From the NCBI GenBank assembly GCA_913060865.1, contig CAJXTU010000001.1, positions 372,001-436,000 on the forward strand: a DNA stretch of 64,000 nt. The letters are read 5' to 3'. Position 1 is the first letter of the stretch; every line of letters begins with the position of its first letter. Position numbers and translations under genes: made by a program. The DNA comes from an uncultured Cycloclasticus sp. GTDB lineage: Bacteria; Pseudomonadota; Gammaproteobacteria; Methylococcales; Cycloclasticaceae. The notes below the pieces were generated by a model. The model did not search any database. It worked only from the letters and a program-made list of their open reading frames with translations, and had not been told where the DNA came from. Of this stretch, positions 1-64,000 are shown piece by piece.

Positions 1-479
1 AGCATTGAAGAAAGCTCAGACTCAGGAAAAAGAACATGCCAACTTGATAAGCCCGCAGGGCTATAGGTATCGAGTATGAATTGTTTAACGCTTTTTATAA
101 TACAGAGTTGTTCTTGTTTGGACTGTATGCTGTGATGAAATGCTAAACGAGGCCCTGTTGATGGTGTAAATGGGATGGCTGATAGCAGTTTAGGGTAATA
201 CGGTAGTTGGTGTTGTTGATAGGCGTTTGCCCAAGCCCAATCAAAAACGTATTCGCCGTACGAATGTGTTTTTAGGTAACACGGCATCGCAGCGATGATT
301 TTATGATCATCGCGCACAATAATATGTTGAGGCTCCCAGCCCGTAGAAGCTTGCGTACAACCGCTTTCTTCGAGAGCAGATAAAAAGCTATGCTGAATAA
401 ACGGGTAGTCAGTATCAAATAAAGCGTTCCAATCGAGCGCTGATATGCTTGATAGGCTAGGAAGGAAATTTATATTCAT
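1..479 (-). CDS. FemAB-like / GNAT-fold protein (PF04339 type), N-terminal part
   Basis: Translating the minus strand from the ATG at 479 gives an open frame that runs off the left edge of the window (about 159 residues seen). The N-terminal region carries blocks typical of the FemAB-like 'peptidoglycan biosynthesis/recognition' family: HSFLSALEESG near residue 31, TGWEPQHI near 46, HSYGEYVFDWAWANAY near 75, and PYYPKLLSAIPFTPSTGPR near 95. Members are predicted acyltransferases of the GNAT fold with no firmly assigned substrate. No signal peptide is visible, so it is probably cytoplasmic. It is divergent from the MOSC gene. The 225-base gap between them shows no clear promoter or RNA. Confidence 0.75.
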   Translation of the reverse strand, partial: MNINFLPSLSSISALDWNALFDTDYPFIQHSFLSALEESGCTQASTGWEPQHIIVRDDHKIIAAMPCYLKTHSYGEYVFDWAWANAYQQHQLPYYPKLLSAIPFTPSTGPRLAFHHSIQSKQEQLCIIKSVKQFILDTYSPAGLSSWHVLFPESELSSM

Positions 480-704
480 AGTGCTAAGGTTAACTAAAAA
501 TAAAGATTATTGCGCGAACCTTTTTTCTTGGGGTAAGGTCTCAATAGTTGTTGATATGATTGGATATTGAGTAAAAGCATATATAAATATACGAACTATT
601 TCAGCACCTTCTTGAGTTGTTGGCTGTGTCGATAAACCTGTCGGCTTCTAAAAACAAAATATTGAGTGTATGTTGGAAGAACAGCTAGCGATGATGAGGT
701 GGTA

Positions 705-1475
705 ATGATACAGCTAAGTAAGATTTTTATTTATCCGATTAAGGCGTTACCGGGTGTTCAATTAAACCGTGTTACCGTAACCGATGGTGGGGCACTATAT
801 AATGATCGCCGCTGGGGTTTGGTGGATAGCCGCGGGGGGATGATCAATGGTAAAAATAATCGACGTATATTTCTTCTCAATCCGGTTTATGATTTAGCAT
901 CAGAAACGGTCAGCTTTATTAATAACGGTGGTATCGACCCCGTGTTTGAATTAGCCGATACCCGAGGCCTGTCAGCTTTCTTCAGCGAAATGCTTGGAAA
1001 ACCTGTTTTTCTACAAGAAGATAAGCGACAGGGTTTTCCAGATGATTTAAATGCCTCAGGCCCTACATTAGTTTCACAATCATCATTAGAAGCTGTGGCC
1101 TCATGGTATCCCAACCTTTCGCTGGATGATGTTCGCGCAAGGTTTAGGGTCAATTTAGAAGTGTCACCGACACCTGCTTTTTGGGAAGATCAGGTTTTTC
1201 GAGACAAGCAGACGCATAAAAATATTCAAATAGGCAATGTTGCGATAAAACCATCTAACCCCTGTGCTCGTTGCGCGGTGCCAATGAAGCATCCAAGGTC
1301 TGGTGAATCGTATGATCATTTTTACGAAATATTTATCAAGATGCGTGAACAAACAAAACCCAGCTGGTTGGATACCGCGTGCTTTGATCATTGGTATAGG
1401 CTCAGCGTTAATACTAATATTGAACAGGAGTACTCAGGTAAAACGCTCGCCTTAGGAGATCCAGTCAGCACGTAG
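705..1475 (+). CDS. MOSC domain-containing protein
   Basis: The product is about 256 residues: an N-terminal MOSC beta-barrel part (LSKIFIYPIKALPG, near residue 3) followed by a MOSC domain with the conserved cysteine region NPCARCAVP near residue 185. MOSC proteins are sulfur-carrier or molybdenum-cofactor-binding proteins related to the C terminus of Moco sulfurase. Some act with partner reductases on N-hydroxylated compounds. The open frame extends upstream to a GTG at 666. The ATG at 705 is preferred because GAGGTGG lies just upstream and family similarity begins there. No dedicated redox partner is adjacent, so the substrate cannot be stated. Confidence 0.8.
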   Translation: MIQLSKIFIYPIKALPGVQLNRVTVTDGGALYNDRRWGLVDSRGGMINGKNNRRIFLLNPVYDLASETVSFINNGGIDPVFELADTRGLSAFFSEMLGKPVFLQEDKRQGFPDDLNASGPTLVSQSSLEAVASWYPNLSLDDVRARFRVNLEVSPTPAFWEDQVFRDKQTHKNIQIGNVAIKPSNPCARCAVPMKHPRSGESYDHFYEIFIKMREQTKPSWLDTACFDHWYRLSVNTNIEQEYSGKTLALGDPVST

Positions 1476-1565
1476 GGTTAGGCCAGTCGGATATGAAGAA
1501 ATAGCCTAATTATATATTGTCGAAAAGCCGCCAATGGCATAGAGTGTCTATCATAATAATTTACG

Positions 1566-2024
1566 ATGGATTGGGATATGTCGAATGAAAATGTCGTTCA
1601 AATAAAAGAGCGAAGCCAAACAAGCAGCTTAATAAGCGAGTTATTGGAAGAGCGTAAGCAAGTATGGTCTACCTATTGTGCGGTGTCAGGAATTGAAGAG
1701 CAGAAGGGGCAAAAGTCGATAGAAGAGTTATTGCAAGATTTCTGTCAGTTATCCGTTGATTATATTTCGTTGGGGCACTTTGGCGTTTACCAGCGGATTT
1801 TAGACGGCAATGAAAGGCGAAAGTCTGTGATGGCAGCAGCTGAACGTATTTATCCGAATATTTCTAAAGCAACGGAAGCGGTTTTAGACTTCAATGATAA
1901 ATATCAGACACTAACGCCGGCGATGATTTTAAATAGTTTGGCTGCTGACTTATCATCAGTGGGTGAGCACTTGGCGAACCGAATTGAGTTAGAAGATGAA
2001 TTAATAGGCGAAATGCTTGCCTAG
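1566..2024 (+). CDS. rsd: Rsd/AlgQ family anti-sigma-70 regulator
   Basis: The 152-residue protein matches the Rsd/AlgQ family in length and in its helical blocks: LLEERKQVWSTYCAVSGI near residue 26, and LSVDYISLGHFGVYQRIL near 62. The family binds region 4 of the housekeeping sigma factor and shifts polymerase toward alternative sigma factors in slow growth. Either the ATG at 1566 or an in-frame ATG at 1578 could be used; neither has a strong Shine-Dalgarno sequence. The stop lies 7 bases before the start of the next Nudix gene, suggesting co-transcription and translational coupling. Confidence 0.85.
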   Translation: MDWDMSNENVVQIKERSQTSSLISELLEERKQVWSTYCAVSGIEEQKGQKSIEELLQDFCQLSVDYISLGHFGVYQRILDGNERRKSVMAAAERIYPNISKATEAVLDFNDKYQTLTPAMILNSLAADLSSVGEHLANRIELEDELIGEMLA

Positions 2025-2031
2025 ACCGATC

Positions 2032-2571
2032 ATGAAATATTGCCCTCAATGTGGCAATAAAACGGAATCAAAAACGCCAGCCGGTGATAATCAAGTTCGT
2101 GATGTTTGCGACTATTGTGACTTGGTCCATTACCAAAACCCACGAATTATTGCCGGTTGTATCCCCATTTGGGGTGATAAGGTTTTGTTGTGTAAGCGTG
2201 CAATTAATCCTAGAAAAGGTTTTTGGACTTTACCAGCTGGTTTTATGGAGTTAGGTGAAACCACCGAGCAAGCTGCAATACGAGAAACATTAGAAGAAGC
2301 AGAGGCGAGTGTTCAAGTGCAGGAGCTATATGCGGTTTTTAATTTGCCACATATTGACCAAGTTTATGTGATGTATCGCTCGGCCTTACTAAAACCTGAA
2401 TTCTCCAGTGGTGTTGAAAGCTTAGAGGTTCGTTTGTTTGCAGAGCATGAAATCCCTTGGGATGAATTGGCTTTCGAAACAATGCGGATGTCGCTGGAAT
2501 TTTATTTCGAAGATAGAAAGGCAGGTTTATTTAAATTTAGATCTGCCGATATCAACAAACCTTCACTTTGA
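2032..2571 (+). CDS. Nudix hydrolase with N-terminal zinc ribbon
   Basis: A 179-residue protein. The N terminus has a four-cysteine zinc ribbon (CPQC near residue 4 and CDYC near residue 26), followed by a Nudix fold. The Nudix box begins at GFMELGETTEQ near residue 75 and continues RETLEEAEASV. The glycine of the canonical REUXEEXGU motif is Glu here, a position that is commonly Cys or Asn in this zinc-ribbon subfamily. Such enzymes cleave nucleoside diphosphate-linked substrates; the substrate is not evident. The ATG at 2032 is chosen over an upstream TTG because the ribbon starts there. Translation probably depends on coupling to rsd, since no ribosome-binding site is visible. Confidence 0.82.
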   Translation: MKYCPQCGNKTESKTPAGDNQVRDVCDYCDLVHYQNPRIIAGCIPIWGDKVLLCKRAINPRKGFWTLPAGFMELGETTEQAAIRETLEEAEASVQVQELYAVFNLPHIDQVYVMYRSALLKPEFSSGVESLEVRLFAEHEIPWDELAFETMRMSLEFYFEDRKAGLFKFRSADINKPSL

Positions 2572-2595
2572 TAATTTGCCATAAGTAGGCTTGTT

Positions 2596-3177
2596 ATGAA
2601 ACGTGAACACATTATTCAATGCCTAGAACCCGCTGCAAGCCTTGAATGTTGGTCACACCAAAAGCGCGACGATGGTTTACGTAATGCGGCTGTTCTTATT
2701 CCGTTAGTTGAGCGGGATGAATGGCAAGTATTGTTAACCAAACGCACAGATCATTTGAACCATCATGCTGGTCAAGTGAGCTTTCCAGGTGGGCGCGCAG
2801 ATGCAGTTGATGTTTCGCCCCTGCATACAGCACTGCGTGAAACGGAAGAAGAGGTAGGCATTCAGCCAGAACTAATCGAAATTATTGGTGTTATCGAGCC
2901 ATTTTTAACGGTAACGGATTTTAATGTCGTTCCCGTTGTTGGGTTTGTACAACCCTCTTTTACGCTCGATATAGATGAGTTCGAGGTCGCGGATGTTTTT
3001 GAAGTGCCGTTATCAATTTTGGCGGACCAATCACGTTATCAAAAACGGGAAATTCTATGGCAAGGCGAAAAACGCGCGTACTGGGAGCTGATGCATAATG
3101 GTTTTCAGATATGGGGTGCGACGGCTGCCATGCTGTATGCTTTCGCAGGCCGTTTAAATGCTACTCGCCAAGGTTAG
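2596..3177 (+). CDS. Nudix hydrolase, CoA pyrophosphatase type (NudL-like)
   Basis: The 193-residue protein has the CoA-pyrophosphatase signature LLTKRTDHLNHHAGQVSFPGG near residues 47-67, immediately followed by a complete Nudix box that ends in RETEEEVGI. Known relatives (E. coli NudL) hydrolyse CoA and its derivatives to 4'-phosphopantetheine and 3',5'-ADP. It follows the other Nudix gene by 24 bases on the same strand and probably shares its transcript. The ATG at 2596 has a weak TAGG element upstream. Convergent with the YehS-like gene. Confidence 0.85.
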   Translation: MKREHIIQCLEPAASLECWSHQKRDDGLRNAAVLIPLVERDEWQVLLTKRTDHLNHHAGQVSFPGGRADAVDVSPLHTALRETEEEVGIQPELIEIIGVIEPFLTVTDFNVVPVVGFVQPSFTLDIDEFEVADVFEVPLSILADQSRYQKREILWQGEKRAYWELMHNGFQIWGATAAMLYAFAGRLNATRQG

Positions 3178-3195
3178 TGGCGTTGCGTACTTTCT

Positions 3196-3663
3196 TTAAC
3201 TGACCGTAGGGCGATATTGGTTTTGTAAGCCTTGTAAAAAGTTTCGGAGCACTTGGTCTTTGCAAGCGCGATAATGCTTATGGTCTGTGCGGCGAAAAAA
3301 AGCACTCAGTTCATGTTTGCTAATAGATAAACCATTTGTTGATAAAAACGTTAGGACGTCTTCATTTTTCATATCGAATGCAATTTTAAGTTTTCGTAAA
3401 ATAATATTATTGTTTAGTTTCGCATCGGGTTCGGGTATGGGCCTATCTTGTTTCCCGCGTCTTTCGATGATTAAGCCGTTTAAGAAGATTGAAAATGGGA
3501 TGTCACCACAACTAGCATAAGCTTCATCGTCATCTTTTTTTAACCAATTGCTGACTTGTTCGCGGGTTACGCTATAGTCTGCCAATTTAAAAATATCGAT
3601 CATCTTTGAATCATTAAAATCAAAGGTGTAGCGAAGGCGGCGTAAAATATCGTTATTGGTCAC
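3196..3663 (-). CDS. yehS: DUF1456 family protein (YehS-like)
   Basis: The 155-residue protein contains two copies of the DUF1456 module, one starting at NNDILRRLRYTFDF (residue 3) and one at NNIILRKLKIAFDM (near residue 85). Each module is followed by a conserved FL.GLI/FLQGL helix. E. coli YehS has the same two-module architecture and nearly the same length. The function is unknown; the modules look helical and soluble. It is monocistronic, convergent with the CoA pyrophosphatase gene, with no visible regulator beside it. Confidence 0.85.
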   Translation of the reverse strand: MTNNDILRRLRYTFDFNDSKMIDIFKLADYSVTREQVSNWLKKDDDEAYASCGDIPFSIFLNGLIIERRGKQDRPIPEPDAKLNNNIILRKLKIAFDMKNEDVLTFLSTNGLSISKHELSAFFRRTDHKHYRACKDQVLRNFLQGLQNQYRPTVS

Positions 3664-3733
3664 AAGGTTATCCTAATGTCATGGGTCGGTTAGAAATGGC
3701 TATTTTACAGTGAGTGGCAGCATTATCGAGATA

Positions 3734-4276
3734 TTAGTTATTGTTTGTTTGACCTTGTTCTAATAGCAATAATTGTTTTTTTGTATTTAATCCGCCAGCA
3801 TAACCGGTCAGCTTACCGTTGCTAGCAATAACTCGATGGCAGGGAATGATAATGCTGATGGCATTGGCGGCGTTGGCGTTAGCAACAGCGCGAACAGCTT
3901 TTTTGTTATCAATACTATTGGCTAGTGCCTGATAGGACAAGCTTGTGCCATAGGGAATGGTTTGTAGCGCTTGCCAAACCTGTTGTTGAAAATGGGTGCC
4001 AAGCAGTAATAAGGGTAGATCAAATTGCTTACGTTGTTGGCGAAAATAGCTATCGAGTTGTTCAATTGTCGCATTGATGACAGTTGAGTTTGATTCAAGA
4101 TAAGTTGTCTTTAAAGCACTTTGAATGCGCTTATCAATGTTTTGTCGTGCTTGTCGATGCCGCCAATCGCATAAACAAAGTTGATTTTTAAATGAGCCAA
4201 TCAATAATTCACCAACGGGACTTTGGTAATATTGAATTTTAATTTTATTGTCTTCTGGCATTACGTTATGGGTCAA
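3734..4276 (-). CDS. ogt: Methylated-DNA-[protein]-cysteine S-methyltransferase
   Basis: The 180-residue protein carries the suicide-methyltransferase active site IPCHRV near residue 143, followed by the conserved NGKLTGYAGGL segment and a preceding helix-turn-helix-like region (FQQQVWQALQTIPYGTSLSY). It transfers methyl groups from O6-methylguanine and O4-methylthymine to its own cysteine. The N-terminal domain is of Ogt type, with no Ada-type zinc cysteines, so this is a repair enzyme and not an adaptive-response regulator. An internal ATG five codons in is an alternative start. Nothing notable is visible in the 140 bases between this gene and pepN. Confidence 0.9.
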   Translation of the reverse strand: MTHNVMPEDNKIKIQYYQSPVGELLIGSFKNQLCLCDWRHRQARQNIDKRIQSALKTTYLESNSTVINATIEQLDSYFRQQRKQFDLPLLLLGTHFQQQVWQALQTIPYGTSLSYQALANSIDNKKAVRAVANANAANAISIIIPCHRVIASNGKLTGYAGGLNTKKQLLLLEQGQTNNN

Positions 4277-4416
4277 TGTTGTATTGAAGAAAATACTAAG
4301 ATAGGCGCCTTTAGAGTTAGAGTTGAATAGTTAGCTTAAAGCACTCTCTGTCAGTGATCTATTAAAAAGCGCTAATGTGATCATTAGATAGAGATGAACC
4401 AGTAGATGTGCATTCA

Positions 4417-7044
4417 TTAGGCTTCCAAGCTACGCGTTACAATTTCCAACACATCGTTAGATAAGGGATGGCGAGCCTGAATGCGAGCTAATTCAGCTTT
4501 AATGAGTTGTTGGCGGTTATGGTCAAATTTTTTCCAACGACTTAATGAATTGGCGAGTCGAGCAGCAATTTGTGGGTTGATGGCATCCAGCTTAATGATG
4601 TTATCGGCAATAAAGGCGTAGCCTGAACCATCGGCAGCATTAAAGTGTAGAGGGTTGGCAGAAGCGAATGCACCAATAAGGCTACGCACACGGTTAGGCG
4701 TTTTAATGTCAAAGTCTGGGTGTTGGGTTAGTCTTTTAACATCATTGAGGGTATTGCTTTTTTCTGAACACGCTTGCAAAGTAAACCACTTATCGATGAC
4801 CAAGTCCTCACCTTTCCATTGCTGGTAAAAGCGAGTTAGAAAGGGGGTGCTTAGATCGTTATCTAGGTGACTTAGCTGAGTGAGCGCCGCCATTTGGTCG
4901 GTCATGTTTTTTGCGTTATTAAATTGATCTATGGCAAGGTGGTTTAAATTATCCGTGTCGCTAGCCATTAGAAAATCTAAGCATAAACTCTTAAAGCTAC
5001 GTTGGGCAATATCGTTAGCGCTGATGCCTGCATTAATGTGGTGATTGGCATGGTAGTTACTAAGCCATAAATCGCTGAGGCTTATTGACAGTGCTTTTTT
5101 GATAGCTCGATGCGCTTGGTACAATGCATCAATATCGATCGTGTTCATTTGTTCAGCAAGATAGGCTTTGGCAGGCAAGCTGAGTAATAGTGATTGATAC
5201 GCCAAGTCTGTTAGTGGGGTTTGTAAAATAGCGCGATATGCATCGATGAGTATGTTGGGTACGGCCGGAATTACTTGCTTTTTTTGGATGGCGTTAACGG
5301 CATTAAAAATAAGGGTGGTTAAGCAGTTTTGCCCTGCTTCCCAGCGATTAAATGGGTCGCTGTCATGTTTGAATAAATGAATGTTTTGTTCAAGCGACAA
5401 GGTTTGCTGAAGTTTTACTGGCGCGGAAAATCCTCGCAAGATGGATGGAATAGGTTCTGCTGGGATGTTTTTGAAGGTGAGGCTTTGCTCTGTTTCGGTT
5501 AATTCAAATACCGTTGATGTTTGTTCGTTATCAAGCAAAATTTCTTGCCCTGACGGGTCAATAAGGCCAATGCTGATGGGGATGTGAAACGCTTGCTTGT
5601 TAGCTTGTTTGGGCGTAGCTGGGCAATGTTGTTTGAAGCTGAGCGTGTAGCTTTTCTCGGCTGCGTTATAGTATGTGCTCACATCAACAACGGGAGTGCC
5701 TGCTTGACTGTACCAGCGTTTGAATTGGGTAAAGTTTGCACCATTAGCATCTTCTAGTGCGCTGACAAAGTCCTCAGTGGTAACGGCCTGGCCGTCGTGT
5801 CGTTCAAAGTAGAGGTCGCAGCCTTTCCTAAAGCCTGTTTCGCCTAAGAAGGTATGTAACATGCGAACGACTTCGGCACCTTTTTCGTAAATGGTTAGGG
5901 TGTAAAAGTTATTTATTTCTACAAAAGAGTCTGGACGAATAGGGTGTGACAGTGGCCCCGCGTCTTCTGCAAATTGATGAGTGCGCAACATATTAACGTC
6001 CTTAATGCGTTTAACGGCATTGGATGTTTGGTGGGCGGTAAATTGTTGATCGCGGAAAACCGTAAAGCCTTCTTTAAGGCTCAGCTGAAACCAGTCGCGG
6101 CAAGTGACTCGGTTACCCGACCAGTTATGAAAATATTCATGGCCAATCACCGCTTCGATATTTTCATAATCAGCGTCGGTGGCGGTTTCCGTGCTGGCCA
6201 ACACAAACTTTGTGTTGAAGACATTTAGTCCTTTGTTTTCCATCGCGCCCATATTGAAATGGCTGACGGCGACGATCATGTATAGGTCTAAATCGTATTC
6301 GCGGCCAAAGGCCTCTTCATCCCAACGCATGGAGTTTTTGAGCGACTGCATGGCGTGTTGCGTTTTATCTAAATCGTGCTCTTCGACATAAACTTCTAGT
6401 GTTATTTCTCGCCCAGAACAAGTGGTAAATGAATCACTTAAGTAGGCTAGGTCACCAGCAACCAAGGCAAATAAGTAGCTAGGTTTGGGGAAAGGGTCGT
6501 GCCAACGGGCGGTATGTGTGGTACCGGTCACGTTTGTGCCAGTACGGTTGCCGTTTGAGAGTAAGATCGGATATTTGTTCTTATCGGCTTCGATTGTGAC
6601 GGTAAAGACAGACATCACGTCTGGCCGATCTAGAAACCAAGTGATGCGTCTAAATCCTTCTGCTTCGCATTGTGTGCACAACATGGTTTTTGATTCGTAC
6701 AAGCCACTTAATGCAGTATTTTTTGCAGGATTAATCCGGTTGCTTATTTCTAAAATAAACGCGGCTTTTGGTTTGTGAATGCTGAGTGTTTCATCTGTAA
6801 GCGTATATTGTTCGGGCGTTAGTGCTTTGCCATCAATAGCAATGGACTCAAGAGTTAGTTCTTCGCCCATTAATATCAGCTCGGGCAGAGTTTTTTGACA
6901 TTCAGGATTGTGTTGAATATTGAGGCGCGTGTTAACTAAGGTGTCATCTGCCGATAAATCAAAGTGTAAGTCAGTGCTAGGAATGAGAAATTCAGGAACG
7001 GTGTAGTCTTTAAGGTAGATGGTTTTTTGTTCAGCGTTAGGCAT
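4417..7044 (-). CDS. pepN: Aminopeptidase N (M1 family)
   Basis: At 875 residues the length matches E. coli PepN. The exopeptidase motif GAMEN is at residues 266-270. The zinc site is HEYFH at 302-306 with the third ligand Glu325, exactly 19 residues after the second histidine. A C-terminal helical domain completes the usual four-domain architecture. It removes N-terminal amino acids from peptides in the cytoplasm. It is the last gene of a tight minus-strand run (gaps of 6-16 bases) with DUF6524, a DegQ-like protease, moaB and DUF423 genes, so it is probably co-transcribed with them. Confidence 0.95.
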   Translation of the reverse strand: MPNAEQKTIYLKDYTVPEFLIPSTDLHFDLSADDTLVNTRLNIQHNPECQKTLPELILMGEELTLESIAIDGKALTPEQYTLTDETLSIHKPKAAFILEISNRINPAKNTALSGLYESKTMLCTQCEAEGFRRITWFLDRPDVMSVFTVTIEADKNKYPILLSNGNRTGTNVTGTTHTARWHDPFPKPSYLFALVAGDLAYLSDSFTTCSGREITLEVYVEEHDLDKTQHAMQSLKNSMRWDEEAFGREYDLDLYMIVAVSHFNMGAMENKGLNVFNTKFVLASTETATDADYENIEAVIGHEYFHNWSGNRVTCRDWFQLSLKEGFTVFRDQQFTAHQTSNAVKRIKDVNMLRTHQFAEDAGPLSHPIRPDSFVEINNFYTLTIYEKGAEVVRMLHTFLGETGFRKGCDLYFERHDGQAVTTEDFVSALEDANGANFTQFKRWYSQAGTPVVDVSTYYNAAEKSYTLSFKQHCPATPKQANKQAFHIPISIGLIDPSGQEILLDNEQTSTVFELTETEQSLTFKNIPAEPIPSILRGFSAPVKLQQTLSLEQNIHLFKHDSDPFNRWEAGQNCLTTLIFNAVNAIQKKQVIPAVPNILIDAYRAILQTPLTDLAYQSLLLSLPAKAYLAEQMNTIDIDALYQAHRAIKKALSISLSDLWLSNYHANHHINAGISANDIAQRSFKSLCLDFLMASDTDNLNHLAIDQFNNAKNMTDQMAALTQLSHLDNDLSTPFLTRFYQQWKGEDLVIDKWFTLQACSEKSNTLNDVKRLTQHPDFDIKTPNRVRSLIGAFASANPLHFNAADGSGYAFIADNIIKLDAINPQIAARLANSLSRWKKFDHNRQQLIKAELARIQARHPLSNDVLEIVTRSLEA

Positions 7045-7053
7045 ATAAAAGTA

Positions 7054-7428
7054 TTACTCGGATTTGAAGGAGGCATAGGCGAATAGCAGCCAAGCGATAA
7101 GAAAACAGCCGCCGCCAATAGGGGTGATCGCACCAAGTACTTTGATGCCGCTTAGGCTCAGAGCATAGAGACTGCCGGAAAAAATAACGATGCCAACGAA
7201 CATAAACCAGCCCGCTTTTTGTAACAGGTTAGAGGTTTTTTGTCGCTGGGCAATGCCGATGATGATGAGCCCAATCGCATGCCACATTTGATAATCGACC
7301 GCGGTATGGTAAATGGCTAACGAATAGGGCGTTAGGCTGTCTTTGAGTGCGTGTGCGCCAAAAGCGCCAAAGGCAACGGCAAAAAAAGCGAGTGTCGCGC
7401 CCAATGTCATAAAAGGTGATTTAGTCAT
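7054..7428 (-). CDS. DUF423 family membrane protein
   Basis: A 124-residue protein with about four hydrophobic segments. It has the family signature GAFGAHALKDSL near residue 21 and HTAVDYQMWHAIGL near 41. Members are small inner-membrane proteins (E. coli YgdD) of unknown function. It sits between moaB (6 bases upstream) and pepN (9 bases downstream), which points to one transcript. An overlapping reading frame at the pepN junction is only a shadow. Confidence 0.85.
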   Translation of the reverse strand: MTKSPFMTLGATLAFFAVAFGAFGAHALKDSLTPYSLAIYHTAVDYQMWHAIGLIIIGIAQRQKTSNLLQKAGWFMFVGIVIFSGSLYALSLSGIKVLGAITPIGGGCFLIAWLLFAYASFKSE

Positions 7429-7434
7429 ATGAAT

Positions 7435-7959
7435 TTAGGTCTCTAATAAACGTGGCATTACTTCAACGAGATTACACGGGCGAGTTCGGTAATCGAGTTG
7501 TGCATTGATAAGCTTATCCCAAGCGGTTCTGCACGCACCTGAAGAGCCCGGTACACAGAAGATATAATGCCCATTGGCTACGCCGGCAATCGCGCGAGAC
7601 TGCATGGTTGATGTACCTATTTCTTCATAAGAGAGAGTGCGGAATACCTCACCAAAACCATTGAGCTCTTTGTCCAATAAAGGTTGTACGGCTTCAGGCG
7701 TACCGTCTCGCCCTGTGACACCGGTGCCGCCGGTAGTAATAATGGCGTTGATGTTGGGGTCTGCAATCCATTCGGATAATTTGGCACGAATTTGATAAAT
7801 ATCATCGATGATGATCGCTTTTTCCACACAATAGTGCCCAACAGTGGTGAGCCGATCAACCAGTGTTTTACCTGATGTATCAGTTTCTTCAGTACGTGAA
7901 TCAGAGACGACCATGATGGCGATGTTAAGGGGTACAAACTGGCGTGTATTAGTAGACAT
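7435..7959 (-). CDS. moaB: Molybdenum cofactor biosynthesis protein B
   Basis: The 174-residue protein has the MoaB/MogA fold motifs: IMVVSDSRT near residue 15 and ITTGGTGVTGRDGTPEA near residue 74, the molybdopterin-binding loop. MoaB-type proteins adenylylate molybdopterin or have a related role. The C-terminal extension CVPGSSGACRTAWDKLI is typical of the MoaB branch. It lies in the minus-strand run between the DegQ-like protease and DUF423 genes. No other Moco biosynthesis gene is in the window, though a MOSC protein is encoded at 705. Confidence 0.9.
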   Translation of the reverse strand: MSTNTRQFVPLNIAIMVVSDSRTEETDTSGKTLVDRLTTVGHYCVEKAIIIDDIYQIRAKLSEWIADPNINAIITTGGTGVTGRDGTPEAVQPLLDKELNGFGEVFRTLSYEEIGTSTMQSRAIAGVANGHYIFCVPGSSGACRTAWDKLINAQLDYRTRPCNLVEVMPRLLET

Positions 7960-7965
7960 ATTGGG

Positions 7966-9330
7966 TTACCGAATAATTAAGAAAAAGGCGCTATTATCGC
8001 GTTGTATATTAAGAAGTAGTGAGCTACGCCCCTTCGCGGCGTTGATAAGTTCAATGACATTATGAACAGGTGCGCGATTAGCTCTAGTGATGATGTCGCC
8101 TTTGCGTAAACCGTTGAGCCAGGCCTTAGAATTGCTGGCAACGTCAATCACCTTAATGCCCTGTTTAACGTTGTGTTGCTTCTTGCTATCAGATAAGTTT
8201 GATAGTTTAGCACCAGCAAGCTGAGGGTGAATGCGCGCTCCATCTACAAAGGCGATTTTACGTTTACCAATTTTAAGGGTGACTTGTTGTTGTTCGCCAT
8301 TACGTAAAATTTGTAAGGTCGCTTTATCACCAACACTCAAAAGACCTAGGTTATTCCGAAGGCTAGAGCTATTCTTGGTTAATTTGCCATTCACGCTTAG
8401 TACAATATCGCCAGGGCGTAAATTTGCTTTTTCAGCGGGTGAGTTAGTGTCAACTTGGCTGATAATAACGCCATATTTGATGTTGAGATTAAACGCTTGG
8501 GACAGGTCAGGCGTTAAATCTTGCACGACAATACCGAGTTGGCCGCGATTTACTTTGCCAAATTTAACTAGCTGTTGCTGCAAGCTAATAGCCATATTGC
8601 TAGGTATTGCAAAGCCAATGCCAACATTACCACCATTAGGCGCGATAATAGCAGTGTTAATGCCGATCAGCTCGCCCCTAAGGTTAACTAAAGCGCCACC
8701 CGAATTGCCAGGGTTAATAGAGGCGTCTGTTTGAATGAAATCTTCGTAACCTTCAATGCCAAGACCGGAGCGCCCAAGCGCGCTAATAATGCCAGATGTT
8801 ACCGTCTGGCCAAGACCAAAAGGGTTTCCAATCGCAATAACAAAATCACCAACGCGTAGCTGATCCGAATTTGCAATCGGTAGGTCGGTTAGTTTGTCCG
8901 CTTTTATTTGGATGACGGCCACATCGGAATCAGGGTCGCTGCCAACTATTTTGGCATTAAACGAGCGACCATCTCGTAGCGTCACAGTGATTTTATCGGC
9001 TTTGTCGATGACGTGATGATTAGTGATAATAAAGCCTTTGTTCGCATCAACGATAACGCCTGAGCCTAAACTTTGGGTAGAACGTTTTCTTGGTGCGTTA
9101 GGTATTTGGAAAAAACGACGAAAGAAAGGGTCTTGTAATAATGGATTCTCATGTTGTTGAGCCATACTTTTGGTGGCAATATTAACAACAGCAGGGGTCA
9201 CTCTTTCCAAGGTAGGTGCCAAGCTTGGTAGAGGCTGACCCTCGACGAAAGCTGGAATAGCCGCATAGGATGCGGAGTGGTTAAGGATAACAAGTAAACC
9301 AATGAATAGGGCGTTTTTGAATGTGGACAT
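7966..9330 (-). CDS. degQ: Do-like periplasmic serine endoprotease (DegQ/DegP family)
   Basis: 454 residues: a signal peptide (cleavage near SASYAA, residue 24), a trypsin-like domain, and two PDZ domains (about 255-345 and 375-454). The catalytic triad can be read as His106 (TNHHVI), Asp136 (DPDSDVAV) and Ser210 (GNSGG). It cleaves or refolds damaged envelope proteins in the periplasm. The Q-linker-free, mid-length form fits DegQ/MucD better than long-loop DegP. The exact paralogue assignment is inferred from length and the loop region only. It is 16 bases downstream of the DUF6524 gene. Confidence 0.9.
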   Translation of the reverse strand: MSTFKNALFIGLLVILNHSASYAAIPAFVEGQPLPSLAPTLERVTPAVVNIATKSMAQQHENPLLQDPFFRRFFQIPNAPRKRSTQSLGSGVIVDANKGFIITNHHVIDKADKITVTLRDGRSFNAKIVGSDPDSDVAVIQIKADKLTDLPIANSDQLRVGDFVIAIGNPFGLGQTVTSGIISALGRSGLGIEGYEDFIQTDASINPGNSGGALVNLRGELIGINTAIIAPNGGNVGIGFAIPSNMAISLQQQLVKFGKVNRGQLGIVVQDLTPDLSQAFNLNIKYGVIISQVDTNSPAEKANLRPGDIVLSVNGKLTKNSSSLRNNLGLLSVGDKATLQILRNGEQQQVTLKIGKRKIAFVDGARIHPQLAGAKLSNLSDSKKQHNVKQGIKVIDVASNSKAWLNGLRKGDIITRANRAPVHNVIELINAAKGRSSLLLNIQRDNSAFFLIIR

Positions 9331-9346
9331 AGTAGAGTTTTGAGGC

Positions 9347-9766
9347 TTATTGATCTACATCATCAGCGTCAACTTGACCGCTCATGCGACGACGAATATG
9401 TGACCAAGACATGCCAGTCGCCATAATGAAGCATAGAATAGTTTGAATGATGTAAGTCACGGCTTGGATGTTATCTGCAGCAACAATACCCCAATCAATG
9501 ACCATCCAAAAAAGAGTACCAAAAAATGCGACAGCCAATGCAATACCAATGAAACCAAGAGAGCGCAAGGTGGCACGTATATAAACAACCCAGCCAATGA
9601 TTAGGATCAAACCTGCAAAAGCCATAACAGGGGTAATGTCTGGAATTTTTATAATGGCCCAGTGGTAATACGATACGCCAGCAGGGTTATAGCTGAGAAA
9701 TACAAGCAATGATGCAACGCATAAACGAATAAAAAAACTAGATGGAGAGAACTGGTTTGCTTTCAA
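9347..9766 (-). CDS. DUF6524 family membrane protein
   Basis: A protein of about 139 residues with four hydrophobic helices. The N-terminal block FFIRLCVASLLVFLSYNPAG and the following YYHWAI resemble the uncharacterised DUF6524 family. The open frame reaches further upstream, but the best start is the TTG at 9766, which has an AGGGG ribosome-binding site about 6 bases before it. It appears to be the first gene of the minus-strand run through pepN. The 214-base upstream gap shared with the divergent coiled-coil gene holds no promoter that I can place confidently. Confidence 0.7.
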   Translation of the reverse strand: MKANQFSPSSFFIRLCVASLLVFLSYNPAGVSYYHWAIIKIPDITPVMAFAGLILIIGWVVYIRATLRSLGFIGIALAVAFFGTLFWMVIDWGIVAADNIQAVTYIIQTILCFIMATGMSWSHIRRRMSGQVDADDVDQ

Positions 9767-9980
9767 TGAGTAACCCCTAATGATCAATTTTACGTTACCG
9801 TTATTCTAACCGAAAAATGCTGAATTCTTAATGAACGTTCAACTTCGTTTAAAGAGAACGGACTTAGGACCGTGATGTGATTGGCAAAATGTGAATTTCT
9901 AACGGCGAATAAGCACCATTTTTGCGGCATGAACTACACTGTGTTGTGTATAACGTTAAAAGTTGATTAGACTAGGCTAT

Positions 9981-12900
9981 ATGAGCGCACGACGACATCA
10001 AAATAATCAAGATATTTTAAAGAACTTTATTCCTTTAAATACCTTGCCGAGTGCGCGTCTTACTAGTATTTTTGATAAGTGTCATGTTGAAGAGCTCGAT
10101 AAAGGGGCAGTTCTGTTTGAACAGGGCGATGAGGCTAAGGAATTCATTTATCTTATTAGCGGCATGGTTAGTTTGTACGCGGGTGAAATGGAAATCGAGA
10201 CTATCGTAACAGGCTCTGAAGTGGCTCGGTTTGCAATAGCGCATCACCTTCCTCGTAAGGTTAAGGCGGTTACTCGATCAAAAGCACGCGTCGTGCGTAT
10301 TCCTACTCATATGCTTGATATGGAAACCCCTGAGGATAATGGTCAGACCTATATGGTTGATGAGGTGGAAGACCAAGGTGGTGACTGGATGACGACGATG
10401 TTGCAATCACCAGTTTTTCAACGATTGCCAGCGACCAATTTGCAAAAAGTAATGATGCAAATGGAAGAAGTCGCTTTTGCAGCAGGTGATGATGTTGTTA
10501 AGCAGGGCGATGAGGCGGATTTTTATTACATCATCAAAACGGGTGATTGCGAGTTAATTCGTCAAGCTTCTGACGAATCAAGACCGATAAAATTGGGTGA
10601 GTTACATAGCTGTGACGCGTTTGGCGAAGATGCCTTGCTGTCTGGTAACCCAAGAAATGTGACTGTTAGAATGAAAGGCAAGGGGCAAATGCTCCGCCTT
10701 TCAAAATCTAACTTTATTGCGCTAGTTAAAGAACCTGTTCTGCAATACGTGGATTTTGAGGAAGGGCAGAAGAAAGTAACAGGTGGTGCGAACTGGTTAG
10801 ATGTTCGAAGTGTGGATGAGTATGAAGAAGGCTCCATTGAAGGGAGTGTCAATATCCCCTTCTTTTCTCTTCGAATGAAAATTCCCGAGTTACGTCATGA
10901 TCAGCTACAGGTGTTAGTTTGTGCTAATGGACGAACCAGTGAAGCAGCCGCTTTTTTATTATTGAAATTTGGTTTCAATGCCTTAATCTTAAAAGGTGGT
11001 ATGGCAAAATGGGGTGGCGAGATAGCTGTAGGGGACACGTTAGCTAAGGGATCAGTTTCAGCAGCCCCCGCGACTCTTAAAGAAACTGATGTGACAACGA
11101 TCCCAGTTGCAAACACGAAGGCTGAGCAAAGCAAAATAATAGAGCTCGAAAAGCTTTGTGCGCAGTCCAACGAGAAGATTAACACGCTTACTATAGAGCG
11201 AAATAGTCTCCAGCAACAATATGAGCAGCAATCCAATTTAGTCTCAGAACTGCAAATGTCCTCTCAAACATTTGCGGATGAACTTGAGGCTATTCGTAGT
11301 CACGGTGAAAAGCGTGAAATAGAAATAGGTCAACTGCTAGCGCTTGAGCGAGAAAAAAGTGCAGCACTGCAAACTGAGATTGATCAATTTCATGAATCAT
11401 TTGACGTTTTGAATGCGGATGTTTCCGTAAAAGATAACGAGTTAATAACGCTTAAATCGGCATTAGCAAATACTGAAAAGGAAAAAGAGGAAGCGGTTAA
11501 TAAGCTTGGTCAGCAATTACTCGCGGCTAAGCAAGAAGTGGCTAACCTTGTTAGTCAAAAAGAATCAATAAACGCGAGTGCTGAAGAAGCAAGACGTGAA
11601 GTTGACCAGTTGTCTCAGTCTAAATTGTTGCTTGAGCAGCAAATAGAGCAATCTGTACAGGATTTAAGTTTAGGTGTCTCAGAAAAAGAAACGCGAATTA
11701 GTGAGCTCAATGCTGATCTGTACGAGTTGCGTTCAAGTTTAGCGGATGCCGAGCAATCAAAAGTAATTCAGGAGAAAAACCTACTTGAGCTAACGGCTGA
11801 GCTTGAGCAAGTGAAAGAGAGCGAAAAAAAGGCAATCGAAGCACTTAAGGTTGAATCGGAGGCCCGTGCCGAAAAGTTGGAAAACGAATTGAGGGGTTTG
11901 AAGCAAGAGTTAGCCGAAAAAACAATAAATTTAGAAGAGAAAGTAGGCAGTGTTCGCGAGTTTAAAACCCAAATTGAGTCTTTAAAAGAAAAAAACAAAA
12001 ATGCTGAATCGATAGTTCTTGAAAAGAATGCCGAAATTGACGCCTTTACGGGGCAATTAAATGCGGCTGAGGCCAATATCACGACGCTTGAGCAGCAACA
12101 ATCAGATTTTGCATCGTCATTGGCAGAAAAAGAAGCTGCGCTTGCTGATTCGGGTGAGAAACTGGCTTCCATCAATGACGAGCGTGCCGTTTTAAAGAAG
12201 AAGTTAGAGCAGTCTGATGATGAGTTGACTAGCCTGTCGGCAGAGCGCTCGGAATTAGAAAAGCGGTTGAATGAGGCGCTAGAATCAATCAACCGCTTGA
12301 AAAGCGATGAGCAGGCGGCTTTAACTCAAGCTGATAGCCTAAAACAGCAGAATGAAAAAGCAGAAAAGGCATTAGAAAAATCAGCTGAAGAGTTGAGGCA
12401 ATCAGATGCTCAGGTTCAAAAACTTGAGCAAGAGTCAGAAGAGCTGAGTGAGCAAGTGAAACGTTTACAGGCTTCGCTAAACGAAATAAATTCTGGTAAA
12501 GCCACCGTTGAAAGTGAGTTAACACAGCGACTCACAGACTCTGATAATAAACTAACTAGCGTGTTAGAGAGTAAGCGAGAGGTAGAAAAACAGCTTGATA
12601 ACGTAACAAACGAACAGGTGCATGCCCAACAAAAATTATTAGAGTTGGAAGCACAGTTAGAAGCGGGGTTAGATGATCGGCGAGAACTTAATGAGAAGTT
12701 AACCCAAGTACAAGAGGAGTTAGAACTTGTTCGCCAAGAAGGCGATGAAGAGAAAGCGGAATTAAGCGAATCGCTGCTACAAGCTAACGCCCGTTTTGAA
12801 GAAACAGAAGCGGTACTTAAACAGTTATCTGAGGAGCAGGCGATAGCTGTTCAGCAGCATCAACAACAACTTGCCAAGATAGAAAGTGATCTAGCGGCGA

Positions 12901-14435
12901 CTAAGGATGCTAAATCAACGGTTGAATTGACGCTAGAAAGTGTTGAGTCCGAAAAAGAATTGGCTGGGCAGGCGCTGTTGGCGCTGCAAGCTCAGGTTGA
13001 TAATGACTTGGGCGAACGGCAGCAACTGAAAGAGCAATTGGCTCAAGCACAACAAAAAGTTGATGAGGGGAATAAAGAAAGAGAGGAAGAGCGGGTTAAT
13101 TGGGTGGCTGCCCTTGAACAATCGAAAGAACAGCTTGTTGCATTAGAGGGTTCGTCGATTGAGCGTTTAAAGCAGGTAGAAGAAAAACATGCCAACCAAG
13201 TGAGCGGGCTTGAGAGTGAACTTGAGCGGGTCAACGGTGAGAATTTATCTAGCAATGAAGAGCTTGCGTCAGCACATGCAGATAATAAGGTATTGCAGCA
13301 AAAACTAATGGATGCGGAAACCATCTTGTCAGCATCAACAGGAGATCAAAAAGCATTATTAGCGCAGTTAGATGAAGCGCGTACTGAATCAGCTGGATTT
13401 AAAAAAGTTATTGAGTCAAATCAGGCAAAACTTGATACGTTTGTAGACGTTAAAATAGAACTTGAGGAAGCGTTAGCTGAATCTAAAAACTTGTTTGAAG
13501 AGTCATGTGTTGCTACTGAAAAAGCTGAGCTGCGTTGTAATGAGCTATCAAGTGCTTTAGAGGCGTTATCATCGGAGCAACAGGCTGAAACTCGTTTATT
13601 GAATGAACAGTTGGCTGAGTTGGGCGATAGCTGTCAGCAATATGAGAAAGAAGTTCGTGTATTAGGTGATAGCCTCCAAGCAACAGAGGCGAGCTTATCT
13701 TCTGCTGTTTCTGAAAAAGAAGCGCTGTTGCTTCAATTAGAGGAGCTTGAACAAGGTAAATTATCAGATAGTGTGGTTGTACAAGCTCTTGAGCAAAAAA
13801 TCACTGAGTTAGAACAATCGTTGCAGCAACTCGAAGAGGAAAAAGAGCGAGTCATTGCAGATGTTGGAAAAGGTGGTAATGAAAAGGTCGTTCAGTTAAC
13901 AGAGCAGTTATTAGCTGCGCAGAATGAAACTAAGCAGTCGTTGAAGCAGTTGAATGAAGCGATGAGCGCTTGCGAGGCAGAAGCGAAAGCAAAGGTTGAA
14001 CTTGCAGATAAATTAAAAGTGATGACTGATGAAAGCGATGATTTACGCCGTAACCTTAAAGACGCGCAAAGAGCCGCGACTAAAAATACCGACAGTAGTT
14101 TAGATCAGGCTCGAATAAAAGAACTAGAAAAGCAATTAAATGAAGCATCGACTATGTTGCTTGATTTAGAGATTAAAATGGAATCTGCCGCTGTAGATGC
14201 TGACGACGATTATAGTGAAGTGGAGACCGATGAGATAAAGGCGCTTCAATCAGAGTTAAACTTAGTAAGAGAGCAAACAGAAAAAGATATTCAAGCGATG
14301 CAGTTGAAAGTACAAAATAGCGAGAAAATGAATTTAGCATTGAAGAAAAAAATATTATCCATGCAAACTTTGGCGAATCAAGAAGTCTTGCCTGATGAGC
14401 CGCCTCAAGAAAAGAAAAAGGGCTGGTGGAAATAA
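9981..14435 (+). CDS. Cyclic-nucleotide-binding / rhodanese / giant coiled-coil protein
   Basis: Counting from the ATG at 9981 (preceded by TAGG), the product is 1484 residues. Order of parts: a degenerate cNMP-binding fold at about 20-115; a second cNMP-binding domain at about 140-255 with the phosphate-binding cassette FGEDALLSGNPRNVTV at 214-229, including the conserved Glu216 and Arg225; a rhodanese domain at about 270-350 with active-site loop CANGRTS (Cys314); then nearly uninterrupted Gln/Glu/Leu/Lys-rich heptad-like sequence from about 382 to 1465; and a C-terminal tail KKKGWWK. No signal peptide or membrane span is visible. The rhodanese cysteine and cassette arginine being intact suggests real ligand binding and sulfur or redox chemistry. 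The function is unknown. It overlaps the downstream Rieske gene by 10 bases. Confidence 0.85.
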   Translation: MSARRHQNNQDILKNFIPLNTLPSARLTSIFDKCHVEELDKGAVLFEQGDEAKEFIYLISGMVSLYAGEMEIETIVTGSEVARFAIAHHLPRKVKAVTRSKARVVRIPTHMLDMETPEDNGQTYMVDEVEDQGGDWMTTMLQSPVFQRLPATNLQKVMMQMEEVAFAAGDDVVKQGDEADFYYIIKTGDCELIRQASDESRPIKLGELHSCDAFGEDALLSGNPRNVTVRMKGKGQMLRLSKSNFIALVKEPVLQYVDFEEGQKKVTGGANWLDVRSVDEYEEGSIEGSVNIPFFSLRMKIPELRHDQLQVLVCANGRTSEAAAFLLLKFGFNALILKGGMAKWGGEIAVGDTLAKGSVSAAPATLKETDVTTIPVANTKAEQSKIIELEKLCAQSNEKINTLTIERNSLQQQYEQQSNLVSELQMSSQTFADELEAIRSHGEKREIEIGQLLALEREKSAALQTEIDQFHESFDVLNADVSVKDNELITLKSALANTEKEKEEAVNKLGQQLLAAKQEVANLVSQKESINASAEEARREVDQLSQSKLLLEQQIEQSVQDLSLGVSEKETRISELNADLYELRSSLADAEQSKVIQEKNLLELTAELEQVKESEKKAIEALKVESEARAEKLENELRGLKQELAEKTINLEEKVGSVREFKTQIESLKEKNKNAESIVLEKNAEIDAFTGQLNAAEANITTLEQQQSDFASSLAEKEAALADSGEKLASINDERAVLKKKLEQSDDELTSLSAERSELEKRLNEALESINRLKSDEQAALTQADSLKQQNEKAEKALEKSAEELRQSDAQVQKLEQESEELSEQVKRLQASLNEINSGKATVESELTQRLTDSDNKLTSVLESKREVEKQLDNVTNEQVHAQQKLLELEAQLEAGLDDRRELNEKLTQVQEELELVRQEGDEEKAELSESLLQANARFEETEAVLKQLSEEQAIAVQQHQQQLAKIESDLAATKDAKSTVELTLESVESEKELAGQALLALQAQVDNDLGERQQLKEQLAQAQQKVDEGNKEREEERVNWVAALEQSKEQLVALEGSSIERLKQVEEKHANQVSGLESELERVNGENLSSNEELASAHADNKVLQQKLMDAETILSASTGDQKALLAQLDEARTESAGFKKVIESNQAKLDTFVDVKIELEEALAESKNLFEESCVATEKAELRCNELSSALEALSSEQQAETRLLNEQLAELGDSCQQYEKEVRVLGDSLQATEASLSSAVSEKEALLLQLEELEQGKLSDSVVVQALEQKITELEQSLQQLEEEKERVIADVGKGGNEKVVQLTEQLLAAQNETKQSLKQLNEAMSACEAEAKAKVELADKLKVMTDESDDLRRNLKDAQRAATKNTDSSLDQARIKELEKQLNEASTMLLDLEIKMESAAVDADDDYSEVETDEIKALQSELNLVREQTEKDIQAMQLKVQNSEKMNLALKKKILSMQTLANQEVLPDEPPQEKKKGWWK

Positions 14436-14818
14436 TAGAGGTTGATGGTGACAAGTATGTGCAAGCAGTAGAGGTTGAAACGCTTGCATGCTTAAGCTCT
14501 AGAGCGTTTGAGGTCGATCTGGGGGATAGGGGCGCTTGTAGTGGTTTTCTGTTGCGTGAGAAAGATATGACGTTGCGAGCTTACAAGAACAGTTGTCCCC
14601 ATACAGGGGCTCCATTGAATTGGACACCAGATCAATTCTTGACGAGGGCTGGCTTATATATTCAATGCTCTATTCACGGTGCGATGTTTAAAACACAGAA
14701 TGGAGAGTGTTTTGCGGGGCCCTGTACTGGGAAATTTTTAAAGGCGTTACGATTTATTGAAAAAGACGGAATGTCTTATATCGCTTTACTTGATATAGAA
14801 AAAAGCCCGTCAATTTGA
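14426..14818 (+). CDS. Small Rieske [2Fe-2S] ferredoxin-like protein
   Basis: The 130-residue protein has one Rieske domain. The ligands are seen as CPHTG near residue 53 and CSIHG near residue 77 (the C-x-H and C-x-x-H pairs). It lacks a catalytic oxygenase domain, so it is likely an electron carrier or regulatory iron-sulfur protein. The start is a GTG at 14426 with AGGG upstream; it overlaps the end of the coiled-coil gene by 10 bases, so translation is coupled. The stop codon lies inside a terminator hairpin. Its partner is unknown. Genetic coupling suggests it acts with the cNMP/rhodanese coiled-coil protein. Confidence 0.82.
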   Translation: MEIIEVDGDKYVQAVEVETLACLSSRAFEVDLGDRGACSGFLLREKDMTLRAYKNSCPHTGAPLNWTPDQFLTRAGLYIQCSIHGAMFKTQNGECFAGPCTGKFLKALRFIEKDGMSYIALLDIEKSPSI

Positions 14819-14827
14819 CGGGCTTTT
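14801..14827. terminator. Bidirectional rho-independent terminator
   Basis: A 13-bp inverted repeat, AAAAGCCCGTCAA and its complement, separated by one base, followed by a T run on the plus strand and an A run on the other side. It can end both the plus-strand coiled-coil/Rieske transcript and the opposing rpmB-rpmG transcript. The hairpin overlaps the last codons and stop of the Rieske gene. Confidence 0.9.
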
Positions 14828-14884
14828 TAAATGCTCTTTAACAGATTATTGCCTGCATGGAAGCTTAAGCTGAGTAGCTAAACG

Positions 14885-15040
14885 CTATTTTATTTTAGCT
14901 TCTTTGTACATAACATGCTGTCTAATGGTTGGATCAAATTTTTTGATTTCCATTTTTTCTGGCATATTACGTTTGTTTTTGGTCGTTGTGTAATAGTGAC
15001 CTGTTTTAGCGCTTGAAACTAATTTGATTTTATCTCTCAT
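14885..15040 (-). CDS. rpmG: 50S ribosomal protein L33
   Basis: A 51-residue basic protein translated from the ATG at 15040: it starts [17 protein letters not shown] and contains TKNKRN and KKFDP, as expected for L33 of the large ribosomal subunit. It lacks the CxxC zinc motifs, so it is the zinc-independent (C-minus) form. It lies 10 bases downstream of rpmB in the standard rpmB-rpmG pair. Confidence 0.95.
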
Positions 15041-15050
15041 TTTTCAGTCC

Positions 15051-15287
15051 TTAAACTTTTTCGCCACGTGAGCGAATGTCAGCCAAAATAGCGTCAATGC
15101 CATTTTTGTCAATTGTACGCATGCCATTTGCTGAAACGCGTAAACGAACAAAGCGATTCTCACTCTCTACCCAAAAACGATGGTGGTGAAGGTTAGGCTC
15201 AAAACGACGACGCGTTCTATTTTTCGCGTGAGAAACATTGTTTCCCGACATTGGGCGCTTGCCAGTGACTTGGCATACTTTAGACAT
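15051..15287 (-). CDS. rpmB: 50S ribosomal protein L28
   Basis: A 78-residue protein beginning [17 protein letters not shown], the highly conserved L28 N terminus, with the internal [19 protein letters not shown] block near residue 34. Length and sequence are normal for gammaproteobacterial L28. It is the first gene of rpmB-rpmG. AGAGG precedes the ATG, and a good promoter lies upstream at 15343-15371. Confidence 0.97.
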
Positions 15288-15342
15288 GATAAAACCTCTA
15301 TTAAATTTAATTGATTAGCAGCTTACTGCGAAACGGTGCGAA

Positions 15343-15371
15343 TTTATACCAGAATAAATTCATCGAGTAAA
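15343..15371 (-). promoter_or_regulatory. Predicted sigma-70 promoter of rpmB-rpmG
   Basis: On the minus strand a -35 TTTACT (15366-15371) is followed after exactly 17 bases by an extended -10, TGG plus TATAAA (15343-15348). It lies 56 bases upstream of the rpmB start codon, as expected for a strong ribosomal-protein promoter. Confidence 0.7.
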
Positions 15372-15415
15372 GAAAAACCTAAATTTTAAGCTTCAATGGG
15401 GCCTTGTAAAATGAG

Positions 15416-16090
15416 TTAAATATGGCCTAGTTCAGCAAGTGAAGTAGCATTCCCTTTGCCGATGATTAAATGATCCAACACGCGAATATCAATCAAACTT
15501 AATGCCTTAATTAACTGCTGGGTAATATCTATATCTGCTTGACTAGGAGTTGTGTTGCCAGATGGGTGGTTGTGAGCAAAAATGACGGCAGATGCATTAT
15601 GTTGCAATGTGCTTTTAACAACTTCCCTTGGGTGAACACTTGCGCTATCAATCGTGCCGAAGAAGAGTTCTTCAAATGCAATAACATGGTGTTTGGAGTC
15701 TAAATAGAGGCATGCAAAGACTTCGCGTTGTTGGTGGGCTAACTGACTTTTTAAAAATCGCTTGGTATCTTCAGGGTTATTGAGAATGCTTTCGTGGCTG
15801 ATATTTTCCTTTAGATAACGACGGGCCATTTCTAGTACGGCTTGTAATTGCGCATATTTGGCGCTACCTAGGCCATGACCAGTGCAGAATTCAGCTTGCT
15901 TAGCGTGCATTAACGCATTGAGTGAACCGAATTGCTTTAGTAGAAGGCGTGATAAATCGACAGCTGTAACGCCTTGTGTACCGGTACGTAAAAAAATAGC
16001 CAGAAGCTCGGCATCAGATAAAGAAGAAGCGCCTCGATTCAGTAGCTTTTCGCGCGGCCGTTCCTGCTCTGGCCAATCTGTAATAGACAT
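15416..16090 (-). CDS. radC: RadC family JAB-domain protein
   Basis: The 224-residue protein has an N-terminal helix-hairpin-helix region ([19 protein letters not shown] near residue 74) and a C-terminal JAB/MPN domain with the metal motif HNHPSG followed by Asp. Length and order match RadC. Despite the name, a direct DNA-repair role is doubtful in the literature, and the JAB domain suggests a metal-dependent hydrolase. The ATG at 16090 is chosen because AAGGA sits 6 bases upstream. It is divergent from coaBC across about 250 bases in which I see no clear RNA or operator. Confidence 0.92.
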
Positions 16091-16341
16091 AATCAATCCT
16101 TGATAACGTTAATAGCGTGCGATATAGAGTATACATTGAGACGCTTGCGCGAAACGCTTATTCTTTACTGGGGTGTTAAAAGAACATAATGATCGTTGGT
16201 TTTAGTGTTGTTTACAGCATGTTTGTTCAGCTTTAGGGCGCTGTGGCTAAAATAGGGGAGCCGAAGTGCATTCGGTTTAAAGCTCTTGCTCTGTTGTATG
16301 ACATAATATGATGTTGAATTTATCAATAAATAAAGTTTAAC

Positions 16342-17550
16342 GTGAATAAATTACAGCATCGGCGCGTATTACTGGGTGTGACAGGCGGAATAGCGGCTTA
16401 TAAGGCGGCGGAGATTCTACGTCAATGCCAAATAATGGGTGCGGAAGTTCGCGTCGTGATGACACCTGCCGCCACCGAATTTATTACGCCATTAACCTTC
16501 CAAGCCTTATCGGGTTCGCCGGTGCATACCCAGCTGCTCGATGCTGAAGAAGAGGCTGGTATGGGGCATATAAATCTGGCGCGCTGGGCAGATGTTATAT
16601 TGGTAGCACCCGCTAGTGCAGACTTTATTGCACGTTTTGCATCAGGCATGGCGGACGATTTATTAACAACGCTTTTATTGGCATCGGAGAAGACGGTGAT
16701 GTTGGCGCCTGCGATGAATAGAGCGATGTTTGATGACTTGAATACACAAAAAAATATTCGCCAGCTTGAATCTCAAGGTGTGATTATTCTTGGCCCAGCT
16801 GAAGGTGTTCAAGCATGTGGAGAAGTGGGCATGGGGCGGATGCTTGAGCCAGAAGCGTTAGCTGACGCAGTGGCAGAACATTTTCAGACAGGCGAGTTGG
16901 CGGGGTTGAATGTATTATTAAATGCAGGTCCAACGAGAGAGGCCATTGATCCAGTTCGTTATATTAGTAATCATAGTTCGGGCAAGATGGGGTTTTCATT
17001 GGCGCAAGCTTGTGTAGAAGCGGGCGCGCATGTCACGTTAGTGGCTGGACCTGTGCATATTCCAACGCCTTCAGGTGTAGAACGCATTGATGTTATCAGT
17101 GCAAATGAGATGGCAAAAGCGGTCATGTCAAAGTCTAAACAAGCCGATATTTTTATCGCATCAGCTGCTGTAGTAGATTATACGCCGGTTGAAATTGCAG
17201 ACAATAAAATAAAGAAAAGCGCATCAGAAATGCAATTAACGCTGGTTAAAACAACTGATATTTTGACCAATGTTGCAACCGAAGATGAGTCAACATTTTG
17301 TGTGGGTTTTGCTGCAGAAACAGATAATTTGGAAGTGTACGCAAAAGACAAGCTAGAGAGAAAGTCGCTTGATATGATCGCGGCGAATTGGATTGGTCGA
17401 GACAGTGGTGGGTTTAACAGCGAATACAACGCTCTATCGGTCTATTGGGAAAATGGCTTTCAGGAGCTTGAGAGCATGCCTAAGCCTGAATTAGCTCGAG
17501 AATTAGTGGCATTAATAGCAAAAAGATATCATGAAAAAAATACAATTTAA
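16342..17550 (+). CDS. coaBC: Bifunctional phosphopantothenoylcysteine decarboxylase / synthetase
   Basis: 402 residues with the two usual halves: a flavin-dependent CoaC decarboxylase ([15 protein letters not shown] near residue 10, catalytic PAMNRAMF region near 126) and a CoaB ligase ([24 protein letters not shown] near 195). It makes 4'-phosphopantetheine for CoA. The start is a GTG at 16342, which fits the family N terminus although the ribosome-binding site is weak. It overlaps dut by 20 bases; the coaBC-dut-algC-argB order is the same as in Pseudomonas. Confidence 0.95.
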
Positions 17551-17986
17551 ATTATTAGATAGCCGCTTGGGGGAATCTATTCCGTTACCAGAATATGCAA
17601 CCGAAGGATCGGCAGGGTTAGATTTACGGGCGTGCCTAGATGAGCCGTTACTGCTTAAGCCAGGTGAGACAAAATTAATCCCAACGGGTATGGCGATACA
17701 CATTAACGACGCAACTTTAGCGGCCGTTATTTTACCTAGGTCAGGTCTGGGGCATAAGCACGGTATTGTATTAGGCAATCTGGTCGGGTTAATCGATTCT
17801 GATTACCAGGGTCAGCTGTTTGTTTCGTGTTGGAATCGTGGGCAGACAGCGTTCAATATTGATGTTGGTGACCGTATTGCACAGCTAGTGTTTGTGCCCG
17901 TGGAACAAGTTGAGTTTGAACAGGTTGGTAGTTTTGACGATAGCCATCGTGGTGAGGGTGGATTTGGGCATACAGGAAAAGGGTAA
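17531..17986 (+). CDS. dut: dUTP diphosphatase
   Basis: The 151-residue protein shows the five trimeric dUTPase motifs, including GSAGLDLRA near residue 26, [10 protein letters not shown] near 69, GLIDSDYQG near 86 and the C-terminal GFGHTGKG tail. It hydrolyses dUTP to dUMP, which keeps uracil out of DNA and feeds thymidylate synthesis. It overlaps the 3' end of coaBC and ends 4 bases before algC, so the three genes are very likely co-transcribed. Confidence 0.96.
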
Positions 17987-17990
17987 GCGG

Positions 17991-20372
17991 ATGGTGAAAA
18001 AAATAACACTGGTATTAATGTTGCTGGTCATCTCGGCGGGTGGTGGATGTTATGTATACCTTAAGCAAATTGATCAACAAAATATTGAGCATGCTGAGCG
18101 GCTAATGACAGATGTGAAAAAGGCCAGTGATGCGTTGTCTGCAAAAGTACTGAGTTGGAGACGAGCCGTAGAAAGCTTGGCGCACGATCCAGCCTTGCTG
18201 GCGAGCATAAATGATAATGAGCAAGCACTTGCAAACTGGGTTATTGAGCATCAGTCATCGCTTGATGAGATGACGATGCTGCGAGTTGTTCGGCCAGGCG
18301 TAATGCACGTTGATACAGTGGTTAAACCACCGTTAGGTTATGCAGGTTTGGATCTTGTTAGACTAGTGGAGGCGTCTAATAAAATACAAATGCCAGAAGT
18401 GCATATGATGGGTAGTGATGATCGTCATATAGCTGTTGCTGCGCCTGTTATAGACGGAGATGAATTAAGGGCAGTAATGTTGGCTAGTTTTGATGTGGCT
18501 GCTTTGCAGAGTGCGTTTAAATCCGTCTTGGGTAATGAGCGGGGTGGTTGGCTAGAACTAAAGCAGGGGGGCTTAAAAATCTCGAGTATTGGCGCTGCTT
18601 CTCATCAAAACGGTGAGAACTTAGATAGTACTCAAATAGTGGGTACGCGTTGGCGAATAGTTATTAGGACACAAATGGTACAAGCTCCTATCACGGTAGG
18701 TGAGTTAAGGACGTATGTGATTAGCTTGTTAGTGGTTATTTTAATATTGAGTGGGTTAATCGCTGTCGTAACTGATAAAGAGAAACGCGAAAAATTGGGT
18801 AAATCGATAAAGACAAGGAAGGCTAAAGTGGAAAAAGAACCTATGGCGGTTGTGGAAGAACTCGTTTTTTTGACAGAAGATGGTGAGCTAGATCATAAAA
18901 AAATAGCGGAAACTATAAAAGAAAATGTTGAACATAAGAAAGAACCAACCACGAGTCCTATCTTTATGGAAGACACGGGGATTGAAGTGGTGACGCAGAT
19001 GGATGTGCCGCAGTCCATTTTTAGGGCTTATGATATTCGTGGCATTGTTGATGAAACATTAACGGAGCAAGGTGTTTTCTTGATTGGGCGTGCGATAGCC
19101 AGTCAGGCGTTAAGCGTGGGTCAAAAGACGATAGCCATTGCACGCGATGGACGATTGCATAGTCCAAGGCTCAGTGAATCATTATCTAAGGGTATCCAAT
19201 CAACTGGCTGTAACGTGATCGATATTGGGCAAGTGCCGACACCGGTGTTGTATTTTGCAACCCATCAGTTAGATACTCAATCGGGGGTGATGATTACCGG
19301 TAGCCATAACCCGGCGAATTATAATGGCTTAAAAATTGTTATCGCGGGCAATACCTTATCGGGCGACGCGATTCAACAGCTTTACCAGCGCATTTTGCAA
19401 GAAGACTTTGAAAGTGGTGAAGGTTCTTACCAAGAGGAAATGATGTTGCCTGAATATATTGGAGCTATTACCAGTGACGTTCGTTTAGGACGAATGATGA
19501 AAGTCGTGGTCGATTGTGGCAATGGTGTGGCGGGAGAGGCTGCACCGATGCTGCTATCGACATTGGGTTGTGAAATAATTCCTTTGTATTGTGATATTGA
19601 TGGTAATTTTCCAAACCACCACCCTGACCCAAGTAAGCCTGAAAACTTGCAAGAGTTGATCGATAAAGTCCGTGAAGAAGAGGCTGAGCTAGGTCTAGCG
19701 TTTGATGGCGATGGCGACCGTCTAGGTGTGATCGATTCGGATGGTAATGTTATCTGGCCGGATAGGCAAATGATGTTATATGCAATCGATGTGTTGTCTA
19801 GGCAAGCAGGAGCGGACATTATTTATGATGTTAAATGCACACGGAACTTGGCGAAAGTAATCGCGAAGCATGGCGGTAAGCCGATCATGTCGAAAACTGG
19901 GCATTCGCTCATTAAGGCCAAAATGAAAGAAACTAATGCTGAGCTTGCCGGTGAAATGAGTGGCCATATCTTTTTCAAAGAGCGTTGGTTTGGCTTCGAT
20001 GATGCCTTGTATACCGCGGCACGATTGTTAGAAGTTTTAACGGCGGAGTTTAGGTCAACAGCCGAAATTTTTGCCGATTTGCCTGATAGCGTTAGTACGC
20101 CAGAGTTAAACGTTAGCTTGGAAGAGGGTGAAAACTTTATCTTTGTAGAGCAATTACAGTCACAAGCAATATTTGAAGATGCCAATGTGATTACAATCGA
20201 TGGCGTACGTGTCGAGTTTAAAGACGGTTGGGGTTTGGTGAGGGCATCTAATACAACGCCATCGTTAGTATTACGATTTGAGGCGGATGATGAGGTCGCG
20301 CTAGACCGTATTAAGGATGTATTTAGAGAGCAAATGTTGAAAATTAACGACAGTATTGCGTTACCCTTTTAG
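17991..20372 (+). CDS. algC: Phosphomannomutase/phosphoglucomutase with N-terminal membrane sensor-like region
   Basis: Counting from the ATG at 17991, 793 residues. The first 265 residues form a membrane module: a transmembrane helix at about 4-24, an extracytoplasmic stretch at about 25-240, and a second helix at about 242-260. A charged linker follows to about 335. The C-terminal part (about 340-793) is a complete alpha-D-phosphohexomutase with phosphoserine Ser438 in TGSHNP, metal ligands Asp572, Asp574 and Asp576 in FDGDGDR, and the terminal sugar-phosphate loop. It interconverts mannose/glucose 6- and 1-phosphates for LPS and polysaccharide precursors. The long form also occurs in Pseudomonas-type algC loci. 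The function of the membrane module is not established. Confidence 0.9.
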   Translation: MVKKITLVLMLLVISAGGGCYVYLKQIDQQNIEHAERLMTDVKKASDALSAKVLSWRRAVESLAHDPALLASINDNEQALANWVIEHQSSLDEMTMLRVVRPGVMHVDTVVKPPLGYAGLDLVRLVEASNKIQMPEVHMMGSDDRHIAVAAPVIDGDELRAVMLASFDVAALQSAFKSVLGNERGGWLELKQGGLKISSIGAASHQNGENLDSTQIVGTRWRIVIRTQMVQAPITVGELRTYVISLLVVILILSGLIAVVTDKEKREKLGKSIKTRKAKVEKEPMAVVEELVFLTEDGELDHKKIAETIKENVEHKKEPTTSPIFMEDTGIEVVTQMDVPQSIFRAYDIRGIVDETLTEQGVFLIGRAIASQALSVGQKTIAIARDGRLHSPRLSESLSKGIQSTGCNVIDIGQVPTPVLYFATHQLDTQSGVMITGSHNPANYNGLKIVIAGNTLSGDAIQQLYQRILQEDFESGEGSYQEEMMLPEYIGAITSDVRLGRMMKVVVDCGNGVAGEAAPMLLSTLGCEIIPLYCDIDGNFPNHHPDPSKPENLQELIDKVREEEAELGLAFDGDGDRLGVIDSDGNVIWPDRQMMLYAIDVLSRQAGADIIYDVKCTRNLAKVIAKHGGKPIMSKTGHSLIKAKMKETNAELAGEMSGHIFFKERWFGFDDALYTAARLLEVLTAEFRSTAEIFADLPDSVSTPELNVSLEEGENFIFVEQLQSQAIFEDANVITIDGVRVEFKDGWGLVRASNTTPSLVLRFEADDEVALDRIKDVFREQMLKINDSIALPF

Positions 20373-20385
20373 CCATACTATCTAG

Positions 20386-22247
<1,862 letters not shown>

Positions 22248-22449
22248 TGGTTTTAACGTTTTTTTATCAAAAGATTTCAAGTAACCATTGGTATATGCTA
22301 AAAATATAGGTAGAGTTCTGTGTAACGGCTCATCTGGTTATTTAGCTGGTTTTTATTTATGAATTGCTAAATAGTATAGTTCAGAATAGAGCTATTGTGG
22401 AAATGCCAAGCCTAAACCTTTTTAACATTTAATACACACTGGAGTAAGT

Positions 22450-25128
22450 ATGTCTGTCGATCAATTTCCTTCCACCTTCAATGCAAATGACACCGATCCG
22501 CAGGAAACAAAAGAGTGGCTCGAAGCACTTGAGGCGGTGATAGAGCATGAGGGGGAAGACAGGGCGCATTTTTTGCTTGAAACGTTAATTGAAAAGGCCC
22601 GGCTTGCTGGGGCAGATATTCCGTTTAGCGCCAGTACAGCTTATGTCAATACTATTAGTGTTCCGCAACAGGCGCAATATATTGGAGATACGTCTTTAGA
22701 ACATAAAATACGATCATACGTGCGTTGGAATGCGATGGTGATGGTGCTGCGAGCTAATAAGGATACCAATGTTGGTGGGCATATTGCCAGCTTTGCTTCA
22801 TCAGCTACTTTATATGACGTAGGCTACAACCATTTCTGGCACGCGGCGAGTGAAACACACGGAGGTGACTTGGTGTATGTGCAGGGTCATGTTGCGACCG
22901 GTATTTATGCTCGGGCTTTTATGTTGGGACGGTTGACTGAAGAACAAATGGACGGGTTTCGTCAAGAAGTTGATGGTGGCGGGCTTTCTTCTTACCCACA
23001 CCCTTGGTTGATGCCAGACTTTTGGCAATTCCCGACTGTTTCGATGGGCCTAGGCCCTATTATGGCGATTTATCAAGCGCGTTTTATGAAGTACGTTGAA
23101 GATCGTGGTTTTGCAAAAACAGACAATAGAAAAGTCTGGGCATTTTTGGGTGATGGCGAGACAGATGAGCCGGAATCTTTAGGTGCTATCGGTATGGCTG
23201 GGCGTGAAAAATTAGGCAATCTTGTGTTTGTTATTAACTGTAATTTGCAGCGCCTTGATGGCCCTGTTCGAGGAAACGGAAAAATCATTCAAGAGCTAGA
23301 GTCTGAATTTAGAGGGGCGGGCTGGAATGTTATTAAAGTTATTTGGGGCAATCGTTGGGATGCGTTATTAGCGCGCGACACAGAAGGGCATCTTCGCCGC
23401 CGAATGATGAATTGTGTTGATGGTGATTATCAGACGATGAAGGCCAAAGATGGCGCATATGTTCGAGAAAACTTTTTTAATACACCTGAATTAAAAGCGA
23501 TGGTCGCTGATTACTCAGATAAAGATATTTGGGACTTAAACAGAGGCGGACATGATCCCTCAAAAGTATATGCAGCCTATGAAGCGGCGTGTAAAGAATT
23601 AGAAAAACCAACCGTTATTTTAGCTAAAACCATTAAGGGTTATGGCATGGGCGAGTCGGGCGAGGCGCAAAATACGACTCACCAACAAAAGAAAATGAGC
23701 CATAAGTCCTTACTTCATTTTAGAGATAAGTTTGATTTGCCTATTTCAGATGAAGATGTTGATAACCTCGCTTATTTAACCTTTCCTGACGGATCGCCAG
23801 AGCAAACATATATGAAGAAAAAACGTGCAGATTTGGGTGGCTACCTCCCTGCGCGTCGTGAAAAGTCTGACTCATTGAAAATACCGGATTTATCAGTATT
23901 CCAGCCGATGTTGAAAGGCACCTCAGAAGGGCGCGAAATCTCTACAACAATGGCCTTTGTTCGGTTGTTAAATATTCTGTTGAAAGACAAGGAAATTGGT
24001 AAGCGTATTGTGCCTATCGTGCCAGATGAGTCGCGGACATTTGGCATGGAGGGTTTGTTTCGTCAGTTAGGTATTTGGTCGCAAGTAGGGCAGTTGTACA
24101 CGCCACAAGACTCAGATCAGCTGATGTTCTACAAAGAAGATAAAAATGGCCAAGTGTTGCAAGAAGGTATTAATGAAGCGGGCGGCATGTGTGATTGGAT
24201 CGCGGCGGGTACGTCATATTCAACCAGCGATGTACCAATGATTCCATTCTATATCTTTTATTCGATGTTCGGCTTCCAGCGTATTGGTGATCTAATCTGG
24301 GCAGCAGCGGACCAACGTGCGCGCGGCTTTTTGTTGGGTGGAACTGCAGGGCGAACGACGCTGAATGGTGAAGGTCTGCAACATGAGGATGGGCATAGTT
24401 TGTTATGGGCATCGTCTGTGCCAAACTGTATTTCATACGACCCAACGTTTAATTATGAATTAGCGGTCATCACACATGATGGCTTAAAGCGGATGTTCCA
24501 AGAGCAAGAAGACGTTTTTTACTACCTAACGGTGATGAATGAAAACTATGCTCACCCTGCCATGCCAGAAGGTGCGGAAGATGGCATTATTAAAGGGATG
24601 TATTTATTTAAAGAAGGCGCAGAAAAAAGTCAGTTACGAGTTCAGTTGTTAGGCTCTGGCACTATCTTTAATGAAGTGATAGCGGCGGCTGAATTACTAC
24701 GGGCCGATTGGGGTGTTGAGTCAGACTTATGGAGCTGTACAAGCTTTACCGAGCTGGCGCGTGAAGGACAAGCGTGTGAGCGCGAAAATCGTTTGAAGCC
24801 GACACAAGAAAAACAAATACCTTATGTTTCAGCCTGTTTAAATGAGCGCCAAGGTCCGGTTATCGTATCAACAGATTATGTTCGCTTATTAGCCGATTCA
24901 ATTCGTCCCTTTATTCGTAAACACTGTTCTATCTTAGGAACCGATGGTTTTGGGCGTTCAGATACACGTGAGAATCTTCGTCGTTTCTTTGAAGTAGATC
25001 GCTATTACGTAACCGTTACGGCACTAAGTGCATTGGCAGATTTAGGCGAAATTGAAGTAGCTGTGGTTGAGCAAGCCATAGATAAATATGGTTTAGACGC
25101 TTCAAAACCTGCGCCATGGTTAGTTTAG
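22450..25128 (+). CDS. aceE: Pyruvate dehydrogenase E1 component, homodimeric type
   Basis: The 892-residue protein matches E. coli AceE in length. The thiamine diphosphate region GDGETDEPESLGAIG is near residue 234 and the downstream NCNLQRLDGPVRGN segment near 262. It decarboxylates pyruvate and reductively acetylates the lipoyl groups of E2. The ATG at 22450 has GGAG upstream. It is the first gene of aceE-aceF-lpd. The 169-base upstream gap contains no palindrome I would assign to PdhR. Confidence 0.97.
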   Translation: MSVDQFPSTFNANDTDPQETKEWLEALEAVIEHEGEDRAHFLLETLIEKARLAGADIPFSASTAYVNTISVPQQAQYIGDTSLEHKIRSYVRWNAMVMVLRANKDTNVGGHIASFASSATLYDVGYNHFWHAASETHGGDLVYVQGHVATGIYARAFMLGRLTEEQMDGFRQEVDGGGLSSYPHPWLMPDFWQFPTVSMGLGPIMAIYQARFMKYVEDRGFAKTDNRKVWAFLGDGETDEPESLGAIGMAGREKLGNLVFVINCNLQRLDGPVRGNGKIIQELESEFRGAGWNVIKVIWGNRWDALLARDTEGHLRRRMMNCVDGDYQTMKAKDGAYVRENFFNTPELKAMVADYSDKDIWDLNRGGHDPSKVYAAYEAACKELEKPTVILAKTIKGYGMGESGEAQNTTHQQKKMSHKSLLHFRDKFDLPISDEDVDNLAYLTFPDGSPEQTYMKKKRADLGGYLPARREKSDSLKIPDLSVFQPMLKGTSEGREISTTMAFVRLLNILLKDKEIGKRIVPIVPDESRTFGMEGLFRQLGIWSQVGQLYTPQDSDQLMFYKEDKNGQVLQEGINEAGGMCDWIAAGTSYSTSDVPMIPFYIFYSMFGFQRIGDLIWAAADQRARGFLLGGTAGRTTLNGEGLQHEDGHSLLWASSVPNCISYDPTFNYELAVITHDGLKRMFQEQEDVFYYLTVMNENYAHPAMPEGAEDGIIKGMYLFKEGAEKSQLRVQLLGSGTIFNEVIAAAELLRADWGVESDLWSCTSFTELAREGQACERENRLKPTQEKQIPYVSACLNERQGPVIVSTDYVRLLADSIRPFIRKHCSILGTDGFGRSDTRENLRRFFEVDRYYVTVTALSALADLGEIEVAVVEQAIDKYGLDASKPAPWLV

Positions 25129-25149
25129 AGCGTGTGACAGGAGAATTTA

Positions 25150-26739
25150 ATGAGTAATTTAATAGAAGTAGCGGTTCCAGATATTGGTGATTTTGATGCG
25201 GTCGAAGTGATTGAAGTGCTCGTCGCGGTTGGTGATACAGTTGAAGTAGAGCAGGCCTTGCTGACACTTGAAAGCGATAAGGCTAGTATGGAAATACCAT
25301 CATCATCAGCAGGCATAGTTGAAGAGATTTTAGTTTCCGTAGGAGACTCAGTAGCTGAAGGTACAGTGGTTGTTCGTTTAAAACAGGCAGATGCGCCAGC
25401 AATTGCGCCTGCCCCAGTGACTCAAGAAACTGCGCCAAAGGTGGCTGACGAGAAGCAGGCTGAAGATATTAATATTTATGTCCCAGATATTGGTGACTTT
25501 GACTCAGTCGAAGTGATCGAGGTGAACGTTGCTGTCGGCGATGTGGTAGAACAAGAACAAGCGTTACTGACCCTAGAAAGTGATAAGGCCAGTATGGAAA
25601 TTCCATCAACAGCCGCAGGAACAATTAAAGATATTAAAGTTGCTGTTGGTGATCAAGTTTCAGAAGGTGGCTTAATTATTGTTTTATCGGGGCAAACGAG
25701 TGCAGCGGAACCCGCTGTTAATAATTTAACGCCAGCGCCTCAACCAGCAGAAAAAATGCCAGCGAAGGCTTCTCCAAAAGCGGCATCGGTTGCGAGTGTT
25801 GCTTCGACACCTGTTATGTCTAAACCAGGGGGGAAGATTCATGCGAGTCCTGCTGTTCGTAAATTTGCAAGAGAGTTGGGTGTTGATTTGTCAGTTGTCA
25901 CAATAGCTTCTGGGCCTAAAGGGCGGCTTCTAAAAGAAGATATTAAGAATCACGTTAAGAAAATGATATCGGGAGCATCAGCGCCAACTGGGTCATCAGG
26001 CTCAGGTATACCGCCTATTCCAACCGTAGATTTTACAAAATTTGGTGAGATTGAGGAAAAGCCACTCAGCAAGATTAAGCGACTAACGGGTACTAACCTG
26101 ACACGAGCTTGGCTGAATGTTCCCATGGTGACGCATCATGAGTTAGCTGATATTACCGAGATGGAGGCATTTCGAAAATCGTTAAAAGCGGATGCAGAAA
26201 AACGTGGTGTTAAAGTGACGTTCTTAGCGTTTATCATGAAAGCCTTAGTGGCGGCGTTAAAGGAATTCCCCCAATTTAATGCTTCTTTATCAGCAGATGG
26301 TAACAGTCTGATTTACAAAAAATATTACAACATTGGCATAGCCGTGGCGACACCAAATGGTCTTGTTGTACCGGTCTTTAAAGATGTTGATAAAACCAAT
26401 ATTTTTGACTTGGCTGAACAGATGGGTGTGATCAGTAAAAAAGCGAGAGATGGCAAGCTATCGCCAAAAGAAATGCAGGGTGCCTGTATGACTATCTCAA
26501 GTTTGGGTGGCATTGGTGGTACTTCGTTTACACCTATAGTAAATGCACCTGAGGTGGCTATATTGGGAGCCACACGTGCGGATATTCAGCCTGTTTGGGA
26601 CGGTAAAGAATTTGTGCCAAGGCTAATGTTGCCATTGGACATGACATACGATCATCGGGTGATTGATGGTGCTGATGCGGCGGCCTTTATGGTGGCGCTA
26701 TCAGGGTATCTAAATGATATCCGTCGCGTGTTGTTGTAG
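25150..26739 (+). CDS. aceF: Dihydrolipoamide acetyltransferase (pyruvate dehydrogenase E2)
   Basis: 529 residues. Two N-terminal lipoyl domains carry the lipoylated lysines Lys44 and Lys146 in ESDKASMEIPS, separated by Ala/Pro-rich linkers. They are followed by a peripheral-subunit-binding domain (ASPAVRKFARELGVDL near residue 231) and the catalytic acyltransferase domain ending in DHRVIDGADAAAF. E2 forms the core of the complex and passes acetyl groups to CoA. It lies 21 bases after aceE, with AGGAG before its ATG. Confidence 0.97.
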   Translation: MSNLIEVAVPDIGDFDAVEVIEVLVAVGDTVEVEQALLTLESDKASMEIPSSSAGIVEEILVSVGDSVAEGTVVVRLKQADAPAIAPAPVTQETAPKVADEKQAEDINIYVPDIGDFDSVEVIEVNVAVGDVVEQEQALLTLESDKASMEIPSTAAGTIKDIKVAVGDQVSEGGLIIVLSGQTSAAEPAVNNLTPAPQPAEKMPAKASPKAASVASVASTPVMSKPGGKIHASPAVRKFARELGVDLSVVTIASGPKGRLLKEDIKNHVKKMISGASAPTGSSGSGIPPIPTVDFTKFGEIEEKPLSKIKRLTGTNLTRAWLNVPMVTHHELADITEMEAFRKSLKADAEKRGVKVTFLAFIMKALVAALKEFPQFNASLSADGNSLIYKKYYNIGIAVATPNGLVVPVFKDVDKTNIFDLAEQMGVISKKARDGKLSPKEMQGACMTISSLGGIGGTSFTPIVNAPEVAILGATRADIQPVWDGKEFVPRLMLPLDMTYDHRVIDGADAAAFMVALSGYLNDIRRVLL

Positions 26740-26747
26740 GAGGCAAG

Positions 26748-28490
26748 ATGGCTAATTTAATAGATATAAATGTTCCTGACATCGGTGAGTTTGACGACGG
26801 TGTGGAAGTGATTGATATTAATGTCGAAGTAGGCGATAGCGTTGCAGTCGAGGACAGTATTTTAACCTTGGAAAGTGACAAAGCGTCGATGGATATTCCA
26901 AGTACGTCAGCGGGAGTCGTTAAAGAAATAATGGTTGCGTTGGGCGATAAAGTCGTCGAAGGTGATTTGTTGGTAAGGCTAGAAAGTTCAGAAGCTATAC
27001 CTAAGCAGACTCGAGCAGCGAGTGACGACACTCCAGTGGGAGCTTCTGTTTCAACCCCATCAGTTGCTTCAAGTAAAAGCGCTGACTTGCACGCAGAAGT
27101 ATTAGTGATGGGCGCAGGACCAGGTGGGTATACGGCGGCTTTTCGCGCGGCTGATTTAGGCAAAAAAGTTATTCTTATAGAGCGTTACTCTTCATTAGGT
27201 GGCGTTTGTTTGAACGTCGGTTGTATTCCATCTAAAGCCTTGCTACACCAAGCACAGGTTATTCATGAAGCAGCAGACATGTCAGCTCATGGCGTCACTT
27301 TTGAGCCACCCAAATTAGATATTGACGGTATCCGTGGCAATAAAGAAAAAATCATCCAGCGACTAACGGGCGGCTTAGCTGGTTTAGCAAAACAGCGAAA
27401 TGTAACCGTCGTGACGGGTTACGCAAACTTCGTATCAAGTCATTCTGTTGTTGTTGACAATGAAGGTGTAAAGCAAACAATATCGTTTGACAATGCCATT
27501 ATTGCCGCGGGTTCACAGCCAGTTAAAATCCCTGGTTTTCCTTATGACGATAATCGCTTGATGGACTCAACAGGCGCATTGGCATTAGCAGACGTACCTG
27601 AAACGATGTTGGTGATTGGTGGTGGCATTATTGGCCTTGAAATGGCGACGGTGTACCACGCTTTGGGTTCAAAAATCAGCGTGATTGAATTGATGGATCA
27701 ATTAGTAGCAGGCTGCGATAAAGATCTTGTTAAACCCTTACATAAACGTTTATCTAAACAGCTTGAACATATTTATTTAAAAGCAAAAGTAACCGCTATA
27801 GAGTCAACAGATGAAGGATTAAAAGTAAGTTTTGAAGGCGAGGGTGTGCCAGAGTCAGCGGTTTACGATCGAGTTTTATTGTCAGTTGGCCGGCGCCCGA
27901 ATGGTGCTTTAATTTCAGCTGATAACGCCGGTGTTAACGTAGATGAACGTGGTTTTATTGCAGTAGATAAGCAAATGAGAACGAATGTGCCACACATTTT
28001 TGCCATTGGCGATATTGTTGGAAACCCGATGTTGGCGCACAAGGCCGTTCATGAAGCAAAAGTAGCGGCTGAGGTAATTGCCGGTGAAAAAGCAGCGTTT
28101 GACCCAATGACCATCCCATCGGTAGCGTATACCGATCCTGAAATTTCATGGATGGGGCTAACCGAAACAAATGCAAAAGCGGATGGAATTAAATACGAAA
28201 AATCAGTCTTCCCATGGGCGGCGAGTGGCCGTGCGTTAAGTATTGGTCGCGATGAAGGCCTGACTAAAATTCTTTGGGACCCGGAAACAAAGCGAATTTT
28301 AGGTGCAGGTATTGTCGGCACTAACGCAGGCGAGTTGATTGCCGAAGCCGTTTTGGCCTTGGAGATGGGGGCGGATGTTGACGATATGGGCTTGACTATT
28401 CACCCTCACCCGACCTTATCTGAAACCTTATGTTTTGCGGCAGAAATGCAAGCAGGCTCTATTACAGATTTATATATTAAGAAAAAATAA
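26748..28490 (+). CDS. lpdA: Dihydrolipoamide dehydrogenase with N-terminal lipoyl domain (E3)
   Basis: 580 residues, longer than the usual 475 because of an N-terminal lipoyl domain (lipoyl lysine Lys45 in ESDKASMDIPS) and a short linker. The flavoprotein part follows: FAD-binding GAGPGGYTAAFRA near residue 122, redox disulfide GGVCLNVGCIPSK near 152, NAD-binding GGGIIGLE near 290, and catalytic HPHPTLSE near 550. It reoxidises dihydrolipoamide with NAD. The lipoyl domain resembles the two in AceF. Such fused E3 proteins are known in some beta- and gammaproteobacteria. It begins 8 bases after aceF, with AGGAGG upstream. Confidence 0.97.
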   Translation: MANLIDINVPDIGEFDDGVEVIDINVEVGDSVAVEDSILTLESDKASMDIPSTSAGVVKEIMVALGDKVVEGDLLVRLESSEAIPKQTRAASDDTPVGASVSTPSVASSKSADLHAEVLVMGAGPGGYTAAFRAADLGKKVILIERYSSLGGVCLNVGCIPSKALLHQAQVIHEAADMSAHGVTFEPPKLDIDGIRGNKEKIIQRLTGGLAGLAKQRNVTVVTGYANFVSSHSVVVDNEGVKQTISFDNAIIAAGSQPVKIPGFPYDDNRLMDSTGALALADVPETMLVIGGGIIGLEMATVYHALGSKISVIELMDQLVAGCDKDLVKPLHKRLSKQLEHIYLKAKVTAIESTDEGLKVSFEGEGVPESAVYDRVLLSVGRRPNGALISADNAGVNVDERGFIAVDKQMRTNVPHIFAIGDIVGNPMLAHKAVHEAKVAAEVIAGEKAAFDPMTIPSVAYTDPEISWMGLTETNAKADGIKYEKSVFPWAASGRALSIGRDEGLTKILWDPETKRILGAGIVGTNAGELIAEAVLALEMGADVDDMGLTIHPHPTLSETLCFAAEMQAGSITDLYIKKK

Positions 28491-28505
28491 CCTGGCACTT
28501 TAGTG

Positions 28506-29282
28506 ATGGATATTGCTTTAAATTCCACAAAACATGGAGAGACAGGTCAGCCGCTCATTATTTTGCACGGCCTGTTTGGCAGTGCGCGTAATTGGCAGGG
28601 TATTGCTAGGCAGTTAGCAGACCGTTATACCGTGTATACACTAGACTTGCGTAATCATGGCTTATCGCCACATGCGGATGAGATGAGTTATTCGTCGATG
28701 GCGAAGGATGTGTTGGCGTTTATGGCGCTAAATAAGTTAGACGATGCGATAGTGCTTGGGCATAGTATGGGCGGTAAAGTGGCTATGCAGTTTGCCTCGT
28801 CATGGCCAGAAAAGGTTAGTAAACTGGTTATTGTGGATATAGCACCGGTGGCTTATACGCACAATTTTGACGATGTCCTAGTTGGTTTATATCACGTGCC
28901 ACTAGACAGTGTGGGTTCAAGAAAAGACGCAGATAAGTACTTAGCTGAAAAGCTGAGTACGCCAAGCTTGCGGCAATTCTTACTGCAAAACTTGGTTACA
29001 AACACATCAGGTGGTTATCAATGGCGCATAAACCTTGCTAGTATTGAAGACAATATGCCCGATATTATGGGTTTCCCAGTCAGTGATACAGGAAAAAAAT
29101 ATACAGGTGAAACTCTGTTTGTTAATGGCGGTAAATCAACGTATATGGCATCACGTTACCGTGCTGCTACAGAAGAAAAGTTTCCAACAGCAGATTTTAA
29201 AACAATAGCAAGGTCGGGTCATTGGCCACATATTGAATCGCCAGAGGAATTTATGGCTATCGTTAATGAATTTTTAAGCTAA
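28506..29282 (+). CDS. Alpha/beta hydrolase, YbfF-like esterase
   Basis: About 258 residues with an alpha/beta-hydrolase fold: oxyanion region ILHGLFGSARNWQGIA near residue 20, nucleophile elbow GHSMGG (Ser near 92), and catalytic histidine in SGHWPHIESP near 240. It resembles E. coli YbfF, an acyl-CoA/ester hydrolase. The natural substrate is unknown. The start is the ATG at 28506, or the overlapping GTG at 28503. It lies 15 bases after lpdA and may be transcribed with the pyruvate dehydrogenase operon. Confidence 0.85.
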   Translation: MDIALNSTKHGETGQPLIILHGLFGSARNWQGIARQLADRYTVYTLDLRNHGLSPHADEMSYSSMAKDVLAFMALNKLDDAIVLGHSMGGKVAMQFASSWPEKVSKLVIVDIAPVAYTHNFDDVLVGLYHVPLDSVGSRKDADKYLAEKLSTPSLRQFLLQNLVTNTSGGYQWRINLASIEDNMPDIMGFPVSDTGKKYTGETLFVNGGKSTYMASRYRAATEEKFPTADFKTIARSGHWPHIESPEEFMAIVNEFLS

Positions 29283-29325
29283 TAAAACGTATAAAGTTTT
29301 ACTTTTGCCAGCCGATACAAGCGGT

Positions 29326-30477
29326 ATGAAAGCCATTATTCAAATATTCTTCATACTAATACTCGCGCTAATGAGTGCGACTGTCTGCGCCCAGCAATAT
29401 CAAGCACCGGTTACGGACTCTCAATGGACGTTCTCAGGGAACAAAGTGGCTTGTCATATAACGCATGTTATTCCTCAATATGGTATTGGTGTTTTCGAGC
29501 AAAAATCAGGGGAGCGGGTTAATTTTGTATTAAAAGCTGAATCATATGTTCCGCCGATTCAAACCGCTATGTTGAGCTCTGTCGCGCCTCTTTGGATGCA
29601 TGACGTGCCTTCATTGAGATTAGCGACGGTCAAAGCGTCAAAGCAAAAAGTGGTTGTAGATAGCAATGTCTCTGAGCGAATGTTACAAGAGTTATCTAAT
29701 GGTCGTTTCCCCGAGTTTAGTTATAAGGCGACTCACAGCGAGCCGATAAAGGTCATCGTTTCTTCGGTAAACTTCCTAGATGTGATGACACAGTTTGAAT
29801 CTTGTCGTCAAAACTTATTGCCATTTAGCCAGAAAGACGTCCATCAGCAACTATCTTTATTTGATAACCTTAGTACGACCATTACGCATAAGAATAGAAA
29901 ACTGTTGAATAAAGCGGTGACCTACGTGAGAGAAGCAGGCGAGGGAGAAAGGATTGACTTGATTGATGGTACGGAGGGTTTTTCTGTTAAAGATGGCCGC
30001 CGCGTTTATGACCGCCGTATTCAATCGCTTCGTAAATTCCTAATTAATGAAGGGATGCCAGCAGATCAAATAATCGCGCTAGATGACCCAGAAGAACTAG
30101 ATACGCCTGAGGGTAGTGTGCGCCTTAAAGTGGCAGGGCCAGAGCCGTTTAGTCATATTTATTTTAGGTCGGGCTCAATGAGTCTTAATAAACGTGATAA
30201 TAAAAAATTAGATTATTTATTAGAGTTTATGCGCTTACAAAAACCAAACGGTACGTTAGTGCTGAAAGGCTACAGCGACAGTGAAGGGCCACGGCAGGCG
30301 AACATGATCGTTTCTAAGAAACGAGTTGAAGTTATTAAAAAATACCTATTATCGAAAGGCGTTAAAGCCAATCAAATTATTACAAAAGCTTACGGCGAAA
30401 GCAGGCCAACAGCGAGTAACAGGTACCCAACGGGTCGCCAATTAAATAGACGAGTTGATATTTCGATTTCGGGGTAG
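29326..30477 (+). CDS. motY: MotY-like OmpA-domain protein
   Basis: About 383 residues: signal peptide ending at TVCAQQ, an N-terminal MotY-type domain (Gln-Tyr-Gln-Ala-Pro start, then CHITHVIPQYGIGVFEQ near residue 43), and a C-terminal OmpA-like peptidoglycan-binding domain (IYFRSGSMSLN near 280, GYSDSEG near 314, NRRVDI at the end). MotY forms the T-ring that anchors stators of sodium-driven flagellar motors. The ATG at 29326 is favoured by the signal peptide over an upstream TTG. No other flagellar gene is in the window, so a general envelope role cannot be excluded. Confidence 0.82.
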   Translation: MKAIIQIFFILILALMSATVCAQQYQAPVTDSQWTFSGNKVACHITHVIPQYGIGVFEQKSGERVNFVLKAESYVPPIQTAMLSSVAPLWMHDVPSLRLATVKASKQKVVVDSNVSERMLQELSNGRFPEFSYKATHSEPIKVIVSSVNFLDVMTQFESCRQNLLPFSQKDVHQQLSLFDNLSTTITHKNRKLLNKAVTYVREAGEGERIDLIDGTEGFSVKDGRRVYDRRIQSLRKFLINEGMPADQIIALDDPEELDTPEGSVRLKVAGPEPFSHIYFRSGSMSLNKRDNKKLDYLLEFMRLQKPNGTLVLKGYSDSEGPRQANMIVSKKRVEVIKKYLLSKGVKANQIITKAYGESRPTASNRYPTGRQLNRRVDISISG

Positions 30478-30538
30478 CGCAAAGAGGTCATTCTATCGGG
30501 TATAATTCGCACAATCTTTTTAAGTTGCGAGTTCCCTC

Positions 30539-31756
30539 ATGTCAAAGCAAGAAGTCAATAAAGTAGTTTTAGCCTATTCAGGCGGGTTAGATACCTCGGT
30601 TATCCTTAAATGGTTAGAAGATGTGTACGATTGTGAAGTCGTTACATTTACCGCCGACTTGGGTCAAGGTGAAGAAGTAGAGCCAGCTCGTGCAAAAGCA
30701 GAGTCCTACGGCATTAAGGACATTTATATTGATGACCTGAAAGAAGAGTTTGTTCGTGACTTTGTTTTTCCAATGTTTAGAGCAAATACGATTTATGAAG
30801 GAGAATACCTTCTCGGCACCTCTATTGCACGTCCACTTATTTCTAAGCGCTTAATAGAAATTGCTAATGAAACCGGCGCAGATGCTATTTCACATGGCGC
30901 AACGGGTAAAGGTAATGATCAAGTGCGTTTTGAACTAGGTGCGTACGCACTGAAACCTGATATAAAAATTATTGCGCCGTGGCGCGAATGGGATTTGACC
31001 TCACGTGATACATTGATGGCCTATGCAGAGGATGCCGGTATTGCGGTTGATATGAAGCGAGGTACAAAATCACCTTACTCAATGGATGCTAACTTACTGC
31101 ATATTTCTTATGAAGGCGATATTTTAGAAGACCCATGGAATGAACCAGAAGACGATATGTGGCGTTGGTCGGTATCACCTGAAAATGCACCAGATCAAGC
31201 AACGTACATTGAACTTGAATATAAAGCGGGTGATATTGTTGGAATTAATGGGCAAGCGATGTCTCCTGCCACCGTTCTAGCCGAGCTGAATAAGGTCGGC
31301 GGCGCAAATGGCATTGGCCGTGCCGATATCGTAGAAAATCGTTATGTAGGTATGAAAGCTCGTGGATGTTACGAAACACCGGGCGGCACTATTATGTTGA
31401 AAGCACATCGTGCTATTGAGTCAATCACCCTTGACCGTGAAGTCACTCACTTAAAGGATGAGTTAATGCCACGTTATGCCAGCCTCATTTATAACGGTTA
31501 CTGGTGGAGCCCAGAGCGTGAAATGTTGCAAACAATGATCAATGCCTCTCAAGTCACGGTAAATGGGCGTATCCGTTTGAAACTTTATAAAGGTAACGTG
31601 ATTGTTGTGGGTCGTGAGTCAGCAACCGATAGCTTGTTTGATGAAAACATAGCCACGTTTGAAGATGATGGTGGTGCGTACAATCAAAAAGATGCGGAAG
31701 GGTTTATTAAATTAAACGCATTACGTATGCGAATCGCAGCAAGAAAACATTCATAG
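30539..31756 (+). CDS. argG: Argininosuccinate synthase
   Basis: The 405-residue protein has the P-loop-like [15 protein letters not shown] near residue 13 and the substrate region [15 protein letters not shown] near 119. Length is normal for the short type of ArgG. It condenses citrulline and aspartate at the cost of ATP. A good -10 hexamer, TATAAT, is at 30501-30506 but no matching -35 is visible. The only hairpin directly downstream (31769-31791) is oriented for the minus strand. Confidence 0.97.
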
Positions 31757-31761
31757 TATTC

Positions 31762-31791
31762 AAAAAAACGCCCTCTAATGTGTAGAGGGCG
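31762..31791 (-). terminator. Minus-strand rho-independent terminator
   Basis: A 9-bp perfect stem (CGCCCTCTA and complement, 31769-31777 with 31783-31791) and 5-base loop. On the minus strand it is followed by seven T residues (31762-31768 reads A7 on plus). On the plus strand it is followed by ATAAAAGG, which is a poor U-tract, so the signal is oriented against argG. Confidence 0.7.
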
Positions 31792-31861
31792 ATAAAAGGA
31801 CTCTTAGTAGATTTGAGGTCGAGGAAGCAGCACAAGAAGGGAGGCAACTTGGATCTGCTTC
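31762..31861 (-). ncRNA. Candidate small RNA antisense-oriented in the argG / TonB-receptor gap
   Basis: On the minus strand this segment reads as a compact sRNA-like unit: a 7-bp stem (GAAGCAG at 31861-31855 with CTGCTTC at 31830-31824) enclosing a 24-base loop that contains CCTCCC, an unpaired C/U-rich linker, and a canonical terminator with U7. No minus-strand protein gene explains that terminator. A CsoR-like palindrome lies immediately upstream (31861-31877). The promoter is weak: TTCAAT and TATGAA would sit 19 bases apart across the palindrome, and with that promoter the 5' stem would be lost. It is a prediction from structure only. Confidence 0.3.
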
Positions 31862-31877
31862 ATACCCTAGGGGTATG
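31861..31877. promoter_or_regulatory. CsoR-like palindromic operator candidate
   Basis: CATACCCTAGGGGTATG is a perfect 7-bp inverted repeat with a 3-bp centre. The ATACCC...GGGTAT pattern resembles operators of copper-sensing CsoR repressors, such as that of Bacillus subtilis copZA as I recall it. It sits 258 bases upstream of a receptor gene with copper-receptor residues. Weak promoter-like hexamers with 19-bp spacing span it in both directions. Confidence 0.45.
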
Positions 31878-31961
31878 TGCTTCATTGAAATAAATAAAAA
31901 TTCATTCAATTCAGCTCTAAGAGTTGAATAACAGTTTAGCGTGATCATTTAAATTTGGGAA

Positions 31962-32072
31962 TGTGACAAATTGTCGCAAGCTATTAATACGGAGAGATTC
32001 TGGATTTTTCACCTTTGTTAAACAGATAAACGCCTAGTTTAATTAAATGGTTGGCTGCGACGATTTGTCACA
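31962..32072. promoter_or_regulatory. Paired inverted 17-bp operator sites and promoter of the TonB receptor gene
   Basis: TGTGACAAATTGTCGCA (31962-31978) and, in inverse orientation, TGCGACGATTTGTCACA (32056-32072) differ at one position after reverse-complementing. Each is itself nearly palindromic (GACAA-N-TTGTC core). Centres are 94 bases apart, about nine helical turns. The downstream copy overlaps a possible -35 TTGTCA (32065-32070), followed after 16 bases by TATAGC. This layout suits repression with looping. The regulator is unknown; the core resembles, but is one base shorter than, the copper-responsive CusR/CopR box. Confidence 0.5.
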
Positions 32073-32135
32073 ATCCAACAGTTTCATATAGCGGTAGAAT
32101 TTATTTTATTGTGAAAAAACAAAATAAAGGGGTTT

Positions 32136-34400
32136 ATGAAACGGTATAAGTTAAGTTTATTATCAATAGTTATTGTTGCTGTGTCGGCAAATGCAGAAGA
32201 GGTGACGCTCCCAACATTGGATGTGGTTTCGTCGCCTATTACCAGCAGCAATACATTAAGTTCTTCAAGCGTTAGTGTTGAAGAACTGAAGGCTTTAGTG
32301 CCTGCTACTAGTGATACCGCGAGCCTTTTGGGTAATATTCCAGGCCTTAGTGTTCAAGGGTCTGGTGGTGTGTCAAGCCTTCCCGTTATTCATGGCCTTG
32401 CAGATGATCGTCTTCGTATTAAAGTGGATGGTATGGATTTGATTTCTGCTTGTGGCAATCATATGAACCCAGCGCTCTCTTATATTGATCCGAGCAATGT
32501 TGGCAGCGCTAAAGTATTTGCGGGCATTTCTCCGGTTAGTTTTGGCGGTGACAGTATTGGCGGTGCGATTATTGTTGATTCACCCGATCCCAAATTCTCT
32601 ACAAACAATGAGGTGTTATTAACAACAGGGGAAGTCGGCGCCTTTTATCGCAGTAACGGCAACGTACGGGGTGGCAATATTTCAGCCACGATAGCCAGTG
32701 ATAGTATGAGTCTGAAATATCAGGGCTCAACGGTCAAGTCAGATAATTATGATGCGGGCGGTAGTTTTAAACCAGCGGGTCTAGCAGCGGCAGGTCGGGG
32801 ATATTTAGATGCTGACGAGGTCGGCTCATCCATGTACAAGTCAACAAACGAATCTATTTCATTAGCTTGGAAGCATGAAAACCATCTAGTGAAGTTGAAG
32901 TATGGAGAGCAAGATATTCCTTACCAAGGCTGGACAAATCAGCGCATGGATATGACGGGGAATGATAGCCAGCAAATCAATTTTAGTTATGAAGGCGAGT
33001 ACGACTGGGGTACTTTAGACGCGCGTGTTTACCGAGAAAAAACTCGACATGCCATGCAGTTTGGTGATGATAAGTTGTTCTGGTATGGCCCTAATAGTAC
33101 AGCGCCTGTTACCGATGGTATCGGATGTATACCTAGCGCTGGAATGAATGGCTGCGCAGCCGGCATGCCAATGGATACGGAAGGGGAAAATACGGGTGCC
33201 ACCATTAAAGCAGACATTGCTTTGTCAGAGCAGGACACTCTTAGAGTGGGTATAGAGTTTCAGGAGTATCGTTTAGATGACTGGTGGGAACCATCAGGCA
33301 AAGGTATGTGGCCTGATACGTTTTGGAATATCTACGAAGGTGAGCGTGACCGTACGGCACTTTTTGCAGAATGGGAGGCGCAATGGAATAAAAAGTGGGT
33401 CACTCAACTGGGTGTTCGTGGTGAGCGGGTAGAGATGGATACTGGTGAAGTACAAGGCTATAACGCTATGTATACCTCAGAGGCTGCGGCCTTTAATGCA
33501 GCAGATAGAAGTACGACAGACAACAATATAGATTTAACGCTTTTAGCGCGTTACACCCCCAGCGAAACACGTACAATGGAATTTGGTTACGCAAGAAAAA
33601 CTCGCTCAGCTAGTCTGTACGAACGCTATACGTGGTCAACAGGTGGTATGGCGATGCGTATGATTAACATGGCAGGTGATGGTAATGGCTATGTTGGGAA
33701 TCTTGAATTAGATCCAGAAATCGCCCATACCATTAGTGCAACACTTGATTTGCATGACCCAACACAGGAAGAATGGGGCTTCCAAGTAACGCCTTACTAT
33801 ACTTATGTTGATAACTATATTGATGCAGCACGTTGTAGTGCAACAGCCGGTTACACGGCTTGTACGGTAGCGAACCAAACAGCAACCGATGCATTCGTTT
33901 ACCTTCAGTTTGTTAACCAATCTGCTCGTCTGTATGGTGTTGATGTTTCTGGTTACTTACCGTTGGCGGAAAGTAGTGAGTATGGTCGCTTTACCGCAAC
34001 AGGTGTATTGAACTACGTTCGCGGCAAGAATAAGACAACGGGTGATAACCTTTACAACATCATGCCATTAAATATAAAACTGGCCGTTGTTCAAAGCTTG
34101 GATAGCTGGACGAATACCGTTGAAGTTGAATTGGTGGATGATAAAAATAATGTTTCTGATGTGAGAAACGAACTTAAAACCTCATCGTATGGTGTGGTTA
34201 ATTTGCGCAGCAGTTATAAATGGAAAGACATCAGTGTCAATGTGGGTGTTGAAAACCTCTTTGACAAGTTCTATAACGATCCTCTAGGTGGTGTTTATAT
34301 GGGGCAAGGAAAAACCATGTCAGGCACAGGCGTTGATTGGGGGCTTTCTGTGCCAGGAATGGGCCGTTCAATATATGCTGGGGTCAACTATGCATTTTAG
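32136..34400 (+). CDS. TonB-dependent receptor, OprC/NosA copper-receptor type
   Basis: 754 residues: signal peptide ending at SANA, a plug domain (about 30-150; SLLGNIPGLSVQGSG, IGGAIIVDSP) and a 22-strand-type barrel ending in a C-terminal aromatic residue (NYAF). The plug has CGNHM (Cys106, Met110) and the barrel has RHAM (His305, Met307). This reproduces the CxxxM plus HxM pattern that binds copper in Pseudomonas OprC. No TonB box was clearly identified; PTLDVVSS after the signal peptide may serve. It would import copper or a copper complex across the outer membrane. A tandem operator region lies upstream, and the aromatic island follows. Confidence 0.85.
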   Translation: MKRYKLSLLSIVIVAVSANAEEVTLPTLDVVSSPITSSNTLSSSSVSVEELKALVPATSDTASLLGNIPGLSVQGSGGVSSLPVIHGLADDRLRIKVDGMDLISACGNHMNPALSYIDPSNVGSAKVFAGISPVSFGGDSIGGAIIVDSPDPKFSTNNEVLLTTGEVGAFYRSNGNVRGGNISATIASDSMSLKYQGSTVKSDNYDAGGSFKPAGLAAAGRGYLDADEVGSSMYKSTNESISLAWKHENHLVKLKYGEQDIPYQGWTNQRMDMTGNDSQQINFSYEGEYDWGTLDARVYREKTRHAMQFGDDKLFWYGPNSTAPVTDGIGCIPSAGMNGCAAGMPMDTEGENTGATIKADIALSEQDTLRVGIEFQEYRLDDWWEPSGKGMWPDTFWNIYEGERDRTALFAEWEAQWNKKWVTQLGVRGERVEMDTGEVQGYNAMYTSEAAAFNAADRSTTDNNIDLTLLARYTPSETRTMEFGYARKTRSASLYERYTWSTGGMAMRMINMAGDGNGYVGNLELDPEIAHTISATLDLHDPTQEEWGFQVTPYYTYVDNYIDAARCSATAGYTACTVANQTATDAFVYLQFVNQSARLYGVDVSGYLPLAESSEYGRFTATGVLNYVRGKNKTTGDNLYNIMPLNIKLAVVQSLDSWTNTVEVELVDDKNNVSDVRNELKTSSYGVVNLRSSYKWKDISVNVGVENLFDKFYNDPLGGVYMGQGKTMSGTGVDWGLSVPGMGRSIYAGVNYAF

Positions 34401-34922
34401 ATAAGCACACATTGTCACTGTGTTTTTTAGTTTGAGTTATGCTTGTCTCAAACTAGATTAGCTGCCCAACTTTAAAAGTTAGGTGACTCATTAATATGAA
34501 GAATACCTCTTTAAAATAAATACCCTAGAGATAAACATGATGATTAGGGATAAAAAATGAAGTAAAGCACCCTTCTGAAAAGCGTTAATGTCTTAAGCAG
34601 GGTATGGCGTTCTTTATATATGTGGGAAGGTTCGGCCAATGTAACGCTATAGGTAAAGACTAAGCAGACTATGACACAACAGTAAGCAGAGGACTTTAAT
34701 TAAAGTAGTTTATGGGGGAGCCTAGGTATAATCTGGGCTTTGAGTGTTTCTGCTAGAACCTAATAAACAGGTAAATTAAGTATGCTTGATGATATTTGTC
34801 TCGATTAACCTAATTATTGTTTGACGAAGGAAAAAGATGATGTTTTTATAGTGTGCAAACGTAGGGCTATCTATAGGAGGCTCTGTTTTTTTATAATTTA
34901 AAAGCAATTTAGGAGAGCACGT
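34401..34922 (+). promoter_or_regulatory. 522-base leader / promoter region of the first alcohol dehydrogenase
   Basis: No convincing gene lies here. It holds the terminator hairpins, a 13-bp palindrome AACTTTAAAAGTT (34468-34480), and a perfect -10 hexamer TATAAT at 34727-34732 without a recognisable -35. This would suit an activator-dependent promoter and give a leader of about 180 bases. A four-codon mini-ORF (start at 34837, MMFL) precedes the dehydrogenase. The dehydrogenase has a good AGGAG site just before its ATG. Confidence 0.4.
34407..34428 (+). terminator. Weak rho-independent terminator after the TonB receptor
   Basis: A 5-bp stem (ACACA with TGTGT) and 7-base loop followed by five T residues, starting 7 bases after the receptor stop codon. 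A second perfect inverted repeat, AGTTTGAG with CTCAAACT (34429-34436 and 34447-34454), follows directly and may strengthen termination. Confidence 0.5.
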
Positions 34923-36029
34923 ATGAAGATTGAAGCAGCGGTGGTTCGAGAAGGTAAGGGGGATTTCAAAATTGAAACCTTAGAGTTAGCCGAGCCATCT
35001 GATGATCAAATTTTAATTAAAATCGTTGGTGTTGGTTTGTGCCACACTGACTTAACTTGTCGCGATCAACTCTACCCGGTACCACTTCCTATGGTATTTG
35101 GCCATGAAGGTTCAGGTATCGTAGAAAAAGTGGGCAAAAATGTTAGTAAAGTTGTCCCTGGTGACCACGTTGTACTGACTTTTTATACCTGTGGTAAATG
35201 CGATGCTTGTCTCAGTGGCGACCCTACAAGTTGCGCTAATTCTTTCGGCCCCAATTTTATGGGGCGTGCTCTTGACGGTAGTTGCACAATTCATGATCAT
35301 GCTGGTGACGAAGTCGGTTGTAGCTTTTTTGGTCAATCCTCTTTTGCTAGCCACGCGTTAGCCTATGAACGTAATACCATTAAAGTAGATAAGTCAGCCC
35401 CGATTGAGCTACTGGGCCCCTTAGGCTGTGGTGTTCAAACGGGTGCAGGCTCTGTACTTAATGCACTAAACCCACCTGCTGGTAGCGCAATTGCTGTCTT
35501 TGGTGCCGGTGCGGTTGGCCTTTCAGCTGTTATGGGTGCGGTAGTGGCAAACTGTACAACGATTATCTCGATTGACGTTAAAGAAAATCGTTTAGAACTG
35601 GCTAAAGAACTGGGTGCAACACATACGATTAATGCGGCAGAACTTGACCCAATTGAAGAAATTCAAAAACTAACGGGTGGGGCAGGTATTGCTTATGTAC
35701 TGGAAACCAGTGGTGTGGCACCTGTATTGAGTCAGGCTATTATGTCATCTTGTGTTGGCGGCGAAGTTGGTATTGTCGGTGCGCCTGCCATGGGTACAAC
35801 GATTCCTTTGGATGTTAACCACATGTTATTCAATCGTAAATTGCGTGGAATTATAGAAGGTGAATCAAACTCTGACATCTTTATTCCAAGGTTGATCAGC
35901 CTTTATCAGCAAGGTAAATTTCCGTTTGATAAATTGGTTAAGTTTTATGATCTTGATCAAATCAATGAAGCGGCTGAAGATTCAGAAAAAGGAACAACGC
36001 TAAAAGCTATTATGCGTCTTCCTCAGTAA
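34923..36029 (+). CDS. Zinc-dependent aryl/benzyl alcohol dehydrogenase (copy 1)
   Basis: The 368-residue medium-chain dehydrogenase has catalytic zinc ligands Cys40, His61 (with Glu62 in GHEGSG) and Cys169, structural zinc cysteines 90, 93, 96 and 104, and a Rossmann motif [10 protein letters not shown] near residue 193. It fits the AreB/XylB group, which oxidises benzylic alcohols to aldehydes with NAD. It is closely similar along its length to the gene at 41310. The context suggests oxidation of the alcohol made by the XylM-like hydroxylase. It has its own strong terminator downstream, so it forms a single-gene transcript. Confidence 0.9.
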
Positions 36030-36050
36030 TAAATTTTAAGTTATTAAGGA

Positions 36051-36081
36051 AAACCGGCGTAATAATAACGCCGGTTTTTTT
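36051..36081 (+). terminator. Rho-independent terminator after alcohol dehydrogenase 1
   Basis: A perfect 10-bp stem, AAACCGGCGT with ACGCCGGTTT (36051-36060 and 36068-36077), a 7-base loop, then a T run. It separates the dehydrogenase from the Rieske oxygenase genes. Confidence 0.95.
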
Positions 36082-36173
36082 ATGCCTGATGTTTTATCAC
36101 GGAACATTATTATTGCTAATGCGTCTGTCGTTTTAATGGTGCTGACTTTATGCTGTACTTATTCATTCTCACG

Positions 36174-36201
36174 TTGTAATCTAACTTTCATTAGTTATTT
36201 A
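36174..36201 (+). promoter_or_regulatory. Predicted promoter of the Rieske oxygenase genes with embedded operator-like motif
   Basis: A possible -35 TTGTAA (36174-36179) is followed after 16 bases by TATTTA (36196-36201). Between and over them lies TAACTTTCATTAGTTATT (36182-36199). It matches at 14 of 18 positions a site upstream of the XylM-like gene in the same relative orientation. An 8-base-spaced ribosome-binding site TTAGGAG precedes the oxygenase ATG. Confidence 0.4.
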
Positions 36202-36228
36202 AAAAATTAAAACTTAGGAGATGATGAA

Positions 36229-37419
36229 ATGTCCATTGAAAACAACTCTACCTCTAGCATTGATTGGCCCGCAAAGACGAATCATGTGCCGAAAGAAGTG
36301 TTTGAAAAAGAAGGGCTGTGGGAGCAAGAATTAGAAAATATTTTTTATGGAGAGGAATGGCACCCGATTGTTCATCGAGCAGAAATCCCCAACCCGGGTG
36401 ATTATAAAGCGGCTCAGCTAGGTGAAATTAATGTTTTTGCTGTTCATGGTGACGATGGTGAAATCAGGATATTTCAAAACACCTGCACGCATCGTGGTAC
36501 GTCTTTAGTAACTGATAGTTCGGGTAATAAGAAAGAGCTTGAATGCCCTTACCATCGCTGGCTGTTTAATTTAGAAGGTGACTTGGTCGGCTGCCCAGGT
36601 GAGCGTGAATTTTCGCCTGATTTTGATAAAAAAGATTATGGTCTGTTGAGCTTGCGTGTTGAAGCGTTTTATGGACTTTACTTTGCGACGATGAGTGATA
36701 AAACACCGCCATTGAAAGAATATTTTGGAGAAAGTTTTTATGAACCACTCCAACGACTTTTAGGCGGTGACGGTCGATTGAACTTAATAGGTTATCAAAA
36801 GGTCGTGTACGACTGTAACTGGAAGGCCTATTGTGACAACGATGGCTATCATGGTGCTTTGTTACATAAAGCCTTTGCGATGTTAAATTGGCAAGGTGGC
36901 AAAGGTACCCAAATTGTCACTAAGAATGGGCACTTGAGTTTTGATTCAGAACTGACGATGCCTGATCATGTAGATGCCTTAGAGGATGGCTCTATTTTAG
37001 ATTTTAAAGGAACGGAGACAAGCAACGGTTCAATTGTTTTGATGTCTTTCCCCATTACTGTTTATACAAAACACATGGATATGTTGAATATCCGTTATTC
37101 TTTCCCAAAAGGGCCTAAAGGGGTAGAAGTTCATTATGCCTATTTCTCACATCAAGATGATGATGACGAGATGATTAAGCACCGAATCCGTCAGTCCAGT
37201 AACTTATTGGGGCCATGTGGTTTAATTAGTATGGAAGACGCTTCAGTTTTCTCGCGTATAGATAAAGGTAATAAGACTCAAGGTGATGCTATTTTCCAGA
37301 AAGGGGTGGAGGATGAATACGCTATTCCGTTGAAGGTAGGTCAAACAGATGAAACTGGAAATCTTGCCCGCTGGGAACGTTATAGAGAATTAATGGGTTT
37401 TGAAAGGAGAGCAAAATGA
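36229..37419 (+). CDS. Rieske aromatic-ring-hydroxylating oxygenase, alpha subunit
   Basis: 396 residues. The N-terminal Rieske domain has ligands Cys86-x-His88 and Cys106-x2-His109. The catalytic domain has the mononuclear iron facial triad His208, His213 and Asp337, with the bridging Asp205 in CDNDGYHGALLH. It is somewhat shorter than benzoate/toluate and p-cumate dioxygenase alpha subunits (about 430-455). It would add O2 to an aromatic acid or hydrocarbon. It overlaps the beta subunit gene by 4 bases. The companion reductase and ferredoxin are not in the window. The neighbouring extradiol and decarboxylase genes make an aromatic acid the likeliest substrate, by inference. Confidence 0.92.
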   Translation: MSIENNSTSSIDWPAKTNHVPKEVFEKEGLWEQELENIFYGEEWHPIVHRAEIPNPGDYKAAQLGEINVFAVHGDDGEIRIFQNTCTHRGTSLVTDSSGNKKELECPYHRWLFNLEGDLVGCPGEREFSPDFDKKDYGLLSLRVEAFYGLYFATMSDKTPPLKEYFGESFYEPLQRLLGGDGRLNLIGYQKVVYDCNWKAYCDNDGYHGALLHKAFAMLNWQGGKGTQIVTKNGHLSFDSELTMPDHVDALEDGSILDFKGTETSNGSIVLMSFPITVYTKHMDMLNIRYSFPKGPKGVEVHYAYFSHQDDDDEMIKHRIRQSSNLLGPCGLISMEDASVFSRIDKGNKTQGDAIFQKGVEDEYAIPLKVGQTDETGNLARWERYRELMGFERRAK

Positions 37420-37904
37420 GTAAGGTTTCACCAGCAAATAAAGAGCTTATAGAGGACTTAAACAGCGAGTACATCGCTGCTTTGAACGATTTTAATATGG
37501 ATAATTGGCTGGCCTGTTTTAGTCAGCAAGGGCAATATATTTTGACCTCTGAGGAAAACATACGCAGGCGATTGCCGATTGCATTTATGTTAGATGACTG
37601 TTATGCCCGTTTAAAAGATCGGGTTAAGCAAGTGATGGAGATCCAATATGACTCATCTGAACATTATCAAATGCGTCACTTTACCCAGTTAATATCTGCT
37701 ACTGAGCTAAAGACAGGTGAGTTTAAGGCAAATTATAATTTCTCAGTTTACTATACGCCACGAGATACAAACCAGACTGAAACACTTTGTGTGGGTCGGT
37801 ATGAAGATACGATTGTGATAGAAAGTGGCGCAGCTCGATTTAAAAAGAGAATAGCGATAGTTGATACTAACGTGCTGCCGCGTTATGTGGTTTATCCAGT
37901 TTAG
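37416..37904 (+). CDS. Aromatic-ring-hydroxylating oxygenase, beta subunit
   Basis: The 162-residue protein has the NTF2-like fold of small subunits. The C-terminal conserved block VGRYEDTIV followed by ARFKKRIAIVDT (near residue 130-150) is diagnostic. The beta subunit has a structural role in the alpha3beta3 hexamer. Its ATG overlaps the alpha-subunit stop (ATGA), so translation is coupled. The transcript ends at the hairpin at 37924-37961. Confidence 0.9.
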   Translation: MSKVSPANKELIEDLNSEYIAALNDFNMDNWLACFSQQGQYILTSEENIRRRLPIAFMLDDCYARLKDRVKQVMEIQYDSSEHYQMRHFTQLISATELKTGEFKANYNFSVYYTPRDTNQTETLCVGRYEDTIVIESGAARFKKRIAIVDTNVLPRYVVYPV

Positions 37905-37923
37905 CTAAATTAGCTGTCATAAT

Positions 37924-37961
37924 AAAAAACCGAACAGGCTTAGGGCTTGTTCGGTTTTTTT
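37924..37961. terminator. Bidirectional terminator between oxygenase and XylM-like genes
   Basis: A 13-bp inverted repeat, AAAAAACCGAACA with its complement (37924-37936 and 37948-37960), 11-base loop, with A and T runs on both sides. It serves the oxygenase genes on plus and the hydroxylase on minus. Confidence 0.95.
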
Positions 37962-37982
37962 GGTCAGGGTGATAGTCAGTTA

Positions 37983-39101
37983 TTATGCGCTGGCAGCCTC
38001 ATCCGTTGTTGCTTCACCAAGCCAGTCTGGCCAGCCAGCTGCCTTATTAGCCTCTCTAGCGAGTACTTTTTCCTCAGGCGTGGCACGAGTAAGGTCCCAC
38101 TCTTTGAGTTTAGGTTGGGCAAAAAACTTAAACCAAATAGGTGGAATAAGGGCTGCATTAAAAGATAAAAACATACTAGGCCCTTGCGGTCCATCAGGGT
38201 TTGGTTTTAGCTCATAAAAAGGGATATATGAATCTAAATGGTGGTCATTATGGTTTGAAATTTCATAAGCAAGGGGGCGAATAACAGATGATAAATGATT
38301 CCAGATATGACGTGATTCATAAGGTTTGCCAATAACTCTCACTAGTCCATTATGCTGAAAATAGTTAAAACCTTCGGCAAATAGTTTGGCTAGCATTAAC
38401 GCAAAAATAGCTATTCCCATGGCATAAATGCCGCCAAACCAAGTAATAACACCAATCAGTATAATAACTTGAACGATAGCGCGCACTAGACGCCCACTTA
38501 GAGACCATATGCTTTTATTAGTTTTTTTACACATTTCACGTTCGGCATGAATAAAGTCTTTATAGCTACCAAAAGATGCTCTAAACATGTAGGTATATAT
38601 AATTTCACCTCGCCTCGCTGTATCTGAGTCCTCGGGCGTGGCGAGGTTAACGTGGTGATTGTGGATATGGGCAACATCACGCGTTGGATCTAAGAAAAAG
38701 GTTCCTAGTAAAGTAGCCAAATACCGTCCGAAGTCTCTACGGTGCATTAACTCATGGGTAATGGGTACGTTTGGCATCGCGCCTAGCAAACCCAGTGAGA
38801 ACACCGCACCAACCATATCAATAACCGGGATAGAGCCAGTTGCCTGAACGGTCGTGTTGACCCAATGTACAAAGGTTGCATACAAGGCAATCATAAAAAA
38901 CAGGTGCAAATAAAGTGGAATGTTGACGATAAACGGGTGGTTTATTTTACGCATTTTAAGGTCAGGCTTTGCTAACACATCTAGCAAGGTGATCGGCATT
39001 AACAGTCCAATGCCGGTCCAAACCCAGTGACCACCTAGGGCAAACCCCAAAATAGCAATGCAGACGATGACCGTCCCAAAGTAGTACCTCAAATAATCCA
39101 T
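37983..39101 (-). CDS. XylM/AlkB-family membrane di-iron monooxygenase
   Basis: A 372-residue integral membrane protein with about six hydrophobic helices. It has the four histidine boxes of the alkane/xylene hydroxylase family: HELMH (116-120), HIHNHH (145-150), NYFQHNG (246-252) and HNDHH (284-288). The NYFQH form and the length fit XylM/CymA, which hydroxylate methyl groups of xylene or p-cymene, better than AlkB. It needs electrons from a reductase and ferredoxin that are not encoded nearby. AAGGAG precedes the ATG at 39101. It is divergent from the extradiol dioxygenase operon and convergent with the Rieske genes. Confidence 0.92.
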   Translation of the reverse strand: MDYLRYYFGTVIVCIAILGFALGGHWVWTGIGLLMPITLLDVLAKPDLKMRKINHPFIVNIPLYLHLFFMIALYATFVHWVNTTVQATGSIPVIDMVGAVFSLGLLGAMPNVPITHELMHRRDFGRYLATLLGTFFLDPTRDVAHIHNHHVNLATPEDSDTARRGEIIYTYMFRASFGSYKDFIHAEREMCKKTNKSIWSLSGRLVRAIVQVIILIGVITWFGGIYAMGIAIFALMLAKLFAEGFNYFQHNGLVRVIGKPYESRHIWNHLSSVIRPLAYEISNHNDHHLDSYIPFYELKPNPDGPQGPSMFLSFNAALIPPIWFKFFAQPKLKEWDLTRATPEEKVLAREANKAAGWPDWLGEATTDEAASA

Positions 39102-39154
39102 AATGATCTCCTTTTTATGTTTTTATATTTTTGTTTACGATAGCATGTTAACAA

Positions 39155-39172
39155 AATAACTAACATAGGTTA
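39155..39172. promoter_or_regulatory. Operator-like motif in the divergent XylM / extradiol promoter region
   Basis: AATAACTAACATAGGTTA lies in the AT-rich 182-base divergent gap. Extending to 39174 it is an inverted repeat AATAAC-N8-GTTATT. A second inverted repeat, ATGTTA-N10-TAACAT (39145-39166), overlaps it. Read toward the XylM-like gene it shares 14 of 18 positions with the site upstream of the Rieske genes. Confidence 0.4.
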
Positions 39173-39283
39173 TTATTTAATTTTCATAATGAATAAGAAG
39201 AAGATGCCTTTCTTTTTAAAAAATTATATGCCTATAATTAAATCAAGCATTAGTTAGGATTTCACCAACAAACGGGAAAGGAA

Positions 39284-40210
39284 ATGATTAGATACAAAAA
39301 GTTAGGCTATGTAGCACTTGGGGTGACGGACCTTGAAAAATCGATTACTTATTATCGTGATTTAATTGGCTTGCAGCTTAATTTGCAAGAGGATGGGGTT
39401 GCTTATTTCTCATGTAGTGATGATCATCATAATCTTGTGTTATATCAAAATGATGTTGCCGGTTTAAAGCGCATTTCCTGGGAAGTAGAAAGTGATGCTG
39501 AGCTGGACAATGCGGCTAAAGTATTTAAGAGCCATGGGCTTGAGGTCTATGAGTTGCCGCGAGAAGCAAGCAAGGCCATATTTCAAGGGCGTACGTTACG
39601 TTTTATAGAGCCGAATGATGGCATTTGTTTTGAGCTTTATAGTCAGCAATATAAGCGTGGTGAGAGCTATAAACCGACTGTCAGTAAGATTGCTCGTTTA
39701 GGGCATGTAGTGGTTAGTTTTTCTGACTGGGATGTGTCGATTAAGTTCTTTAGGGATGTCATGAATTTTGATACCTCAGATTCTATCGATGGCTTTATTA
39801 ATTTCATGCGTTGTTTCCCTAACCCTTTTCATCACACGTTTGGCGTGAGTAATGCGAAGTTAAGAGGTGATAGGCCGGGTTTGCATCATGTTAATTTTAT
39901 GGTCACAGATATGGACGATATTGGCCGTGCACTTAACAGAATGCCAGAAAATGATATTCCTGTTGTTTTTGGCCCTGGGCGTCATCCACCTTCAGGCAGT
40001 ATTTTCTATTATTTCCTTGATCCTGACGGTATGACAGTTGAGTATAGTTTTGGTATGGAAGAGTTTCCTGAGCATAACCCACGTAAACCAAGGTCACTAG
40101 AGCCTCGTCCAGATTCGGGTGATTACTGGGGTGGTTTGCCAAAAGAAGACTGGGCTAAGCGAGGTGATATTTTGCCTGCAAAACCTCAGTTAAAGGGTCA
40201 GTTACTTTAA
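39284..40210 (+). CDS. Type I extradiol ring-cleavage dioxygenase (2,3-dihydroxybenzoate/p-cumate type)
   Basis: 308 residues with two vicinal-oxygen-chelate modules (about 5-120 and 136-260). Iron ligands are visible in the second module: His141 (LGHVVV), His201/202 (LHHVNF) and Glu253 (VEYSF). The acid-base loop GRHPPSG and FYYFLDPDG is also present. Type I extradiol enzymes cleave catechols next to a hydroxyl. With the adjacent ACMSD-like decarboxylase, 3,4-cleavage of a 2,3-dihydroxybenzoate, as by CmtC, is the best inference. GGAAAGGAA precedes the ATG. It is the first gene of dioxygenase-decarboxylase-dehydrogenase. Confidence 0.88.
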   Translation: MIRYKKLGYVALGVTDLEKSITYYRDLIGLQLNLQEDGVAYFSCSDDHHNLVLYQNDVAGLKRISWEVESDAELDNAAKVFKSHGLEVYELPREASKAIFQGRTLRFIEPNDGICFELYSQQYKRGESYKPTVSKIARLGHVVVSFSDWDVSIKFFRDVMNFDTSDSIDGFINFMRCFPNPFHHTFGVSNAKLRGDRPGLHHVNFMVTDMDDIGRALNRMPENDIPVVFGPGRHPPSGSIFYYFLDPDGMTVEYSFGMEEFPEHNPRKPRSLEPRPDSGDYWGGLPKEDWAKRGDILPAKPQLKGQLL

Positions 40211-40242
40211 TAACCTCAGATTAGACTAAGGCAGGGCTTATA

Positions 40243-41235
40243 GTGGTTATTGATGTGCATACTCATGTTGTGCCTGAGTTTTTTCCGAAATATTTAGGAA
40301 AAAATTTAGCCACTAAATGGCCATCAATGGGCTGCTGTGACCAACCGCACCACCGTGCCGTTTTAATTGGGGGTAAAACATTCCGTGAGGTGAGCCACCA
40401 CTGTTGGGATACAGGGCAACGGTTACTTGAAATGAAGGCAGAAGGGATTGATCAGCAAGTGCTGTCGCCCATGCCAGAGCTTTTATCTTATTGGTTTGAT
40501 TTAGACGATGCGGTACGTATGTGTGAACATATGAACCATAGTATTGCCAGCATGGTTAATAGTTCCTCAGAATCTTTTTATGGCCTTGGTATGGTTCCCT
40601 TGCAAGACCCTAAACGGGCGGCTCGGGAAATGTCACGCTTACGCGCCGATTATGGTTTGCTAGGCATCGAAGTGGGTACGAATATTAACGGGCGGCCGAT
40701 AGGCGACCCCTTCTTTGAACCCATTTTTGAAGCCGCTGTTGAGTATGGGCTATCTATTTTTATTCATGCACTCCATCCGGCCGGTGTGGAACGGATTATA
40801 GGCCCGCCAGCGATGTCCGCATTGGTTGCGTTCCCAAACGAAACAGCTTTTGCTGCAGCCTCTTTAGTGAGTGGGGGGATGTTAACTAAGTACCCCGAAT
40901 TACGTATAGGGTTAAGCCATGGTGGAGGTGGCTTTGCCATGATGTTGCCTAGAATGATGCAAGGGTGGGAAACAATGGGGCGGCACCTATTTGCAGAGTC
41001 GCCGATAGATATTGCACGACGGCTCTACTACGATACATTGGTGTACGATAATCAAACACTGAAGTACCTAATCGACTCATTTGGCATTGAGCAGTTGATG
41101 CTAGGCTCTGACTACCCTTTTGTTATTCGAGAAAAATCACCTGGCAAGAGAATACAATCGTTAGGGCTTAGTGAGCATGATATGACGTTACTACAGTCTG
41201 TGAATGCACAGCGTTTTCTAGCTTGTTCTAGGTAG
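40243..41235 (+). CDS. ACMSD-like amidohydrolase-family decarboxylase
   Basis: 330 residues in the amidohydrolase fold. Metal and catalytic residues fall at almost the same positions as in aminocarboxymuconate-semialdehyde decarboxylase: His6 and His8 (DVHTH), His175 (IHALHP), His226 (SHGGGG) and Asp290 (GSDYPF). Arg48 (FREV) and Arg237 (PRMMQG) match the substrate-carboxylate arginines. The segment CWDTGQRLLEM also follows ACMSD closely. The extradiol product of a 2,3-dihydroxybenzoate is the hydroxy analogue of the ACMSD substrate, which explains the pairing. The start is a GTG at 40243 with AGGG upstream, 32 bases after the dioxygenase. Confidence 0.85.
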   Translation: MVIDVHTHVVPEFFPKYLGKNLATKWPSMGCCDQPHHRAVLIGGKTFREVSHHCWDTGQRLLEMKAEGIDQQVLSPMPELLSYWFDLDDAVRMCEHMNHSIASMVNSSSESFYGLGMVPLQDPKRAAREMSRLRADYGLLGIEVGTNINGRPIGDPFFEPIFEAAVEYGLSIFIHALHPAGVERIIGPPAMSALVAFPNETAFAAASLVSGGMLTKYPELRIGLSHGGGGFAMMLPRMMQGWETMGRHLFAESPIDIARRLYYDTLVYDNQTLKYLIDSFGIEQLMLGSDYPFVIREKSPGKRIQSLGLSEHDMTLLQSVNAQRFLACSR

Positions 41236-41309
41236 GCCAAGCATCAATTTGAATATGTCTAACCCCGATAATTTTTAAATAATAGTAATAACTTAAAGAG
41301 GAGTACTCC

Positions 41310-42413
41310 ATGAAGATAGAAGCGGCAGTAGTGAGAGAAAGTAAAGGAGCATTTGAATTTGAATCGTTGGAGTTGGCTGAGTTATCTGATGAGCAGATTT
41401 TAGTCAAAATAGTTGCTGTTGGGCTTTGTCATACTGATTTAACCTGTCGTGATCAAGCTTATCCGGTTCCCTTGCCGATGGTGTTTGGCCATGAAGGGGC
41501 TGGTGTTGTCGAAAAAGTCGGTAAAAACGTGACTAAGGTTGAACCAGGTGACCACGTGGTGCTCACATTTTATACATGCGGCCATTGTGAAGCTTGTCTA
41601 AATGGTGAGCCTGCACGATGTGAAGCGGCTTTTGAACCTAACTTCTTGGGGCGAGCAGTTGATGGTAGCTGTACGATTCATGATCACTCTGGTGAAGAAA
41701 TCGGGTCAAGTTTCTTTGGCCAATCATCTTTTGCCAACTATGCGCTTTCTTATGAACGAAATACTATAAAAGTGCCTAAAGATGTACCTTTGGAATTACT
41801 AGGGCCCTTAGGATGCGGTATACAAACAGGCGCGGGGTCGGTGCTGAATGCTTTAAATCCACCAGCGGGTAGTGCGATTGCAATTTATGGTGCGGGCGCA
41901 GTTGGGCTTTCAGCTGTTATGGGGGCTGTTATTGCAAATTGTACGACGATTATTGCAGTCGATGTTAAGGAGAATCGCTTAGCGCTAGCAAAAGAGCTTG
42001 GAGCCACGCATGTTATTAACGCAGCTGAGCTTGATCCCGTTGAGGAAATTAAGAAAATAGTAGGAGGGGCTGGTATCGCCTATGTACTTGAAACGAGTGG
42101 TGTGCCCAATGTGTTAGTTCAAGCGATCAATTGCTCAAAACCAGGGGGTGAAATAGGCATTGTTGGTTCACCAGCGTTGGGTGTAACGATACCTGTAGAT
42201 GTAAGCTTTATGCTGGATAACCGAACGTTGCGAGGCATCATACAAGGGCAATCTAACTTTGATATTTTTATCCCACGCTTAATTGAGTTGTACAAGCAGG
42301 GTAAGTTTCCATTTGACAAATTAGTGACATTTTATGAATTTGATCAAATAAACCAAGCGGCGGCGGATTCAGAAAAAGGCACAACGCTCAAGGCAGTTAT
42401 GAGACTGAAATAA
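41310..42413 (+). CDS. Zinc-dependent aryl/benzyl alcohol dehydrogenase (copy 2)
   Basis: The 367-residue paralogue of the enzyme at 34923 has the same catalytic ligands (Cys40, His61, Cys169) and structural zinc cysteines (90, 93, 96, 104). Long stretches are identical, with scattered conservative changes throughout, so the copies are diverged and not a recent duplication. It has a strong GAGGAG site before its ATG and lies 74 bases after the decarboxylase. A substrate distinct from copy 1 (alcohol isomer or later pathway alcohol) is possible but cannot be read from sequence. Confidence 0.9.
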
Positions 42414-42430
42414 CGCTTAGTATATGCTTG

Positions 42431-42463
42431 AAGCCGGAGTTAGTAGTGCTCCGGCTTTTATAC
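42431..42463 (+). terminator. Rho-independent terminator after alcohol dehydrogenase 2
   Basis: A perfect 9-bp stem AAGCCGGAG with CTCCGGCTT (42431-42439 and 42449-42457), 9-base loop and a TTTATA tail. It ends the dioxygenase-decarboxylase-dehydrogenase transcript. Confidence 0.9.
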
Positions 42464-42622
42464 TCTTTCGAATAATAGTTAAAGTTTTTTTGAAAACAGA
42501 GTGTTTTGTTAATCGTGGCGCTGCACTTTTGCAGAGTGTTTATGCCTTAATACAGGCTTATGTATTTACTCGCTCTGTTAAACTTTCTTAAGATAATAAT
42601 AAAAATTTTAAAAGGGGGTTGT

Positions 42623-43945
42623 ATGCAATGGTTAAAGGTTTTATCACAACGTGTATTAGTGGCAGCGTTCTCTTTAATGTGTGTTTTTTCAAGCGATGTT
42701 TTTGCTGGTGGTGGTTATTTTTCATTGGGCTATGGGCACGTTGCAAAGCAAATGGCAGGTGCTGTTACTGCGGTTGCTGAAGATGCTTATGCTGGTGCAT
42801 CTAACCCCGCTAAGTTGACGGCAACTAGTGATCAGCTTGAAGTTGGCGTAGAGTTTTTTAACCCACATAGGAAAGCAAAGCGAGAGGGAGCTGCAGGGTC
42901 GAGCGCTATTTATAATTTTTCTAGTAATAGTCGAAACTCTTTATTTTTAATTCCAGACTTTGCTTACTCTCAACAGTTGAGTAACAACGTGACGGTAGGC
43001 GTTACTGCGTATGCTAACGGTGGTCTGAATAGTGAATACACGGATACGACAGGTATCGCTGCTACAAATGGGAATCCTGCAGTTTGTGGCGCAAGCCCCG
43101 GTAATTTTTTTACTGGCTGTGGTGAAGCTGGGTTCGATTTAGCCCAGTTGATTATTGCACCAACGATTGCTTGGAAGGTGTCGCCTAACCATAGTATTGG
43201 GGTCTCTCCTTTGTTTGCTTTACAACGGTTTGAGGCGTTTGGTCTACAGGGCGTTGCTCCGTTGTCTAAGTACCCAAGCAAATTTTCAAATAATGGCCAT
43301 GATGTTTCATTGGGAGCCGGCGTTCGAGTAGGTTGGTATGGTGAAGTGGCACCTTGGTTAACATTGGGCGCGGCCTATTCGTCGAAAGTTTATATGCAAG
43401 AGTTTAATGATTATAAGGGCTTATTTGCAGAAGGCAGTTTTGATATTCCCGCCAACTACAGTATTGGTGCTGCAATAAGGCCAAATGAGGACTGGATTAT
43501 CGCGTTGGATATCCAGCGGATTGAATTTGCCGAAGTGAAAGCACTGAGCAATAGTGTGCTAGCTTCATTGTCGCCAGGTGCTCCGCCTATTGGTAGTGAG
43601 GCGGGTAGTGCATTTGGGTGGAAAAAAAATCAAACTAATTATAAATTAGGAATCAGCTATTTAGCTTCACCTCAATTAACGTTGAGAGCGGGTTATGCCT
43701 ATGGAAAAAGACCCAATGATAATGATATAGATGCAACAACGCTTAGTGTGCTCACGCCGAATCCCATTCATCAACTTGCGTTAGGGTTGAGTTGGAAAAC
43801 TCCGCAGGGTAATGAGTTGCATGTTGGTTTTGAACACTTTATCAAGGAAACATACCGGGGGCCTTCAGCGCTTTTTCCAGGGGCACGTGAGTCCGTTACA
43901 CCGTATGTGAATGCTTTACATGTGGCTTACACATGGGCGCTGTAG
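42623..43945 (+). CDS. FadL/TodX-family outer-membrane hydrocarbon porin
   Basis: About 440 residues. The signal peptide ends at SDVFA and the mature protein starts GGGYFSLGYGHVAKQ, then MAGAVTAVAEDAYAGASNPA, the hatch region typical of FadL/OmpP1. Alternating beta-strand sequence follows to the end (HVAYTWAL). Members such as TodX and XylN import hydrophobic aromatics. The ATG at 42623 is chosen because AAAGGGGG sits 4-11 bases upstream and the signal peptide starts there; an ATG at 42560 would add an unlikely extension. Its position after the degradation genes supports uptake of their substrate. Convergent with thiE. Confidence 0.9.
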   Translation: MQWLKVLSQRVLVAAFSLMCVFSSDVFAGGGYFSLGYGHVAKQMAGAVTAVAEDAYAGASNPAKLTATSDQLEVGVEFFNPHRKAKREGAAGSSAIYNFSSNSRNSLFLIPDFAYSQQLSNNVTVGVTAYANGGLNSEYTDTTGIAATNGNPAVCGASPGNFFTGCGEAGFDLAQLIIAPTIAWKVSPNHSIGVSPLFALQRFEAFGLQGVAPLSKYPSKFSNNGHDVSLGAGVRVGWYGEVAPWLTLGAAYSSKVYMQEFNDYKGLFAEGSFDIPANYSIGAAIRPNEDWIIALDIQRIEFAEVKALSNSVLASLSPGAPPIGSEAGSAFGWKKNQTNYKLGISYLASPQLTLRAGYAYGKRPNDNDIDATTLSVLTPNPIHQLALGLSWKTPQGNELHVGFEHFIKETYRGPSALFPGARESVTPYVNALHVAYTWAL

Positions 43946-43947
43946 CA

Positions 43948-44568
43948 TTAAAATAAGGCAGCGAAACGTCGACAGTTTTCACTGATGTTATCAGCGCTAA
44001 AGATTTGCTCTACGACAGCAAGATAGTCAGCGCCATTACTGATTAAAGGCTTTGCGTTGTTGTGATGAATGCCGCCAATGGCAACCACAGGGATAGACAA
44101 GGCTGCTTTAGCATCGCTTAGGGTTTGAATCGTAGCCAAAGGAGTGCCGGGCTTTGTGGTTGAATTAAAAAATCGTCCAAACGCAACATAGTCTGCGCCC
44201 TGTTGTTCAGCGCTTGTGGCGAGCGACAAACTGTGATGACAAGTAACGCCAATGAAGGCATTTTTTCCTAAAAGTTGTCTTGCCTGTTGAATGCTGCTGT
44301 CGGATTGGCCAAGGTGGACGCCTTCAGCCTTACAGCTCAACGCGAGTGCTGGGTCATCATTGATAATCAGCGGTACATTATATTTTAAACAAAGCTGGTG
44401 GATGGCGTTTGCCCTTAATAATTTTTCATTAGCCGAGCTTATTTTATCCCGGTATTGAAGCAAAGCGATGTTGCCCTGAAGAGCCGATTCTACTTTGTTT
44501 AGTAATATTTCTGTTTTAGCAGTATCAGGCGTAATCGCGTATAAGCCCTTTTTAAGTAATGAGTTCAT
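43948..44568 (-). CDS. thiE: Thiamine-phosphate synthase
   Basis: The 206-residue TIM-barrel protein has LLQYRDK near residue 36, the pyrophosphate region CKAEGVHLGQSD near 80, the GRFFNSTTKPG loop near 133 and VAIGGI near 163. It joins hydroxymethylpyrimidine pyrophosphate and thiazole phosphate to thiamine phosphate. The start codon overlaps the thiD stop by 4 bases. Only 2 bases separate it from the stop of the convergent FadL-like gene. Confidence 0.95.
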   Translation of the reverse strand: MNSLLKKGLYAITPDTAKTEILLNKVESALQGNIALLQYRDKISSANEKLLRANAIHQLCLKYNVPLIINDDPALALSCKAEGVHLGQSDSSIQQARQLLGKNAFIGVTCHHSLSLATSAEQQGADYVAFGRFFNSTTKPGTPLATIQTLSDAKAALSIPVVAIGGIHHNNAKPLISNGADYLAVVEQIFSADNISENCRRFAALF

Positions 44569-45368
44569 TTTTGGCTGCGATTGAGGAAGCGTTGACCTTT
44601 GCCAAATTGAATGGCTTGTTGGATAGCCTTATCGACATAAGGTTGTGCCAACTCGATCGCACTGGGTACTGAGTGACCTTTTGCCATTAAGGCGGCTATG
44701 GCAGACGCCAATGTGCAACCAGTCCCATGAAAATCACCGATTTGCCGAGCGCATTCGTATGTTGCGATATTCTTGTTTTGATGGAAAAGGTGGTTTTGAA
44801 TAACAGAACCCGTGACGTGCCCACCGGTTATCAACACGTAGTTTGAACCACAGTTAAGCAGGGCTAAACCAAGCGAATCGATATCATTGTTTTTTTGTAG
44901 CCCGGCTAGTTGTGTAGCTTCAATCGTATTGGGTGTTAATACGGTGGTTAGCGGAAGCAGTTCATTTCTTATTGCCGAAATCAGTTCGATATTGGCGAGA
45001 GGCGTTCCGTCACCGCAAGCAAGCACGGGGTCAAAGACCACCGGAATTTTAGGGTATACGTTGAGGGTTTTAGCGATGGCCTTAACAGCATCGACCGAAC
45101 CGGTTAAGCCAATTTTTATAACAGCGATAGGCACATCATTAAATAACGCCTTAGCTTGTTGAATAATGTCGTCGGCGCTTATTGGAATAAGACGCTGAAC
45201 GGTATGAGAGTCTTGAACCGTTAAACAGGTGATAATTGAACAAGGGTGACAGCCAAAGTGCGTGAAAGATTCAGCATCAGCTTGAATGCCCGCGCCACCA
45301 GTTGGATCGTGACCGGATAAGCTGAGCACGATAGGTTTTTTATTTATATTGTTTGAGGATAGTGACAA
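44565..45368 (-). CDS. thiD: Hydroxymethylpyrimidine/phosphomethylpyrimidine kinase
   Basis: The 267-residue ribokinase-fold protein has SGHDPTGGAGIQAD near residue 18, VFDPVLACGDGTPL near 110 and the catalytic anion hole DFHGTGCTLASA near 206. It phosphorylates HMP twice, supplying the thiE substrate. No TPP riboswitch consensus is present in the 120 bases upstream, which is shared with the divergent metH. It forms an overlapping pair with thiE. Confidence 0.95.
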   Translation of the reverse strand: MSLSSNNINKKPIVLSLSGHDPTGGAGIQADAESFTHFGCHPCSIITCLTVQDSHTVQRLIPISADDIIQQAKALFNDVPIAVIKIGLTGSVDAVKAIAKTLNVYPKIPVVFDPVLACGDGTPLANIELISAIRNELLPLTTVLTPNTIEATQLAGLQKNNDIDSLGLALLNCGSNYVLITGGHVTGSVIQNHLFHQNKNIATYECARQIGDFHGTGCTLASAIAALMAKGHSVPSAIELAQPYVDKAIQQAIQFGKGQRFLNRSQK

Positions 45369-45488
45369 AAACAGGCCGTTCCAGTTGGGTTTAAAAGGAT
45401 GTTAGAGGAATAAATTTATAACAACAAGTGCCTGTTTAGTAGCAAAAGCGTAAAATAGCGGATTATTTAAAAATCAACGTACCGAACA

Positions 45489-48400
45489 ATGGCGCAAACA
45501 GAAAAACATACACAGCTTTTAGACTTGTTAAAGCAGCGAATTTTACTGCTAGATGGCGCTATGGGTACGATGATTCAGTCCTATGGCTTCACCGAAAGTG
45601 ATTATCGCGGTGAACGTTTTGCTGATTGGGCCAGTGATATTCAGGGCAATAACGATTTATTATCTTTAACTCAGGCGGATACTATTCGTGCTATTCACTT
45701 AGCGTATCTTGAAGCAGGCGCGGATATTGTAGAAACGAATACCTTTAATGCAACCCGTGTGGCGATGGCGGATTACGATATGCAGGATTTATCGTATGAA
45801 ATTAATGAGCAATCTGCTCGTATTGCCCGCAAAGCCGCTGATGATATTGAAGCGAAATACCCAGATCGTGTGTGTTTTGTTGCGGGCGTTTTAGGTCCAA
45901 CAAACCGTACGGCGAGTATCTCGCCAGATGTAAATGACCCTGCGTTTAGAAACATTACTTTTGATGAACTGGCTGAAGCCTATACCGAGTCAATTGATGC
46001 CTTGATTAAAGGCGGGGCTGATATTTTATTGGTCGAAACTATTTTTGATACCTTAAATGCGAAAGCAGCTTTATATGCGATTGAAACGTATTTCGAAACG
46101 CATAGCGTAGAATATCCGGTGATGATTTCCGGCACGATTACCGACGCATCGGGGCGGACGCTGTCAGGCCAAGTAACAGAAGCATTTTGGAACTCTGTCC
46201 GCCATATTAAGCCGGTTAGCATTGGCTTTAATTGTGCCTTGGGTGCGGAAGAGTTGCGTCAATATGTAGAAGAGTTATCGCGTGTTGCCGACACGTATGT
46301 CTCAGCGCATCCCAATGCGGGTTTGCCGAATGAATTTGGCGGTTACGATGAAACGCCAGAAGACATGGCGAGGCATATTCGTGAGTGGGCACAAAGTGGG
46401 TTCTTAAATATTATTGGTGGCTGTTGTGGCACATCACCTGAATTTATCACCGCGATGAAAGAAGCTGTGAGCGGTTGTGCTTCAAGGCAAATACCCGAGT
46501 TAGAGGTAGAGTGTCGTTTGTCTGGCTTAGAGCCGATGAATATCACCAAAGACTCTTTGTTTATCAATGTGGGTGAGCGAACTAACGTAACGGGGTCTGC
46601 GCGATTCAAGCGGTTGATTAAAGAGCAAGATTACGAAACGGCGTTAGATGTAGCGAGACAACAAGTAGAAAGTGGCGCGCAAATCATTGATATTAATATG
46701 GACGAGGGCATGCTCGAGTCTAAGTCTGCTATGGTTCGTTTCTTAAGTTTAATTGCTGCTGAGCCGGATATTTCAGTGGTGCCGGTCATGATTGATTCAT
46801 CCAAGTGGGATATTTTGGAAGCCGGCTTAAAGTGCGTGCAAGGCAAAGCCATTGTAAACTCCATTAGTTTGAAAGAAGGCGAAGAAAACTTTATTGAGCA
46901 AGCAAAAACCATCATGCGTTACGGCGCAGCGGTTATTGTGATGGCGTTTGATGAAGTAGGGCAAGCCGATACGTTTGAACGCAAAGTAGAGATTTGTACG
47001 CGGGCTTATAAGGTGCTGACTGACAAGGCAGGGTTTCCAGCAGAAGATATTATTTTTGACCCTAATATTTTTGCCGTCGCAACGGGTATTGATGAGCACA
47101 ACAATTACGCGGTCGACTTTATCGAAGCGACGAAGGTTATTAAGCAAACATTACCACATGCCATGGTATCGGGTGGTGTATCAAATGTGTCATTTTCATT
47201 CCGTGGGAACAATACCGTGCGCGAAGCGATTCATGCGGTGTTTTTATACCACGCCATTAAAGCTGGTATGGATATGGGTATCGTTAATGCTGGGCAATTG
47301 GCAGTGTATGACGATATCCCAGATGAATTACGTGAAGCTGTTGAAGATGTGATTTTGAATCGCGTACCCAAACAAGGTGAAAGCGCGACAGAAAATCTCT
47401 TAGAGATTGCAGCCAAATACCTTGATGGTGATTCGGAAGAGGCGGTAAAAGAAGCGGCAGAATGGCGCTCTTGGCCGGTTAAAAAGCGTTTAGAGCATGC
47501 GTTAGTTAAAGGCATTACTGAGTTTATTGAAGAAGACACAGAACTGGTTCGGCAAGAAGTTGATCGTCCCTTACATGTGATTGAAGGGCCATTAATGGAT
47601 GGCATGAACGTGGTGGGCGACTTGTTTGGTGAGGGTAAAATGTTTTTACCCCAAGTGGTTAAATCGGCGCGCGTGATGAAAAAAGCGGTGGCCTATTTAA
47701 TGCCCTTTATGGAAGAAGAAAAGGGCAATGTGATTGCCAGTAACGGCAAGGTGTTAATGGCGACTGTCAAAGGTGACGTGCACGATATCGGCAAAAACAT
47801 TGTCGGTGTGGTGTTGCAATGTAATGGCTTTGAGGTGATCGATTTGGGTGTCATGGTGCCTGCGGATACTATTTTAAAGCAAGCGCGTGAACATAAGGTT
47901 GATGCCATTGGTTTGAGCGGTTTGATAACGCCATCACTTGATGAAATGGTGCATATGGCGAAAGAAATGGAGCGACAAGGGTTTAAGATGCCCCTAATGA
48001 TTGGTGGCGCAACAACATCACGCGCGCACACAGCGGTTAAAATCGAACCGAACTATCACGGAGCGAGTGTATACGTGACCGACGCTTCTAGATCGGTGGG
48101 CGTTCTAACAAATTTGATGGATAAAGATGCGGCCAATGATTACCAGCAAAAAGTTCGTGATGAATACGCAGAAGTACGTGAGCGACATAAAGGCCGCCAA
48201 TCAACCAAACGTCAACTGAATATTGAAGATGCGCGCAATAATGCCACAGAGATTGATTGGGCTAGCTTTACGCCTGTTAAACCGAGCTTCTTAGGTACAA
48301 AAGTACTCAATGAGTTTCCATTAGAAGAGATCGCTAAATTTATTGATTGGTCGCCATTTTTCCAAACATGGGAGTTAGTGGGCAGTTATCCAAAAATACT

Positions 48401-49202
48401 TGACGATGAAATTATTGGTGAACATGCGCGTGATTTATTTAAAGATGCGCAAGCCATGTTGCAGAAGGTTGTTGATGAAAAATGGCTAACGGCGCGCGCG
48501 GTGTTTGGGTTTTATCCAGCGAATAGTCGGGTAGATGACGTAGTGGTTTATGCAGATGAGTCGCGTACAAACGAAACAGCAGTGTTGCATCAGCTGCGTC
48601 AACAAAACATCAAACCGCCAGGGCGTAAAAACTATTGCTTAGCCGACACAGTAGCGCCAGAAAAATCAGGTATTAATGATTATATCGGCGCATTTGCTGT
48701 TACAGCAGGTATTGGTATTGAAGAGCACGTAAAAAGATTTGAAGCAGAGCACGATGATTACCAATCCATTATGATCAAAGCAATAGCCGATCGTTTAGCG
48801 GAGGCGTTTGCAGAATGCTTGCATCAACAAGTGAGAAAAGAGTATTGGGGTTACGCGGCGGATGAATCGTTAACAAACGACGATTTAATTAAAGAGACAT
48901 ACAAGGGTATTCGTCCTGCACCAGGTTATCCTGCGTGCCCAGATCATACGGAAAAAGCCACGTTGTTTTCATTATTAAATGCGACTGAAGAAGTGGGTAT
49001 TGAGTTGACTGAAAGTTTCGCCATGTACCCAACAGCAGCAGTGAGTGGTTGGTACTTTGCGCACCCTGATGCTCAGTATTTTAACGTCGGCAAGTTAAAA
49101 AAAGACCAAGTGGAAGACTACGCGCAGCGTAAAGGCGAAAGTTTGGACTATATAGAACGCTGGTTAGCTCCAAGCCTTGCTTACGATCCAGATGATAGCT
49201 GA
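45489..49202 (+). CDS. metH: Cobalamin-dependent methionine synthase
   Basis: The 1237 residues cover all four modules: a homocysteine barrel (zinc cysteines in GFNCALGA and GGCCGTS), a pterin barrel ([15 protein letters not shown]), the cobalamin domain with its cap (DVHDIGKN, the axial histidine motif) and the AdoMet reactivation domain ([12 protein letters not shown]). Length matches E. coli MetH. It methylates homocysteine from methyltetrahydrofolate. No cobalamin riboswitch is recognisable in the short leader. The ATG at 45489 lacks a clear ribosome-binding site. Its last 11 bases overlap the glutaredoxin-like gene. Confidence 0.97.
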
Positions 49203-49449
49203 ATTAACGTTTTATACAACGGAGGGGTGCCATCTTTGTGAGGATGCAAAAACACTTCTTCAGCAACTATTGAGTGATTATCCAGATCAATATCAAGTGG
49301 AAATAGTTGATATAGTCTGTGTTGACTCCTTAATCGAGCAATACGGAACGCGCATTCCCGTTATTAAACAAAATGGGCTGACTGCTGATTTAGGCTGGCC
49401 TTTTGATTACAAAGGTTTATTGCGCTTTTTGGGGGAAAATATTGAGTGA
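49192..49449 (+). CDS. Glutaredoxin-like (DUF836) protein
   Basis: An 85-residue thioredoxin-fold protein with redox motif CHLC near residue 13 ([11 protein letters not shown]) and the cis-proline segment TRIPVI near residue 54. The family holds small disulfide proteins of undetermined partners. The ATG at 49192 lies inside the end of metH in another frame, so translation is coupled to it. It may serve in redox maintenance, but there is no direct evidence for a link to MetH. Confidence 0.82.
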
Positions 49450-49636
49450 CGGGAATAGAAAGTTTTCAATGATAATGGTGATTTTGAGTATTATCGCGGT
49501 GTTAATGGGTGTAGCTGTTTTTTATTGGTTATGCCAATTTGAGCCTTTACCATCAAGTTATTTATCCAGTCAATTAATGCTCGACAGGCTGCAGACATTC
49601 AATAAGGTTTATTTTTTCATTCAAAAGTTTGGTTAA
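49442..49636 (+). CDS. Small single-span membrane protein preceding the pilus cluster
   Basis: About 64 residues from a TTG at 49442, which has GGGGGAAAATA directly upstream and overlaps the glutaredoxin-like stop codon by 8 bases. An ATG at 49469 is an alternative start. A single hydrophobic helix (IMVILSIIAVLMGVAVFYWL) is followed by a polar tail ending in FFIQKFG. I do not recognise a family. It ends 10 bases before the MshM-like ATPase gene, so it may be the first gene of that transcript, or a coupled tail of metH-grx. Confidence 0.45.
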   Translation: MSDGNRKFSMIMVILSIIAVLMGVAVFYWLCQFEPLPSSYLSSQLMLDRLQTFNKVYFFIQKFG

Positions 49637-49646
49637 AAAATAACAA

Positions 49647-50969
49647 ATGTACTTAGATTATTTTGGTTTAAAGAAACAACCCTTTGGTATTACACCAGAC
49701 ACCTCTCTGTTTTTCAAAGGTGCTGAGCGTGGTGATGTGCTGGATGCGGTGTTATATGCCTTGAATTCAGGCCAGGGAATCATCAAAGTGGTTGGTGAAG
49801 TGGGTAGCGGCAAGACCATGTTATCCCGTATGTTGGTTAACAAGGTGCCGGATAATACAGTATTTGTCTATTTGTTAAACCCAAGCATAGAAGCAGAGCA
49901 AGTACTTTATGCCATCTCTTATGATCTAGGTTTACAAGTTGACCTCAACGATAAATCTATTCAAATACTACATGTGCTTCAACAAAAGTTATTGGATTTT
50001 TATCAAGAAGGAAAAAAAGTTGTCTTAGTGGTGGATGAAGCACAACAAATGCCCCTTAAAACCTTGGAAGAAATTCGCTTGCTGAGTAATTTAGAAACAG
50101 AAACAGAAAAATTATTACAAATCATTCTTTTTGGCCAGCCTGAGTTGGATGAACATATTGATACCCCGAGTGTTAGACAGCTTCGAGAAAGAATTATCTA
50201 TAGCTTTTACCTCAGTCCGTTGGATTGGAAAATGACCGATAAATATTTACACTTTCGCCTTGAGAAGGCAGGGCATCAAGGCCGAGGGATTTTTGATAAG
50301 AATGCAATAAAACTATTAACAAAATATGCAGATGGCACGTTAAGAAGGCTAAATGTATTGGCAGATAAATCATTGCTGGCAGCTTTTTTACAAAAAAGCC
50401 CAGTAGTAAAGGTTAAGCACGTTAAGTTAGCATTAAAAGACAATATTAAAGGTCATAAAAAGTCAGAAGCTTTGAAATATGTAGCTTTAACATGTTTAGT
50501 TACCGTAGGTATTCTTGCTATGGCATATTTTTTTATACTTGTTAAGAGCCAAGGGTTCGCTGTGGAGACTGTGACGAGAATTGAAGAGGTGCCTAAAAAA
50601 CGGTCAATTATCACCCATCAAAGCAACGCGGACGAGAAAAAGCAAATGGGCATTCAGGCAAGTTTATCGGACAACTTATTACAATCACGTCTTAGCGCTT
50701 TTAACTTATGGAGACAAACTACAAAAAACGTTTATACAATAAGGTTAATGACCGAACCTACTGGCTCTGCTAAAAGGGTTGAGAGTTTTATGCGTTCTGT
50801 ATCATCTCCACGTATTGAAGATAAAATTTTTGTTAATAAGGCTGACGACAATATCTATATTGTTTACTACGATGGGTTTGAAACCTACTCTGAAGCGAAT
50901 TTGGCGTTAAAAAAGTTATCGCCCGCTATGCGTAAATATAAGCCGTATATTGTTAATATTAAGAAATAA
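49647..50969 (+). CDS. mshM: MSHA biogenesis ATPase MshM-like (ExeA type) with SPOR-like tail
   Basis: 440 residues. The N terminus MYLDYFGLKKQPFGITPD is typical of ExeA/MshM. It has Walker A GEVGSGKT (50-57), Walker B VVLVVDEAQ (125-133), a transmembrane helix at about 278-299, and a C-terminal SPOR-like periplasmic module (about 360-440). ExeA-type ATPases bind peptidoglycan and help install secretins, here the downstream MshL. Most MshM proteins known to me end near residue 280, so the membrane anchor and periplasmic module are an extension. First clear gene of the pilus cluster. Confidence 0.85.
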   Translation: MYLDYFGLKKQPFGITPDTSLFFKGAERGDVLDAVLYALNSGQGIIKVVGEVGSGKTMLSRMLVNKVPDNTVFVYLLNPSIEAEQVLYAISYDLGLQVDLNDKSIQILHVLQQKLLDFYQEGKKVVLVVDEAQQMPLKTLEEIRLLSNLETETEKLLQIILFGQPELDEHIDTPSVRQLRERIIYSFYLSPLDWKMTDKYLHFRLEKAGHQGRGIFDKNAIKLLTKYADGTLRRLNVLADKSLLAAFLQKSPVVKVKHVKLALKDNIKGHKKSEALKYVALTCLVTVGILAMAYFFILVKSQGFAVETVTRIEEVPKKRSIITHQSNADEKKQMGIQASLSDNLLQSRLSAFNLWRQTTKNVYTIRLMTEPTGSAKRVESFMRSVSSPRIEDKIFVNKADDNIYIVYYDGFETYSEANLALKKLSPAMRKYKPYIVNIKK

Positions 50970-51098
50970 GATCAAATTGGTTTTAATTATTAAAATCAGT
51001 ATGATAGGAACTAGAGTTAATTTTTTTATTAACTTGTATTTTTCATTTCATCGTCTACAATTTGTTTAAAATTAATAATTTCAAAGTGTGTTAACTAA

Positions 51099-52778
51099 AT
51101 GAAATCAATAGCTCTTGCTACTTTTATGCTCCTTGCCTTATCGGCATGTAATACGGTTTCTTTTAAACCATCCGATCAACATATCCAGGAAACACCTAAA
51201 CCGGTTGGCAGCCCTCCAAAGGTATTGGAATCTATTCCATTGCCTGAGAAACCTTCAGCTAAAAAACAAATGGAAGTATTTACGGTCGTTGTCAATGATG
51301 TGCCAGTACGAGAGCTGTTGTTTGCGATTGCGCGTGATGCGAATATCAATATCGATATAGTTGAAGATGTATCAGGGGAGGTAACATTAAACGCTATAGA
51401 TCAGACGTTCGAAGAAATTTTAGAAAGAATAAGTCATCAAGTTGATATTCGCTATAGCGTAGTAAACACCATAGTGAAAATTGAGTTAGATGCACCATAC
51501 ATTAAACATTACGAAGTTAGTTATGTGAATATGGATAGAGGTAGCACAGCAACCATTGCGATTGCTACAGAAGTATCTTCTACAGGCGGTGGTTCAGGGT
51601 CGGAGTCTACCGTTGGTAATACCTCTAACACTAGTATCACAAATAATTCAAATCATCGATTCTGGACGACGATTGTTAATAATATTAGAAATATTGTTGG
51701 GCAAAACGACTCGGAGAATAACGCTACCGAAGAGGTGACTGAGGTCTTAGAAGGCACAACTGATGCATTAGTGGGTCAAGCTGGTGAAGGGCCGCCTGCT
51801 GAGGGCGATGAAACGGAAACAATGAGGACTAGTAGGCAGGCAGTTATGGCTAGTCCTGAAAGTGGAATGATTAGTGTTTTCGCAACTCAGCGCCAACACC
51901 GTGAAGTGGAAAACTACTTAGAGCTTGCGTTAGAGGGGGTTCAACGACAGGTTTTTATAGAGGCTACTATTGTTGAAGTTGATTTGAATGATGACTATCA
52001 GGCTGGTGTTGATTGGAGTCGTTTACTAACAAACCCCGCGGGCGACGGGTTTGGTTTTGAGCAAACATTAACCGGTAATAATCTATTAGATGCACCTACT
52101 ACAGCACTTCAGTATGTAGCATCGGGTGATAAGTTTAATGTTACTGCAACGGTAAGGATGTTAAACCAGTTTGGTAATGCAAAAATATTATCAACACCAA
52201 AGATTATGGCACTTAATAATCAGACAGCCTTGTTAAAAGTGGTCGATAACCGCGTGTATTTTACGATCAATGTTGAGACTGAAACAAATGATAACAACAC
52301 AATACGCACATTTGAATCCATTATTCATACATTGCCTGTTGGTTTAGTGATGAGTGTGACTCCTCAGATATCTTCAAGTGATGAGGTAACGTTAAACGTT
52401 AGACCCACTATTTCTCGTATATTGCGGTTTGTTTCAGACCCTAATCCAGCGTTAGGTGATGTGGAAAGTTTGATTCCTGAAGTGTCCGTGAGGGAAATTG
52501 AATCCATTCTACGAATAAAAAATGGGGATGTTGCTGTCATTGGCGGCCTGATGAAAGATAACCGCAGTAAAAGTACAGATGGTATTCCTCAGTTGTCAAA
52601 ATTACCATTTGTTGGGGACCTATTTAGTTATAAAGACAATAAAGCGTCTAAATCTGAGTTGGTTATCTTCCTAAAGCCAATCGTTGCTAATAAACCGTCG
52701 CTCGGTGGGGAGTTTGCCAAATATAAACACTATATTGAAAATGCAGAAGAAAGCTCAAGGTCAGGTAATGCAAAATGA
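51099..52778 (+). CDS. mshL: MSHA pilus secretin MshL
   Basis: The 559-residue lipoprotein has lipobox LSAC (Cys17) after a signal peptide, a secretin short domain (about 62-125, VVVNDVPVRELLFAIARD), a variable Ser/Thr/Asn-rich insert at about 155-250, and a C-terminal secretin beta-domain (VFIEATIVEVDLNDDYQAG near 284; VAVIGGLMKD near 468). It forms the outer-membrane pore for the pilus. The 129-base gap before it is AT-rich and may hold a promoter. It overlaps mshN by 4 bases. Confidence 0.9.
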   Translation: MKSIALATFMLLALSACNTVSFKPSDQHIQETPKPVGSPPKVLESIPLPEKPSAKKQMEVFTVVVNDVPVRELLFAIARDANINIDIVEDVSGEVTLNAIDQTFEEILERISHQVDIRYSVVNTIVKIELDAPYIKHYEVSYVNMDRGSTATIAIATEVSSTGGGSGSESTVGNTSNTSITNNSNHRFWTTIVNNIRNIVGQNDSENNATEEVTEVLEGTTDALVGQAGEGPPAEGDETETMRTSRQAVMASPESGMISVFATQRQHREVENYLELALEGVQRQVFIEATIVEVDLNDDYQAGVDWSRLLTNPAGDGFGFEQTLTGNNLLDAPTTALQYVASGDKFNVTATVRMLNQFGNAKILSTPKIMALNNQTALLKVVDNRVYFTINVETETNDNNTIRTFESIIHTLPVGLVMSVTPQISSSDEVTLNVRPTISRILRFVSDPNPALGDVESLIPEVSVREIESILRIKNGDVAVIGGLMKDNRSKSTDGIPQLSKLPFVGDLFSYKDNKASKSELVIFLKPIVANKPSLGGEFAKYKHYIENAEESSRSGNAK

Positions 52779-54010
52779 GCCTGTTGCTAGATGCCTTAAA
52801 ACAGGCTGAAAAACAAAAGAACGCTGAAAGTACTAATGGTGAAGATCTACCAGAGAGTGAAGTTGATGAGATAGAGTTTATTTTAGATGAGCCTGTTGAG
52901 CAAGAACTTACTTCTGTGCCAGTAAATGAAATTAAGGTTTCTGAGCCCAAAGAAATTCCTTCGTTGGTTGAAAAGAAAATAGACGTTTCGATAGAAACAC
53001 CAAGTAATGAAAATAAAAAAATACGTGAAGACAAAACGGATGGGCTACCTCTCGATTCGAGTTTAAATGTTTTTGCGGTTGGAAATGTGCCTTCGAGCAA
53101 GGGCCGGAATAAAAAATACACGTTAATAGGGCTAGCCGTTCTGGTTATTGTTTTACTGGCAGCCAGTATGTGGTATTTGTTTGAGAATGAGTCCACAAGT
53201 GATTTTTCTGAGCAGTTGATAGAAGGTGATCCGTTAATAAATGAACGTGAAGCATTGGAGGAGGTCAGTAATATGCAGTCAACTCCTACGCCACCTCCGC
53301 TGGCCGGTGTGACTAATAAAATAACAACACCAGTTGAAAATATTAAAAAATCTTCATTAGCACTAATATCAGAGGATGAGATTGCAAAGCCTAGCGCTAG
53401 CACGGGTATAAAAATTAAAAAAAGAATTATTTCAGTGGGTGTGTTTACTCAAATAGACGCTGCTTATAAAGCAATGCAACTTGGTAAGCTAGCCCAAGCA
53501 AAGTCTATTTATTTAAAAGTACTTAAATCAAGGCCAAACCAAGTAGATGCTTTATTGGGGCTAGCCAATATTGAAGTCCATGAAGGTTCGAAACAAAATG
53601 CAATAACACTGTATGAAAAGGTGCTTGCTAAAGAACAAACGAACGTAGTTGCACAGCTAGGGTTATTACAAATTTATTCAAATAAAGCACCATTAGCTAA
53701 ACAACAGATATTGGAAGAGTTATCTAGTAAACATCCCAAAAACATAAGTGTTTTAAAGGCACTTGGGCAATCACTTTCTGCGCAATCTAAGTGGGCTAAA
53801 GCGCAAGAAATTTATTTTAAAGGGTATTCATTACAACCAAACAGTGTGTTCTTTACTTATAACTTAGCTGTTAGTTTGGACCAATTAGGTAAAGGGTCTG
53901 CGGCGTCCAGCTATTACGAAAAAGCAATAAATTTAAACAAAAATGCTTCTGACCCCGTTGATATAACTGCAATTGAAAATCGGTTGCAAGAATTAAGGGG
54001 TGCAAAATGA
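52775..54010 (+). CDS. mshN: MSHA biogenesis TPR protein MshN-like
   Basis: 411 residues: N-terminal SLLLDALKQAEKQK, a motif shared by MshN/GspB-like pilus and secretion proteins; an acidic cytoplasmic stretch; a transmembrane helix at about 115-135; a Pro/Thr-rich linker; and three to five tetratricopeptide repeats at about 225-400 in the periplasm. It probably helps secretin assembly or stability. It overlaps mshL at its start and mshE at its end (ATGA junctions), so these genes are translationally coupled. Confidence 0.85.
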   Translation: MSLLLDALKQAEKQKNAESTNGEDLPESEVDEIEFILDEPVEQELTSVPVNEIKVSEPKEIPSLVEKKIDVSIETPSNENKKIREDKTDGLPLDSSLNVFAVGNVPSSKGRNKKYTLIGLAVLVIVLLAASMWYLFENESTSDFSEQLIEGDPLINEREALEEVSNMQSTPTPPPLAGVTNKITTPVENIKKSSLALISEDEIAKPSASTGIKIKKRIISVGVFTQIDAAYKAMQLGKLAQAKSIYLKVLKSRPNQVDALLGLANIEVHEGSKQNAITLYEKVLAKEQTNVVAQLGLLQIYSNKAPLAKQQILEELSSKHPKNISVLKALGQSLSAQSKWAKAQEIYFKGYSLQPNSVFFTYNLAVSLDQLGKGSAASSYYEKAINLNKNASDPVDITAIENRLQELRGAK

Positions 54011-55713
54011 GTGACTCTCAGCCTAAAAAAAGGATAGGAGATCAGTTAGTTGATAAAGGTATTATTTCACTGGACCAACTTAAAATCGCTTTACAAGAAC
54101 AAAAAATTTCCGGAAACCAGATAGGCAAGGTTTTAATAGATATGGGTTTCTTAACAGAAACTTTACTGAAAGAAGTTTTAAGCGATGGGGCACGTGATGA
54201 GAGCATTAATTTGGCGGAAGTGGTGCCAGATGAAGATGCAATTACCCTGGTTGATAAAGCATTAGCAGAACAGCTAAATGTTTTACCTTGTAATTTTAAT
54301 GCTGAAAATAAAACGTTGCAATTAGCAATGGCTGATACGTTTGATATTTTAGCGCTAGATAAAGTTAAATCTCTTATTCCATCGAATATTACAGTCATGC
54401 CAATTTTGGCTGGTATTAAAGAGATACAAAGCAACATTGACCATTTTTATGGTTATGAGCTGTCAATTGATGGCATTTTAAGAGAAATTGAAACAGGCGA
54501 GTATGATGCCATTAGTCAACACATAGCTGTATCAGAATATACTCACCCACTGGTAAGGTTAGTCGATGCTTTTCTCACGGACGCGGTAAAACGTGGCGCT
54601 TCTGATATTCATTTTGAGCCTGAAGAAGGTTTCTTAAGGGTTCGTTATAGAATTGACGGTGTGTTACACCAAGTTCGAAGTTTGCATAATAAGTATTGGT
54701 CATCAATCGTTGTTCGTTTAAAAGTGATGTCAACGATGGATTTAGCAGAAACAAGAGCGCCACAAGATGGGCGGATTCATTTGAAAGTGGCAGGCCATCC
54801 GATTGATTTTCGTGTGGCAGCGCAACCCACTATTCACGGTGAGAATTTTGTATTAAGAATTTTAGATAGAGAAAAATCTATTGTTCCGTTGGAAGACTTA
54901 GATTTAGCAGAAAAAAACCGTCAATTATTGAAATTGATGATGGCTAGACCTGAAGGGATTATATTGGTAACGGGGCCAACGGGTAGCGGTAAAACAACAA
55001 CGCTTTATTCAATGTTGAGTTATTTAAATAATGAATCAGTAAACATTATGACGCTTGAGGACCCTGTTGAATATCCAATTCCAATGATCAGGCAATCATC
55101 AATTGGACATTCCTCAAAAATGAATTTTGCTGATGGGATTAGGTCCTTAATGCGACAAGATCCAGATATCATCTTAGTGGGTGAAATGCGAGATTTAGAA
55201 ACGTCTGAAATGGGCTTTAGAGCGGCTATGACAGGCCATCAAGTATTTTCTACATTACATACAAATTCAGCAATAGGCGCATTTCCGCGTTTACTCGATA
55301 TAGGTGTATTGCCTGACATTATGGCGGGTAATATTATTGGTGTTATTGGTCAGCGTTTAATAAGAAGGCTGTGTAAATCATGTAAGTCTGAACAGCCTAT
55401 TACGGACGTAGAAAAGAAACTGTTAGGCGATGGTGGGCAAAATTTAACGACTATATTTCATGCAGAAGGGTGTAAAAAATGTAATAACACGGGGTATAAA
55501 GGCCGAATCGCATTATTAGAAATTTTAAGAATGGATACGGATTTAGATGAACTCGTGGTCAAAAAGGTATCTCAACGTGAACTATTAAAGGCAGCTAAAG
55601 AAAAGGGCTATACCACACTCGCAGATGATGGGATTGCGCAGGTTCTTAAGGGTCGGACGACTTTAGATGAATTATCACGGGTTGTAGACTTTACCTCGAG
55701 ATTAGCGAACTAA
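54007..55713 (+). CDS. mshE: MSHA pilus extension ATPase MshE
   Basis: 568 residues. The N-terminal MshEN domain shows a c-di-GMP-binding motif at Arg9-Gln32 (R-I-G...L-V..G-I-I...L..A-L..Q) and a weaker second copy at about 38-61 in which the leading Arg and final Gln are missing. The ATPase core follows: Walker A GPTGSGKT (323-330), Asp box, Walker B, and a four-cysteine zinc motif (CKSC and CKKC). It powers pilus extension. Domain order and length match MshE of Vibrio. The intact first motif predicts c-di-GMP control. Confidence 0.92.
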   Translation: MSDSQPKKRIGDQLVDKGIISLDQLKIALQEQKISGNQIGKVLIDMGFLTETLLKEVLSDGARDESINLAEVVPDEDAITLVDKALAEQLNVLPCNFNAENKTLQLAMADTFDILALDKVKSLIPSNITVMPILAGIKEIQSNIDHFYGYELSIDGILREIETGEYDAISQHIAVSEYTHPLVRLVDAFLTDAVKRGASDIHFEPEEGFLRVRYRIDGVLHQVRSLHNKYWSSIVVRLKVMSTMDLAETRAPQDGRIHLKVAGHPIDFRVAAQPTIHGENFVLRILDREKSIVPLEDLDLAEKNRQLLKLMMARPEGIILVTGPTGSGKTTTLYSMLSYLNNESVNIMTLEDPVEYPIPMIRQSSIGHSSKMNFADGIRSLMRQDPDIILVGEMRDLETSEMGFRAAMTGHQVFSTLHTNSAIGAFPRLLDIGVLPDIMAGNIIGVIGQRLIRRLCKSCKSEQPITDVEKKLLGDGGQNLTTIFHAEGCKKCNNTGYKGRIALLEILRMDTDLDELVVKKVSQRELLKAAKEKGYTTLADDGIAQVLKGRTTLDELSRVVDFTSRLAN

Positions 55714-55714
55714 T

Positions 55715-56917
55715 ATGGCCACTTTTAGCTATAAAGCGGTTAGGCATGACGGCAAAAGAATTAGTGGTAGCCAAGATGCGTTAAATATCTATGATCTAGA
55801 ATCAAAGTTAGAAAAAACGGGGACAGTCCTAATTACCGCAAAAGAAAGGTCTGCGGGACTATTTGCAAGAAAAAAAAAGATAACAAGGCGAGATATTATC
55901 GACTTTTATATTTATATGGAACAAATGCTCGAAGCAGGCATTCCAATTATAGAAGCACTTGTCGATTTTAGAGATGCATTAGAACCAACGCAATTTAAAC
56001 ACGTTATTAATTCACTAATTAGCCAAATAGAAAGTGGTAAATCATTGTCAGATGCCATGGCTGAATACGGTAAGGTGTTTAGTAATTTAATGGTTGAGCT
56101 GGTAAGGGTTGGTGAAATGAGTGGTGAATTGGTCTCAATTTTCGGAGAGCTTAAAACATCATTGATGTGGCAAGATGAATTAATTGCTAAAACTAAAAAA
56201 GTATTAATGTATCCGATGTTTGTTGGCACAGTTGTGTTTGGCGTGCTGTGTTTTATGATGATTTATTTAGTACCGCAAATGGTTGGGTTTATCACTGAAA
56301 TGGGCGGTGAACTGCCCTTCCATACCATCGCATTAATTGCCGTATCGGAATTCTTTGTGGAGTATTGGTATATGTTATTAATAGCCCCAGTTTTGCTATT
56401 TATTGTTACTAAACTTCTTATTAATAAAAACAGTAAAGCCAGGCTGTTATTCGATAAAAATATTTTACAAATACCTTGGTTGGGCCCCATATTAAAAAAA
56501 ATTATATTAGCGCGTTTTTCGACCAATTTTGCGTTGATGTACCGTTCTGGCATCGGTATTTTGGATGCTTTAAAGATTACCAAAGGCGTGGTTGATAATG
56601 AGTTTGTTGCTGGTGAAATAGAGTTTATCCGCTCACAGGTCACAGAAGGTGCGGGTATTGCCGATGCATTTTCTAGAACTGAGCTTTTCCCACCGCTTGT
56701 TATGCGGATGATTCGAGTTGGTGAACAAACAGGTGGCATTGATAAATCTTTAGTGAATGTCAGTTATTTCTTTAATAGGGATGTAGAAGATTCAATTGAG
56801 AAGCTGCAGAGCATGATAGAGCCGGCAATGACCGTTGTTTTGGGTGTTATTTTAGGCTGGGTAATGATGTCTGTGTTAGGCCCCATTTATGATTTGATTG
56901 GAGGACTAGAGCTCTGA
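55715..56917 (+). CDS. mshG: MSHA pilus inner-membrane platform protein MshG
   Basis: The 400-residue GspF/PilC-family protein has two repeated cytoplasmic helical domains (MEQMLEAGIPIIEAL near residue 69; FALMYRSGIGILDALK near 273) and three hydrophobic membrane segments (about 170-190, 215-235, 375-395). It couples the ATPase MshE to pilin polymerisation. It begins 1 base after mshE and ends in a TGATG overlap with the next gene. Confidence 0.93.
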   Translation: MATFSYKAVRHDGKRISGSQDALNIYDLESKLEKTGTVLITAKERSAGLFARKKKITRRDIIDFYIYMEQMLEAGIPIIEALVDFRDALEPTQFKHVINSLISQIESGKSLSDAMAEYGKVFSNLMVELVRVGEMSGELVSIFGELKTSLMWQDELIAKTKKVLMYPMFVGTVVFGVLCFMMIYLVPQMVGFITEMGGELPFHTIALIAVSEFFVEYWYMLLIAPVLLFIVTKLLINKNSKARLLFDKNILQIPWLGPILKKIILARFSTNFALMYRSGIGILDALKITKGVVDNEFVAGEIEFIRSQVTEGAGIADAFSRTELFPPLVMRMIRVGEQTGGIDKSLVNVSYFFNRDVEDSIEKLQSMIEPAMTVVLGVILGWVMMSVLGPIYDLIGGLEL

Positions 56918-58464
56918 TGAATAAAAAATATGCCATTTATTTAAGTGATTCAACCATTGTGCTTTGTACCGTTGGTTCATCGGGCGTCGAGTTATTGCTA
57001 GAAGAGTACGCATCTAATCAAAATTTTGAAGAAAAATGTAAGACGATTCTTGAAAAATATAAAGAGACTAATGTCGACGTTTTTTTAGACTTGATTGGTG
57101 AAGAGTATAAACACGAGTCAATTCCGCATGTGAGGGGTAAAGATGGAGAGCTTTTATTAGCCAGGAAGCAGCAATCATTATTCCCAGGCGCTGATTTAGT
57201 ATGGAAAACGCACGTTAAGCGTGAGAAAACAGGGCGAAAAGATGATGTTTACCTAATGATGGGTATGCAGTTGCCAAAAATGGTAAAGGACGTCTTTAGT
57301 CTATTGATTGAAAACGAATACGCTGTATCTGGTGTCTATTCAATATCTATTTTGGGAACAGAAATTCAGAAAGTGCTACCTGATCTACAGCAATACTTGA
57401 CGATTTCTAGGGTATTAGGCAGGCAACAATCAGACCGGTCATATAGGCAAACATTTACTAAAAATAAAGAAATAGTCATTAGTCGGGTCACACGGGCAAA
57501 AGGTGGCGATATAGACGAAGCAATGGTTTCGCTAATGACTGAGATTGAGCGTATGCATCACTTTCTTAATGGCGCCAAACATTTGGGGGTAAACCATACC
57601 TTAAATGTTATAGGTGCATTGGGGGAGCATGAAAATCGTAAACTTTTAAGTAATAAAGCGGGTAACAATATTGAATTTAGGTATGTTGATCTTTACGAAT
57701 TAGCATCAAAACTAGGGTTAAAACGACCTAAGTCGTTACACAGTTTACCGGAATTGTTAACAAATTTGGCGGTAACCAAACAGGTTAAACCACATTTTAA
57801 GCCTGAAGACTTGTGTGCAAAATTCCAACGAAATTATGTTAGCAGCCTATTGAAAAGAACATCGGTGGCGATTGTTTTATTGGCTGTTATAGGATCGGCA
57901 GGGTTATGGTGGGGTGCTCAAAACAGCAAAGAAGATGTTAAGTACTTACAGGCCCAAATTGAAGCGTTAAATAGTCAACATGAAGATATTGGCACGGAAT
58001 TATCTGGAGAGGAGATTTCACCACAGTTAATGAAAAGCGTTGTCGATGCTTATGATGCTCTATCTAACAATCAATATGCGCCAGAAGATGCGTTGGGGGT
58101 GATTGCAGAAGCCTATATTGGTTTTCATGATATTTCTATCCTGGAAATTACTTGGGTGACAACAAAGTCTAACGAAAGTAATACTCAAGAAGACCAACAA
58201 GAAGCGTTGCTAGACACAATAAAGAAACCTAGGAAATTCGCGATCAAGTTAGGACTTCCTCCATCGTTAAGTGACAGAAAGTTGGTCAATCGTGTGAATA
58301 GTTTCTCAGAATCTTTGCTTAATCATGGAAAAATAACAGAGGTTGAGCAAACCTCCGCAACAATTAATATTCAGAGTAATGCCTCAATGGAAAGGACGGT
58401 TAGTACTGAATCTGAAAATGGAAAACCCATTGAATTTACCTTATTGCTCACGATGAAATTATGA
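56917..58464 (+). CDS. mshI: MSHA biogenesis protein MshI-like (PilM/PilN or GspL type)
   Basis: 515 residues: a cytoplasmic N-terminal domain of actin-like/PilM or GspL character (about 1-300), a transmembrane helix at about 316-334, and a periplasmic coiled-coil and ferredoxin-like part (about 340-515) as in PilN. Position, topology and the following PilO- and PilP-like genes identify it as the MshI inner-membrane assembly component. Sequence similarity to MshI is judged by architecture only. It overlaps mshG by 1 base and mshJ by 4. Confidence 0.75.
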   Translation: MNKKYAIYLSDSTIVLCTVGSSGVELLLEEYASNQNFEEKCKTILEKYKETNVDVFLDLIGEEYKHESIPHVRGKDGELLLARKQQSLFPGADLVWKTHVKREKTGRKDDVYLMMGMQLPKMVKDVFSLLIENEYAVSGVYSISILGTEIQKVLPDLQQYLTISRVLGRQQSDRSYRQTFTKNKEIVISRVTRAKGGDIDEAMVSLMTEIERMHHFLNGAKHLGVNHTLNVIGALGEHENRKLLSNKAGNNIEFRYVDLYELASKLGLKRPKSLHSLPELLTNLAVTKQVKPHFKPEDLCAKFQRNYVSSLLKRTSVAIVLLAVIGSAGLWWGAQNSKEDVKYLQAQIEALNSQHEDIGTELSGEEISPQLMKSVVDAYDALSNNQYAPEDALGVIAEAYIGFHDISILEITWVTTKSNESNTQEDQQEALLDTIKKPRKFAIKLGLPPSLSDRKLVNRVNSFSESLLNHGKITEVEQTSATINIQSNASMERTVSTESENGKPIEFTLLLTMKL

Positions 58465-59108
58465 TTAATACAGAAATAACTAGTACCTGGCAGTCGTTTA
58501 AATTAGAGCTAATATTCCTAATGGGTTCGATCACTCTAGCACTGATTTTGGTAGTTATTTTCTGGGGTGATTATCAAGACGTTGTTACAGAGGAGCAGGC
58601 AATAAACCAACAGCATGAACAACTAAGTCATGATCTTAGTGATTATATTCAAGGCAAAGAGCTATTAAAAGAGGTGGGTGCATCGTTTAAAGCGTTAAAG
58701 GCTCAAGGCTTTTATGGCGATGAGGATAGGCTGGCATTAGTAGAAGCATTAAAGAGAGCGGCTAATAAACTTAAGTTAACCGAATTTAAATACACGATTT
58801 CACCTCAACATAAAATTGAAAGCGCAGGGGCGTATTTTCCAGCAGAATTAAATCTATTAGAAACGACCGTGATTATTGAAGCAGGGCTTTTGCATGATGC
58901 TGACTTAATTAGTATAACGAACGAGCTCTCATCGTACGCTAAAGAGGCATTTATTGTGAAGTCTTGTCAATTAACAAGAGAGCCTTCGGTAAACGTAACC
59001 GAATTAACAAAAAATGTTGGACTTGTTTGCAAGCTAGGTTTTTATAACGTAAAAAATTCAGAAGTTGAATCAGGCGATGAAGAGATAGACTTGGGTGATG
59101 ATATATGA
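58461..59108 (+). CDS. mshJ: MSHA biogenesis protein MshJ-like (PilO type)
   Basis: 215 residues with one N-terminal transmembrane helix (about 14-33), a short coiled coil (about 40-70) and a periplasmic ferredoxin-like domain, the topology of PilO/GspM alignment proteins. Assigned to MshJ from position after the MshI-like gene and from topology; no strong sequence motif supports this alone. It would form the periplasmic link between the inner-membrane platform and the secretin. Confidence 0.7.
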   Translation: MINTEITSTWQSFKLELIFLMGSITLALILVVIFWGDYQDVVTEEQAINQQHEQLSHDLSDYIQGKELLKEVGASFKALKAQGFYGDEDRLALVEALKRAANKLKLTEFKYTISPQHKIESAGAYFPAELNLLETTVIIEAGLLHDADLISITNELSSYAKEAFIVKSCQLTREPSVNVTELTKNVGLVCKLGFYNVKNSEVESGDEEIDLGDDI

Positions 59109-59512
59109 ATAAACGACATGGCTGTTTAGTATGCTTTTTTTTGGTCGTGTTGCCAGTAACTAGTTGGGCGATAGGCGATCTAATGTTATCCATTCAGCAG
59201 CGCGCAAAAATCGATTTAATTCGTTCAAGCGGTGTTCAAACAATAATTGGCGAAACAACGCCGGTAGCAGAAATCAAAGTGAATGGTTTTTACTTTAATA
59301 GCAAAGATGGTCAACATAAGGGGACTGTTTGGGTGAATGGCCAGCAAGTAGGCAATGGATCATTAGACAAAAACAATATCGTCGTAAACGGTTTAAATGA
59401 ATCCACAAAGTTAGTTGATTTGTCAGTAAAAGAGCCCAACATTAAAATACCGTTTAAGGCGGGGCAAGCATTAAATGTTGATAATGGTGACATTCGAGAT
59501 GCGTTCCAATAG
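59105..59512 (+). CDS. mshK: MSHA biogenesis protein MshK-like (PilP/GspC type)
   Basis: 135 residues: signal peptide (cleavage near TSWA), a short linker, and a small beta-rich domain (VAEIKVNGFYFNSKDG, VWVNGQQVGNGSL) like that of MshK and pilus homology-region proteins that contact the secretin. Identification rests on position and size. It overlaps the preceding gene by 4 bases and the following pilin-like gene by 14. Confidence 0.65.
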   Translation: MNKRHGCLVCFFLVVLPVTSWAIGDLMLSIQQRAKIDLIRSSGVQTIIGETTPVAEIKVNGFYFNSKDGQHKGTVWVNGQQVGNGSLDKNNIVVNGLNESTKLVDLSVKEPNIKIPFKAGQALNVDNGDIRDAFQ

Positions 59513-60299
59513 CAAACAAAAAGGCGCGGCGTTAATCATCATCATCACTATATTGGCGTTGATGATTTCATCCGTATTGCTATTTGGGCTAGATAAAAAC
59601 TCACTTAATATCGCGCGGGATAAGAAAACGAGTAAGGCATTAGCTAAAGCGAAAGAGGCACTTATTAATTATGCGTTATTGTCAGATAGATTGCCAGCTT
59701 CGCCAGGTATTGGCTACTTGCCTTGTCCAGATAGAACAGGCGATGGTTTGGCCAATGAGCCGTGTGGCTTAACTGGAGAAAGTGCAGAAGGCTGGTTGCC
59801 ATGGCAGACACTGGGAGAAAAACCACTCTATGATAAAAATAAAAGCTGTTTGCGCTATGTGGTATCAGGTAACTATAAGATAAACCCAGCATCAGTTTTA
59901 AGTAAGTTACCGCCTACTCAGGGGCATTTCGTTATTCATAATGCAAGCAACTCCGCTATTGTAGGTACTTCGTCCGCTAGCTATGCTTTGGCTGTTGTAT
60001 TTGCTCCACATAAACTAGTGGCAGGTCAAAATAGAAGCATAGGTGGAGGCGCTAAAACCACCTGTGGTAGTTCATCAGTTGGAGCGCCAATTAATGCAGC
60101 ATCTAATTTGTTGGACACACTTAATAATGTTAACAATGCAAACGGCACCTACACTGGCCCGGGTGTGCCTGGTAATAATGCATTGCCAACCAGCACAGCG
60201 TCTGTCTTTATGCAGGCAAATACACAAGCCAATTTTAACGATGCATTAATATGGATTAGCCCCCAAAATTTTGCAAACGTATACGCGAGGATGCCATGA
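59499..60299 (+). CDS. Pilin-like protein with PilX-type N terminus and LPCPD motif
   Basis: About 266 residues from the ATG at 59499. The N terminus KQKGAALIIIITILALMIS has the Lys/Gln-Lys-Gly-Ala-Ala-Leu form of minor pilins of the PilX/MshP kind, not the GFTLVE type. It is followed by a helix (AKAKEALINYALLS) and a globular part beginning GYLPCPDRTGDGLANEPCG. Cysteines may pair. It lies first in a set of three pilin-like genes. Probably a minor pilin or pilus-tip protein. It overlaps mshK by 14 bases. Confidence 0.7.
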   Translation: MRSNSKQKGAALIIIITILALMISSVLLFGLDKNSLNIARDKKTSKALAKAKEALINYALLSDRLPASPGIGYLPCPDRTGDGLANEPCGLTGESAEGWLPWQTLGEKPLYDKNKSCLRYVVSGNYKINPASVLSKLPPTQGHFVIHNASNSAIVGTSSASYALAVVFAPHKLVAGQNRSIGGGAKTTCGSSSVGAPINAASNLLDTLNNVNNANGTYTGPGVPGNNALPTSTASVFMQANTQANFNDALIWISPQNFANVYARMP

Positions 60300-60964
60300 A
60301 GCTTCATCAAACCAATCAACAAACAGGGTTCACTATCGTAGAAATAGCGATAGTTTTATTGATATTTGGGTTGATTGTTGGTGGCATTATGGGGCCGTTA
60401 CAAATCCAGCTAGACAATATGGATCGTCGTGAAACGGTACAAACGATAGAAACAACTAAAGAGGCTGTTATTGGATTTGCCTTGAGAAATGGCCGAGTGC
60501 CATGCCCCGATACAACAGGAGATGGTCAAGAGAATAACCCAGGGGGTAACTGCAGTAGTGCTGGTGGTTCAGTGCCTTGGGTTACGCTAGGCGTTAACTC
60601 GGTTGATGCATGGAAGCAACCGCTCACTTACCGAGTGGATACGCGTTTTGCTGATAATACCGATGGTACAGGCTGCCCTGATGCCAATGTACCGGGTATT
60701 TCATTTGAAATGTGTTCAACGGGTAACATTACTATTCGGGCAACCAGTGCAGGTGCTTTAGTAGCGGCTAATGTACCTGTGGTTATTGTGTCACACGGTG
60801 ATAATTGGGTGGCAGCAGGCGATGTAAATGAACAAGAAAACTCAGATAATGACGCTAGCTTTGTTGATAAAAACCATATAAATCAAGGGTATGATGATTT
60901 GGTTGGCTGGATAAATATCAATAACCTAATTGGTAAAATGGTTGCTGCAAATAAGTTACCTTAA
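60296..60964 (+). CDS. Type IV prepilin with VPCPD motif
   Basis: 222 residues with a class III prepilin signal: Gln-Thr-Gly before FTIVEIAIVLLIFGLI, with Glu at +5. Cleavage by prepilin peptidase is expected at residue 11. The globular head begins NGRVPCPDTTGDGQ and contains GNWV-type loops and four cysteines. It shares the PCPDxTGDG segment with the preceding protein, so the two are related. It overlaps the preceding gene by 4 bases. MSHA minor-pilin identity (B, C, D or O) cannot be fixed. Confidence 0.75.
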   Translation: MKLHQTNQQTGFTIVEIAIVLLIFGLIVGGIMGPLQIQLDNMDRRETVQTIETTKEAVIGFALRNGRVPCPDTTGDGQENNPGGNCSSAGGSVPWVTLGVNSVDAWKQPLTYRVDTRFADNTDGTGCPDANVPGISFEMCSTGNITIRATSAGALVAANVPVVIVSHGDNWVAAGDVNEQENSDNDASFVDKNHINQGYDDLVGWININNLIGKMVAANKLP

Positions 60965-61045
60965 AAGCTTGTACTTTAGAAAACATCAACTATCTTTAAG
61001 AATAACCATAGCAGGTTAATGAATTTAATTATTGAAGGTAAAGAT

Positions 61046-61609
61046 ATGAATACGAAGCAACAGGGTTTTACATTGGTAGAAATAGCTATTGTACTGGTGA
61101 TTATCGGCTTATTATTAGGCGGTGTACTAAAAGGCCAAGAAATGATTAAGAGTGCTAAAGTTAAATCACAAATGCAGCAAATAGATGGTATTTCTGCGGC
61201 TTTTAATACCTACCAGGATAAGTATGGGGCAATGCCGGGTGATGATGCTAACGCGGCAGCTAATACAGGTGTCGCAGGTTTAGCTGCAGGTAATGGTAAT
61301 GGCGATATTAGTCGTGCAGAGGGTAACGCCCGTGTATGGCAGCATCTTGAAGGCGCTAATTTACTTGCAGGTTATACACCGGGAGCAAATGGTCGTTTTT
61401 TAAATAAATACGGTCAGCAAACATTTGTCGATTCAAATTATGCAGGTTTATCAGGAGCTATTGTTTGTACATCCGTACCTAATGATGTAGCCGTAGAAAT
61501 CGATCGTAAAATAGACAATGGTGATGGTGCTTCAGGCTCAATGCGTAGACATAATCAAACAGCTTATCCTGCAACGGCGGGTAATAGCTGGATTTGTACC
61601 GCTGCATAG
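61046..61609 (+). CDS. Type IV prepilin, candidate major MSHA-like pilin
   Basis: 187 residues from the ATG at 61046 (GAAGG upstream): leader MNTKQQG, then FTLVEIAIVLVIIGLLLGG, the classical class III prepilin N terminus with Glu at +5. A helical spine (KVKSQMQQIDGISAAFNTYQ) and a Gly/Asn/Ala-rich head follow, with a likely C-terminal disulfide (Cys in AIVCTS and WICTA). It has its own ribosome-binding site after an 81-base gap and a terminator behind it, as expected for a highly expressed major pilin. Confidence 0.75.
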   Translation: MNTKQQGFTLVEIAIVLVIIGLLLGGVLKGQEMIKSAKVKSQMQQIDGISAAFNTYQDKYGAMPGDDANAAANTGVAGLAAGNGNGDISRAEGNARVWQHLEGANLLAGYTPGANGRFLNKYGQQTFVDSNYAGLSGAIVCTSVPNDVAVEIDRKIDNGDGASGSMRRHNQTAYPATAGNSWICTAA

Positions 61610-61640
61610 TTTGGGTTGATTCTTACTTAAGTTAAAACGA

Positions 61641-61674
61641 AACCTTCTTAGTCTTTGACTTAGAAGGTTTTTTT
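61641..61674 (+). terminator. Rho-independent terminator after the prepilin gene
   Basis: An 8-bp stem AACCTTCT with AGAAGGTT, continued after one mismatch by four more pairs to a 3-base loop, followed by TTTTTT. It lies 31 bases after the prepilin stop and before the PilZ gene. Confidence 0.85.
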
Positions 61675-61701
61675 ATAAAATTAAATTATTCGAGCAATGA
61701 C

Positions 61702-62415
61702 ATGGATAACCGTCGACAAGATAAACGTTTACATTTGCCTGATTTACAAATTAAGGTAAAAAAAATTGGTTTGGCTGAAGGTGATAAGTTCATCAATTGT
61801 AAACCGGTTGATGTTAGTTTTAATGGGTTGGCTTTTTCGAGCGATAACTTAAAATTGGATTTGTTGCAGAAAATACAAATTCAGTTATCTTTCGGGCATA
61901 GGACGATAGAAGGCAGTGCGGTTATTTGCCATATTGAGAAAACACAAGGTCTGGTTCGTTATGGGGTTTTATATATTGATATAAAGCCTTCATTGGAAGA
62001 AACGTTCAGTTTGGACAGTCTAACATCAGCAATGATAGAAGATGTGGCTGTTAATATGGCAGATAATGCCGTTGTTGGTAGCGCTTTAAGTGAAGTAGAT
62101 GAATTAATCAGGAAGGGACAAATTATACTATTTGATGGGGTGCAAGCCTTTAGGCTTAGGCTCGCAAGTATAGTGGGTGAGGGTTACCCATTAGATGAAC
62201 TATTTGAGTTTTCGCCAAGCACTATGTCGGTAACTGTTCCATTAATAACTACTGATGGGGTTACCCTAGAAAAGAGAACGTTATCGCCTGTAATGTCCTC
62301 AGCTCAGCATAAAGTAGTATTTGAGGCGAGTGATGGTGAGCAATTCGATAGTATCTTGGATGTGCTGCAGAGCTTGAGTGATACTTTTCAAACGTTGTTG
62401 GCTAAAAAAACTTAG
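61702..62415 (+). CDS. PilZ domain protein
   Basis: The 237-residue protein has the c-di-GMP-binding PilZ signature at its N terminus: RRQDKR (Arg5 and Arg9 of RxxxR) and DVSFNG near residue 37 (D/NxSxxG). A PilZ beta-barrel extends to about residue 110, followed by an alpha-helical C-terminal region without recognisable catalytic motif. Placed directly after the pilus cluster, it is a good candidate for a c-di-GMP-dependent regulator of pilus or surface behaviour, alongside the MshE N-terminal domain. It is separated from the pilins by a terminator and so is probably transcribed separately. Confidence 0.85.
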   Translation: MDNRRQDKRLHLPDLQIKVKKIGLAEGDKFINCKPVDVSFNGLAFSSDNLKLDLLQKIQIQLSFGHRTIEGSAVICHIEKTQGLVRYGVLYIDIKPSLEETFSLDSLTSAMIEDVAVNMADNAVVGSALSEVDELIRKGQIILFDGVQAFRLRLASIVGEGYPLDELFEFSPSTMSVTVPLITTDGVTLEKRTLSPVMSSAQHKVVFEASDGEQFDSILDVLQSLSDTFQTLLAKKT

Positions 62416-62419
62416 TATT

Positions 62420-62827
62420 TTAGCCAGCTGGCGGCATTTGCTCAAACTCGATTGTTTCAGCATCATCATTTAACCATGCCATTTTAGATCGAAAAAAATA
62501 TTAATGGCAGGTTTAAAAGAACGGGTGTCATCTAAGGTGACGGCTTTTATAATCGCTAAATCAAGCATTGCATCAGCTTCTGAGTATAGAGGAGAGCCAC
62601 ATCGGTTACAAAAACAACGGCGTAAATCTTGGCCACTGTCACCTTTATCTATGTAAGGTGTCAACATCAACGCTAAATTGATTTGACGCGACAACTATAT
62701 TCAAAGAATATGCTGTTCCTGAGGTTTTCTGGCAATGCGTGCAATGGCGTGCGGCAGACATAGTAGGGTCGCCAGAGATTTCATATTTGATAGAGCCAAA
62801 AAGTCTTTGGTCGGCCCTCTTTATTAT
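62420..62827 (-). pseudogene. Decayed GFA (CENP-V/GFA) family zinc protein
   Basis: Fragments of a GFA-family protein appear in three successive frames on the minus strand: GSIKYEISGDPTMSA and HCTHCQKTSG; then YIDKGDSGQ, CNRCGSPLYSEADAM and LDDTRSFKPAINIFF; then KMAWLND ending EFEQMPPAG at 62420. The first frameshift is near 62650-62660. The second is at a run of seven A (62492-62498). The expected start codon is ATA, and several zinc cysteines are lost (RLFG for CxCG, RHCTHC for CHCTHC). A single sequencing error cannot explain all of this. Intact homologues detoxify or bind small thiol adducts; this copy is not functional. Confidence 0.8.
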
Positions 62828-62838
62828 TGAATAATTGT

Positions 62839-63702
62839 TCAAACAAATACGATACAACGATTCTTATAGACTAATACTTCACGCATAAGATGATGTCGGA
62901 TAGCGCGGGATAATACAATTTTTTCGTTATCTTGGCCTTTGCGTTTTAGATCGTCGATATTATCGTTATGCCTGATGCGTACGATATCTTGTTCGATGAT
63001 TGGACCAGCATCTAATTCAGTGGTGACATAATGGCTCGTAGCGCCAATGATTTTTACACCCCTTTCATGAGCTGAATGGTACGGTTTCGCGCCCGGAAAC
63101 GCAGGTAAGAAAGAATGATGAATATTAATGATTTGATGAGGATAGTGATCTATAAAATTAGCACTTAATATTTGCATATAGCGAGCTAGAACCACGGTAT
63201 CTATTTGGTGCTCGGCGAGTAAACCAAGCTGTCTTTTTTCTTGCTGCTGTTTGTTGTCGGCAGTTATGGGTATGTGATGAAAAGCAATGCCTGCATTTTC
63301 AGCAAGTGATTGGTAATTATTATGGTTGCTGATGATGAGCGGGATTTCAACGTCCCACTCACCTGACTGGTACCGAGAAAGAATATCGAATAGACAATGT
63401 CCATGTTGCGAAACGAAAAGAGCGAGCTTGGGCTTAACATCAGAAAATGCAATTTGCCAGTTCATCTTAAGTGCTGAACCAACTTGTTCTGCAAAGATTT
63501 GTTGGATGGACTCGCGGTTGATAGAAAAGTTATCTAACTGCCATTCAACGCGCATAAAGAAGTGTTTATCTGCCGTATCAACGTGCTGTTCTAAGTCAAC
63601 AATGTTGCCGTTATTGTTAGCGAGAAAGTCAGTTACCTTTGCAATGATGCCGGGTTGATCAGGGCACTCTGCTAATAAGGTGGCGGTTGTTTGCTTGTTC
63701 AA
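62839..63702 (-). CDS. purU: Formyltetrahydrofolate deformylase
   Basis: 287 residues: an N-terminal ACT domain (ATLLAECPDQPGIIAKVTDFL) and a C-terminal formyltransferase-like domain with INIHHSFLPAFPGAKPY (near residue 192) and the catalytic Asp in the SHYVTTELDAGPIIEQ segment. It hydrolyses 10-formyl-THF to THF and formate, balancing one-carbon pools. The ATG at 63702 lies 13 bases after the HIT gene stop, suggesting a shared transcript. Confidence 0.95.
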   Translation of the reverse strand: MNKQTTATLLAECPDQPGIIAKVTDFLANNNGNIVDLEQHVDTADKHFFMRVEWQLDNFSINRESIQQIFAEQVGSALKMNWQIAFSDVKPKLALFVSQHGHCLFDILSRYQSGEWDVEIPLIISNHNNYQSLAENAGIAFHHIPITADNKQQQEKRQLGLLAEHQIDTVVLARYMQILSANFIDHYPHQIINIHHSFLPAFPGAKPYHSAHERGVKIIGATSHYVTTELDAGPIIEQDIVRIRHNDNIDDLKRKGQDNEKIVLSRAIRHHLMREVLVYKNRCIVFV

Positions 63703-63715
63703 AATGAGTCCCGTT

Positions 63716-64000
63716 TTAGCCGATTTGTTGTTTGTGTGTAAAACCCAAATTATTGAGCAGTTGGTGTGTTTTATGAATACGTTCTTTTAGTGAAGGTTCG
63801 CTGTAAGCTTTAGCGCTGGCATACCCCCAGATTGGGTTTGGCCATGCAATATCATTTTTATAGCGCACAATATGATGAAGGTGCAATTGGGGGACCATAT
63901 TTCCTAACGCGGCAATGTTCATTTTGTCCGCAGCAAATTCTTTACTCAACGCATGACTCAGTTGTAAAGACTCATGTTGTAGCATTTGTTGGTCGAGTTT
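63716..64000 (-). CDS. HIT-family protein, C-terminal part
   Basis: The open frame continues off the right edge (95 residues seen, with no natural start; the Met at 63985 is probably internal). The histidine triad is read as QLHLHHIVR near the middle, preceded by MNIAALGNMVP and followed by AWPNPIWG, which is typical of bacterial HIT nucleotide hydrolases or transferases of the small 140-residue class. Such proteins cleave AMP-linked substrates. It is upstream of purU on the same strand. Confidence 0.85.
   Translation of the reverse strand, partial: KLDQQMLQHESLQLSHALSKEFAADKMNIAALGNMVPQLHLHHIVRYKNDIAWPNPIWGYASAKAYSEPSLKERIHKTHQLLNNLGFTHKQQIG

Follow-up and report, generated by a model that had tools for sequence, protein, structure and literature searches.

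The general view, as stated in two papers (PMC11139211, PMC7247823), is that cAMP signalling in most bacteria runs solely through the transcription factor CRP. Non-transcriptional cAMP receptors are already known, and it is the CNB-CNB-rhodanese-coil architecture of the giant protein considered here, together with its Rieske/PfkB neighbourhood, that appears to be new. To our knowledge, the closest described protein is CbpA of Pseudomonas aeruginosa, in which the first cNMP-binding (CNB) domain is degenerate and the second intact. The giant protein resembles CbpA as a putative cAMP receptor other than Vfr and in this pairing of CNB domains, and the two, compared by description only, may be kin; unlike the giant protein, CbpA has no coiled-coil rod that we know of. 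In the relevant parts of three papers CbpA is a polar cAMP-binding protein, distinct from Vfr and with no known function (PMC3019171, PMC3419228, PMC7247823). The regulatory subunit of protein kinase A (PKA-R) likewise carries tandem CNB domains, and the second CNB domain (CNB-B) of the giant protein is close to those of PKA-R and PKG in both sequence and modelled fold; however, its first cassette lacks the Glu, and a rhodanese domain and a rod replace the docking region. Unlike the PKA regulatory subunit, the giant protein has no kinase partner known to us.

The rhodanese domain has the fold of that in CoADR-RHD (NADH-dependent persulfide reductase) and the same active-site Cys in a loop, but it is fused to CNB domains rather than to a flavin reductase; it also matches the sequence models of the single rhodaneses PspE and GlpE, which share the Cys in the loop. 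The Rieske protein encoded by the adjoining gene has the one-domain fold and the two Cys and two His ligands of the BphF and NDO ferredoxins, from which it differs in having two further invariant Cys and in its linkage to the giant protein, and no oxygenase gene was found beside it in the window, i.e. the whole 64,000-nucleotide stretch of DNA analysed. A paper on encapsulins reports a cNMP-binding domain fused to the shell protein in family 2B, and an enrichment of rhodaneses among the accessory genes of the family 2A operons, those with a cysteine desulfurase (PMC8346489). The giant protein is like family 2B in placing a cNMP domain on a structural protein, but it lacks the HK97 shell domain and uses another scaffold. 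No paper on a protein combining CNB and rhodanese domains was found, by title and abstract opening, among the matches listed from the openly licensed literature, where absence carries little weight.

The window belongs to the 2.43-Mb genome of a Cycloclasticus relative, and the locus comprises the following features.

7966..9330, minus strand: gene probably encoding a DegP/HtrA-like serine protease; in the order, often found beside the head gene in divergent orientation (locus clustering)
9347..9787, minus strand: DUF6524 protein, divergent neighbour in the genus (Pfam, locus comparison)
9981..14435, plus strand: giant CNB-CNB-rhodanese-coiled-coil protein, 1,484 aa (ORF and Pfam)
10089..10310, plus strand: first CNB domain, residues 37-110, with Arg92 present and the cassette Glu replaced by R83 (PF00027 above cut-off, alignment)
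10470..10730, plus strand: second CNB domain, residues 164-250, phosphate-binding cassette intact, Arg225 codon at 10653-10655 (Pfam, alignment, model)
10785..11015, plus strand: rhodanese domain, residues 269-345, active-site Cys314 codon at 10920-10922 (Pfam, model, alignment)
11106..13919, plus strand: coiled-coil rod with clear heptad signal, residues 376-1313 (periodicity, proline-free)
13920..14390, plus strand: remaining part of the tail, residues 1314-1470, also free of proline and with a weak heptad signal (block test)
14301..14432, plus strand: conserved C-terminal tip, residues 1441-1484, ending in EKKKGWWK (identity to relatives)
14426..14435, plus strand: 10-nt overlap of the giant gene and the Rieske gene (ORF coordinates)
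14426..14818, plus strand: one-domain Rieske [2Fe-2S] protein, 130 aa, ligands C57, H59, C81 and H84 (Pfam, alignment, model)
14800..14828, no strand assigned: intrinsic-terminator hairpin over the Rieske stop codon, between convergent genes (repeat search, folding)

The giant ORF (9963-14435, plus strand) opens at an upstream TTG and encodes 1,484 residues when read from the ATG at 9981. The sequence-only reading had proposed a protein of this length with two cNMP-type folds, an intact phosphate-binding cassette with Arg225 in the second of them, and a rhodanese domain with active-site Cys314, and all of these were confirmed. PF00027 scored 86.1 bits for the whole protein (Pfam cut-off 27.5), with both CNB copies individually above the cut-off; by sequence and alignment the second cassette, F214-G-E-D-A-L-L-S-G-N-P-R225, contains both the Glu (E216) and the Arg (R225); and PF00581 scored 56.4 bits (Pfam cut-off 22.2), with C314-A-N-G-R-T as the rhodanese loop. 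The Pfam search of the head, which the same reading had put forward as a check, thus recovered two CNB domains and the rhodanese, while the tail contains no Pfam domain above cut-off and no DNA-binding domain was detected by Pfam in the protein. The AlphaFold2 model of residues 1-345 has a mean pLDDT of 81, falling below 50 in the link at 115-134. In this model CNB-B superimposes on PKA-R (6rsx) with Z 19.8 and rmsd 1.6 over 129 aligned residues, and the rhodanese on that of NADH-dependent persulfide reductase (3ntd) with Z 17.6 and rmsd 1.2 over 93.

When 369 genomes of the class were sampled, the CNB-CNB-rhodanese head was found in 172 (E 1e-20), in proteins of about 345 to 2,000 aa. Within Cycloclasticus it was found in 13 of 17 other genomes, one of them with a fragment at a contig edge. 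Homologues widely lacking the rhodanese Cys and the cassette Arg had been named beforehand as counter-evidence; among the 75 heads read, the second cassette retains GE in all, Arg225 in 71 and Cys314 in 68, the Cys being missing in seven. The first CNB domain follows a different pattern, with Arg92 kept in 73 of 73 readable relatives and the cassette Glu absent from the window protein and from all 73. Among the 150 head matches listed, 79 frames are shorter than 450 aa, eight have 450-600, 21 have 600-1000 and 42 have at least 1000; since 79 are so short, the tether is not needed for the basic function of the head. On a quick, midpoint-rooted head tree of 73 of the 75 proteins (two partial heads left out), eight changes between long and other forms were counted, and tails were therefore gained or lost repeatedly. 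In the other families of the order, 27 head loci were read; 13 of them directly adjoin the same protease gene, which in the genus stands behind DUF6524, and the proteins at these 27 loci are mostly shorter. A phage or defence origin was rejected: neither the head nor the Rieske protein matched PHROGs, and PADLOC gave only weak JetC coil matches. Small conserved ORFs downstream of other homologues were set aside as apparent shadows of another gene.

The distribution of the head follows that of adenylate cyclase. The genome of the window encodes a class I enzyme (PF01295), and no class III cyclase (PF00211) was detected in it. With lineage and genome size ignored, a cyclase of class I or III is present in 169 of the 172 genomes with the head versus 82 of the 197 without it, and class I alone, lineage again ignored, in 99 of 172 versus nine of 197. 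Among 61 relatives, in which presence of the head was read by eye and absence means that only single-domain matches were listed, class I occurs in 37 of 47 with the head (one of them a fragment) versus two of 14 without it, and one of these two is a genome only 58% complete. Joint absences carry more weight. Ten Cycloclasticus genomes reach a completeness of at least 90%; the head and the class I cyclase occur together in eight of them, and both are missing from the other two (G016 and G017). Intact CRP is also absent from this pair, G016 retaining a 63-residue match and G017 none; a CRP match is kept in the other eight, although in G005 it is split into two pieces with a stop and in G000, G004, G012 and G015 it lies 1-3 bits below the curated cut-off of the family. 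The losses in G016 and G017 may represent one event rather than two.

The four heads of 75 that have lost Arg225 (G011, G019, G021 and G026) come from genomes that all lack a class I hit, compared with only four of the 29 relatives keeping Arg225; two of the four genomes without Arg225 are only 83-85% complete, and class III hits are present in three (G019, G021 and G026). Counter to the association, no cyclase of class I or III was found in the head-bearing genomes G144, G267 and G300, in two of which the head was read and keeps Arg225, and G027 has the cyclase and CRP without the head. The co-occurrence with adenylate cyclase and the joint absence support the sensor part of the sequence-only reading and sharpen the probable ligand to cAMP.

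Beyond the head, the tail is free of proline over residues 376-1470 and has a heptad periodicity of 6.5, versus 1.9 +/- 0.3 in shuffles. When it was divided into overlapping 98-residue blocks, 12 of the 13 starting between 376 and 1216 were significant at p<0.05, with the heptad frame shifting between blocks, while the three starting at 1286 or beyond gave no significant heptad signal. These results indicate a rod that is real but stuttered and shorter than claimed. It had been read as a coiled coil of about 1,080 residues that could span about 160 nm if continuous; the rod itself stands, its continuity over 1,080 residues and 160 nm does not, and with some 940 convincing residues and stutters the upper bound on its length is nearer 140 nm. 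Identity to the three nearest relatives is 81-84% in the head, 40-47% in the rod and 66-84% in the last 44 residues. Slow ends joined by a fast rod form the pattern of a spacer, and the scaffold part of the earlier interpretation is borne out in this form. Among homologues the rod has retained its composition while its sequence has diverged, and residues 386-1440 carry a net charge of -107. The KKKGWWK of the tip could make contact with a membrane or a partner, membrane contact being a guess.

At the other end of the locus, the overlapping gene had been described as encoding a one-domain Rieske protein, and this proved correct: the ORF opens with GTG at 14426 within the last codons of the giant gene, with an overlap of 10 nt, and PF00355 scored 41 bits (Pfam cut-off 20.3). 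The C-x-H and C-x2-H ligands are invariant in 18 of 18 aligned relatives, as are C95 and C100. The model of this protein (pLDDT 92.5), compared against the PDB, is nearest in fold to 1fqt and 2qpz, both dioxygenase Rieske ferredoxins (Z 13.2, rmsd 2.2, 103-105 residues aligned); by sequence, the PDB gave no match at E 0.001. Its stop codon is covered by a 14-bp perfect inverted repeat that ends in a T-run (-19.4 kcal/mol, z -6), a hairpin found by repeat search and folding and missed by the terminator scan. Because of the overlap and the terminator, the giant gene and the Rieske gene look like one transcription unit. Promoter matches equalled those in shuffles. The motif TGTGAN6TCACA, allowing up to two mismatches, occurs 23 times in the window against 28 +/- 6 by chance and is absent from the gap upstream of the giant gene; a CRP site there was therefore rejected.

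Conservation of the gene pair in relatives, whose absence was to count against a connection, is evident both in the genus and beyond it. The Rieske gene is present in 14 of 17 other Cycloclasticus genomes and adjoins the head gene in 11 of the 11 genomes of the genus, the present one included, that have both on one contig. A Rieske gene on the same strand lies within 3 kb downstream, among the 150 head matches listed and with Rieske genes taken at E 1e-15 or better, of 19 of 42 long forms, one of 21 middle forms and none of 87 forms shorter than 600 aa; two of these 19 long forms belong to the genus, and in ten of the 19 a PfkB-family kinase gene stands between the two. Among 41 long forms whose contigs extend far enough downstream, chosen partly for adjacency and so giving no unbiased rate, PfkB follows in 12 and UPF0047 (YjbQ) in three, each of the two being identified by Pfam on one example. 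The Rieske gene adjoins the head in only one (G018) of the 27 loci from other families of the order, two or more of which are cut by contig ends. Genome-wide, this Rieske type occurs in 91 of the 172 genomes with the head and in 50 of the other 197. The genome of G016, 99% complete, lacks the giant gene and retains the Rieske gene at the same place, and in G025 the Rieske gene is likewise kept beside the protease without the giant protein. The association of the Rieske gene with the giant gene is real, but the two are separable; G016 and the single adjacency among 27 loci count against a tight functional couple.

These data bear directly on two other accounts of the locus. One is a redox or sulfur machine, gated by cAMP on a shared scaffold, in which the Rieske protein would exchange electrons with a persulfide on Cys314. 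Retention of Cys314 in 68 of 75 heads, the confinement of Rieske adjacency almost wholly to long forms among the matches listed, the overlap of 10 nt in six of seven Cycloclasticus loci read (16 nt, with a start chosen by script, in the seventh) and the two extra invariant Cys of the Rieske protein are all in its favour. We nevertheless regard it as unlikely: the Rieske gene persists without the giant protein in G016 and G025, 23 of the 42 long forms among the matches listed have no adjacent Rieske gene (some because the contig ends), the head is missing from 50 of the 141 genomes that encode this Rieske type, and we know of no precedent for persulfide chemistry with a Rieske cluster. It is a more serious possibility, though still a minority view, that the Rieske protein works independently as a ferredoxin, serving for instance ring-hydroxylating dioxygenases in this genus of aromatic degraders, and only shares the operon. 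The modelled fold is nearest to dioxygenase ferredoxins, and the gene stands without the giant protein in G016; yet proximity of fold covers many kinds of Rieske protein, and among the matches listed the same type follows long forms in another 17 genomes of the class that lie outside Cycloclasticus, ten of them with PfkB between, a linkage not expected of a catabolic ferredoxin.

Two further accounts concern the rod. That the protein forms a cytoskeletal or cortical filament, with the CNB and rhodanese domains as regulatory decorations, is consistent with some 940 residues of clear heptad signal and with a conserved composition, a divergent sequence and a strong negative charge; we consider it improbable, because coiled coil is short or lacking in most listed heads (79 of 150 frames below 450 aa), and because a probable membrane helix together with an FGE-like domain, as found in many long homologues, is better suited to a tether. 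Kinship with SMC- or JetC-like DNA-handling coiled-coil proteins was suggested by weak matches (SMC, NCBIfam TIGR02168, 72 bits where the cut-off is 567; JetC, 22 bits). Such matches are confined to the rod, those to SMC being far below the cut-off, and AAA_13 reaches 16.5 of the required 36 bits, also inside the rod; with no ATPase head above the Pfam cut-off this reading is extremely unlikely, and the kinship was rejected as resting on coiled-coil matches.

The explanation we prefer, and hold to be somewhat more probable than otherwise, is that the giant protein is a non-transcriptional cAMP receptor with a rhodanese, set on a coiled-coil tether that evolves rapidly but has a conserved tip. 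The second CNB domain would bind cAMP produced by the class I cyclase, and its change could pass through the short link to the adjoining rhodanese and alter either its docking or the persulfide chemistry of Cys314; the rhodanese is likely the output domain. The rod would dimerise and hold the head at a distance from a membrane-fixed tip, fixed in many homologues by a membrane helix with an FGE-like domain and in the window protein perhaps by the basic-aromatic KKKGWWK. The Rieske protein, made from the same apparent transcription unit, probably takes part in this process as an electron carrier or a client, without being obligatory for it. Taken as a whole, the combined reading of the locus as sensor, redox and scaffold parts is partly supported, in its sensor and scaffold parts.

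The presence of the head in 172 of 369 genomes, its link to adenylate cyclase and the lack of a DNA-binding domain in the window protein make this family a strong candidate for a widespread branch of cAMP signalling that does not act on transcription. As the family is widespread and apparently undescribed, it may be one missing way in which bacteria read cAMP. The list of genes, the residues R225 and C314 and the natural joint absences provide concrete material for testing non-transcriptional cAMP signalling.

A wider proposal, which we put forward tentatively and rate as doubtful, is that these proteins form a large and so far undescribed class of cAMP receptors in which cAMP gates a rhodanese on a coiled-coil arm whose length can reach well over 100 nm, the arm crossing the inner membrane in many lineages to a periplasmic FGE-like domain, with Rieske and PfkB partners. 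If true, cytosolic cAMP and an envelope-facing domain would be joined on one polypeptide in many lineages. The FGE-sulfatase domain (PF03781) was not found in the window protein, which does not belong to the FGE-bearing subfamily; the Cycloclasticus proteins have neither the hydrophobic helix nor this domain and end in KKKGWWK-like tips. Among 32 aligned long C-termini (of 34 long proteins, two cut by contig ends being left out) 17 contain the domain, and in 16 of the 17 proteins with the FGE motif there is a hydrophobic stretch of sufficient length to form a membrane helix; in the five proteins whose domain coordinates were determined, it lies some 70-150 residues ahead of the domain. We infer that the domain faces the periplasm. 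It has RGGSxxS-like ends, at the position where formylglycine-generating enzymes carry their Cys pair, and two conserved Cys elsewhere.

In 17 long homologues of the giant protein (L138, L141, L149, L154 and 13 others, among 32 long C-termini compared), the C-terminal 235 residues contain an FGE-sulfatase domain (PF03781); CNB, rhodanese and FGE-sulfatase domains are combined in a single chain. The FGE-sulfatase domain is preceded by a hydrophobic segment in all of these proteins except L148, where no such segment was found ahead of it. The catalytic Cys pair that such a domain would be expected to carry is not present in the FGE-sulfatase domains of the long homologues.

The genes flanking the long forms include one for a PfkB-family carbohydrate kinase, which in several families separates the giant gene from the Rieske gene. 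It occurs as follows:

PfkB-family kinase gene, downstream of the giant gene: L136, L138, L141, L142, L144, L145, L146, L152 and others

A UPF0047 (YjbQ) gene is located immediately 3' of the giant gene in L149, L151 and L190, and a gene for an HU-like DNA-binding protein is found near the giant gene, on the upstream side, in L138, L147, L148, L151, L153, L154 and L155, several of which also have a TerB gene nearby.

The short, tail-less heads at seven loci (sets L161, L163, L164, L168 and L158, L160, L165) comprise one group neighboured by rnhA/dnaQ-like and PP2C/FHA-like genes and another neighboured by ammonium-transporter/PII-like genes, all of them putative names given from the sequence. 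These two neighbourhoods suggest several specialised paralogues. Another short head gene, L156 (G192:C1:3074842-3075867), adjoins an oppositely oriented gene for a class I adenylate cyclase (G192:C1:3072605-3074389). In the Cycloclasticus genome G016 (locus L084), the giant gene is missing from its site between the DUF6524 and Rieske genes; this genome likewise lacks a class I cyclase and an intact CRP.

The Rieske family has two invariant cysteines, C95 and C100, beyond the four cluster ligands (window 14594-14727); they may provide additional chemistry.

Elsewhere in the window, secretin and T2SSE-family ATPase genes (51099-58461) likely form an MSHA- or type IV-pilus-like cluster, and genes for pyruvate dehydrogenase E1/E2 and B12-dependent methionine synthase are present at 22450-26736 and 45489-49199.
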